From IMG/VR virus record IMGVR_UViG_3300044985_000146, positions 1 through 38,439 of that record: DNA of 38,439 nt. One strand, written 5' to 3'. Below the pieces are notes generated by a model that searched no databases, was not told the DNA's origin, and saw nothing but the letters and a program-made list of their open reading frames with translations. Numbering within the stretch: the stretch's first letter is position 1; the number at the start of each line of letters is the position of its first letter. This stretch comes from a virus. Positions 1-38,439 of the stretch are shown here, one piece after another. The translations under genes and the position numbers were made by a program.

Positions 1-1682
1 CCAAAGAGCCGCACCTTAGCGATGCTCGTTATCTGTTCCGCGTCAAGTGGGCCGATACGGACGTTGCCGAGGCGATGTTCCCTGATCGAAAAGACGTACT
101 GCAGCGCACTGCCCGACACTCCGATCTGAATTTTTTTGAGGACGATGATGATTTCAATTTCACCAGTCTGTACGCAGACCATCGCAGTTCTCACCCTGTC
201 TTTGCCCGAGGCCGAAGTTTCCTAGATACGAGTTTCAATATCGGAAACCGGCGGCGTAGGAATAAGCTGATCGAGTGTTGGTATAGGAAGCCGGTCAACG
301 GGCAATTTCTTCGCAGTAAACCCCACGCATTGATGATGCCGGAATTGCTCGATCAACTGGATCGCGTCAACGGTACGCCGTTTGACGGATCTGACGAGAA
401 CCAGCAATTTCTCATCGACGGTGGCCTGGCGTCCGTATTCGATGCGGTGGAAATGCAGGTATGGGTGGCGATATGGACCGGCGATCACTTCCTGCAAAAC
501 GTCAAGAGCCCCTACCAGCACAACCGATTTCCGTTCACGCCAATTTGGGCCTATCGCCGCGACCGTGACGGTATGCCGTATGGCCCGATTCGCAACATGC
601 GCGATGCTCAGGAAGATCTGAACAAGCGCAGATCCAAAGCCCTGTTTATCCTCTCCACCAACCAACTCATCGGTGACGAGGATGCGTTCGAGGATTGGGA
701 AGAAGCCATTGACGAGGCCGCGCGGCCCGATGGTGTGCTGAAACATAAACGCGGGGCCACCTTTGAAATCAATCGCAATATCGACCTGGCTGCCGAACAC
801 GTTCAGCTAATGAATGACGATATTAGCTTTTTGGAAAGCGCCTCTGGCGTAACGGAGGAAAATCTTGGCGAGGTAACTAACACCAACTCAGGCACCGCAA
901 TCAATTTGAGGCAAACACAAGGCAGTGTGGTCACTGCCTTGCTGTTTGACAATCTGAGAGAAAGCATACAACTGCAGGGAGAACTTGAACTTTCCCTCAT
1001 TGAACAATTCTACGCCGAGCCCAAAATGGTGCGTATCGTGGACGATAACGGCCAAAGTGAATTTATGGGCATCAATCAGCGCCAGCAAGACGATCAGGGT
1101 CAACTGAGCGTAATGAACCCGATTACCGAGTCGCAGGCTGATTTCATTGTCGATACACAGGATTTCCGCGAAACAATACGCCTCGCCATGTTCGATCAGC
1201 TCATGGATATGACGCAAAAACTCGATCCACAGGTCACGATGCAGATTCTTGACCTGATTATTGATCTTTCCGATCTGCCTGGTAAGGATGAAATTGTCAG
1301 GCGCATCCGAAAGATTAACGGCATGACCGATCCGGATGATCCAAACCGCGAGGAAATAGAGGCCGCAGCAGCCGAGCAGGATCAAGAGGACAAGGACCGC
1401 GAGGATCGTGGCACTGACGCCAAGACTCGCAAGGATGAGTCAATGGCCGATAAGGTGCTGGCCGAGGCGGCTGGCGCTCGCGCTGATACGGTACAGGCCG
1501 CGCTTGAAATTGTGGCCGCCCTGAAAGGCGATAAGAATTTGGCGCAAGCTGTCGATATTATGATGGCTTCCGTACAATCCGATGGATCTGACACGGCGTT
1601 ACAGGCGACATTGCCCGGCCCGCCGAATCAGACCCTTGAAATAGACACGCCGTTTCTTGATGAAACGGATACTCAGCAATAG
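1..1682 (+). CDS. Portal protein, P22-like (5' end cut by window edge)
   Basis: The frame is open to the left edge, so the gene starts upstream. Codons before the first internal ATG at 75 read DARYLFRVKWADTDVAEAMFPD, which resembles a conserved stretch of P22-like portals. Counted from that ATG, residues 176-207 (RDAQEDLNKRRSKAL, then STNQLIGDEDAFED) and 256-284 (ASGVTEENLGE, then NTNSGTAINLRQTQGS) are further hallmarks of the family. The last 120 residues are acidic and helical, followed by a threonine-rich tail. Portals form the dodecameric ring through which DNA is packaged and ejected and on which the head assembles. About 560 residues are visible, and full P22-like portals are usually 650-750, so roughly the first 100-200 are missing. 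The scaffold and coat genes follow directly. The assignment rests on recognised sequence patterns, not on a search. Confidence 0.85.
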   Translation, partial: KEPHLSDARYLFRVKWADTDVAEAMFPDRKDVLQRTARHSDLNFFEDDDDFNFTSLYADHRSSHPVFARGRSFLDTSFNIGNRRRRNKLIECWYRKPVNGQFLRSKPHALMMPELLDQLDRVNGTPFDGSDENQQFLIDGGLASVFDAVEMQVWVAIWTGDHFLQNVKSPYQHNRFPFTPIWAYRRDRDGMPYGPIRNMRDAQEDLNKRRSKALFILSTNQLIGDEDAFEDWEEAIDEAARPDGVLKHKRGATFEINRNIDLAAEHVQLMNDDISFLESASGVTEENLGEVTNTNSGTAINLRQTQGSVVTALLFDNLRESIQLQGELELSLIEQFYAEPKMVRIVDDNGQSEFMGINQRQQDDQGQLSVMNPITESQADFIVDTQDFRETIRLAMFDQLMDMTQKLDPQVTMQILDLIIDLSDLPGKDEIVRRIRKINGMTDPDDPNREEIEAAAAEQDQEDKDREDRGTDAKTRKDESMADKVLAEAAGARADTVQAALEIVAALKGDKNLAQAVDIMMASVQSDGSDTALQATLPGPPNQTLEIDTPFLDETDTQQ

Positions 1683-1684
1683 CT

Positions 1685-1696
1685 TCGCAGGAGTGA
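1685..1696 (+). repeat. 12-base direct repeat, copy 1
   Basis: TCGCAGGAGTGA lies just after the portal stop and overlaps the AAGGAG ribosome binding site of the next gene by one base. An identical copy is at 2865-2876, in the leader of the capsid gene. Each contains an AGGA core. Confidence 0.6.
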
Positions 1697-1708
1697 AGGA
1701 GTAAAAAG

Positions 1709-2629
1709 ATGGGAACTGAAAACACAGCGGCAGCAGCCGCAGACACGCCAACCGATGAGGATTTGGCGAACTCAAAGCCCGGACTTTCCGATGAGGAAAA
1801 GGCCGCACTGAGCGCCGAGGACGATCAAGCCGGCGACGGTGACAAAGGCGATGAAGCAAAAGACGCAGCTACCCCTCCCCAGGGTGCGACGGACGCCGAT
1901 TCAACTGACGACGCCGCCGCCGGCGCTTCGGCTAAAGATATCCCTCGCGGCAGCGCGGCTAATCTTGAACTGCATCCGACCCGGAATATAGATATGGCAG
2001 CTATCGGGCAACGCATTGCCGATCTCGATGCCGTACAGGTGGATCTGGATAAGAAATACGACGATGAGGACTTGGACGCCAAGGAATACCTTGCTCAGTC
2101 CCGACTCATCACTCAAGAGCAAGGCGATCTAACCGCTGATGTGCGTGAGGCGCAGTTTGCGGCCAACGCCACCAAGAGCTTTGCTGCAACCGATTGGCAG
2201 CGATCTGTCAATGATTTCGTGTCAACCAACGATGAGTTTCAGACTGGCATCATGCAAGGCGCGCTCAATGCGGCTCTGAATGAGCTGTATGCCGACAACA
2301 AGAACATCGGATCTTCGCACAACTGGTATCTGCAAACCGCCGCCAACGCCGTGCGCGATCAGATTACGCCCGCGCAAGCTGCCGCTGATAATCCAAGTGA
2401 CAAGGATCCGAATAAAACTGCCGTGGCTGCCGCGAAAGCCGCTGCCAACAAGGCCGCCGATGCAAAAGGCAAGCTGCCGAAAACACTGGCCGATGTGTCG
2501 GTTTCTGACGATGCCGGGACTTCCAAGGATAAATTTGCTGATATAGACGGTATGAGCGGCATTGAACTGGAAGCCGCCTTGGCAAATATGACGCCGGATC
2601 AGGAACAAGAGTATTTGCGGGCCGAATGA
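1709..2629 (+). CDS. Probable scaffolding / head assembly protein
   Basis: The 306-residue product is strongly acidic and alanine-rich, with a disordered N-terminus (residues 1-85, runs of A, D, E, G and T). A helical middle follows (about residues 90-180, including IADLDAVQVDLDKKYDDEDL), then an Ala/Lys-rich segment and a short acidic C-terminus. No enzymatic motif is seen. Composition, size and position between portal and major capsid protein are typical of scaffolding proteins, which line the procapsid interior and leave before or during DNA packaging. The start is well supported: AAGGAG at 1696-1701 is 7 bases before the ATG. The stop overlaps the start of the next gene. Function is inferred from context and composition. 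A capsid maturation factor is the alternative. Confidence 0.6.
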   Translation: MGTENTAAAAADTPTDEDLANSKPGLSDEEKAALSAEDDQAGDGDKGDEAKDAATPPQGATDADSTDDAAAGASAKDIPRGSAANLELHPTRNIDMAAIGQRIADLDAVQVDLDKKYDDEDLDAKEYLAQSRLITQEQGDLTADVREAQFAANATKSFAATDWQRSVNDFVSTNDEFQTGIMQGALNAALNELYADNKNIGSSHNWYLQTAANAVRDQITPAQAAADNPSDKDPNKTAVAAAKAAANKAADAKGKLPKTLADVSVSDDAGTSKDKFADIDGMSGIELEAALANMTPDQEQEYLRAE

Positions 2630-2844
2630 TGGCTCACAGTTTTGTTACAGAAATGAAAACAGGCATGACCCTGCAGATTGATTTTGCAGGCGTAGTACCG
2701 GGCCTTTTGAATGGCGAGGGCATAGTTAATTTAACCCTTCGTCACAAAAAAGGTCGGTCTGCTCGCTTTGAAGTTGTCGCAGATGAGAGGGTGTCGATAG
2801 ACAAATACACCCCTAATGGTGTAAAACTCGCAGGCGAACAGTAA
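2626..2844 (+). CDS. Small CsrA-like protein in the head module
   Basis: This 72-residue protein is coupled to the scaffold gene by an ATGA overlap (a second ATG follows at 2629). It aligns by eye with the CsrA/RsmA fold. Residues 10-18 (MKTGMTLQI) match the first strand pattern RKVGESIII. Residues 33-60 (IVNLTLRHKKG, then RSARFEVVADERVSIDK) match the CsrA pattern of alternating strand residues, G, [VA]R, A, then VxVxR. An insertion of about 9 residues (21-29) separates the first two strands. Bacterial CsrA binds GGA motifs in mRNA leaders and controls translation. The two key arginines appear changed (R6 to Met10, R44 to Lys60), so RNA binding may differ or be lost. The resemblance is my own alignment, and a small structural protein remains possible. 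Confidence 0.45.
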   Translation: MMAHSFVTEMKTGMTLQIDFAGVVPGLLNGEGIVNLTLRHKKGRSARFEVVADERVSIDKYTPNGVKLAGEQ

Positions 2845-2864
2845 GACAATTTTGGTGTTGTGGG

Positions 2865-2876
2865 TCGCAGGAGTGA
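2865..2876 (+). repeat. 12-base direct repeat, copy 2
   Basis: TCGCAGGAGTGA, identical to 1685-1696. It sits 21 bases after the stop of the CsrA-like gene and 33 bases before the capsid start. It supplies an AGGA motif upstream of the GGAGG at 2896-2900. Confidence 0.6.
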
Positions 2877-2882
2877 CTGAAC

Positions 2883-2901
2883 ACTTCCAATTACCGGAGG
2901 T
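2883..2901 (+). promoter_or_regulatory. Hairpin enclosing the capsid gene ribosome binding site
   Basis: ACTTCC (2883-2888) can pair with GGAGGT (2896-2901), giving six pairs including one G-U, with a 7-base loop. The paired GGAGG is the Shine-Dalgarno of the major capsid gene, 9 bases before its ATG. Folding would hide the site. The stem is short, so any effect is probably modest or needs a bound protein. Confidence 0.35.
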
Positions 2902-2909
2902 AGTTACTC

Positions 2910-4037
2910 ATGGCGCGCACAATCATAGGATTAAACGATCCTAAAGCCGTAAAAAGATTCAGTGCGTTTCTGGCCGTCGATACCGCTCGTATCAGTTATT
3001 TCAACCGCAAGTTCATGGGTGTTGGCCCCGAGTCAGGGATGCCGATTCAAATGCTTCCGGAGCTTGAGAATGACGCTGGCGAGCAAATAACTTTTGATCT
3101 GATCATGCAGCTTCGGCAGCAACCGATTGAAGGCGATGACGTACAGGAAGGCACCGAAGAAGATCTCAAGTTCTACACTGATCAGGTTTATATAGATCAG
3201 ATGCGCGGCGGCGTTAATGTCGGCGGTAGAATGACGAGAAAAAGAACAATTCACGACTTGCGACGGATCTCTCGTCGCAGACAGTCGGAGTGGTGGGGCC
3301 GGGTATTCGATGAGTTGTTTTTCATCTACCTTTCCGGCGAACGCGGCGAGAACACCGAGTTCATTTTCCCAACCAGTTATGCCGGGTTTGCGAACAACCC
3401 GCTGCAGACTCCCGACGCGGATCACCGGCTCTACGGTGGTGACGCAACCAGCAAGGCGACAGTTGACGCCGCTGACATAATGGACACTGACGTTATCGAC
3501 CGGGCCAAAACCCGAGCGGTGATGATGGGTGGTGGTACGCAAGGCACCCCGCAGATTCAGCCCGTTATGATCGACGGTGAGGAACACTACGTTCTTCTAA
3601 TGTCGCCGTGGCAGGAGTTCGATCTCCGCACCGCTGCTGGCGCATCCAACTGGCTTGAAATCCAGAAGGCTGCCGCTACCGCCGAGGGTCGCAAGTCGCC
3701 AATTTTCAAGGGCGGCCTTGGGATGCACAATAATGTCGTACTTCAAAGTCATAAAGGAGTGCTTCGTTTTACAGACTACGGTTCCGGAACTGACGTACCG
3801 GCAGCAAGAGCCCTGTTCATGGGCGCTCAAGCTGGCGTTTGCGCGTTTGGTTCACCAGGCACCGGGCTCCGTTTCGACTGGCACGAAGAAAGCCGCGATA
3901 ACGGTAATCAGGTGGTAATTTCGACTTCCTCAATCTTCGGAATGAAGAAAACGAGATTCACCATCGAAGGCACAGCGAAGGACTTTGGCATCTTGGCGGT
4001 TGACACCGCTGCTGCTGATCCTGCTCCTGTAACTTAA
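2910..4037 (+). CDS. Major capsid protein, N4 gp56 / DUF4043 family
   Basis: The 375-residue product carries the recognisable pattern of N4 gp56-type coat proteins. It has DAGEQITFDL at residues 55-64, a following E-G-D-D turn, DLKFYTDQVYIDQMRG at 85-100, and GRMTRKRTIHDLR at 106-118. The later region has the expected hydrophobic strands (for example HYVLLMSPWQEFDLR) and a glycine-rich C-terminal half (FGSPGTGLRFDWHEE). Length is normal for the family. The protein forms the icosahedral shell and assembles around the upstream scaffold on the portal. The start has GGAGG at 2896-2900 with 9-base spacing. It is the most clearly identified structural gene here, and it indicates a HK97-fold capsid of the type used by N4-like and related phages. 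Confidence 0.9.
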   Translation: MARTIIGLNDPKAVKRFSAFLAVDTARISYFNRKFMGVGPESGMPIQMLPELENDAGEQITFDLIMQLRQQPIEGDDVQEGTEEDLKFYTDQVYIDQMRGGVNVGGRMTRKRTIHDLRRISRRRQSEWWGRVFDELFFIYLSGERGENTEFIFPTSYAGFANNPLQTPDADHRLYGGDATSKATVDAADIMDTDVIDRAKTRAVMMGGGTQGTPQIQPVMIDGEEHYVLLMSPWQEFDLRTAAGASNWLEIQKAAATAEGRKSPIFKGGLGMHNNVVLQSHKGVLRFTDYGSGTDVPAARALFMGAQAGVCAFGSPGTGLRFDWHEESRDNGNQVVISTSSIFGMKKTRFTIEGTAKDFGILAVDTAAADPAPVT

Positions 4038-4050
4038 TTGAGAGGACGAT

Positions 4051-4536
4051 ATGGCTACTAAAGAAACAGTAATGGCTTCAAAATCGGGCCTTGCGATTGC
4101 GTCAGCTCAGGCAGGACAGGTCACGGTTCAACGTGGTTCTTACCTCTTGACAGCCGTAGATGCGGTAGATTCGACGCTGCAACTGCGTATGGTCAAGCTG
4201 CCTGCTCAGCACAGGATTGTCGATCTTTACCTCGACAATGACAGTGTTGATACCTCAACGGGTGCCGCCATTGATATTGGCATCGAGGATTCTGTTCAGG
4301 ATCCTTCCGACACCACCAGCCTGTTGTTGTTTGGCACTGCGATTGATGTGCAGACAGACGCTAATCAGCAGGTAGTAATGTCGGCAGCCGCCGCGCTGTA
4401 TGCCGCAGTGGACTACGACAGGTACGTTGTCGTGACGTTTGAGACAGTCGCAACAACTGGCGAGATTGGTTACATTGCAGTGACCTTGATCTCGCGGCCG
4501 GAACTCGGTTCGCAGTTCGACGGTAACGCTAGTTAA
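4051..4536 (+). CDS. Small capsid-associated protein (decoration candidate)
   Basis: This 161-residue protein is encoded 13 bases after the capsid gene, with AGAGGA at 4041-4046 as ribosome binding site. It has a predicted beta-rich pattern (QLRMVKLPAQHRIVDLYLDND; YVVVTFETVAT; GYIAVTLISRPE), little charge clustering, and no signal peptide or enzymatic motif. Its place directly after the coat gene, with its own good ribosome binding site and a strong hairpin after its stop, suggests a product made in amount with the coat, such as a head decoration or stabilisation protein. I do not recognise a named family. The functional call is from position only. Confidence 0.6.
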   Translation: MATKETVMASKSGLAIASAQAGQVTVQRGSYLLTAVDAVDSTLQLRMVKLPAQHRIVDLYLDNDSVDTSTGAAIDIGIEDSVQDPSDTTSLLLFGTAIDVQTDANQQVVMSAAAALYAAVDYDRYVVVTFETVATTGEIGYIAVTLISRPELGSQFDGNAS

Positions 4537-4545
4537 TCTAAGTTA

Positions 4546-4567
4546 GCCCGCCCCATCCGGGGCGGGC
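4546..4567 (+). terminator. Perfect GC-rich hairpin, terminator-like without U-tract
   Basis: GCCCGCCCC (4546-4554), loop ATCC, GGGGCGGGC (4559-4567): nine perfect pairs beginning 10 bases after the stop codon. No run of T follows (GCTTATAGCC), so it is not a canonical intrinsic terminator. It may cause partial termination or protect the 3' end of the abundant head mRNA. It is the clearest break in an otherwise coupled gene cluster. Confidence 0.55.
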
Positions 4568-4593
4568 GCTTATAGCCTGGGGAGGGCAATGAT

Positions 4594-5169
4594 ATGCTGA
4601 TTGAGTGTAGACAGCGCCGTGATGCACGGCCCAACAAACGTGTCGGTCGTAAAGACCTAGACTTGGGCAGTAAGTCCAAGGTTCACGGTAAAAAATACTG
4701 GTTCAGGCCGCAACCGGATCTCATTACCAATGGTGGGGATCCGCTCGCGCATGTGTGCGTGGTTGATGATCCAAAGGCCATTGCCCGCTATTTGTCGATA
4801 GCCGAGGGTTATAACGAATTTGGCAAGCCGCCTCGCGTAGCGAAGGAAGGCGATAGCTTTGCGACTGGCGGCCAGCCAGCGGTCGAAACGGTTTTACTGG
4901 ACGATGGCGACAGTCTTGGTAAGGGTGATTCCGAACCATTTACCTCAGATCCACTCAAGCGCGCCCGCGAGCTGCAGGCCGAGTGGACACAGGATATGCT
5001 CGACCGGTCGGTGCATGATATCGTTAAGAACGTGCCGGGTCTGGATGATAGTGAGGTAGCGTTACTCTTTAACGGAGAGAAGAAGGGCCAGCAACGATCC
5101 GAGCTGTTATCCGCTTTGGATCCTGCTTTTGTTGCACCAGGGGAGACAGCAGAAATTTCTTTGGAGTAG
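4594..5169 (+). CDS. Hypothetical protein, head or connector region
   Basis: The 191-residue product is hydrophilic. The N-terminus is basic (RQRRDARPNKRVGRKDLDLG) and contains a compact segment KKYWFRPQPDL near residues 32-42 plus HVCVVDDPKAIARYLSIAEGY (about 50-70). The second half is acidic and helical (DPLKRARELQAEWTQDMLDR; VPGLDDSEVALLFNGEKK). The start ATG follows GGGGAGGG at 4580-4587. It lies between the head genes and the head-tail adaptor, 3 bases before the latter. That position suits a small connector or head-completion protein. I recognise no family motif, so function is left open. Confidence 0.6.
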   Translation: MLIECRQRRDARPNKRVGRKDLDLGSKSKVHGKKYWFRPQPDLITNGGDPLAHVCVVDDPKAIARYLSIAEGYNEFGKPPRVAKEGDSFATGGQPAVETVLLDDGDSLGKGDSEPFTSDPLKRARELQAEWTQDMLDRSVHDIVKNVPGLDDSEVALLFNGEKKGQQRSELLSALDPAFVAPGETAEISLE

Positions 5170-5172
5170 TGA

Positions 5173-5949
5173 ATGTCGGTCACTGGCGAACTGAAACCAC
5201 CCTTTACGCTTGAACAACTTGCCACCGTCTTTCGCCAGCGCGTTGATGATTTGCCGGGTGATATTGTCGATCAGGCTACCGCGTGGCAGAACGATGATGA
5301 TGGCCTGCTGTGGAAGAACGCCGAAATTTGCGGCTATGCAGATGAGGCGCAAACCGAAGTAGTGCGCCGCACTGGCGGCATCCTAGATCAGCACACAAAC
5401 GTCGGCATCAATCACATTACCGTAGCCGCCGGGGTGCAGGGCTACGCCTACGACAAACGCATCCTTAAAATCGACCGCATGAAATTTGTCGAGGACGCGA
5501 CCGGCGACGAATATGTTGTCACCAAAAGAGCGCCGCGCTGGATGGACGATCACCACCGAGAGTGGGATCTTGAGGGCAATGCGACCGGACAGGGCATTGT
5601 TGAATACTACGTCGAGTTCACCGAAGAAAAACAATTTAGACTCTGGCGAGTGCCAAGTGTCGCCGGCACCCTTCACCTGACCACCTACCGATTACCGGTC
5701 AACCGACTGTCTTGGACGTTGCGTAACAAGTTGCTGGAAGTACGCGACGAGTATCAATACGATATGTTGGATTGGATGATGTTTCGTGCCTACCTGAAAC
5801 GCGATGCGGAAACTGAGAACCCCGAGCTTGCAGGCATCCACAAGAGTCTATTTGATGAGCGAATTGGAGAACGACCCTCTGCAGACCTTGAATCGTTAAG
5901 GCGCAGAGAACATAAATTGGGCCGCCGAGTAACCACACATTTTTTCTAG
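5173..5949 (+). CDS. Head-tail connector / adaptor protein
   Basis: The 258-residue protein has the common layout of short-tailed phage adaptors. A helical N-terminus contains LLWKNAEICGYADEAQTEVV (residues 45-64), the usual motif in which a row of residues leads to a helix carrying the D/EAQ-E-V-R pattern. It is followed by a beta segment (GYAYDKRILKIDRMKFV, 90-106), an HREWDL turn and FRLWRVPSVAGTLHLTTYRLP, then a C-terminal helix. Adaptors of this type dock under the portal ring and link it to the tail, as gp4 does in P22. GGAG overlaps the previous stop at 5163-5166, which suggests coupled translation. The family pattern is well recognised, but the exact subfamily cannot be fixed without a search. 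Confidence 0.75.
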   Translation: MSVTGELKPPFTLEQLATVFRQRVDDLPGDIVDQATAWQNDDDGLLWKNAEICGYADEAQTEVVRRTGGILDQHTNVGINHITVAAGVQGYAYDKRILKIDRMKFVEDATGDEYVVTKRAPRWMDDHHREWDLEGNATGQGIVEYYVEFTEEKQFRLWRVPSVAGTLHLTTYRLPVNRLSWTLRNKLLEVRDEYQYDMLDWMMFRAYLKRDAETENPELAGIHKSLFDERIGERPSADLESLRRREHKLGRRVTTHFF

Positions 5950-5958
5950 GAGATAGTA

Positions 5959-6246
5959 ATGCCAAAATTACGACAAACCGTAAATGCCACTCTCGTTAAA
6001 ACAGTCACCGCCGATCTTGCCAGTATTGATTCGATCCTCTCGATCACGACCAGCATCACTGTACCGGGCGCAAAAGCCGGCAATATGTACTTGGTCGCAA
6101 TGGCTAATGCCGACCTCAATGCCGGCCTGGTGATTCAGAATCCCATCTTTTGCGAGGTTGACGGTACGTTGCTGGTTCGCGTAATAAATGCGACCGCTGG
6201 CGCGCTCAATCCCGGTGCTGCGGATATGCACGTTATCGGCCTGTAG
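5959..6246 (+). CDS. Small hypothetical structural protein
   Basis: A 95-residue, mostly beta-type protein (SIDSILSITTSITVPGAKAG; VIQNPIFCEVDGTLLVRVINATAG) with few charges and no signal peptide. A strong AGGAG at 5948-5952 overlaps the stop of the adaptor gene, and the spacing to the ATG is 6 bases. Small proteins of this composition (a central valine-rich sandwich ending in a conserved I-G-L) are common between connector and tail genes of short-tailed phages and are often virion components. I cannot name a family. Confidence 0.6.
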   Translation: MPKLRQTVNATLVKTVTADLASIDSILSITTSITVPGAKAGNMYLVAMANADLNAGLVIQNPIFCEVDGTLLVRVINATAGALNPGAADMHVIGL

Positions 6247-6256
6247 GATTACCAGC

Positions 6257-6631
6257 ATGACCAGCAAGGTTGGTGCAGTCGCAATACTGCTCTCGCTTGG
6301 CGCTCTAGCGGGAGCGGCGACTGCGACCAAAACCTTTTGGGACGATTACGGCTGGATCATCGCGGAGCAATACCGCGAAGATCACATGAACGCCGTGTCA
6401 GCTCAGCAGATTGAGGACGTTGTGGATCTGCTCGGGGATCTGAAAGAGTCTCAGGACCGCAATCACGAACATTGGGAGTGCGACGAGCTGGACGAAGAAA
6501 TTCCCGAACTGGAACTGAGGCTGCTAGAGGCCGGCACCAATGCGGAGAAGGTTGCAATCGGCCGCGCTTTGGAGAAAAAGCGCGAGCTATGGGACGAGCT
6601 GGATTGCAAACGCTTCACTGATCTGGATTAG
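6257..6631 (+). CDS. Small membrane-anchored hypothetical protein
   Basis: The 124-residue product begins with a hydrophobic stretch at residues 5-23 (VGAVAILLSLGALAGAATA), a membrane anchor or signal sequence. It is followed by a long, very charged helical region (IEDVVDLLGDLKESQDRN; LEKKRELWDELDC) with cysteines at 75 and 117. An in-frame ATG exists upstream at 6188, but it lies inside the previous gene. The start at 6257, 10 bases after the preceding stop, puts the hydrophobic segment at the N-terminus and is preferred, although its ribosome binding site is weak. The layout (N-terminal anchor plus charged coil) resembles inner-membrane spanins, but no lysis genes accompany it. A membrane-related role in DNA entry is another possibility. 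Function unknown. Confidence 0.55.
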   Translation: MTSKVGAVAILLSLGALAGAATATKTFWDDYGWIIAEQYREDHMNAVSAQQIEDVVDLLGDLKESQDRNHEHWECDELDEEIPELELRLLEAGTNAEKVAIGRALEKKRELWDELDCKRFTDLD

Positions 6632-6634
6632 CTC

Positions 6635-7666
6635 ATGGCCCTGCGTGTAATTGAAGGCTTTGAGCAATACACGATAGGCAACTCAATCGAGTTGACACGC
6701 GGCGGTTGGAGTTCTAATTCCTTAATCACCAACATATCATTCGTCCTGAAAGCCGGTCGCCATGCTGGTGGGCAGGCGCTTGAGGTTGGCGGTAATGGCA
6801 TCAATCTTTGGCACAATGTTCCTGCAACCGATGTGTTCACTTGTGGCTTTGCCTACCGAACGGTAGATTCCGGTCCTGACGGCACGATTATGATGTACTT
6901 CCGGAATAACCTGATTGATCATTTGCGCCTGTCCCTTACCGCTGCCGGCGAACTCAGGCTGGACAGGGGAACCACGCAAATTGATGTCACCAGTGGACTA
7001 GGAATCGCTCAGGGCGAATGGCACTACTATGAGATCAATGCCACGATCCACAACAGCGCCGGCGCTTACGATGTTCACGTAGATGGGGCTCAGGTCTTTA
7101 GCGACACCGGCGTTGACACGCAAAATGGCGGCGCGGCCCAGGTGGATAACTTTGAGTTGGCGGGTGACGCGCTACTAGACCCTGAATTTGACGATATTTA
7201 TTTTCTCGATGATGCCGGCAGTGATAACACCGGACTGCTTGGCGATTGCCGTGTCGAGACAGTGTTTCCAGATGCGCTTGGCAACGAGAATGACTTCACG
7301 GCATCGCCGGCAGTTGACCAACACCTGAACGTGGACGATGGTGTAACGCCGGATGATGACACGACCTACAACCATTCGGCTACCGCGACCGACAGAGAGC
7401 TGTACGGGTTTGCCGCACTGGCCGGTAGCGTTGGCACGATATTTGGCGTCGATGCAAAGATGCTGGTGCGAAAAGAGGATGCCGGTTTTCGTGAGGTTCG
7501 GGTGATTGCTCGTAGCAATGTAACCGAAGTCGAATCAGTAAATCTGACGCTCGGCATTGAGTACGCTTACAAAAACAATATCTTTGAGAATGACCCGAAT
7601 GGTGGGACAGATTGGGACGAGGCCGCTGTCAATGCGGCACAGTTCGGCCTAGACCTGCAGACCTAG
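6635..7666 (+). CDS. LamG-like (jelly-roll) tail protein, copy A
   Basis: The 343-residue product opens with LRVIEGFEQYTIGNSIEL and carries the strand pattern of concanavalin/LamG-like phage proteins: FTCGFAYRTVDSG, LRLSLTAAGELRLDRGTT, WHYYEINATIHNSAGAYDVH, VDNFELAG, then DDIYFLDDAGSDNT. The C-terminal half (GDCRVETVFPDALGNENDF, then YGFAALAG, AVNAAQFGLDL) is the usual extension of this phage family. Such proteins are virion components, probably binding surface glycans. It is a paralogue of the gene at 19636-20709, sharing the (I/S)D(I/L)YxxDD turn, the G-x-x-x-V/I-E-x-x-xPDA segment and the E/N-A-A-(E/Q)-FG ending. The ATG lies 3 bases after the previous stop, with no strong ribosome binding site, so coupling is likely. 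Confidence 0.7.
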   Translation: MALRVIEGFEQYTIGNSIELTRGGWSSNSLITNISFVLKAGRHAGGQALEVGGNGINLWHNVPATDVFTCGFAYRTVDSGPDGTIMMYFRNNLIDHLRLSLTAAGELRLDRGTTQIDVTSGLGIAQGEWHYYEINATIHNSAGAYDVHVDGAQVFSDTGVDTQNGGAAQVDNFELAGDALLDPEFDDIYFLDDAGSDNTGLLGDCRVETVFPDALGNENDFTASPAVDQHLNVDDGVTPDDDTTYNHSATATDRELYGFAALAGSVGTIFGVDAKMLVRKEDAGFREVRVIARSNVTEVESVNLTLGIEYAYKNNIFENDPNGGTDWDEAAVNAAQFGLDLQT

Positions 7667-7670
7667 CGCC

Positions 7671-10547
7671 GTGACGCAGTACACGGAAACCGCGTGGGGA
7701 TCATCGGACGGTGTATACCCGACTTCCGTTCTTACTAAGCGGTGGGTAACTACCGGCGAAACCGTTGTCGCCTGCGCTGCCAACTCTGAGGCAGAAGATA
7801 ACTTTACCTTTGAGCATGATTGGTCTGCCTCTGCTCGCCGCCTTAACTCCCTTGATGCTATCGACGGTGATGCTAACCGCGACGATATAGAACTGCTGGC
7901 ACGTTTTCAGTTGAATGAAAATGCGACCGATAATTTTTACGCATTAACTGGTCGTGGCAGTGGCGCTGCAGCAAGTGAAACCGGTTACGTCGCTTCTGTA
8001 TTTGAAGCTGGCGTACAACAGTTGCGACTGCAAATTGTCAAATATGATGCCGGTACTCCCGCCGTCTTGGTCCTTGGACTACCGGACATAATTGCTAATT
8101 ACGTGACTGGCGAATGGCTGTACTTCCGGTTCCGCATCAACGGATCAGACCTCAAAGCAAAGCTATGGCGGATCGCTGACGACGAACCTTCTGCCTGGTC
8201 CGTTGAGACAACGAATGGCGATATCACCGCAGCAGGTTGGGGAGGAATTTCAAACTTTGTAAGTACCGGCCTGTGCGAAACCGATCTTCTCAGTATCGGT
8301 ACAAACGGTGACGCTGCACCGCTGCAAGTTGGTGACACTTCTGATCCCATCAGAATCACTGCTGCTTACGCGGCTGCGATCTACACAGACGATACGACGC
8401 CGGTAAGGATCTCGTCGGCCTACGCGGCTGCGATCTACACAGACGATACGACGCCGGTAAGGATCTCGGCGGCCTACGTGGCAGTGCTTTATGCGCCGGC
8501 AACCGACACACCGGTTGTCAGCGATCACCAGATACCGATTGAATGGGGGGCGGGGGTTGCCTCTGACCACCTGATACCCGCTGAATGGGACGGTCGATTC
8601 AATGTCGATTTTGTTATTCCGGCAGAGTGGGTAGCGACCGTTGAGTTTGACAGCCTGATACCCGTTGAGTGGGGTTTGCAAGTCGCCGGCGACCACCAAA
8701 TTCCGATAGAAGTGGGCGCTGGCATAGCGTCCGATCACCTGTCACCGATAGAGTGGACTGTCGGCATCGACTCCGACCACCAGATACCGTATCTCAATGA
8801 CGGTGCGATGAACTCCCCCCACATCATTCCGATTGAGTGGGTCGCTGATATGCCGGTAAGCGATCACCTGATTCCTACTGAGTGGGGCTTAGAGATCGAC
8901 AGCGATCATCTGATCCCGATTGAATGGGGCGCCGGGATTAACAGCGATCACGAAATTCCCTACCTCAACGATGGGGCTATGGCCTCGGATCAAATCATTC
9001 CGGTTGAGTGGGTGGCAACCGTTGCGCTCGATCATGTAATCCCCGTTGAGTGGACAATCGGACTCCCCAATTCCGACCATCAGGTTCCGGTCGATTGGGG
9101 CGGTGGCCTCGCCTCTGACCACCAGAGTCCGATTGAATGGACGGTCGGCATTGATAGCGACCATGAGATTCCGTACCTGAACGATGGTTCTATGGGCTCG
9201 GACCAGATCATTCCGGCTGAATGGATTGCAACCGTTGCGTTCGATAGCCTGGTGCCGGTCGAGTGGGGGCTTGAGCTTTCACATGACAGCATCATCCCGG
9301 TCGAGTGGTTTGCTCAACTGTCTATTGATTATCAGGTGCCTATCGAGTGGGGCGAAAGAGCCGACCGCTCCAAGAAGATCCCCAAGGAACACCCTCGAAA
9401 ATATAGATTAGATTTCGAGATCCCGATTGAGTGGGATGGTGGTGTCGGTGATATGGACTCCGACCACCAGATCCACATTGATTGGCGTGGTCCGATATCC
9501 AGCGATCACCAGATCCACATTGACTGGTCCGGGTTTATTGCCGGCGACCACATCATTCCGATTGAGTGGCAAACGCTGCTACCGGATAACGACAGCATCA
9601 TTCCGATTGAGTGGCAGCTTGGGCAGGGTCCGTTTGACTTCCAGATACCCGCTGAGTGGGGCGCTGGTGTCTCCGCTGACAACGAGATCCCGATTATGTG
9701 GTCCGGGTTTATCGGCGCAGACCAGATCATTCCCGTTGAATGGGTGCTGAACTTCGCGCTGGATAACCAGATACCCGCTGAGTGGCAGCTCGAAATACCA
9801 GACGCCGACTACCAGATACCGATTGAATGGGGCGAGGGCATAGAGCCTATCGCCCACGACAGCATCATTCCGATTGAGTGGAAGTCTTTCATCGACGCAG
9901 ACCACGGCGTACCGGTTGAGTGGGTTGCGGAGTTTGGAGAGAACCAGACCATCCCGGTCGAATGGGCGCTTAATTTCGCACTGCAGCACCAGATACCGGT
10001 CGAGTGGGGCCAAGGCAGTTTAATCGGCATTGAGATCCCTGCCGAATGGGCTGGCGGGATTATGGCCGGGCAGACCATCCCGGTTGAGTGGCTTGTCGCT
10101 ACCGATCCAGTCACCGCAGATTTCGTGATACCGATAGAGTGGCTACAAGGCTTGGCTGCCGACAGTCAGATCCCGGTCGATAACGTAGTGGCGCTTCTCC
10201 GGATCACCAGCGTAATTCCGCTTGAGTGGCGTCTTATTGGCTTCCATCCGTTCGTGGATCATCGCTTTGACTGTCTGATTTGGGCGGCTGATTGCGCGCC
10301 TACGATATTCGTTGCCGAAGCGTCACCGACGCGCTGGATAGCCGATGAAAAAGAGGTATTTCAAAGCTACGCATCCCGAGAAATAGCTCGCGCCGAGCCT
10401 GCAACTACACTGTGGACAGCCTGCAAAAGCGACACTGGTTGGCGAGCCGCAAGAGACACCGGCAGGACTTGGGTTGCCGACGATCCGCGTACATGGATTG
10501 CAGAACCCGGACCAACTCGCTGGACTAGCGATGCTTGGCCGGTTTAG
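7671..10547 (+). CDS. Large tail protein: jelly-roll head plus about 40 IPxEW repeats
   Basis: The 958-residue product starts at GTG, 4 bases after the LamG-like gene; no nearby ATG is in frame. Residues about 40-225 have a LamG-like pattern (IELLARFQLNEN, WLYFRFRINGSDLKAKLWRI). Residues 233-284 contain 18-residue AYAAAIYTDDTTPVRIS units. Residues 285-857 are about 40 tandem copies of a 14-residue unit, consensus DHQIPIEWGAGIAS, in which I-P-x-E-W is nearly invariant. Three units are replaced by DHEIPYLNDGAM. Residues about 887-958 are Trp-rich short repeats (PTRWIADE, RTWVADDP, RTWIAEPG). The regular short period suggests a beta-solenoid or extended fibre. It is surely a virion tail component by context. 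Receptor binding is inference. I know of no characterised function for the repeat. Confidence 0.75.
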   Translation: MTQYTETAWGSSDGVYPTSVLTKRWVTTGETVVACAANSEAEDNFTFEHDWSASARRLNSLDAIDGDANRDDIELLARFQLNENATDNFYALTGRGSGAAASETGYVASVFEAGVQQLRLQIVKYDAGTPAVLVLGLPDIIANYVTGEWLYFRFRINGSDLKAKLWRIADDEPSAWSVETTNGDITAAGWGGISNFVSTGLCETDLLSIGTNGDAAPLQVGDTSDPIRITAAYAAAIYTDDTTPVRISSAYAAAIYTDDTTPVRISAAYVAVLYAPATDTPVVSDHQIPIEWGAGVASDHLIPAEWDGRFNVDFVIPAEWVATVEFDSLIPVEWGLQVAGDHQIPIEVGAGIASDHLSPIEWTVGIDSDHQIPYLNDGAMNSPHIIPIEWVADMPVSDHLIPTEWGLEIDSDHLIPIEWGAGINSDHEIPYLNDGAMASDQIIPVEWVATVALDHVIPVEWTIGLPNSDHQVPVDWGGGLASDHQSPIEWTVGIDSDHEIPYLNDGSMGSDQIIPAEWIATVAFDSLVPVEWGLELSHDSIIPVEWFAQLSIDYQVPIEWGERADRSKKIPKEHPRKYRLDFEIPIEWDGGVGDMDSDHQIHIDWRGPISSDHQIHIDWSGFIAGDHIIPIEWQTLLPDNDSIIPIEWQLGQGPFDFQIPAEWGAGVSADNEIPIMWSGFIGADQIIPVEWVLNFALDNQIPAEWQLEIPDADYQIPIEWGEGIEPIAHDSIIPIEWKSFIDADHGVPVEWVAEFGENQTIPVEWALNFALQHQIPVEWGQGSLIGIEIPAEWAGGIMAGQTIPVEWLVATDPVTADFVIPIEWLQGLAADSQIPVDNVVALLRITSVIPLEWRLIGFHPFVDHRFDCLIWAADCAPTIFVAEASPTRWIADEKEVFQSYASREIARAEPATTLWTACKSDTGWRAARDTGRTWVADDPRTWIAEPGPTRWTSDAWPV
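8367..8474 (+). repeat. 54-bp near-perfect tandem duplication
   Basis: Two adjacent 54-base units (8367-8420 and 8421-8474) differ only at the base after TCTCG, within the last 10 positions. A degenerate third unit begins at 8475 (TACGTGGCAGTG). Each encodes the 18-residue segment beginning YAAAIYTDDTTPVRIS. Near identity at silent sites points to a recent duplication. Confidence 0.9.
8523..10243 (+). repeat. Array of about 40 units of 42 bp coding the IPxEW repeat
   Basis: The reading frame repeats every 42 bases (14 codons) with small insertions of 1-3 codons. The DNA core is of the type ATTCCGATTGAGTGG. Larger blocks recur: a unit SPIEWTVGIDS followed by IPYLNDG(A/S)M, then IIP(V/A/I)EW(V/I)A, is found near 8738-8850 and 9123-9240, with a related block near 8940-9030. 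This indicates multi-unit duplication on top of the basic period. Confidence 0.85.
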
Positions 10548-10616
10548 TATCGGGCCTGACCTGGGGAGGCCGATTCTTAACGGAAACTCAGGCTATGAAA
10601 TAGCGTTCCCTATCTG

Positions 10617-11030
10617 ATGATTACCAAAATTGCCGGGTGTTGGGACACGCTCATGCTCCCTTCCCCGTTAGTGGAATACAAAAGTCGCTGGAAGTTCCTA
10701 GTAATGGGCTTTGAGTTGGACGGTATTTACATGGCTCCGGTGACGGGGGAGAAACGGGTTATAGAAGTGGATGATGTTATGGATGCAGTCACGGCGAATC
10801 CTGAACTGATCCCCGTATTGGTAGACGAGTGCTCGCCCAATCGACTTCATACGTTTGAACACCCGCAAGATGCCCTATACATATTCGGTCGTACCGGCAT
10901 GAGTTTCTTCGGTGGATGGGAAGGGGAATCGGTTAGCATCGAGCCCCCCGGCGAACTGACTTCTTACCTTCAACCAGACCAGGCGGCGGCGATTGTTCTC
11001 TATGACCGGATGAGAAAGTCATGGCAATAA
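10617..11030 (+). CDS. Hypothetical protein
   Basis: A 137-residue soluble protein with no signal peptide and no recognised motif. It has a plausible globular pattern (SRWKFLVMGFELDGIYMAPV; EKRVIEVDDVMDAVTANPEL; PQDALYIFGRTGMSFFGGWE). The ATG at 10617 is the first usable start, because an in-frame stop lies at 10596-10598. The GGGGAGG at 10563-10569 is too far away to serve it, so initiation looks weak. Its end overlaps the start of the next gene by 10 bases. It is inserted between two fibre-like genes, so a chaperone or adaptor of tail assembly is conceivable. Nothing in the sequence proves it. Confidence 0.55.
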   Translation: MITKIAGCWDTLMLPSPLVEYKSRWKFLVMGFELDGIYMAPVTGEKRVIEVDDVMDAVTANPELIPVLVDECSPNRLHTFEHPQDALYIFGRTGMSFFGGWEGESVSIEPPGELTSYLQPDQAAAIVLYDRMRKSWQ

Positions 11031-12742
11031 CGCTCAACGACAACAGACAGCTTATTGATGAGGCTGATGGACTCACTGACTGGACTGGTCACGACGCTAC
11101 TGATACCACTGATCCAGTGCCTATTGAGGCTTCAAATTGGGTGGGAGCCAATGTCGGCGCAGAGATATTCGTCGGCTATCACACGATAGCTGCAACCGAC
11201 CTGAGTGACGCTGTGATCTATGCTTGGGTATTTTCACGCCTCTCCCTGGGTGATACGGATGATGCAAACGGTGGCTTGATGATCATGCTGGCAGATGCCA
11301 CGCCAGATCGCATAGGCTACAAAGTGAACGGGGCGGATTTAGCCGCCTTTCGTCACGATGAAGGGCCGACCGGTTGGCAGTGTCCAGCTCTGGACACAAC
11401 AAGTCTCCCCGCATCGCCCCTTGTAGACGCAGGGGACGCGGGAAATATCGACCTAGTGAATATCGTAGAGGTCGGAACGATTGTAAACAGCTTGGTAGCC
11501 GCGCCGGGAATGAACCCGACCTATAACGTGGACATCATGCGGTACTTGGACGTTGCCGAAAGTGGTATCGACGGTTGTGCTGCTGACATTGTTGGCGGGA
11601 CAGAGGGTGATCCCGGCATATTTTCAGAGATAGCTGTTGCAGATAGAGCCATTGGCGACTTGCAAGCACACGGTCTGGTAAGGCAGCTTGCTGCCGGGGT
11701 GGTCGGTTGTCAGGGGCCGCTTCGCTTTGGCAATGCCACAGGTACGGCTGCCTCATGGTTTGAAGATTCCAACGGCACGATGGTATTCGAGGGCCGCGGA
11801 TTCCGAACGGATCTCTACAAGATTTTCATAACCGATAACGGCACAGGTACAACGACTTTTAGACTGCACGGCTATGCCCTCATCGCACCTACGGGTGTCG
11901 GTGCGGAGTTCGATGCGGATACCGACACAGACGTAACCGATGTGGTGTTCGACAATGGCTGTCGAATCGCTGGCTACATCGGCGGTATCGGGCTGCAATC
12001 AGGACACATCTGTACGGACAGCATCATCACGGACAGTGGACAGGTTCGGGCGAATGGAGCCACCATGAACGGCTCGTCTGTCTTAGCGTCTACCGTCGCG
12101 GCTGATGTTGGCGCGTTGGAGTGGGACGTAGCCACCGAGCCGGATGGTTTGCTCGATGATATGACGTTTGAGATGGGAGCTGCCGACCATCACGCAATCG
12201 ACTTCGGCACGGCCTTCGATTCATCATTGGTTTCGGTCACGATTAGAGGCGCTGCCTTCAACGGCTTTGGCGCGGTTGACGATGCCGACGCTTCGACGCT
12301 TCGCTTCTTGGCAGGCAGCGGCAATCTCACGCTTAACCTGATCGACTGCACGGTAGACGGTGTAAGCCCGGTTGCCAGTGGCGGTGGTCAAAACTTTAGT
12401 GTTGACGATGCTGCAGGCATGACCGTGACAGTAGTGGTCGCCCCTGTTACGTTGCTGATAAGTGCTACGGACGAGGCAGACTTACAGCCAATTCAGGACG
12501 TACAGACTTCGATTCACCTGGCAGCTTCGCCATTTACGGAGCTGATGAACGAGGATACGACAGCAGGCGGCTTGGCTTCTGAGTCCTATGCAGGATCAAC
12601 GCCAGTCGATATTGTCTGGAAAACACGAAAGTCGGATGAGCTTGATGATCCGAGATATTTTGCACAATCAGGACTTGGGGAGATAACCAGCGATGGTTTC
12701 ACGCTGGCCGTATTGATGAAAGAGAACATAATTATTCCATAA
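11021..12742 (+). CDS. Tail or fibre-like structural protein
   Basis: The 573-residue product is acidic, rich in G, A, T, D and S, and poor in Lys, like phage fibre proteins. Regular short strands run through residues 180-470 (SEIAVADRAIGDLQAHG; VVFDNGCRIAGYIGGIGL; SLVSVTIRGAAFNGFGAV; LTLNLIDCTVDGVSPVASGG), consistent with a beta-helical or beta-rich fold. The C-terminal 95 residues (VTLLISATDEADLQPIQDVQ, ending in FTLAVLMKENIIIP) look like a separate beta domain seen at the ends of tail proteins. Start overlaps the preceding gene by 10 bases. There is no enzymatic motif. A tail or appendage role is inferred from composition and neighbours. Confidence 0.6.
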   Translation: MAITLNDNRQLIDEADGLTDWTGHDATDTTDPVPIEASNWVGANVGAEIFVGYHTIAATDLSDAVIYAWVFSRLSLGDTDDANGGLMIMLADATPDRIGYKVNGADLAAFRHDEGPTGWQCPALDTTSLPASPLVDAGDAGNIDLVNIVEVGTIVNSLVAAPGMNPTYNVDIMRYLDVAESGIDGCAADIVGGTEGDPGIFSEIAVADRAIGDLQAHGLVRQLAAGVVGCQGPLRFGNATGTAASWFEDSNGTMVFEGRGFRTDLYKIFITDNGTGTTTFRLHGYALIAPTGVGAEFDADTDTDVTDVVFDNGCRIAGYIGGIGLQSGHICTDSIITDSGQVRANGATMNGSSVLASTVAADVGALEWDVATEPDGLLDDMTFEMGAADHHAIDFGTAFDSSLVSVTIRGAAFNGFGAVDDADASTLRFLAGSGNLTLNLIDCTVDGVSPVASGGGQNFSVDDAAGMTVTVVVAPVTLLISATDEADLQPIQDVQTSIHLAASPFTELMNEDTTAGGLASESYAGSTPVDIVWKTRKSDELDDPRYFAQSGLGEITSDGFTLAVLMKENIIIP

Positions 12743-12756
12743 CTGAGGACTAGCAA

Positions 12757-15243
12757 ATGTCTGACACAATTCTTGCCGGCGATCTGACCGTCTACTACCT
12801 TGACGATAATCGTCGCAAACAAATTCGCTGGACTGGCTCACCGCTCAAGACCGCCAGCCAAAAGCAGATTGACGTTTACAGTGCGGCAGAGGATCTGTTC
12901 ACCCTGCCGACACAGCAAAACGATGGCCTGATCTACTCGGCAGAAACACCGGGCGAATACACCATTGGCATTATTGACGCTGGCGATCTTGAGCCGTGGT
13001 TTATCGACTTCAATACCATGCAGCACATCATTGGCGACTTCGCTAACTTTACCGGCTGTGCGCTGAAAACGAGTGGTTGGACGCGAGTGCTGCCCGCTGA
13101 TGGTACTGAGAATATCGGCATACTGGTTGTTCCCGTTGACTCTGGCGGCGCTATTGTCGAGGGCGATATCGGATTTGATATTGTCCACGCCTCGGGCGAT
13201 GCAGGAACGCTGCTTGATGTTGTTATCACTGGTGGCGCAACTGATTACCTTTGGGTCCGTCCAGACACAAACTTGCTGGTAGACGATTTCAACACGGCAT
13301 CTGGCAACCTGACCGCTAATGCTCACATATCGGTACAGGCAGCGATTGGTCATACCGGCGAAATGGTGTGGGGCAATGTGTTCTCGCAGGGCGCGCTGGT
13401 CAGCGACACTCATATCTTTATTTTCAAAGATGGCGTGAAGGTAACGGGAGTTCAGGACACTGATAACGATTTCTGGCCTGACGGACAAGTGGATCGACCT
13501 ATCCCGATTACCGACTACCAGACTACCGCGTTCCCGATTATTGACTTGGCCTTTTTGACGGTCAAAGCCAACCAGTACGGCAGCAAATACACCAACGCCG
13601 TTATCCGAATGAACAGTGCTTCGGGCGGTAACGTGTCGGCTGGCCTGTCCTCGGGCAACGACATTACCAACACGACTGGCTATGCCTCGATCACGGTCGC
13701 CGGCGGTACGGGTAACTTCACGGTTGGCGATGAGATTAGCGGCGATGTTTCCACTGCAAGAGCGATCATCACGCAGATTGACAACCCCGGTGCAACAGCC
13801 ACGTATCACTACTATCTGGTAGGCGATCCGCTAACCGACTTCAACGGATCGGAAGCGATTACCAACGAGGACGATACGGGTGCGGCCACCAGCTCGGGCG
13901 CAGTAGCAGCACAAGGCCCGGCGCTGACAACGTGGTTCGACGGTAATGCGTTCCCGACCTACGCTTTCACCAGCACACCGACTGACGTTGACGACGATGG
14001 CAACACGGAAGAATACGGCATCGAGATCAATCTTCTGGCGGCCTCGCTGGCGCAAATGCACGAATACAATAAGTTCGCGCAGATGCGGGGCAGTGTTCTT
14101 GATCACGATGGTCTGGATGGTGAGGAATGGATCGGCATTGATTTTGCAATAAACTTCGCAACCATCAGCGGCACCGTGGCAGAGGGCGCGGTCGTAACGG
14201 GCGCAACGTCCGGGGCGACTGGCGTAGTCGTGTCGAATCCCGGTGGCACTAACGATACGGCGCTGATTAGAAACACTCGCGGCGAGTTTGTTGACGGTGA
14301 ACGCATCTTTGAAAACGATGGTACGGATGAGTTCGATGCCGCAAGCCTGTTGGTGGATATCATTACGCCTGTGGCCGAATCGTCATTCGGTACGCTGGCC
14401 GGCACCAGCTTCTTCTTCTCTCGCGGTGTTGTGCCACTCAATTACAAGGGCGCGGAGGAAAACCTGTGGTCAACCATCGACGCCGCCGGCGGCCCGAGAT
14501 CGAGGCCGACAACGATCACCATGCAGATTTTGAATCTGCTGCAGTTCGATTACGCGAGCTGCTCAAGGCTACTCATTGCCGGCGGTGCAATCAACAAGGT
14601 TGAATACTCGGCAACGGGTGGCGAGGCGATTGGCGATGCCACGCTTACGGTTGACGGTACGATTGCAGCCGATGTACCCGGTAAGACTACTGGCGGCCAC
14701 TTCACGCTGCGAGACAAGGACGACAACGACCGCGAATATGTGATTCGGTACTCGTCCTACGATGCTGTAACAGGAGTAATCACGCTTGCCAATGTGGTGA
14801 TCGCATCTGCAACCGCAGCCACGGAAACCACCATTCAGCAAGTCGGTGCGTTTGCGACCGCCCTGGTTGGCGATCTGGTGGTGAATGAGGGCAACGGCCA
14901 CAATGGTCATTCCTACATATCGCAGATCGTGGACGATGATAACTGCGTCATTAACCCGCCGATTACAGACCAGACAACCGGCGATGCTATCGAGCTGAAC
15001 GCTTGCCCGATTGTGGTCAACACGCTTGACGATGTGTTCTTCTTCATCGTGTTTGAGTTCAAGGAAGCTAACGGATTAGCGTCCGGATCAATGGTCTATC
15101 TCGGAGACATTGAGGCTCGCGTCGTGGTCAGAAACACAAGCGATGCAGCAATCAAGATCAAGGGCTATACGGCTGACGTACAGATCAGCACCACAGGTGG
15201 TGTCGCTAGTGCCACGCGCATCGAAAACACGGTATATGCCTGA
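12757..15243 (+). CDS. Large virion structural protein with GATSGAT-type motifs
   Basis: The 828-residue, acidic, beta-rich protein has a good start (GAGGA at 12745-12749, 7-base spacing). Two stretches carry the phage structural motif in which a G(E/D)xI/V-x-G turn precedes an SGA(T/x)-G-x-V strand. The first is NFTVGDEISGDVSTARAIIT (about 319-339). The second is EGAVVTGATSGATGVVVSNP (about 476-495), followed by GEFVDGERIFEN. The middle contains a well-conserved-looking globular segment (SSFGTLAGTSFFFSRGVVPL; RPTTITMQILNLLQFDYA), and the C-terminus is again beta-type (VYLGDIEARVVVRNTSDAAI). It is most likely a tail or baseplate-like appendage protein. I cannot assign a more exact role. The next gene starts on the last base of its stop. 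Confidence 0.65.
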   Translation: MSDTILAGDLTVYYLDDNRRKQIRWTGSPLKTASQKQIDVYSAAEDLFTLPTQQNDGLIYSAETPGEYTIGIIDAGDLEPWFIDFNTMQHIIGDFANFTGCALKTSGWTRVLPADGTENIGILVVPVDSGGAIVEGDIGFDIVHASGDAGTLLDVVITGGATDYLWVRPDTNLLVDDFNTASGNLTANAHISVQAAIGHTGEMVWGNVFSQGALVSDTHIFIFKDGVKVTGVQDTDNDFWPDGQVDRPIPITDYQTTAFPIIDLAFLTVKANQYGSKYTNAVIRMNSASGGNVSAGLSSGNDITNTTGYASITVAGGTGNFTVGDEISGDVSTARAIITQIDNPGATATYHYYLVGDPLTDFNGSEAITNEDDTGAATSSGAVAAQGPALTTWFDGNAFPTYAFTSTPTDVDDDGNTEEYGIEINLLAASLAQMHEYNKFAQMRGSVLDHDGLDGEEWIGIDFAINFATISGTVAEGAVVTGATSGATGVVVSNPGGTNDTALIRNTRGEFVDGERIFENDGTDEFDAASLLVDIITPVAESSFGTLAGTSFFFSRGVVPLNYKGAEENLWSTIDAAGGPRSRPTTITMQILNLLQFDYASCSRLLIAGGAINKVEYSATGGEAIGDATLTVDGTIAADVPGKTTGGHFTLRDKDDNDREYVIRYSSYDAVTGVITLANVVIASATAATETTIQQVGAFATALVGDLVVNEGNGHNGHSYISQIVDDDNCVINPPITDQTTGDAIELNACPIVVNTLDDVFFFIVFEFKEANGLASGSMVYLGDIEARVVVRNTSDAAIKIKGYTADVQISTTGGVASATRIENTVYA

Positions 15244-15626
15244 TGAAAGATAGACGAGTTGAGCCCGAGGTATTTATTGAGGGCGTCGATGTAATTATTC
15301 GGCTGGATTTGGGTAAGCATAAGGAAATGCTTACTCAGACCACGACTGAAATGCACTCGTTTCGTGAAGCTGCGGCGCACGAAAGCAAGAGGAAGCGGCA
15401 TTACTATCGGTTGATTGGTGGCGGCAAGTACGACGATGATGCGCTGGAACGGTCGGTAGTCCAAATTCGTCAAAACATTGTGCATCTGACTCGCAAAGCG
15501 GAAGCCGCGCAGGAAAAGATCGAACACCATACGTTGATTGTTGACACGCTGACTGCGAACTTAGAGAAGTACGAACGCCGCTTTGCTCAGCTCAATGGTA
15601 ACGGACAGCTATGCCCCTCGTTATAG
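15243..15626 (+). CDS. Small coiled-coil hypothetical protein
   Basis: The 127-residue protein starts at the TGATG junction with the preceding gene, so translation is probably coupled. It has a short beta start (EPEVFIEGVDVIIRLDLG), and then a long charged helix (LERSVVQIRQNIVHLTRKAE and QEKIEHHTLIVDTLTANLEK) that would form a coiled coil. Its 3' end overlaps the next gene by 16 bases. Coiled-coil proteins of this size in tail operons may be assembly chaperones or trimerisation partners of fibres. No family is recognised. Confidence 0.6.
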   Translation: MKDRRVEPEVFIEGVDVIIRLDLGKHKEMLTQTTTEMHSFREAAAHESKRKRHYYRLIGGGKYDDDALERSVVQIRQNIVHLTRKAEAAQEKIEHHTLIVDTLTANLEKYERRFAQLNGNGQLCPSL

Positions 15627-16261
15627 ACAGTTTCAATAAGCTGCTACTCATTACCAGCCCGGACACTTCTGTTTCTTTACAGGTGATAAGCGACTTCATT
15701 GAGGATTTCTTGGCGAGTCCGGTTGGCATGGTCAACGATGGTGTGTGGCCGGGGTTCGCTGGTCAAGGCGATATTCAGAAGCCAGAGGGTAAGATCGAAG
15801 ATATTGCCAACCCCGGCATATTCTCGCAGATCATCGTGATCCTGGCCCCGCAATGGCAAATTCAGTTTTGGGGTGGCAGTGGATACACGCGCCTGTTCGG
15901 CGGCAAGCTCATTGGCGGCGTGGGTAATGAACCGATGAAGGCGACAGGCACAGCCGGCGATATCACGGTATTGGAAAGCCCGGTCGATGGTGTGACCGTT
16001 CTTGTCGGATCCGGATTGGATTCAGCACAGGATCAGAAGCTCACCGACATTGATTCGAGAACGCTATATCACAGCAAGATCATCAACAACGTGAAGGAAC
16101 TGAGAAAGATAGCGACGAGCTGGTATCTGATTATCTACGACACTGGCGAGGTTTCAGGAGGGTCAGAGATTTTGCGGAAGAAAATGACGGACACCACCGG
16201 GGCGGATATCAATGACCTGACCGCTGGCGTACTGGCGGCTGAACTGGAAAGCACGGCATGA
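15611..16261 (+). CDS. Hypothetical tail protein
   Basis: A 216-residue protein starting inside the end of the previous gene. The first half reads as a globular mixed domain (FNKLLLITSPDTSVSLQVIS; VNDGVWPGFAGQGDIQKPEG; FSQIIVILAPQWQIQFWGGS; YTRLFGGKLIGGVGNEP). A beta segment (VDGVTVLVGSG) and a helical end (KIINNVKELRKIATSWYLII, then a linker helix) follow. The pattern, in which a short strand is set by a valine-rich N-terminus and a W-G-G-S-G-Y-T-R-L-F turn, is seen in phage tail-associated hypothetical proteins that I cannot name. It overlaps the next gene by 4 bases (ATGA), and so belongs to a tightly coupled run from 12757 to 16473. Confidence 0.6.
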   Translation: MPLVIDSFNKLLLITSPDTSVSLQVISDFIEDFLASPVGMVNDGVWPGFAGQGDIQKPEGKIEDIANPGIFSQIIVILAPQWQIQFWGGSGYTRLFGGKLIGGVGNEPMKATGTAGDITVLESPVDGVTVLVGSGLDSAQDQKLTDIDSRTLYHSKIINNVKELRKIATSWYLIIYDTGEVSGGSEILRKKMTDTTGADINDLTAGVLAAELESTA

Positions 16262-16473
16262 TGTTTCATTTACAACCCGGCAACGGGCTAGGATTTACCG
16301 GTAGCAAGCAAATGGCGTTCGGCCTTGGTGGCTTTGGCGCGATTGTTGACGTAATTACGACTGGTGGCGTGTGGATCGCACATGCTTCCGGTCATGTTTG
16401 GAACGCACGACCTGTAGCAACTGCCTGGCAGGCGGTATGCTCAACCTTTAATTGGAAAGCAGATGATTGCTAG
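16258..16473 (+). CDS. Small hypothetical protein
   Basis: A 71-residue, Gly/Ala/Trp-rich protein (GFTGSKQMAFGLGGFGAIVD; GGVWIAHASGHVWNARPVA), with two cysteines near the C-terminus. Start is at the ATGATG overlapping the previous stop; the second ATG at 16261 would also serve. The hydrophobic glycine-rich centre (residues 19-40) could insert in a membrane or pack as a small beta unit. Its stop codon overlaps the ribosome binding site of the following gene. No function can be given. Confidence 0.5.
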   Translation: MMFHLQPGNGLGFTGSKQMAFGLGGFGAIVDVITTGGVWIAHASGHVWNARPVATAWQAVCSTFNWKADDC

Positions 16474-16482
16474 GAGAAATGT

Positions 16483-17241
16483 ATGCCTATTGTAGCCGCA
16501 GATATCATTGCCTATGGCTCGGCCTCGATGCCTGATGATGATGTAGCAACTGGTATCGGTGGGGCCGAGGATCAGACAATCCGCGTCGTGTTTACCGACA
16601 TTGTTGCCGACGATACCGTTGAAATCGTTTCCGACGCGGGTGGCGACACCACGCAGACCGTTACGATCTTTGGTCGAAATGCGGCCGGCGAGATAGTTTC
16701 TGAGGGCGAAACTCTGGATGGAACCAACGTCCAGACCACCATCCAATCGTTTGAGCGCATCCTCAAGATCGTCATGGACGGTACGGCGGTCGGCAACGTA
16801 ACGATTCGCAGACAAACCGACGATGCGGAGATAGCTATTCTCGCACCGGGCGAGCTGCAGATCCGCAGGCCGTTTTACAACGCGGCTGCCGAGGCCAGTG
16901 GTGGCGCTGAGCGTGACTACTTTGAAAAGATATTCATGGCAAACACGCATGGCTCGCTGACCCTGACCGTAGCAACGGTTGAGGAACAGGCGGACCCAAG
17001 CGGAAACGTGGACTTCGATCTGGAATCGTCCCTCGATGGCACTGACAACAACGGTGCCGGCAACCGGCAGACGCAAACCGGCGGCTACAGCTTCGACTCG
17101 ACAGAGAAGAACGTAGCGAACAGCCAGAACCTTACCGCAGGGGCATCGCAGGGTGTTTGGCTTAGGTTGAAACTGCCGGCCGGCGAGGCATCCGACAACA
17201 CGACATTCACGCTGCGTGTGAACGGACAGACAACCGCGTAA
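16483..17241 (+). CDS. Beta-rich virion protein
   Basis: The 252-residue protein is acidic and built of regular strands (IRVVFTDIVADDTVEIVSDA; TQTVTIFGRNAAGEIVSEGE; FERILKIVMDGTAVGNVTIR). These are followed by a second domain (YFEKIFMANTHGSLTLTVAT; QGVWLRLKLPAGEASDNTTF) ending in TLRVNGQTTA. This two-part layout, with a strand-rich N-terminus, an RRPF(Y/x)N turn near residue 127 and an Ig-like C-terminus, is common in phage tail or head-surface proteins. AGGAG at 16472-16476, overlapping the previous stop, gives 6-base spacing to the ATG, so expression should be good. It is a structural protein by context and composition; no exact role can be read. Confidence 0.6.
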   Translation: MPIVAADIIAYGSASMPDDDVATGIGGAEDQTIRVVFTDIVADDTVEIVSDAGGDTTQTVTIFGRNAAGEIVSEGETLDGTNVQTTIQSFERILKIVMDGTAVGNVTIRRQTDDAEIAILAPGELQIRRPFYNAAAEASGGAERDYFEKIFMANTHGSLTLTVATVEEQADPSGNVDFDLESSLDGTDNNGAGNRQTQTGGYSFDSTEKNVANSQNLTAGASQGVWLRLKLPAGEASDNTTFTLRVNGQTTA

Positions 17242-17251
17242 GGGGAGCGTC

Positions 17252-17566
17252 ATGCCGGATACACTCGACAAACAACCGTCAGAAGATCGCCTTTACGATA
17301 TGGACTTCTCGCCACGGCTGGCTGTTACGGAATTGCTTAACGCTATCCCAACGATGATTGAGGAAACCGTCGATCAGGATGATGGATCTGTGACAAGCAG
17401 CACCGATCTGACATTTGGCACACCGACCATCAGTGGGCAGATCGCACAGTGCCGCATCTCGGGCGGCCTCGATGGTGTGCTGTACAAGGTGACATTCCAG
17501 AACGCCGGCACCGACTTCGCTAATCTCGTAGAGGCCGAGGGGTTTCTCTTGGTGCAGGATATTTGA
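17252..17566 (+). CDS. Small phage structural protein with N-terminal YDMDFSP motif
   Basis: A 104-residue protein. It begins DKQPSEDRLYDMDFSPRLAV, similar to a frequent small phage protein in which an acidic leader is followed by a (Y/F)D(M/F/I)D(F/W/Y)S motif and a helix. A compact beta domain then follows (DLTFGTPTISGQIAQCRISG; GVLYKVTFQNAGTD; EGFLLVQDI). These small proteins are usually tail-associated in siphoviruses and podoviruses, but their role is not established to my knowledge. GGGGAG before the ATG provides the ribosome binding site. The stop overlaps the next start (TGATG), so it is coupled to the hub gene. Confidence 0.6.
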   Translation: MPDTLDKQPSEDRLYDMDFSPRLAVTELLNAIPTMIEETVDQDDGSVTSSTDLTFGTPTISGQIAQCRISGGLDGVLYKVTFQNAGTDFANLVEAEGFLLVQDI

Positions 17567-18828
17567 TGCCAACTCCAATTAAATTGGAGGGGTGGAAGGA
17601 TGGCTTGAATACCATTCTGCGCGTCGATTCTTTACCAATTGACGCATTACGGCGTTGTGTAAATTTCGATATTGACGACGCCGGCAAGATATCGAGGCGG
17701 CAGGGTTCAAGCAGGATCCACAGCGGCACCATCGTTAAAGGCACACTCTGGTCGAGCGACGATTTCAAACGAACGCTGTTTGTCGAGGCCGGCAGCCTGT
17801 GGGAGTTGATTGAACACCCAATCGGCACCTACACGCCGCGTCTGGTGCGTACCGGTGTCGGCACTACGCGCATGAGCTATCTGGATCTCAACGGCAACAC
17901 CTACTACACCAATGGCGTATTGACTGGCCTGATGCTGGCTGATGGCAACGCTGTAACGTGGGGGATGATTGGCCCAGGTTCACAACCGAATCTGACGCAG
18001 GGGATCTCGGGCGATCTGTTTGCCGGCACGTATCAGGTTGCGATTACCTACATTGCCACCAGTGGCGAGGAATCCGGCACTGGCCTTGCAAAGACAATCG
18101 AGGTCGTGGCTGATAACAGCTCGATCCTGTTGAGCGACTTCCCGGCCTCACCACCGGGTACGGCGTTTATCCGTGTCTACGTGACACACCGCGACGGTGA
18201 AGGCTTGTACCGAATGAGCGACCTTCACCCGGCAGCCACGCACTACGAGATCGACAAGGTTGCCAATACCGCCGCATTTCGTTTGCAGACTCAGTTCGGT
18301 ATGGCACCGCCGCCGGGAGATATTCTCGAGTACCACAACGGTCGCATCTACATCGCCAACAACAACATTCTTTGGTTTACTGAGCCATTGCGTTACGGGC
18401 TGGTGAAGCCGATGAAAGGCTTCCTGCAATTCCCGAAACGCATAACGATTGTCAAGGCGGTGGACGATGGTATCTACGTTTGCTCAGATCGAACATATTG
18501 GGTTTCCGGCGTCGATACGCCGCAGTTTCACCAGCGCGAAGTGCTGCCATACGGCGGTGTCTTTGGAACGGGCATCAACATTCCAAACTTCGACGCGGTG
18601 GCCTGGTTCTCTAAAAGAGGTATCTGCTTTGGCGGTGAGAACGGAGAAGTATTGAACATCATGCAGGACCGGGTTGCTGTGGCCGAGTACGGCTATGGCA
18701 CGATGCTCTGGCGTGAACACAAAGGTATTCGACAGATCGTAGCCGATTTGTGGGAGGGCGAGCTGAACACGTATGCAGCCGCCGATTATGTCGCTCTGGA
18801 AACAGCTCGGGGCGGCGAATTTATTTAA
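17566..18828 (+). CDS. Tail hub / stabilisation protein, P22 gp10-like beta-propeller candidate
   Basis: The 420-residue protein has the typical opening of podoviral tail-hub proteins: GLNTILRVDSLPIDALRRCV, then NFDIDDAGKISRRQG (residues 13-47). In this pattern an N-x-x-x-x-x-x-LP-x-x-A-LR helix leads to the N-(F/V)D-x-(D/T)-x-x-G-x-(L/I)-x-RR-x-G strand. Repeated blade-like segments follow: LWSSDDFKRTLFVEAGSLWE; YYTNGVLTGLMLADGNAVTW; LEYHNGRIYIANNNILWFTE; DDGIYVCSDRTYWVSGVD. In P22, gp10 forms the hub between adaptor and tail spike and keeps DNA in the head. A TTG three bases upstream could also initiate, but the ATG at the TGATG overlap is the better choice. The family signature is recognised by eye. 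Confidence 0.65.
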   Translation: MPTPIKLEGWKDGLNTILRVDSLPIDALRRCVNFDIDDAGKISRRQGSSRIHSGTIVKGTLWSSDDFKRTLFVEAGSLWELIEHPIGTYTPRLVRTGVGTTRMSYLDLNGNTYYTNGVLTGLMLADGNAVTWGMIGPGSQPNLTQGISGDLFAGTYQVAITYIATSGEESGTGLAKTIEVVADNSSILLSDFPASPPGTAFIRVYVTHRDGEGLYRMSDLHPAATHYEIDKVANTAAFRLQTQFGMAPPPGDILEYHNGRIYIANNNILWFTEPLRYGLVKPMKGFLQFPKRITIVKAVDDGIYVCSDRTYWVSGVDTPQFHQREVLPYGGVFGTGINIPNFDAVAWFSKRGICFGGENGEVLNIMQDRVAVAEYGYGTMLWREHKGIRQIVADLWEGELNTYAAADYVALETARGGEFI

Positions 18829-18840
18829 CGAGGTATCAAA

Positions 18841-19623
18841 ATGGCAAACTTGGCCGATTTTATAATTAGACTTTCGGGCGGCGCTTCAAACGTGGACCCA
18901 TTGCTGTCGCTTGGCGGCGTAATGAGTACCGTAGGTGGTGGCCGTGTTCTTTCACAGTCCGACTCTGGACTCACCATTACCGGTGTCGCAATTGACGATG
19001 CAATGGGTAACACCGTGGGCTCTGGCTCTCTGTTCTTTGATCAGAGCGCGAACACGTTGCGCTGGACACCGCCGGGTGGCTCTGCTGGTACGCCAGTTGA
19101 TGTGACCGGTGATGGTGTGTACGCGATTCAGGGTGGCGGCGATGGCGGCGTACTGCTGGTGACGATTACCAATGCGTCCCTGCCAAGTTCCGACTCGACC
19201 AATACCATCGTGATCGCCAACAACGCCGAAGGCATCTTGGACGATGTAACCAAGGCCGAGGCCAAGGCTGGCGAGTTCGATTATCGCGGCCTGTATTTCG
19301 AGAACGCGCACACCGCTGACGAAATGACCGACGCTCGGTTTTGGGTGGAGAACAATACGCCGGGACAGGACGTTGTAAACATTGCCGATGGTGACGAAGC
19401 CGTTGATGTAGCACTGGAAACGATTGCCGATCAGAACACCGCGCCTTCGGGTCCGGACTTTGACACGGCTAACCCGGTCGATTATGCGTCCGGTATCGTG
19501 TTGGCAACACCCTTACTGTTTAGTGAGTTCAAAGGGTGGTGGATCCGACGCAACGTGCCGGCCGATGTATCTGCAGCAGAGGACAACAATACGTTCCGAA
19601 TTGGCTTCCGAATCTTCGTTTGA
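18841..19623 (+). CDS. Tail structural protein, hub-associated
   Basis: The 260-residue protein has a Gly/Ser/Asp-rich N-terminal half (LADFIIRLSGGASNVDPLLS; VGGGRVLSQSDSGLTITGVA) that resembles the collar or appendage proteins next to tail hubs. The second half is better conserved in type (YAIQGGGDGGVLLVTITNAS; RGLYFENAHTADEMTDARFW; LLFSEFKGWWIRRNVPAD; RIGFRIFV), a beta domain ending in the strand F-R-I-G-F-R-I-F-V. Proteins with the same W(W)-x-R-R-x-V-P ending are frequent in tail modules of marine and proteobacterial podoviruses, in my recollection. GAGG before the ATG supports the start. Role: tail or appendage component, inferred. Confidence 0.6.
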   Translation: MANLADFIIRLSGGASNVDPLLSLGGVMSTVGGGRVLSQSDSGLTITGVAIDDAMGNTVGSGSLFFDQSANTLRWTPPGGSAGTPVDVTGDGVYAIQGGGDGGVLLVTITNASLPSSDSTNTIVIANNAEGILDDVTKAEAKAGEFDYRGLYFENAHTADEMTDARFWVENNTPGQDVVNIADGDEAVDVALETIADQNTAPSGPDFDTANPVDYASGIVLATPLLFSEFKGWWIRRNVPADVSAAEDNNTFRIGFRIFV

Positions 19624-19635
19624 TGGGGGCGCTTC

Positions 19636-20709
19636 GTGTCGCATATTTGGTCAGATGGCTTTACTGCCTACGAGTTTCTGTCGGACTTTGATCAGCTCTA
19701 CACCCGCGAGGGTGTGAGCAACAATCTTCGTCTGGTACAGGATGGTGGGCCTTCCGAGAACGGATCCGTGCGCCTGGGTGGCGTCGATCAGTCGAACTCG
19801 GGGTTCTACCGTGACTTAGGCACAAGCATAACGATTGGCTATATAGGCTTCTGGTTCAAGTTCAACGACTTTGATACCACCGATGGGCTTGACGATATGA
19901 TCTTCAAGCTGTCAGCAACTACAACCGTGCGTATGTCCATGCGGTTAAGTGATGATGGCAGCTTGCAGATCCGCAGAAGCACGACCGGCACGGAGCATTT
20001 CGATTCGTCCGACATTACGGATACGATTGATGGTCTGCAGCACTTCCTGTTCCGTGGCACGGAATACAAAATTGAGCTCAAGATCGAGGGAGTCAATAAT
20101 ACTGGCTCCCTTGAGCTTAGGGTCAACGATGAAGTGTGGGGCTTGCTGGACTCGAAAGATTTCGATGGAACCTACGACCGGATCTCGTTTCAGACCGGCT
20201 CGACTGGTGAGGGTGCGGATTTTGAGATTAGCGACCTCTATGTGTTTGACGATCAGGGCAGCATCAAAGACAACAAGACGTTTTTGGGCTCCACCTGGGC
20301 GATAGAGATTTTGCGTCCGGATGCGGAAACAGCTCAGATTGATTTCACGCCTGAGAGCGGCGTTGATAACTCGGCAATGGTCGATGATGCGCCGCGCAAC
20401 AATGCCGACGCCGACTGGAACGACAGCACCGGTGACGCACAGATTGATCGCTTGACCAGCACCGATGTACTCGCCGGTGGGCAGGTACACAATGTCTCGG
20501 TGATCAATGTCGCCCGGCATACCGGCAGCGCGCAAAACTTTCGAGCGGTAATCTTTGAGGGAGCCACCAGTGGCAACGGTGCCGACGAGACATTGGCTGA
20601 AACCTTCCAAGTGTTCATGGAGGATTACGAAACCAATCCAGACACCACCGATCCGTGGACCGTGACAGAAATTGAAGCGGCCGAGTTCGGCTACGAGTCA
20701 AGAGCCTAA
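19636..20709 (+). CDS. LamG-like (jelly-roll) tail protein, copy B
   Basis: The 357-residue protein starts at GTG 19636; an ATG at 19623 is out of frame. The N-terminus (SHIWSDGFTAYEFLSDFDQL) and the strands GYIGFWFKFNDFDTTDGLDD, TTVRMSMRLSDDGSLQIRRS, EYKIELKIEGVNNTGSLELR and ADFEISDLYVFDDQGSIKDN give a clear LamG/concanavalin-like pattern. The C-terminal part (LGSTWAIEILRPDAETAQID, then WTVTEIEAAEFGYES) is the extension typical of these phage proteins. It is a paralogue of the gene at 6635-7666, and like it stands immediately upstream of a short-repeat protein. It probably binds glycans or decorates the tail. Confidence 0.7.
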   Translation: MSHIWSDGFTAYEFLSDFDQLYTREGVSNNLRLVQDGGPSENGSVRLGGVDQSNSGFYRDLGTSITIGYIGFWFKFNDFDTTDGLDDMIFKLSATTTVRMSMRLSDDGSLQIRRSTTGTEHFDSSDITDTIDGLQHFLFRGTEYKIELKIEGVNNTGSLELRVNDEVWGLLDSKDFDGTYDRISFQTGSTGEGADFEISDLYVFDDQGSIKDNKTFLGSTWAIEILRPDAETAQIDFTPESGVDNSAMVDDAPRNNADADWNDSTGDAQIDRLTSTDVLAGGQVHNVSVINVARHTGSAQNFRAVIFEGATSGNGADETLAETFQVFMEDYETNPDTTDPWTVTEIEAAEFGYESRA

Positions 20710-22097
20710 TGGTCGCTCGCGTCACACAAACCTACCTTGAGGTCTTAACGACCAGCGGCGTAGCTCAGACCGGCTACCTCGATGGCGCGTACACGCACGA
20801 TTACGTGGCCCCGCAAGGCTACCTCGATGGTGAGTATTCAGTTCCGGACATTATCTCGAAAGACGGATTCCTTGGCGGCGAATACGCGCTGCCCGGCACG
20901 ACCTCGCCAATCGGTTATCTGGATGATGGCTACGCATTGCCAAACGGCCTCGCCAGCACTGGCTATCTGGATGATCAGTACACACTTAATGCTGCCACTG
21001 AGCTTAACGGCTTCCTCGACGGTCGATTCGTTCTTGATGCTGCTATTGGACACACCGGATTTGTTGGTGACGAATATGCCATTACCATCTTCGCCTCGCC
21101 AACCGGTTTCCTTGACGATAAGTTTGTTCTTCCAGAGTCGGTTAGAGCCACCGGCTATCTCGATGATGGCTACGTGCTTGAATCCGGCTCTGGCCTTGGT
21201 GGCTGGCTGGATGATCAGTACACACTAAATTCGCTAACGCAAAAAAGCTCCGTCCTCAGTGATCAATACGCACTGGCGAAAGGGCTGCCGGATGAGTTCA
21301 ACGGCTCGCTCGATGGTGAGTTCAGCCTGTCCGTTTTCCTCGCTCGCAATGGCTTCCTCGATGTTGAGTTCAAACTACAGATCTTCAAGGTACTCACTGG
21401 CTGGACGGACGAGGAATACAACCTACAGATATTTAAGATTTTCAATGGGTTCCTCGATGCTGAGTTTGTTCTCAATGCTTATCTGCCGGCCAATGGCTTC
21501 CTCGACAATGAATACGCGCTAAACATTTACACCATTTCGACCGGCTATTTGGGCGGTGAATACGCGCTGATGCAACTGCTGGCCTTGAATGGCTGGCTGG
21601 ACGAGCAGTACCTACTGGACGCCACCGAAGAAGTGTACGCATGGGTGTCGAATCAAAACACCGGCGCACCAGCGCGCTATGAGAATCACGACTTTCATTC
21701 GTTCGCCCGCATTGGCAACGATTACATTGGGGCGAAAACGGATGGGATTTATTTACTTGATGGTAGCGACGACAACGGTACTGACATTGACGCCATCGCA
21801 TCTACTGGCCGGCTGGATTTTGGTTCGTCAACTTTCAAACGTGTTCTGGCCGCATACCTGAGTCTCGATTCATCTGGACAGACTCATCTGACACTGCGTA
21901 CCGATGGCAACAAAACAACCGGGCCGTTTAACTTGCGTGTGTCACCAACCGCCGCCCAGGTGGAGCGCACGAAGCTGGTTAAAGGCTTGAAGTCTCGCTA
22001 TTGGGAGTTCGATCTTGAGAACTTTGAAGGCTCTGACATTGTTCTGGATGAGATCGAGTTCGATGTTGTCGATCTAGGCCATCGTCTGAAACGATGA
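20709..22097 (+). CDS. Tail protein with 18 GYLDDxY repeats and a conserved C-terminal domain
   Basis: The 462-residue product starts on the last base of the previous stop (TAATG). Residues 22-310 are 18 tandem units of 16 residues (one of 15, one of 18), consensus G(Y/F/W)LDDxYxLxxxxxxT. The C-terminal 150 residues are a domain common in phage tail hub and baseplate proteins: YENHDFHSFARIGNDYIGAK, TDGIYLLDGSDDNGTDIDAI, FGSSTFKRVLAAYLSLDSSG, ending SRYWEFDLENFEGSDIVLDE and a final basic tail. That domain probably forms one beta unit of the tail tip. The short regular repeats suggest an extended solenoid or trimeric shaft joined to it. The next gene overlaps by 4 bases. Virion location is near certain. 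Receptor contact is inference. Confidence 0.72.
   Translation: MVARVTQTYLEVLTTSGVAQTGYLDGAYTHDYVAPQGYLDGEYSVPDIISKDGFLGGEYALPGTTSPIGYLDDGYALPNGLASTGYLDDQYTLNAATELNGFLDGRFVLDAAIGHTGFVGDEYAITIFASPTGFLDDKFVLPESVRATGYLDDGYVLESGSGLGGWLDDQYTLNSLTQKSSVLSDQYALAKGLPDEFNGSLDGEFSLSVFLARNGFLDVEFKLQIFKVLTGWTDEEYNLQIFKIFNGFLDAEFVLNAYLPANGFLDNEYALNIYTISTGYLGGEYALMQLLALNGWLDEQYLLDATEEVYAWVSNQNTGAPARYENHDFHSFARIGNDYIGAKTDGIYLLDGSDDNGTDIDAIASTGRLDFGSSTFKRVLAAYLSLDSSGQTHLTLRTDGNKTTGPFNLRVSPTAAQVERTKLVKGLKSRYWEFDLENFEGSDIVLDEIEFDVVDLGHRLKR
20772..21638 (+). repeat. Array of 18 units of about 48 bp coding the GYLDDxY repeat
   Basis: In-frame 16-codon units with the core GGCT(A/T)(T/C)CT(G/C/T)GATGATG or close variants. 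Units 4 and 9 (GYLDDGY) and units 5 and 10 (DDQYTLN) form similar pairs five units apart, which suggests duplication of multi-unit blocks. Later units (12-18) are more diverged, with IFK-containing linkers. Confidence 0.85.
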
Positions 22098-24091
22098 CTT
22101 ATTCAGGCGAGATCGTCGCCAGCGGGCGCAATTACGGCTACACAATAACGTATGAAGATCCTGTCTTGCGTCCTTACCAGAGAAGGGCCGACAACAGATT
22201 AACTTTTATCTTAGAGCAACTCGATCTCGGTTCCGATTCTAACCTTGGCTATACCAAAGTAACGTGGTTGCCTGATAGTTTTGTGCGGATCAGATATCTC
22301 AGGATGGAGGGCATCACAGAGCCTATTATTGTTGTCAGAGTGGAATTTCAAGAAGGAATAACCAAAGAGGACATTCAGTTTCAGCACGTATCACAAGCAC
22401 CGGTTGAGGGAGCCGCTGAGCTGCCGGAGGATCCTAAGTATATCCCCTACGTTTGGATTGGCATTGCCGCCTTCGATCACGAGCGCATTGGCGGTATCGA
22501 AGGTAACGCCTCTGCAGAGTTTTGGGGTTATCCGGTGGATCCGCGGTTGGTTGGTTTTGAACCTACTGTCGGTGGCATTGGAGCCCAAAGGGATTTAACG
22601 CAATGTGTAGAAAGTTTTCCGGGTAATTTAGTTGCCGATGCGGGTTGGCCCGCCCGAGTTGGCGCGGGGGCTACTGACCGGCAGTTTTTTCAAGTCAATG
22701 GCGGGCAGAGCTGGACAATGAACGAGTTCGGCCAGCAACAAGGCACCTTTCAGGATGGCGATTGGTTTATGAGTGACAGGGGAGTATGCCTGGGCAGCGC
22801 CAATGGCATGTATGCTTTTGAGAATCTTGACACGATGGTAACAGCGCCGAGGGCGGCCTTTGGCAGTGGCTTCGATTCACTGCCAGAAACTTATTGGCGG
22901 CGTTCAATCATCATTCCCGGTAAAAACGTCATCAATTTTCCAGATGGCGAACGCAGTGGAATCTTCGATCTTGGCGGTGGTGTTACAGCAGAGATCAAAG
23001 CCACCTATAGCGGCGGCGCGCTCATAGGATCAATCAAGCCAGGTCGCTATGAAATTGGCGCGTTTGCTCAAAGCTATCATTGTGAATCGACCACAGCGCA
23101 ACTGCATATCCGTGTTGTTTTGGGCGCAAGGGATCCAAGCGGAGGCGACAGCTCCGTTACGGTTGTAGATTATTTTCCAGCCGGCCCCGGCAACACCTGT
23201 GAGGCAACCCGAAAACAATTTGTTCGCGTATGCAGCTTGGGTGGCAACCCTACGTGTGGGCTCAACGCCGGCAACCCGGATGATAATGTGTTCGGCCCGA
23301 ACGATGGTGATTCCGGCTGGTGGAGCAGCTCTATCTTTATAAATGCGGAGGTAGGTTCCAGTAACGTCGAGGGGGCCAAAAGGGACGCACCGTATTTCGG
23401 CACCGGTTGTGTGGCGGCCCGACAAAACGGCTGCGGCGACGAGCAATGTGTCGGTGGCTGCGTCGGCGGCGACATAACGGCACCGGCCCACAGTCTTGAT
23501 TATCCGGCCAGCCCTTTAATTGATTTTACCGGTGGTGGATCCGATGGTTCAGGCGGCATCGTCCAGTTTGTCGATGGTCGGTTTGGTGTCTTATGGCACA
23601 TGGCTAGGGTTGTGCAGGTCGATATTACGACCAAGCACATTTGCTTCATCCAACTGATCGGCAATGATGGCGCGCAGGGAGGAAGCTGCCCGGAGTGCCA
23701 GGCGTTTAGCTATGGCACGATGATGCGAGCCAGAGGCTATAACGGTCTGAGTGAACTAGGCGTCGATATTTCGGATCAACCAATAGGGACGTTTGGTGTT
23801 GGTCAACTGGTCACGGTCATAGGCGTAACCAATGTACCCACAGAGCAATGCCAGCAAATAACGTCCGACTGGCGGTTGATCGTCACCGATCCTCACGGTG
23901 CTGGACAGGATTTCACATCGCTTTATTGGCAAGACCTTCGCTGTCCACAGTCCAGCGATACCGGGCCGGTACGCAGTTTCTTTCGTGGCATTGAGCTGGC
24001 TTACAGAAATCGCATCAGTTGTGTGGATGGTGGTTCCGCTGGCCTCGCCGTCAATTGTAATTGCGATAGCGGGCAAATGCGATGCACATAG
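22094..24091 (+). CDS. Cysteine-rich tail-associated protein
   Basis: The 665-residue protein has a beta-rich N-terminus without cysteines (residues 1-170; GYTITYEDPVLRPYQRRADN, SFVRIRYLRMEGITEPIIVV). After it come about 450 residues with 19 cysteines, some in tight clusters: CGDEQCVGGC at 447-456, CPEC near 531, and NCNCDS...C at the very end. Other segments are glycine-rich and aromatic (DGDWFMSDRGVCLGSANGMY; GRFGVLWHMARVVQVDITTK). The spacing could suit metal sites or many disulfides, which would be unusual for a protein folded in the cytoplasm. The gene ends the tail module and overlaps the repeat gene by 4 bases. A tail-tip or spike role is likely from position. No known family or enzyme motif is seen. 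Confidence 0.6.
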   Translation: MTYSGEIVASGRNYGYTITYEDPVLRPYQRRADNRLTFILEQLDLGSDSNLGYTKVTWLPDSFVRIRYLRMEGITEPIIVVRVEFQEGITKEDIQFQHVSQAPVEGAAELPEDPKYIPYVWIGIAAFDHERIGGIEGNASAEFWGYPVDPRLVGFEPTVGGIGAQRDLTQCVESFPGNLVADAGWPARVGAGATDRQFFQVNGGQSWTMNEFGQQQGTFQDGDWFMSDRGVCLGSANGMYAFENLDTMVTAPRAAFGSGFDSLPETYWRRSIIIPGKNVINFPDGERSGIFDLGGGVTAEIKATYSGGALIGSIKPGRYEIGAFAQSYHCESTTAQLHIRVVLGARDPSGGDSSVTVVDYFPAGPGNTCEATRKQFVRVCSLGGNPTCGLNAGNPDDNVFGPNDGDSGWWSSSIFINAEVGSSNVEGAKRDAPYFGTGCVAARQNGCGDEQCVGGCVGGDITAPAHSLDYPASPLIDFTGGGSDGSGGIVQFVDGRFGVLWHMARVVQVDITTKHICFIQLIGNDGAQGGSCPECQAFSYGTMMRARGYNGLSELGVDISDQPIGTFGVGQLVTVIGVTNVPTEQCQQITSDWRLIVTDPHGAGQDFTSLYWQDLRCPQSSDTGPVRSFFRGIELAYRNRISCVDGGSAGLAVNCNCDSGQMRCT

Positions 24092-24169
24092 TGACAGGTG
24101 GTTACTGGTATCGGTCTGTGATTTGAGGGTAGAATCGGGCAAATCTTGGGGAGGATTTCGAGGGTAGTC

Positions 24170-26413
24170 ATGGCCGAAGTCCCAACAATTAAGAACAAAG
24201 AAAGTCCTGACGGTGGCACCTACGCTGTAATAACCCCGGACGTACTCGGCTACAACCCTCAAGCATTTGTGGTTGCGCCAGAACCGGAGTTCAGCTTGAG
24301 CAGCTCGGATCTCGGTGTCGATATTCAAAACTCTGCGGTTGCGGCGTTCAATAAGATAGCGGTCGCTGCCGGCCCTCTCATTGGTTGCCCACCGGTACGA
24401 GATTTTGCACTGCCGAGCTTTTCTGCCAGCCCTGTTGCCCTGCCAACGCCGCCAACCGCGCCTAATCTGGAAGCGTTGCCACCGTTGTCAGACATTACGC
24501 CACCGGTGTTTACCGGCTTGGGGTATCAGCCGCAGCAGTTTGATGGCGTTGCACCGGCCACACCATCCTTCCCGGTATCACCCGACGCGCCAGCGCTGAA
24601 TGAAATTACTGCGTTTGCGCTGGACGATACGCCGATCCTGGGTGGCAACGATCCCAACATCATATTTCCAACGCCGCCCGAGGATTTCAGCGGCATCATC
24701 CCGGCCAACCCATTGCTGGCCGATCCTCTGGTGCCGGCGACCCCGGACGATACGCTGCCACAGGCACCGGCGCTCGAGACAATCGTGCTGCCAACGGCAC
24801 CGAATATCTTTATCCCATCTTTTCTGGCAACGCTGGCTGATGGGCCAATTGCGCCTACCGACACGTTTAGCTACAACGATGTGCCGTACACCGCTACCTT
24901 GCTGACGGATCTTGAGGACAAGCTAGAGTTCTTCTTGTCTGATACCGCGCTCGGCCTTGAGGCTGATATCTGGCAGGCCATTTGGGAACGCGCTACTGAG
25001 CGTGAGGACTTTCTGGCAATCAAGGCGCGGGATGAAAGCAGCATTGAGTTTGCCGCTCGCGGATTCTCGCTGCCACCTGGCGCACAGGTCGCCCGCGATC
25101 AGGAAATCATTCAGGGCAACCGGGATATGTCGGCCAGCCTTAGCCGCGAGCAGGCAATTGAGGAAGCACGGCTTGAGGTTGAGCAAGTTCGCTTCGGCAT
25201 CACCAGCACCATCGAGCTGCAGATAGCCCTGATTCGCAACCATAGCGACATTCAGGCCCGCGCACTGGACGTTGCCCGCCTCACCGTGGAGCTGCCGCAA
25301 GCGTTGTTCCGGGCGCAAATTGACGCACACAACGCTGAAATAGCGGCCTACCGGGTCGAGGTTGAGATATTCAATGTGCTGCTGCAGGCCGAGATCACCA
25401 AGATCGACATATTCAAGACGGAGATCGAGGCGCAAGGGCTGATCAATCAGATCAACGCAACGAAAATCGCTAATTACCGGGCGCAGATTGATGCCGTGAT
25501 TGCCACTTTCGATCTATACAAGGCGCAGCTTGAGACTGGCCGCTTTGTGTTGGATCAGAACCGCATTAAGCTGGAAGAATTTCAGGCGCTTATCGCAGCT
25601 TTCGAGGCCGAGTCCAGAGTGCTGGTAGCCAATGCCAATATCTATGAATCAAAGGTCATGGCTGAGCGGATCAAGGTTGACGTTAGAAAAACCGAAGTCG
25701 ATGCTTTCTCGGCCCAGGTTGGCGCGTTTGCCGCAGTCCACGATGCCAAAGGCAACAGCAAACGACAGGAAATCGACGTTGAGCGTTTCAAGATCGAGAG
25801 TTTCACCGCCGAGATATCTGCCGTGCAGTCACAGATCACAGCGCTGACTGCCGAGCTGACTGCTGACGTTGAAGTATTCAATTCGTTCATCGCTAAATTT
25901 AGCGCTGAGACTGATGCGGAGGCCCGCCGGGTTACGGCAGACACCGGCATATTCGGCAGCGAGATCGAGGCTTTCAGTGCTACCTCACGCCGCGACACTG
26001 ATCTGGCGACCGCCACTGCTGCGAGGTCGCAGGCCACAGCGAGCCTGTTCACCGCCGAGGTCACAGCCTTTGGTGCCGAAGCACTGGCAAACACAGCGGT
26101 CTTTGAGGCCGAGGTCGGTCGCTATGGTCAGGATATTGGCGGCTACGGTGCGCGAGTGACTCGGGATCTTGGTGAGGCAAGAATATGTGCCGACCAGCTC
26201 ACGGCGCAGTTACAATTGTTGCAGGAACAGATTATTGCCGAGGCCAGAATTGCCGGTCAGATCGCGGCAGCTCAAATCTCGCAATTCTCCAGAAGCGTCG
26301 TGACTTCACATTCCAGCTCTAGTTCACAAAACACCAGCACGACTGGAATTACCAACTCTGGCGGGCAGGCGGTTGATAACTTCAACTATGCCTGTGACTG
26401 CCCCGCTGCTTAG
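24170..26413 (+). CDS. Pro-rich plus coiled-coil virion protein (ejection protein candidate)
   Basis: The 747-residue product has two clear parts. Residues about 70-235 are proline-rich and repeat a P-x-x-P-x-L-x-x-(I/L) pattern (ALPTPPTAPNLEALPPLSDI; VPATPDDTLPQAPALETIVL). Residues about 250-705 are one long helical region with 11-residue-like periodicity (VARLTVELPQALFRAQIDAH; FQALIAAFEAESRVLVANAN; RQEIDVERFKIESFTAEISA). A Ser-rich end with two cysteines follows. A TTG 24 bases upstream is in frame, but ATG 24170, with GAGGG at 24160-24164, is preferred. Long helical proteins next to internal virion genes are often ejected or internal core proteins. Here that is inference. Confidence 0.6.
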   Translation: MAEVPTIKNKESPDGGTYAVITPDVLGYNPQAFVVAPEPEFSLSSSDLGVDIQNSAVAAFNKIAVAAGPLIGCPPVRDFALPSFSASPVALPTPPTAPNLEALPPLSDITPPVFTGLGYQPQQFDGVAPATPSFPVSPDAPALNEITAFALDDTPILGGNDPNIIFPTPPEDFSGIIPANPLLADPLVPATPDDTLPQAPALETIVLPTAPNIFIPSFLATLADGPIAPTDTFSYNDVPYTATLLTDLEDKLEFFLSDTALGLEADIWQAIWERATEREDFLAIKARDESSIEFAARGFSLPPGAQVARDQEIIQGNRDMSASLSREQAIEEARLEVEQVRFGITSTIELQIALIRNHSDIQARALDVARLTVELPQALFRAQIDAHNAEIAAYRVEVEIFNVLLQAEITKIDIFKTEIEAQGLINQINATKIANYRAQIDAVIATFDLYKAQLETGRFVLDQNRIKLEEFQALIAAFEAESRVLVANANIYESKVMAERIKVDVRKTEVDAFSAQVGAFAAVHDAKGNSKRQEIDVERFKIESFTAEISAVQSQITALTAELTADVEVFNSFIAKFSAETDAEARRVTADTGIFGSEIEAFSATSRRDTDLATATAARSQATASLFTAEVTAFGAEALANTAVFEAEVGRYGQDIGGYGARVTRDLGEARICADQLTAQLQLLQEQIIAEARIAGQIAAAQISQFSRSVVTSHSSSSSQNTSTTGITNSGGQAVDNFNYACDCPAA

Positions 26414-26424
26414 AGGTAGTCTTT

Positions 26425-28185
26425 ATGGCTAATGACAACCTACAGAATTTAACCCCGGAAGAATGGGCCTTACTTGAAGATGAGCTTCGGGTAGTAGCTG
26501 GCCCGCCCTTGACCGAAGAACAGCTTGCGCCAAGGCCGCCGCCTGATATACCGGGACCACCGACCGTACAGGACGCCGCGCGTAGCAAGCAAGTTCGCGT
26601 AGACACTGCGCGGCAAATGCTCGGTGAACTTGACGGTAGCGAAACACCTGAGTTCTTGGCAAAACTGAAATTAGAGGCCGGCTTTGCTTCTGAAAATGCC
26701 AGCGCACCGGCCAATGATGCGTCTGGTTTTACCCCTGTCTCACGGACTCCCTCGCCAGATGGGTTCGCCCTGCCCGAGCGTGGTGGTGGTGTGCCTACGA
26801 TGGCTGACGTAGAACGTGCAGCCAGAGGCTTGACAGCCGGGCAGCCCGACCCCGAGGCAGAGTTTTTTGATATTCCGCAAGATCCTCAGTTTGACAACCC
26901 ACTTATGGATGCGCCACCTGTTGTTGGAGATATGCCAATCAGCGGTGGCGGGCCAATGGAATATCTGCGTGACTTCGGGCGTGAGGCGGGCGAACAATTC
27001 AGTCAGTTTGGCACTGATGTTGACCGTGGCTTGACCTCTCTTTTCCCAAATCTTACAGAGGAAATGGCGGTTACTAATGACGCGGTGCCGGCTGCCTTTG
27101 AAGGCTACGCTGATGCTGACGCTGCCGGGCGCGGGCAAATGATTGGCGAAGGTTTTATTGAAACGACCAGTGGCGCTGGCAGGGAACTGATGGCGCTTGG
27201 TAATGACACGTTTGGCCGACTGAATCCTTTGGTTGAAGGTGCCGCTGGCATCTACACCGGAATTTTTGGTGGTGGTGGCGGCAATCAGGCAAACGCGGCC
27301 GACGAAATAACCACAAACATTCCACCAACACCGGTGGCCGAGGAAGATCCACCGGGCAATGAGGACGTTGACGATCAGGGCAACCTGAGCAGGGCCGATG
27401 CCTCTCAGAAAGCCGCCGAGGATAATGTGGGCAAGGGCGGCGGCAAGGGCGAAGAACCCACTTCATTCAGCTATATTAGCGACGAGAACGGGGTGCAATC
27501 AGGGCCAACTACCTTTGAGGAAACGCCAACCGGCATACATATCAACAACCCCGAGCTAGAAGGGCCGCCACTCGGCGGCATGGAAATCATTCGTGGCCTC
27601 AACCGCTCGTTCCAGCCCTTCAACGAGCAGGGCCGTGTTGATCCGGACTCTGGCGAGATCCCGTTTGGCGATGATGCTTTTGAACGCATGAGAAATTCCG
27701 GTTTGAGCGCCGACCAGGCTATTGATTTGACAGGTGAGCAGGCTACGGCACAGCTCGCCGCTAATAATGCAGTGACGCAGATCAACTTACCGCAAGACGA
27801 TGGCACTACGCTGATGGGGCTCAGGATTGTCGATCCGGAAGCGGATGGCGGTATTCGCATTGTGCCAACCGATGTGCTGGTGCCGCTGACAGAAACAATG
27901 GCGATTGCCTCGGAGTCGTATGCCTCACCTGATGGTTTGGGCGGGCTGATTGAGCTTGATCGTCCGGTCTTTCTTAGGGACTCACCTGATGGCAGCGGAA
28001 TTACGCGCATACAGGTGACGCCGGGCAACGCTGGCGCATCGGCATTGCTGCTGAATGAAAAAAACCACGGCCCGTTTGCTGACTTTATGGAACAGGTGGC
28101 CGCTGGCGGCATAACGGATCCGGAAGCACAATTCAATGAGGCGCTGCTACTGTTGCAGGAATTTGTTGATAACGCAGAGCGATAA
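26425..28185 (+). CDS. Large hypothetical virion protein with Gly-rich membrane-active segment
   Basis: The 586-residue, acidic, largely disordered protein has a short helical start (LTPEEWALLEDELRVVAG) and long Pro/Gly/Asp-rich linkers. A glycine-rich hydrophobic stretch at about 249-287 (GAGRELMALGNDTFGRLNPL, EGAAGIYTGIFGGGGGN) resembles the segments in the N-terminus of the giant protein that follows. The C-terminal 200 residues look globular (DDGTTLMGLRIVDPEADGGI; TPGNAGASALLLNEKNHGPF; PEAQFNEALLLLQEFVDNAE). The start follows AGAGGTAG. It ends 2 bases before the giant gene, so they are probably coupled and may be packaged together. No named family; ejection protein is a contextual guess. 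Confidence 0.6.
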   Translation: MANDNLQNLTPEEWALLEDELRVVAGPPLTEEQLAPRPPPDIPGPPTVQDAARSKQVRVDTARQMLGELDGSETPEFLAKLKLEAGFASENASAPANDASGFTPVSRTPSPDGFALPERGGGVPTMADVERAARGLTAGQPDPEAEFFDIPQDPQFDNPLMDAPPVVGDMPISGGGPMEYLRDFGREAGEQFSQFGTDVDRGLTSLFPNLTEEMAVTNDAVPAAFEGYADADAAGRGQMIGEGFIETTSGAGRELMALGNDTFGRLNPLVEGAAGIYTGIFGGGGGNQANAADEITTNIPPTPVAEEDPPGNEDVDDQGNLSRADASQKAAEDNVGKGGGKGEEPTSFSYISDENGVQSGPTTFEETPTGIHINNPELEGPPLGGMEIIRGLNRSFQPFNEQGRVDPDSGEIPFGDDAFERMRNSGLSADQAIDLTGEQATAQLAANNAVTQINLPQDDGTTLMGLRIVDPEADGGIRIVPTDVLVPLTETMAIASESYASPDGLGGLIELDRPVFLRDSPDGSGITRIQVTPGNAGASALLLNEKNHGPFADFMEQVAAGGITDPEAQFNEALLLLQEFVDNAER

Positions 28186-28187
28186 GC

Positions 28188-31100
28188 ATGGCAACATCAG
28201 AGGATATTCTCCTTGAGTTGTTGGAAGAACAGCGCCGTAAGGAAGCCGCGGCTAAGGAAGCCAAGGCTGCCGCCACGCTGCAGGCACCGCCCGATGTAAT
28301 CAGGACGGAACGGACCCCGATTCGCACTGAACCATTGCTCTCGTCGTTGCGCCTGGCGGCACCACCAACCTCGGCGCAACCAGCTCGGGCCGCACCGCAA
28401 GCAGTTCCCACAGGACCGACAAGGCTCACTGACGATCAGCGGCAGGATGCGATTGCGCGCGTTGAGCGTAGAGGCGCTATCAGGGCAGAGGATCGTGAGC
28501 TTGCGGTGCGTAGTGCGGAAGCGGGCCGACCGCGATCTTTGCTCGGAGCATTTACTGGCGGCATCGGTGGCGTGGTTGGTGGCATACCAGAGGGCATCGA
28601 GGGGCTTGTCACTGCACCCTTTGAGGCAGCTTTCGGGGATCTCGATACACCGCCAGAAGATCGGCCGGGTCGCAGGCTTGGCGAATACATACGTCGCGGC
28701 TTCCAAGGCCCGGTCAACCCCAAATACGCCGAGGATTTCAGCACTCACCTGTCACAAGGCGCTGGCTCACTGGTGGGCTTCTTTGCCGGTTCTCTGGTTG
28801 GTCGTGCCGCTGGCCTCTATACCGGGGCCAAGGCGGCTAGTGGCTTGGGCGTTAGTGAATCGGTGGCAGCAACAATGGCGGCCCGCTCTGGTGTTCAGGC
28901 TGGTCGTGTAACTGCCGGCATCATTGGTTCGCTGACCGTAGGTGCTGACTCCATCAGGGACGCTGAGCGCAACCAGGCCGATGCGGGCGAGCGCTTCGGT
29001 GCCTTTGTCGGCGGCTTGGGTTTAGGTGCCACTGAAATGCTGACCTTTGGCGCGATCCTGAATCGACTCGACAAGGGCAGTGGTGGTTTCGTCAACCGCT
29101 GGATACAGAAATCCTTTGCCGGCAACGTGGCTGTGCAGGGTCTTTCCGGTGCGCTTGAGGAAGGTATTCAGGAGTTCGTACAGAACGCCGGCACCAATGC
29201 GATTGCCAAAGCGCTGTTCGATGCTGACCGCCAGATCATTGACGCTGGTGTGATTGAAGGATCTGAGATCGGCGGCATCCTCGGCTTCACACTGAGCGCA
29301 CTGGTCACGGCTCTTGGTGGCCGCCATGCAGCTCGCAGTATCGGTGGACTGGATATGCCACCGAGCGGGCCGGCTGAAAAATCGGAGGCGGTAGTCAGTG
29401 GTAAGCCGGTACGACCGGACGAAGAAGCGGTTTCGCTGGACTCCGTGAGCGGCGCTGAGAGCGTCCCTGCCGAGCCTTTGACCCCGGAGCAGCAGGCACA
29501 GCTAGACCTTGAGACAGAGGCGCAGGCCACAGCAGCGTCCAACGCACCGGCAGCCTTGACCCAACGCAGGGACTCACTGCAAGCCTCGCTAGAGCAGATC
29601 ACAGATCCTACCGCCCGAGTTGCGGTACAAGCCGAGCTGCGGCGCGTAGAAGCTGAGATCGTTGGCAAGAAGCCCACCAGGCGCACCCGTAAAGAGAACG
29701 CAATACTGGCGCGTACCCCACTGCTGGACGATAGCGCCGATATCGTGATCAGGAAGCTCGGCGGGCTGGATACCGAGATCGAGAGTGATTTCTCGGGCCG
29801 CCTGAAAGGCACAGATTTGGCGGGCCGCAAGAATATCCTTGGCATCCAAGTGGCCGACATTGAGCGCCCCGGATCAGGGGTAACGCTGGATCAGGTAGCC
29901 GAAACATTCCATGAACTCGGTTTTATCCCTGAGAACGATTCGCAGCTTGCCGCTGCAATCATCGAGCGCATCGAGGCCGGCGAGGTTGTTCGCAACCCGC
30001 GCAGCGCCGCCACTGAGGGTGAGCTTGAGGCCGAGGCCAAACAGCATGAGCTGGATCTCGCTGAACAGGCCGCCGATCAGAGCGAGACAGGCGAGCCGCA
30101 GTCCATCGAACAACTGACCACACGCCTTGGCGAGCTGGACGAGGATCTAGCCGAGAACATTTCTAAGAAAGACCTGTCGGACGATGCGCGAGTAGCGCTC
30201 CTGCAGGACAACATTCAACGACTTGAAGGAGAGCAAGGTGTCGAACAAGGAACTGAACCAGAAACCGGAGATCAGTCCACTGGACTGGCTGAAACAGAAC
30301 GCGAGCCTCTCGGCACGGAGCCAGAGGCCGACACCACTGGTACAGAATCCGGTGAGCTTGAATCCGGCGCAGGACAGGAACCCGGCACCGGTGAGCCTGC
30401 CAGCACCGAAACAGGGGTAGAAGTATTCCCCGAGGCTGGCTCGGAGGGTGTAGATGGCGTTGCCGATGATGGCCTAGAGGAATACCGCGCTAAGGCGACC
30501 GAGGACTTTGCCCGCGAGGGTGTATCAGACCGAGATCGCACCGTGAAGGTTGCCGCTTTACGTGCGAACGTGAGCGACGAAGCTGCCGACGCTTACGACA
30601 GCACCTATCAGGGGTTGGTTGATAAGGCAGTTGCGGATCGCCTAGAAGCGCCCGCCGAGGGGGCCGAAACTGAGGCTGATGCTGCACTGCAGCAAGGGGA
30701 AGAAGATGCAGGAACAGGGGAGGGCGGCGAAGCGGCGGAAGGCGCGGGAGCTGAAACAGGCGTTGAAGGAGCAGAGGGCGAGGGAGCTGAAACAGGCGCA
30801 GGCACCGAAACCACCACCAGCCCCGGTGAGGGCGAGGCCGATACCGACACGGATAGGGATGGCGGTACACCGGTCGCTGGTGAAACGGTAGAAACTGAAT
30901 CTGTTGTCGAGCCCGTTCCTTTGTCGGAGCTGTTTGAGTTTGCCGAGCAGGCGATTGAAGCCGAGACAAATATCCGACCAGATCAGCGGGCAGCCACAGT
31001 ACGAGCGTTGAAGGCAGCGCGTGAAGGCGATACGAGCAAACTTACCGAGTTATTTCTTCTCGATAAATCGCAAGTCCTCGACTTTGATCAATTCGAGACA

Positions 31101-34100
31101 TTTGCTGATTTCGCCGCTGACCAAAAGGAATCGCAGCAGTTCGCAATCGACAAAGTTAGCGCCGATATTCAGAGCAGGCTGCAGTCATTAGATAAGGTCA
31201 CTGACACCGAAGAAATACGGGTATTACTCCGACGCGGAACAGTTGGTAGTCCACCGAGTACGGGCCAGTTGGGTGGTCAAGAACACGGCAAGATTTACCA
31301 GTTTCCAGAGCTGTCGAATACCTTATTTGAGAAATTAAAAAGCAAGGGTGGCAAAGAAAAAATTCAAGGCGAATTGGGCCTGCTTGCCAAACTGTACGAC
31401 AAGGCTGGTTTGATTGAAGAAGCCGAGCGTTATCGTCAACGCATCGGCAAAATGACCAAGGCCGATGTGCAGAAATTACGTGCTGCCCAGGTAAAGACAG
31501 ATCGCGCCAGCGTTAAAAGTGCCATCGCTGCAGACATAGGCGCAACCTTGGGAGAGTCTCAGGACGTACAGGACAAGAACGAAAAAGAAGATATCGCCAA
31601 GGCGGTCTTTATTGCCAGCACTGACACACGCAAATCAATCTTAAATTCTCCTGCAAAGGTTCAGAAATTAGCTGGACTTTCTCAGGAAGATTTTGCTATC
31701 AAAGCGCGGGATCTGATTGACGAGTGGCTGCTCTCGGAGAAAGAAAAAGCCGGTGACGCTGGCGACTCTATACGCATGAGTGGATTGGAAACGGTAGCGG
31801 CCGAGGGGTTCTTCGACGGACTGTTCTTTGCATCGTTGCGCGTTGAGGTTGAAAAGCGCGAAAGCAGCGATAAAAAGGACAAAAAGGACACCAAAAAAGC
31901 AGAGACAAAGCGCGGCGAAAAGTTTGGTACTACCGGTGTTCGCTTACGCCGCTGGTGGGAGCAAAAAACCGAGCAGGCCAAAGATGCCGATAGCAGTAAT
32001 GCGGAACGCTTTTCAAAGGATCTAACCTCGGCCACACAACGCGCCGAGCTGTTTCCGGTTGAGCGCTTAGCGAAGGGTGGCACTCCCGGCCTGAAACGCT
32101 ACTTTGAATATCTCCGGTCTTTTATCACGCCGTTCAAGGAACGACAGCAAATTTTGGGAGATCACTTTAGTAGCTGGAACTCGTTTGACGAGAACATATC
32201 CAACATCATCACCGATGAGAATAAGGTCAAAAGAACCCGAGAAGAAGCGGTCGAGTACATTGCAACCGTCACTGACTTTGCCAAGATATTTGAAGGCGCG
32301 AAAACCATTGGCGAGGCATCCGATCTAATGGTGCGAGCGCTTGGTACGTCTGAGGAACGCACTGCGCTTGGCGACCGCATGTACAAGCTCGGCAGAAAGT
32401 CCCGCTATATCCATCGACAAACCGCGCAGACCGACTTCCATCGTACTGCTACGTTCCAAGTCACGCGCATGGTCGAGGAAGAAGATAAGCCCGACACCGA
32501 GGTTAAAGGCACCAGAGCGACCGCAATACGGCGCGAGCGTTTCGCGGTTGAGGATATGGTGCGCGAGGGTATGCCTGATGTTCGCAAGGGCAAAGACGTT
32601 GATCCGAAGCAGATACGAGACACCTTCAATTTCGGCTGGATGGGTGGCAAGGCCGATCCGATAACGATTGGTGACAACGTAACAGTCCCGCAGCAGCGGG
32701 CTCATGCCAATTCGTCTTTTGAAGCGTTTCACGATCTCGCGGCAGTCTTAAAAATACCGGTCAACGCTATCGGCCACGGCGAGCGACTTTATTACAGCAT
32801 CGGTGCGCTCGGCAGGGGCGGCCGGCACTCCGCGCACTTCGATCCGGGGCAGCCGGCTCCATTTGGCGGTGGCATTGTTGAGGCGATCAACCTGACCAAC
32901 ACCAACGGCAATGGCAGTGTTGCCCACGAATGGGCTCATTCGCTGGATCACTACCTGACGAGAACAGAGGAAGGTCGGAGGTTTATCCACGAACTGAAAA
33001 TACAGCTCGAAAACAACTTCGACATTGATCAGATAGACGGTCATATCGGCCGCACGGTAGACAGCTTGCTCGATGGCATTTCCTATTACCCAGGCAGCAA
33101 GCGAAAGGGTGGCAAGTTCAACGCCGAGCTGTTCTTGGATAGAACAATCAGAGAAATGGAGCGCGGTTTCGGCACCCACCACCTACACAAAACTAAATTT
33201 TCTGTCGAGGCTAAACGCTCTGGCAACGGTGATTACTGGAATGACCCAAAGGAACTGCTGGCCCGAGCATTTGAGTCATGGGTTTACGATGAAATTGAAG
33301 CGGAGGGCGGCGCATCTGAATATCTGGTCAATGATTGGGTGTCAGATGGCAAGGTTAAAAATCCACCATACCGCTTCACGCCATATCCCACCGACAACGA
33401 AAGATCACATTTTGCAAAACTCTTTGAGATTTTACGCGATTCATTGGTGGTCGATAAAGATGGTGCGATAACTCTCAAGGACGGTAGCGCCGAGAGAGTG
33501 AAAGAGTACCGCCTCGCCATCGTCAAGCGCCTGAAAGAAATGCGCGAGGATATGGATGGCTACATCGAACAACGAAAACTCGAAAATGAAGATAAGAAAC
33601 GAGCGGCAGAACTTGAGGCTAGGCGCAAGCGTGACGAAGAAGCGGCTGCTACTGCAGCGTCCATTGAGGAAGCGTTGGGCGGTGACACCACCGACCTTGC
33701 TGACATTAAGATGGATCAGATCCATAACCTGTCCGAAGAAGAACTGGACGAGTTGCTCGACATTATTGACGCGCAGGCAGACGAAGAAGAAGCCGACCCT
33801 CGATGGGAGGATGATCACGCCGGCGACCGACCTGACCAGCAGGATATTAGCGAGGACATAACCGGTACGCCTGATCCAATTCTTGTTGGCACTGAAAAGC
33901 TGATTAAGCGCCTGCAGCAAGTTTTCAATCGCAACGAATCACTGGATAACCCATCGTTCTTCAAGCTGGCCGATGAAGCATTTGGCGGCAGTCGCGGCGA
34001 AGGCGTCTATACCACCAAAGACGCTTACGACGCGATGGAGCTGGCGGTCAACACCAATATGCGAACGCTGTTTGAACAAGCAGACGTTAAGTATGCAGAC

Positions 34101-37100
34101 GCCGCCGACTGGATCCCCTTCCTCAATGACTTCACGGCCAAGCTGCCAACGCAGACCAACCGTTCCGAGGAACAGATCAAGCTGCAGCAGTTCTCGACAC
34201 CACCACCGTTGGCGTACATGGCCGGGTTTGTTGCAAACATTACCGCAAGCGATACGGTGTTGGAGCCCTCGGCAGGGACCGGCTCACTGGTAGTGCAGGC
34301 ACAGTCCCAAGGTGCCACCGTCATAGCGAATGAGCTGAATCTGCGACGTAACACTCTGTTGCAAACGCTCGGCGTGAGAACGCTTTCTGTGGACGGTGAA
34401 TTTATCAACTCACACATGAAGGGCGATGATCGTCCCTCGGTGGTGCTGATGAATCCGCCGTTCTCGGCGTCACCAAGGGGCGCAAAGAACAAGACCAAAC
34501 GCGGTGCCAATCACGTTGAAAACGCGCTAAAAGCATTGCGTCCGGGTGGCCGGCTCGTTGCCATTGTTGGCAAGGGTATGCAACGCGGCAAGCCTACTTT
34601 CAAAAAGTGGTGGAACAAGATTGACAGCGAGTACAACGTGCGGGCCGCCGTGCGCTTGGCTGGCAAGGAGTACCGAAAGTTTGGCACGACCTTTGATGTG
34701 GTCGTTCTCGTTATCGACAAGCCAAGCGACTCAGATCCCAAAACAACAGTCAAGAAGAATATCAAGACAAATAGCGTAGATACGGTTGCCGATCTGATAC
34801 CATTATTCGAGGAAATCCGTGATGGCAGACTTCAACTCAACGAACCAACACCGAGTCAACAAGCTCTCGAAAGCGGCCCTGCAGAAGATGGGGGTTCAGG
34901 TGGAGCCGGCACAGGTACACCTGCTGCAACTGATGGAGGCGATTCTGGAGGGGGGCAACAGCGGCCTGGTGGACAGGAATCAGGTGGCGAAGCTGCAGGA
35001 CAAGGTGGATCTACTGAACTTGGCGGAACCGGAACAGGCGATGGCGTGGATGGGACTGACCGGCCCGGAACAGACGATCAGCGCGCCGACACTGGCACGG
35101 ATCAAGGATCCGATACAGAGGGGACAAGTCCTGATACAGACACTCCACCTGCAGACAGCGGCCCAGGACGAGACATATCCGTAGGAGATCTGGCGACTGA
35201 GGTTGCCAAAGATGGTGTTGTCATGCTGGACGAAACCCTTAAAGGTTTGGTCAAGTTATTCGGCGGCAACAGCGCTAAATCATTCCCCGCTGGCTTCGAT
35301 GAAGAAGCATGGAAAGAAGGCCGCGAGCATTTTCATCTGGCGGTAGAAGCCTACGAGCGGATCGGCCTGAACGTGCGGGAAATGTATCGACGCATGAAGA
35401 AGGTCTTTGGATCCTCTACCAAGCCTTATTTTTATCAATACTTCCGCGAGCGCAAAGAGGCCGACAACAATCAGCCGCAAGCACCAGAGACTCCTATTGA
35501 TGCCAATACCGCCGATGGCATGGTCAACAGCCCAACCAAGGAAGAACCCAAGAAGAAGAAACTGACAGACGATCAGTACGAGGTTTGGGGTTCCACCAAT
35601 ACGCTACCCAACGCGAAACCGCATCCTGCAGAAATTGTTGAATCGGCCTCGATGGCGGTGCTTGATCTGCCGCAAACCGATTACCGCCCCACCGGCATGG
35701 ACAAGCTGATTGAAGAAGGCGTTATATCCGATGTGCAGCTTGAGCCGATCATTCACGCCGGCGATGCTCACAGACAGATGATGCCGGCAGAGGAACGCGA
35801 TGACCCTGAGATACGCCGTGGCATTTTGATTGGCGATGGAACTGGTTTGGGTAAGACCCGCGAGCTGCTTGGCATCATTCTCGACAACATGAACCAGGGC
35901 AGAAAAAAAGCAATCTACATCACCAAAAACCAAGGCTTGATCGAGAAGATGCTCTCCGATATGTCGGTCATGGAAATGGACAAGAAGTTATTGCTTCGCG
36001 GTAAAGATTTTAAGGTGCAAAGCGCCATTCAGGCTACCGAGGGAATACTGGCAACCTCGTACAACACCATCGGTAATTCTCTGCTTGATACCGAACGTGG
36101 TGGCACAACAGAGTTTAATAAAGGCAGGGAAGTTATTGAGGTCGCAACCGGCAAGCGCGGTGTGATTACGTCGCCACCGTCAGCAAAGAAAACTACGGTT
36201 AATGTGAAATTTAAGGGTCAGTCGAAAGTTGGTACATTCTCGCAGCAAGAGCTGCGGCCCATCGGCATAAAGACCGAGGACCGAACCAAAAACGAACAGC
36301 TCATAGAATGGGTTGGCCGTGACTTCGATGGCGTCCTGATATTTGACGAGGCGCATCTGATGGGTAGTTCCATACAGGTGCAAACCGGGCGCGGCATAAA
36401 GAAAATGAGTGGCATGGCTCGCGCCGGTATGGATCTGGCAGCACAGTTGCCAAACGCTCGCGTTGTGTATGCAACAGCCACGGTCGCCAGCGAGGTCAGC
36501 CAACTCGCCTATCTTGATCGCCTCGGTTTATGGGGTCGTGGCACACCCTACGCAGACAAAGCGGCGTTCATTGACGATTACCTGCTCGACGGTCTTTCCG
36601 GTATGGAACAGCTCGCCCGCGATATGAAGCAACTCGGTATTGGGCTGGCACGAAAGATCAGCTACAAAGGCGTGACCAACGAGCGGTTGACACATCAAAT
36701 CAGTGACGAACAAACAGAAATCTACGATGAGATCGTTCTCGCGTGGCAGACCATCTTAAATAATTTTGAAAAAGCATCCTCAGAAGAAATAACGGGCGCA
36801 GTCAATAGCAGAAACGCGCAAAACAATATAAGCAGAGCTATTTGGGGCTTTCAGCAACGCTTTTTCAAAAACATTTTACTGACATTGAAGATGCCAACCG
36901 TGTTGGCACACGCTGACGAAAAGCTGGCGAAGGGCGAGGCTGTTGTTATCCAGCTCGCGCTTACCGATGCCGCGCCGCAAGGAAAGGCGCTTGAAGCAGG
37001 TATAGCGGCTGGCCTCGATTTTGTTGACATAGACCTGTCGCAAAAGCAGCAACTCATTAGCCTGGTTAAGAGGTTCTTCCCGGTACAGCAATACACGGAA

Positions 37101-38439
37101 GCGCAGGACGAGAACGGCGATCCGATTTGGGTGGCGGTCACTCACCTTGACGAGAATGGAGTCTCACAACCCACTGAAAATCCGGAAGCGGTGAGGATGA
37201 GGGATCAGCTCGTCCAGAATTTGCGAGACATTCGCATACCGAGTGGTGCGCTGGATATGTTCATCCAGCACTTCGGTCACGAAAACGTGGCTGAGTTTAG
37301 CGGTCGCACCAAACAGCTCATTATCAACGACAAAGGCGAACAGGAGTACATCAAAAAACCTGCCAATCAGGTTGAATTAGATTCCTTCCAAGACGATCTA
37401 AAACAGATCCTTATTTTCTCTCCTTCGGGCAATACAGGCATGGACGCACATGCCGACCTGATGCGGAAGAACCAGCGCAAACGCAATCATTACGTTTTCG
37501 ATCCTGGGTGGGAAGCCAAGCAAGCAATGCAGGGCATCGGACGCGACCATCGCTCCAACCAGAAGCAACCACCGCACGTTGTTATGACTGAATCCAACGT
37601 GAAAGCAGAAGGGCGCTTTATGTCCTCGATTGCCAAGCGTCTAGCCAATCTCGGCTCGCTATCGTCGGGCTCGCGTGAGACTGGCGGCGGCGGGCTGTTT
37701 AAGGCCGAGGACAACCTTGAGACAGAGTACGGCGAGGCGGCTATCAGAGATTTCTTCCGCGCCATATTGGCTGGCCGTATGCCGCAAATTAGCGAGGCTG
37801 ATCTTGAGCGGGAAATGGGCCTCAAGGATCTCACCGATGATGATGGCAACATTATCGACAGTAAGCTGCCGGTCGTAAGTAAGTTTATGAACCGACTGCT
37901 GGCGACCACGATCAAGCGTCAGAACTATTATTTTGATCGTTTCTTTGAAATGTTGACTGCTAATGTTGAGGCAGCCATTGCCGATGGCTCGTATGACGCC
38001 GGCCTGCAGAACCTTGTTGCAGAATCGTTGGAGGTCGTACATGAGGAAGTGGTTTACACCGACGAGAGAACGGGCGCTGAAACCAAATACATAAAGGTCG
38101 AGCTGACCAACCCGGTTCGCTATAACAGCTTCAAACAAACGATTGAAACGGGCATCCAGATCGACCGCACCTTGTTTTTCTTCGCAAGAAATATAGGAAG
38201 TGGCAGAGTTTACGCAATGTTTGAAGCCCCGGATTTACAGGAAGCCAAGACCGGCAACATCAAACGTCGTTATCGTCGTGAAGGCATCGAGGGAATGTTC
38301 GGCAGCCTCGTTAAACAGGACGATGTAAGAACCGAGGATGCAAAGTGGGGGCGCAAGGCCAATTACGAGAAACTTGAGGTAGACGAGGCGAAGAAATTAT
38401 GGACGGAACAGATTGAGGATGCCGACCTAACTCGCACCG
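28188..38439 (+). CDS. Giant polyvalent protein: LPD1-like region, N6-adenine methylase, Strawberry-notch helicase (3' end beyond window)
   Basis: An uninterrupted frame of 3,417 codons, still open at the edge. In order: a helical start; Gly-rich hydrophobic segments (about 118-390; GGIGGVVGG, GSLVGFFAGSLVGRAAGLY) suited to membrane passage; a small domain with RKLGGLD and GVTLDQVAETFHELGF (about 515-605); an acidic low-complexity linker (668-905); helical regions; an LPD1-like region with GALGRGGRHSAHF and VAHEWAHSLDHY (HEWAHSLD at 1580); an N6-adenine methyltransferase (EPSAGTG from 2026, NPPF at 2089-2092); a second linker (2215-2335); a Strawberry-notch helicase (GDGTGLGKT at 2549-2557, DEAH at 2720-2723, GRDHRSNQ near 3118). 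P1 DarB has a methylase and helicase of this type, is packaged and protects injected DNA from type I restriction. A similar role is inferred here. Confidence 0.85.
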   Translation, partial: MATSEDILLELLEEQRRKEAAAKEAKAAATLQAPPDVIRTERTPIRTEPLLSSLRLAAPPTSAQPARAAPQAVPTGPTRLTDDQRQDAIARVERRGAIRAEDRELAVRSAEAGRPRSLLGAFTGGIGGVVGGIPEGIEGLVTAPFEAAFGDLDTPPEDRPGRRLGEYIRRGFQGPVNPKYAEDFSTHLSQGAGSLVGFFAGSLVGRAAGLYTGAKAASGLGVSESVAATMAARSGVQAGRVTAGIIGSLTVGADSIRDAERNQADAGERFGAFVGGLGLGATEMLTFGAILNRLDKGSGGFVNRWIQKSFAGNVAVQGLSGALEEGIQEFVQNAGTNAIAKALFDADRQIIDAGVIEGSEIGGILGFTLSALVTALGGRHAARSIGGLDMPPSGPAEKSEAVVSGKPVRPDEEAVSLDSVSGAESVPAEPLTPEQQAQLDLETEAQATAASNAPAALTQRRDSLQASLEQITDPTARVAVQAELRRVEAEIVGKKPTRRTRKENAILARTPLLDDSADIVIRKLGGLDTEIESDFSGRLKGTDLAGRKNILGIQVADIERPGSGVTLDQVAETFHELGFIPENDSQLAAAIIERIEAGEVVRNPRSAATEGELEAEAKQHELDLAEQAADQSETGEPQSIEQLTTRLGELDEDLAENISKKDLSDDARVALLQDNIQRLEGEQGVEQGTEPETGDQSTGLAETEREPLGTEPEADTTGTESGELESGAGQEPGTGEPASTETGVEVFPEAGSEGVDGVADDGLEEYRAKATEDFAREGVSDRDRTVKVAALRANVSDEAADAYDSTYQGLVDKAVADRLEAPAEGAETEADAALQQGEEDAGTGEGGEAAEGAGAETGVEGAEGEGAETGAGTETTTSPGEGEADTDTDRDGGTPVAGETVETESVVEPVPLSELFEFAEQAIEAETNIRPDQRAATVRALKAAREGDTSKLTELFLLDKSQVLDFDQFETFADFAADQKESQQFAIDKVSADIQSRLQSLDKVTDTEEIRVLLRRGTVGSPPSTGQLGGQEHGKIYQFPELSNTLFEKLKSKGGKEKIQGELGLLAKLYDKAGLIEEAERYRQRIGKMTKADVQKLRAAQVKTDRASVKSAIAADIGATLGESQDVQDKNEKEDIAKAVFIASTDTRKSILNSPAKVQKLAGLSQEDFAIKARDLIDEWLLSEKEKAGDAGDSIRMSGLETVAAEGFFDGLFFASLRVEVEKRESSDKKDKKDTKKAETKRGEKFGTTGVRLRRWWEQKTEQAKDADSSNAERFSKDLTSATQRAELFPVERLAKGGTPGLKRYFEYLRSFITPFKERQQILGDHFSSWNSFDENISNIITDENKVKRTREEAVEYIATVTDFAKIFEGAKTIGEASDLMVRALGTSEERTALGDRMYKLGRKSRYIHRQTAQTDFHRTATFQVTRMVEEEDKPDTEVKGTRATAIRRERFAVEDMVREGMPDVRKGKDVDPKQIRDTFNFGWMGGKADPITIGDNVTVPQQRAHANSSFEAFHDLAAVLKIPVNAIGHGERLYYSIGALGRGGRHSAHFDPGQPAPFGGGIVEAINLTNTNGNGSVAHEWAHSLDHYLTRTEEGRRFIHELKIQLENNFDIDQIDGHIGRTVDSLLDGISYYPGSKRKGGKFNAELFLDRTIREMERGFGTHHLHKTKFSVEAKRSGNGDYWNDPKELLARAFESWVYDEIEAEGGASEYLVNDWVSDGKVKNPPYRFTPYPTDNERSHFAKLFEILRDSLVVDKDGAITLKDGSAERVKEYRLAIVKRLKEMREDMDGYIEQRKLENEDKKRAAELEARRKRDEEAAATAASIEEALGGDTTDLADIKMDQIHNLSEEELDELLDIIDAQADEEEADPRWEDDHAGDRPDQQDISEDITGTPDPILVGTEKLIKRLQQVFNRNESLDNPSFFKLADEAFGGSRGEGVYTTKDAYDAMELAVNTNMRTLFEQADVKYADAADWIPFLNDFTAKLPTQTNRSEEQIKLQQFSTPPPLAYMAGFVANITASDTVLEPSAGTGSLVVQAQSQGATVIANELNLRRNTLLQTLGVRTLSVDGEFINSHMKGDDRPSVVLMNPPFSASPRGAKNKTKRGANHVENALKALRPGGRLVAIVGKGMQRGKPTFKKWWNKIDSEYNVRAAVRLAGKEYRKFGTTFDVVVLVIDKPSDSDPKTTVKKNIKTNSVDTVADLIPLFEEIRDGRLQLNEPTPSQQALESGPAEDGGSGGAGTGTPAATDGGDSGGGQQRPGGQESGGEAAGQGGSTELGGTGTGDGVDGTDRPGTDDQRADTGTDQGSDTEGTSPDTDTPPADSGPGRDISVGDLATEVAKDGVVMLDETLKGLVKLFGGNSAKSFPAGFDEEAWKEGREHFHLAVEAYERIGLNVREMYRRMKKVFGSSTKPYFYQYFRERKEADNNQPQAPETPIDANTADGMVNSPTKEEPKKKKLTDDQYEVWGSTNTLPNAKPHPAEIVESASMAVLDLPQTDYRPTGMDKLIEEGVISDVQLEPIIHAGDAHRQMMPAEERDDPEIRRGILIGDGTGLGKTRELLGIILDNMNQGRKKAIYITKNQGLIEKMLSDMSVMEMDKKLLLRGKDFKVQSAIQATEGILATSYNTIGNSLLDTERGGTTEFNKGREVIEVATGKRGVITSPPSAKKTTVNVKFKGQSKVGTFSQQELRPIGIKTEDRTKNEQLIEWVGRDFDGVLIFDEAHLMGSSIQVQTGRGIKKMSGMARAGMDLAAQLPNARVVYATATVASEVSQLAYLDRLGLWGRGTPYADKAAFIDDYLLDGLSGMEQLARDMKQLGIGLARKISYKGVTNERLTHQISDEQTEIYDEIVLAWQTILNNFEKASSEEITGAVNSRNAQNNISRAIWGFQQRFFKNILLTLKMPTVLAHADEKLAKGEAVVIQLALTDAAPQGKALEAGIAAGLDFVDIDLSQKQQLISLVKRFFPVQQYTEAQDENGDPIWVAVTHLDENGVSQPTENPEAVRMRDQLVQNLRDIRIPSGALDMFIQHFGHENVAEFSGRTKQLIINDKGEQEYIKKPANQVELDSFQDDLKQILIFSPSGNTGMDAHADLMRKNQRKRNHYVFDPGWEAKQAMQGIGRDHRSNQKQPPHVVMTESNVKAEGRFMSSIAKRLANLGSLSSGSRETGGGGLFKAEDNLETEYGEAAIRDFFRAILAGRMPQISEADLEREMGLKDLTDDDGNIIDSKLPVVSKFMNRLLATTIKRQNYYFDRFFEMLTANVEAAIADGSYDAGLQNLVAESLEVVHEEVVYTDERTGAETKYIKVELTNPVRYNSFKQTIETGIQIDRTLFFFARNIGSGRVYAMFEAPDLQEAKTGNIKRRYRREGIEGMFGSLVKQDDVRTEDAKWGRKANYEKLEVDEAKKLWTEQIEDADLTRT
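30238..30420 (+). CDS. Possible overlapping gene in giant-gene linker (60 residues)
   Basis: In the +1 frame relative to the giant gene, GTG 30238 is preceded by AAGGAG at 30226-30231 with a 6-base spacer. The product begins MSNKELNQKPEISPLDWLKQ and ends in a Pro-rich tail, stopping at TAG 30418-30420. The giant protein here is a Glu/Gly/Thr-rich linker with little sequence constraint, which leaves room for a second coding frame. Against this, the +1 frame is often open elsewhere in the gene, and SD-like GGAG strings are common in E/G-rich linkers. Unproven. Confidence 0.22.
   Translation: MSNKELNQKPEISPLDWLKQNASLSARSQRPTPLVQNPVSLNPAQDRNPAPVSLPAPKQG
30746..30798 (+). repeat. 17-base direct repeat in low-complexity linker
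   Basis: GGGAGCTGAAACAGGCG occurs at 30746-30762 and 30782-30798, 36 bases apart (12 codons), in frame. Both copies encode GAETG in the acidic linker of the giant protein. It suggests that the linker grows by local duplication. Confidence 0.7.
34822..35184 (+). CDS. Possible overlapping gene in methylase-helicase linker (120 residues)
   Basis: In the +1 frame relative to the giant gene, ATG 34822 has GAGGA at 34809-34813 with an 8-base spacer. A GTG directly before it is in the same frame. The 120-residue product (MADFNSTNQHRVNKLSKAAL, LLQLMEAILEGGNSGLVD, VAKLQDKVDLLNLAEPEQAM) looks like a soluble helical protein. The main frame in the same bases is a Gly/Thr/Asp/Glu-rich linker. The match of frame limits to linker limits is suggestive. 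However, a G-rich linker automatically gives E, Q, L, V, A and M codons in this frame, and other +1 open stretches of similar length exist in the gene. Unproven. Confidence 0.28.
   Translation: MADFNSTNQHRVNKLSKAALQKMGVQVEPAQVHLLQLMEAILEGGNSGLVDRNQVAKLQDKVDLLNLAEPEQAMAWMGLTGPEQTISAPTLARIKDPIQRGQVLIQTLHLQTAAQDETYP

Follow-up and report, generated by a model that had tools for sequence, protein, structure and literature searches.

A giant podovirus reading frame joining a zincin, an adenine methylase and a Strawberry-notch helicase: a probable injected counter-restriction protein

What is the role of a single protein of more than 3,400 residues, encoded downstream of the structural genes of a podovirus, in which a peptidase, a DNA methylase and a helicase are joined in one chain? 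The gene lies at the end of the window, by which we mean the whole 38,439-base IMG/VR fragment analysed here, carrying podovirus late genes of portal, capsid, tail and head-closure type. The genes that frame the question are the following:

3..1682, plus strand: portal protein, 5' truncated (phrog_156, E 1e-107)
2910..4037, plus strand: major capsid protein (52-55% identity to Bcep22-like phages)
17563..18828, plus strand: head-closure-type structural protein (phrog_8040, E 7e-54)
26425..28185, plus strand: gene directly 5' of the giant, fast-evolving and without family match
28188..38438, plus strand: giant polyvalent ORF (3,417 aa seen; 4,827 aa in the relative L019)

The giant ORF starts with ATG, runs through 3,417 codons and is open at its 3' end at the contig edge, where base 38439 falls outside any full codon. 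One continuous frame of more than 3,400 residues had been claimed in a preliminary description of this DNA, and the claim holds: given the base composition of the ORF itself, a run of 3,417 codons free of stops would arise by chance with a probability of about 10^-65, and the same frame is found in L019.

The capsid protein is 52-55% identical to its counterparts in the Bcep22-like phages CSP3, DC1 and Atu_ph08, and its relatives are spread over many genomes of Pseudomonadota and some outside that phylum; contigs from several different samples carry capsid proteins with 95-100% identity to that of the window (L098-L102). The slot of the giant in the late operon is that of the giants of CSP3 (4,647 aa), Atu_ph08 (4,877 aa) and POI1126 (4,841 aa), namely last in the virion gene module and ahead of the lysis genes, the lysis side being read in L019, where spanin-like and amidase genes lie 3' of the giant. 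The gene directly upstream (26425-28185) has a C-terminal half of only 29% identity and opens, as the giant does, with a short acidic helix and a Pro-rich stretch after it; its product may be a second ejected protein.

L019 was found by a profile scan with the methylase-helicase part and encodes the giant at full length on an independent contig of 71,343 bp (sister genome G032), which probably represents about a whole genome, since both contig ends lie inside the gene just upstream of the giant. Its gene order is the same as in the window and its capsid protein is 97.6% identical, so that a nearly invariant capsid accompanies a giant that differs at more than a third of its positions (about 60-64% identity). 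Along the giant, identity is mostly 52-85% in the domains and 24-56% in the linkers at about residues 676-1125 and 2176-2475. Most hits to the methylase-Strawberry-notch (Sbno) query in annotated records are plasmids, as might be expected had an assembly error fused a phage contig to a plasmid methylase-Sbno gene. Such a chimera is contradicted by the sister contig, with its identical gene order and its own copy of the ORF, and the module is present on many further contigs that bear a portal gene; we reject it, leaving it a negligible probability.

The preliminary description named LPD1, an N6-adenine methylase and a Strawberry-notch helicase in the ORF, and all three were confirmed, LPD1 and the helicase by Pfam and the methylase by PHROG families, motifs and predicted fold. 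The parts of the giant within the window are:

28188..28262, plus strand: N-terminal charged/amphipathic helix (MATSEDILLELLEEQ...), with MATSE-ILL-LLEE kept in L019
28485..29387, plus strand: Gly/Ala-rich, moderately hydrophobic region, residues 100-400 (composition, hydrophobicity)
29550..30122, plus strand: conserved domain without known function, residues 455-645 (identity to L019 reaching 85%)
30123..31562, plus strand: acidic linker of low complexity, residues 646-1125 (mostly 24-44% identity)
31563..32543, plus strand: all-helical domain, residues 1126-1452 (AF2 model)
32544..33467, plus strand: zincin-like metallopeptidase domain, residues 1453-1760 (AF2, A4/A5 alignments)
32925..32939, plus strand: HEWAH (HExxH) motif, residues 1580-1584
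33222..33431, plus strand: Pfam LPD1, carrying E1689 (Pfam, A4/A5 alignments)
33876..34142, plus strand: LPD36-like four-helix domain, N-terminal to the methylase (AF2 helices at model positions 3-90)
34143..34823, plus strand: gamma-class N6-adenine DNA methyltransferase domain, as predicted from PHROG families, motifs and fold
34824..35612, plus strand: Gly/Asp/Thr-rich linker with a small helical domain at about 2330-2400 (composition, conservation)
35619..36731, plus strand: Strawberry-notch N-terminal NTPase domain, AAA_34 (GDGTGLGKT at 2549, DEAH at 2720)
37248..38009, plus strand: Strawberry-notch C-terminal helicase domain, Helicase_C_4 (GxGRxHRxxQ at 3116)
38010..38438, plus strand: start of the post-helicase region, cut by the window edge

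The methylase region comprises the LPD36-like domain, with a conserved FGG..-G-G.Y motif, and the catalytic domain, with FSTPP at 2002, EPSAGTG at 2026 and NPPF at 2089. The AF2 model of both (residues about 1897-2212) has a pLDDT of 92 and matches HsdM, M.TaqI, M.BseCI and the Type ISP enzymes LlaGI and LlaBIII with Z values of 15-18, which is evidence of fold and not of activity. From the TP motif, SAM motif I, NPPF and the modeled fold, the domain is clearly predicted to be a gamma-class N6-adenine methylase of the HsdM/TaqI-like type. HsdM and the Type ISP enzymes share the methylase fold with an N-terminal helical domain, and the latter also fuse an SF2 motor to the methylase; in contrast to these enzymes, neither a nuclease nor a target-recognition domain was seen in the window giant, and no conventional target-recognition domain was seen between methylase and helicase. 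A PDB sequence search with the methylase-helicase part gave nothing significant and phrog_9 added no information. In the window and L019 the small helical domain at residues 2330-2400 (35175-35387) separates the methylase from the helicase, but in related zincin giants such as L028 it precedes LPD36, a difference in place that we take as a sign of domain shuffling.

The Strawberry-notch helicase spans residues 2476-3274, with both Pfam domains passing their cut-offs (AAA_34, E 6e-77; Helicase_C_4, E 3e-68) and SF2 motifs I, II, III and VI present. The NTPase domain is split by a 64-residue insertion (36081-36272) that is kept in L019 and absent from the plasmid proteins aligned. The preliminary description had counted inactive methylase and helicase sites in all relatives as a refutation. 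The opposite was found, with sites intact in nearly all of the 85 ORFs that carry both modules: NPPF is kept in 84 and DExH in all 85, the Walker A lysine is kept in all motifs listed (at least 82 of the 85 ORFs), and GRxHR is broadly kept.

The zincin had been missed in the preliminary description, where LPD1, correctly detected (Pfam E 2e-13, residues 1679-1748, above the Pfam cut-off), was treated as a region of its own. The AF2 model of the zincin, from 51 sequences, has a mean pLDDT of 85 and contains the HExxH helix, a further helix with a Glu and a small beta-sheet core. HExxH is present in 55 of 56 relatives, and as the helix with the invariant Glu falls inside Pfam LPD1, the latter corresponds to the C-terminal half of the zincin, which gives this orphan Pfam domain a role. 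The Glu in question, E1689, is proposed to be the third zinc ligand. A plain Foldseek search of the model and a PDB sequence search with the zincin profile gave no significant match. A structural second look placed zinc metallopeptidases on top (lethal-factor type, Z 8.0; PPEP-1, Z 7.5), and although the values are moderate (Z 7.4-8.0), metallopeptidases fill the list for the zincin range, as evidence of fold and not of activity. This is in line with the link already drawn between polyvalent-protein peptidases and the lethal-factor fold (PMC5512222). In another giant (L047:8303-9178) the motif reads REFFH, and that zincin is probably an inactive copy.

The zincin might itself be the effector, cutting a host protein after injection and leaving the methylase-Sbno unit a secondary role. 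Zincins are conserved across giants with different cargo, and among the closest solved structures are zinc metallopeptidases whose substrates are other proteins. The window-type zincin was, on the other hand, detected in only nine Sbno giants, as against strict conservation of the methylase and helicase motifs in 85, and we regard the effector reading as very unlikely.

Scans of viral contigs with the whole protein and with the N-terminal part gave no relative other than L019, and the N-terminus thus appears lineage-specific. The Pro-rich stretch after the N-terminal helix is not kept in L019, in contrast to the helix itself, a candidate capsid-targeting sequence in analogy to the 30 residues that begin P1 DarB (PMC9024508). 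The start of the protein had been called membrane-type and Gly-rich. Residues 100-400 are indeed Gly/Ala-rich but only moderately hydrophobic (best 19-residue mean 1.48) with weak hydrophobic segments; a membrane-active part or membrane insertion is possible, and other giants gave weak profile matches in their N-terminal parts (L093, E 6e-5). The domain at 455-645 shows elsewhere only a weak GG-motif resemblance. The central 600 helical residues of the preliminary description (about 905-1475) turned out to contain a conserved helical domain at 1126-1452, with the remainder made up of weakly conserved acidic linker up to about residue 1125 and the start of the zincin. A sub-domain of the helical part (about 1235-1330) recurs in other zincin giants and is common to 29 ORFs. 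LPD5 was rejected as the identity of the helical domain (hhalign probability 0.14%), and fold matches of this part to cullin, talin and, in one weak row, T7 gp15 looked like helical-bundle noise and were not used.

That more domains lie beyond the contig edge had been anticipated, and all statements on the giant beyond residue 3417 come from L019. The post-helicase region, conserved with other Sbno proteins and cut in the window, was not recognised as a SnoC winged-helix domain. In L019 the helicase is followed by an Sbno-associated region, a RadC-like JAB domain (E 1e-10) and a phage-type C-terminal module common to the Stx-phage-type P27 giant (E 3e-44) and CSP3 (E 6e-23). The part preceding LPD38 is common to all three, and LPD38 was not detected in L019. 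P27 gp51 (LPD5-LPD1-MuF_C-LPD38) occupies the same kind of slot and its zincin/LPD1 is 31.7% identical to that of the window, but it has neither methylase nor helicase. A C-terminal module common to P27-type giants without these enzymes is as expected of a packaging or ejection part.

Unrelated enzymes and LPDs are thus joined in one polypeptide encoded near structural genes, as is characteristic of polyvalent proteins. Such proteins, the methylase-helicase dyad and the occurrence of Sbno 'in a few instances' were described in 2017 (PMC5512222), and methylase-helicase giants of Bcep22-like podophages are likewise known (PMC6630229, PMC10269572, PMC6606913, PMC9144972). The order zincin, methylase, Sbno was also found in at least eight other giants, so that the novelty claimed for the domain order was overstated. 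The DarB-like giants (JC1 gp69, CSP3 orf43, Atu_ph08 gp21 and that of Parlo) resemble the window giant in size, slot and the combination of a methylase with an SF2 motor. They differ in that their motor is of SNF2/HepA type, with SNF2-rel_dom in CSP3, Atu_ph08 and POI1126 where the window has AAA_34 and Helicase_C_4, and the window giant has, unlike them, a zincin with LPD1. Its methylase is of a different lineage, the A6 profile being without match in CSP3, Atu_ph08 and POI1126. An N-terminal lytic transglycosylase or cell-wall hydrolase is present in CSP3 and Atu_ph08, whereas none was found by Pfam in the window or L019.

P1 DarB, a 250-kDa capsid-borne protein whose first 30 residues direct its packaging and which gives protection from EcoK and EcoB (PMC9024508), is an analogue in function, namely a capsid-borne methylase-helicase dyad directed against type I restriction (PMC9024508, PMC5512222). 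It differs in being without sequence match (no P1 record was among the phage tblastn matches at E 1e-5), non-Sbno by published classification, and dependent on DarA and other partners. For the Bcep22-like giants, antirestriction is itself a role deduced from homology, and no homologues of the P1 Dar partners have been reported there (PMC9144972).

From slot and intact sites, and by analogy with these giants, the ORF probably encodes an injected DarB-like counter-restriction giant of a Bcep22-like podovirus, in which Sbno replaces the SNF2-type helicase. The injected anti-defence machine of the preliminary description therefore remains the best-supported reading, albeit less novel than stated. 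The giant would be made late, packed into the head via the N-terminal signal and/or the C-terminal module, and ejected together with the DNA. The Gly/Ala-rich N-terminus could aid the crossing of, or docking at, the envelope, after which the zincin would cleave the long linkers and free the functional units. The methylase-Sbno unit would then travel on the entering double-stranded DNA, driven by ATP, and methylate its adenines, which would spare it from cleavage by host restriction enzymes, in the first place those of type I. Both a methylase-motor dyad that travels on and methylates incoming double-stranded DNA and the freeing of polyvalent units by zincins have been proposed earlier, and the zincin-bearing virion RNAP of N4 is nevertheless packaged uncut (PMC5512222), so self-cleavage of the giant is not assured.

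Alternatively, the giant may not be injected at all and may act late in the infected cell, for example in recombination, or in the methylation or processing of phage DNA ahead of packaging. Genes of a late operon are expressed late, the plasmid homologues act inside cells, and RadC-like and Sbno domains would suit DNA processing. However, the DarB-like gp69 of JC1, encoded in the same slot, is represented by 51 unique peptides in virions purified on CsCl (PMC9144972), and the C-terminal module occurs also in giants without DNA enzymes, which makes a purely intracellular role unlikely.

Podoviruses with enzyme-driven genome entry are known (T7 and N4), and a hydrophobic N-terminal region together with a double-stranded-DNA motor in a podovirus late protein would fit an Sbno translocase that, anchored close to the inner membrane by the N-terminus, pulls the genome in at the expense of ATP while the methylase marks the passing DNA, restriction protection being secondary. 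But P27-type giants in the same slot lack a helicase, so the slot needs no motor, and 639 plasmid records match the methylase-Sbno query, where there is no virion to serve; we hold this to be quite unlikely. A more elaborate form, in which a membrane-associated machine reels the genome in by Sbno and the HsdM-like methylase, possibly borrowing host HsdS, gives the entering DNA the host's own type I methylation pattern, is a highly improbable, speculative extension.

How widespread is the combination on which the counter-restriction reading rests? The methylase part matched 25 of 50,697 records of cultured phages, and no match of the window query covered the Sbno part; a plasmid Sbno query matched a single record, Bacteroides phage BS-TP4, at 22% identity. 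In IMG/VR, on the other hand, at least 359 confirmed stretches matched the profile of the methylase-helicase part; such counts are lower bounds, and plasmids may be among the contigs. The podovirus portal family phrog_156 was matched by 18 of the 34 contigs checked (12 strongly), and the Sbno-giant contigs are accordingly taken to be phages. Knowledge of injected counter-restriction giants comes nearly all from P1 DarB and a few cultured Bcep22-like phages with SNF2-type motors; culture collections almost entirely lack Sbno giants, which are common among uncultivated podoviruses, so that cultured phages give a biased picture.

The LPD36-methylase-Sbno unit is also found on conjugative and other plasmids, for example those of Methylomonas, Methylotuvimicrobium and Mesorhizobium, where it is 36-40% identical over some 1,440 residues and lacks the N- and C-terminal parts of the phage giant. 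Further along the Methylomonas protein follow ArdC-N and MPTase-PolyVal. In a quick helicase tree, for which no root was inferred, the window and L019 pair with full support on a long branch, and two methanotroph plasmids and a third plasmid stand beside a portal-bearing phage contig (100). These neighbours in the unrooted tree indicate that the methylase-Sbno cassette has moved between phages and plasmids, and since phages with related capsids carry an SNF2-type motor in the same type of giant, the motor appears to have been swapped. A cassette common to phages and conjugative plasmids points to one DNA-protection module serving two routes of DNA entry.

On Azospirillum plasmid p7 (L015:5743-10954) the methylase-Sbno gene lies between type I-E CRISPR genes and the gene of a restriction endonuclease that is phosphorothioated-DNA-binding; defence, and not counter-defence, may therefore be the task of some plasmid copies.

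Elsewhere in the window, comparison with the sister genome G032 delimits a hypervariable tail/receptor cassette (8600-17250). The 958-aa protein at 7671-10547 has a counterpart in G032 for its first 307 residues only, and the genes from 10617 to 17241 are all without one, while the flanking structural genes are 46-98% identical. On or near the two sides of this cassette lie two paralogue pairs, of phrog_2448 (6635-7666 and 19636-20709) and phrog_13135 (16483-17241 and 18841-19623), suggesting duplication of tail-fibre or adaptor genes.
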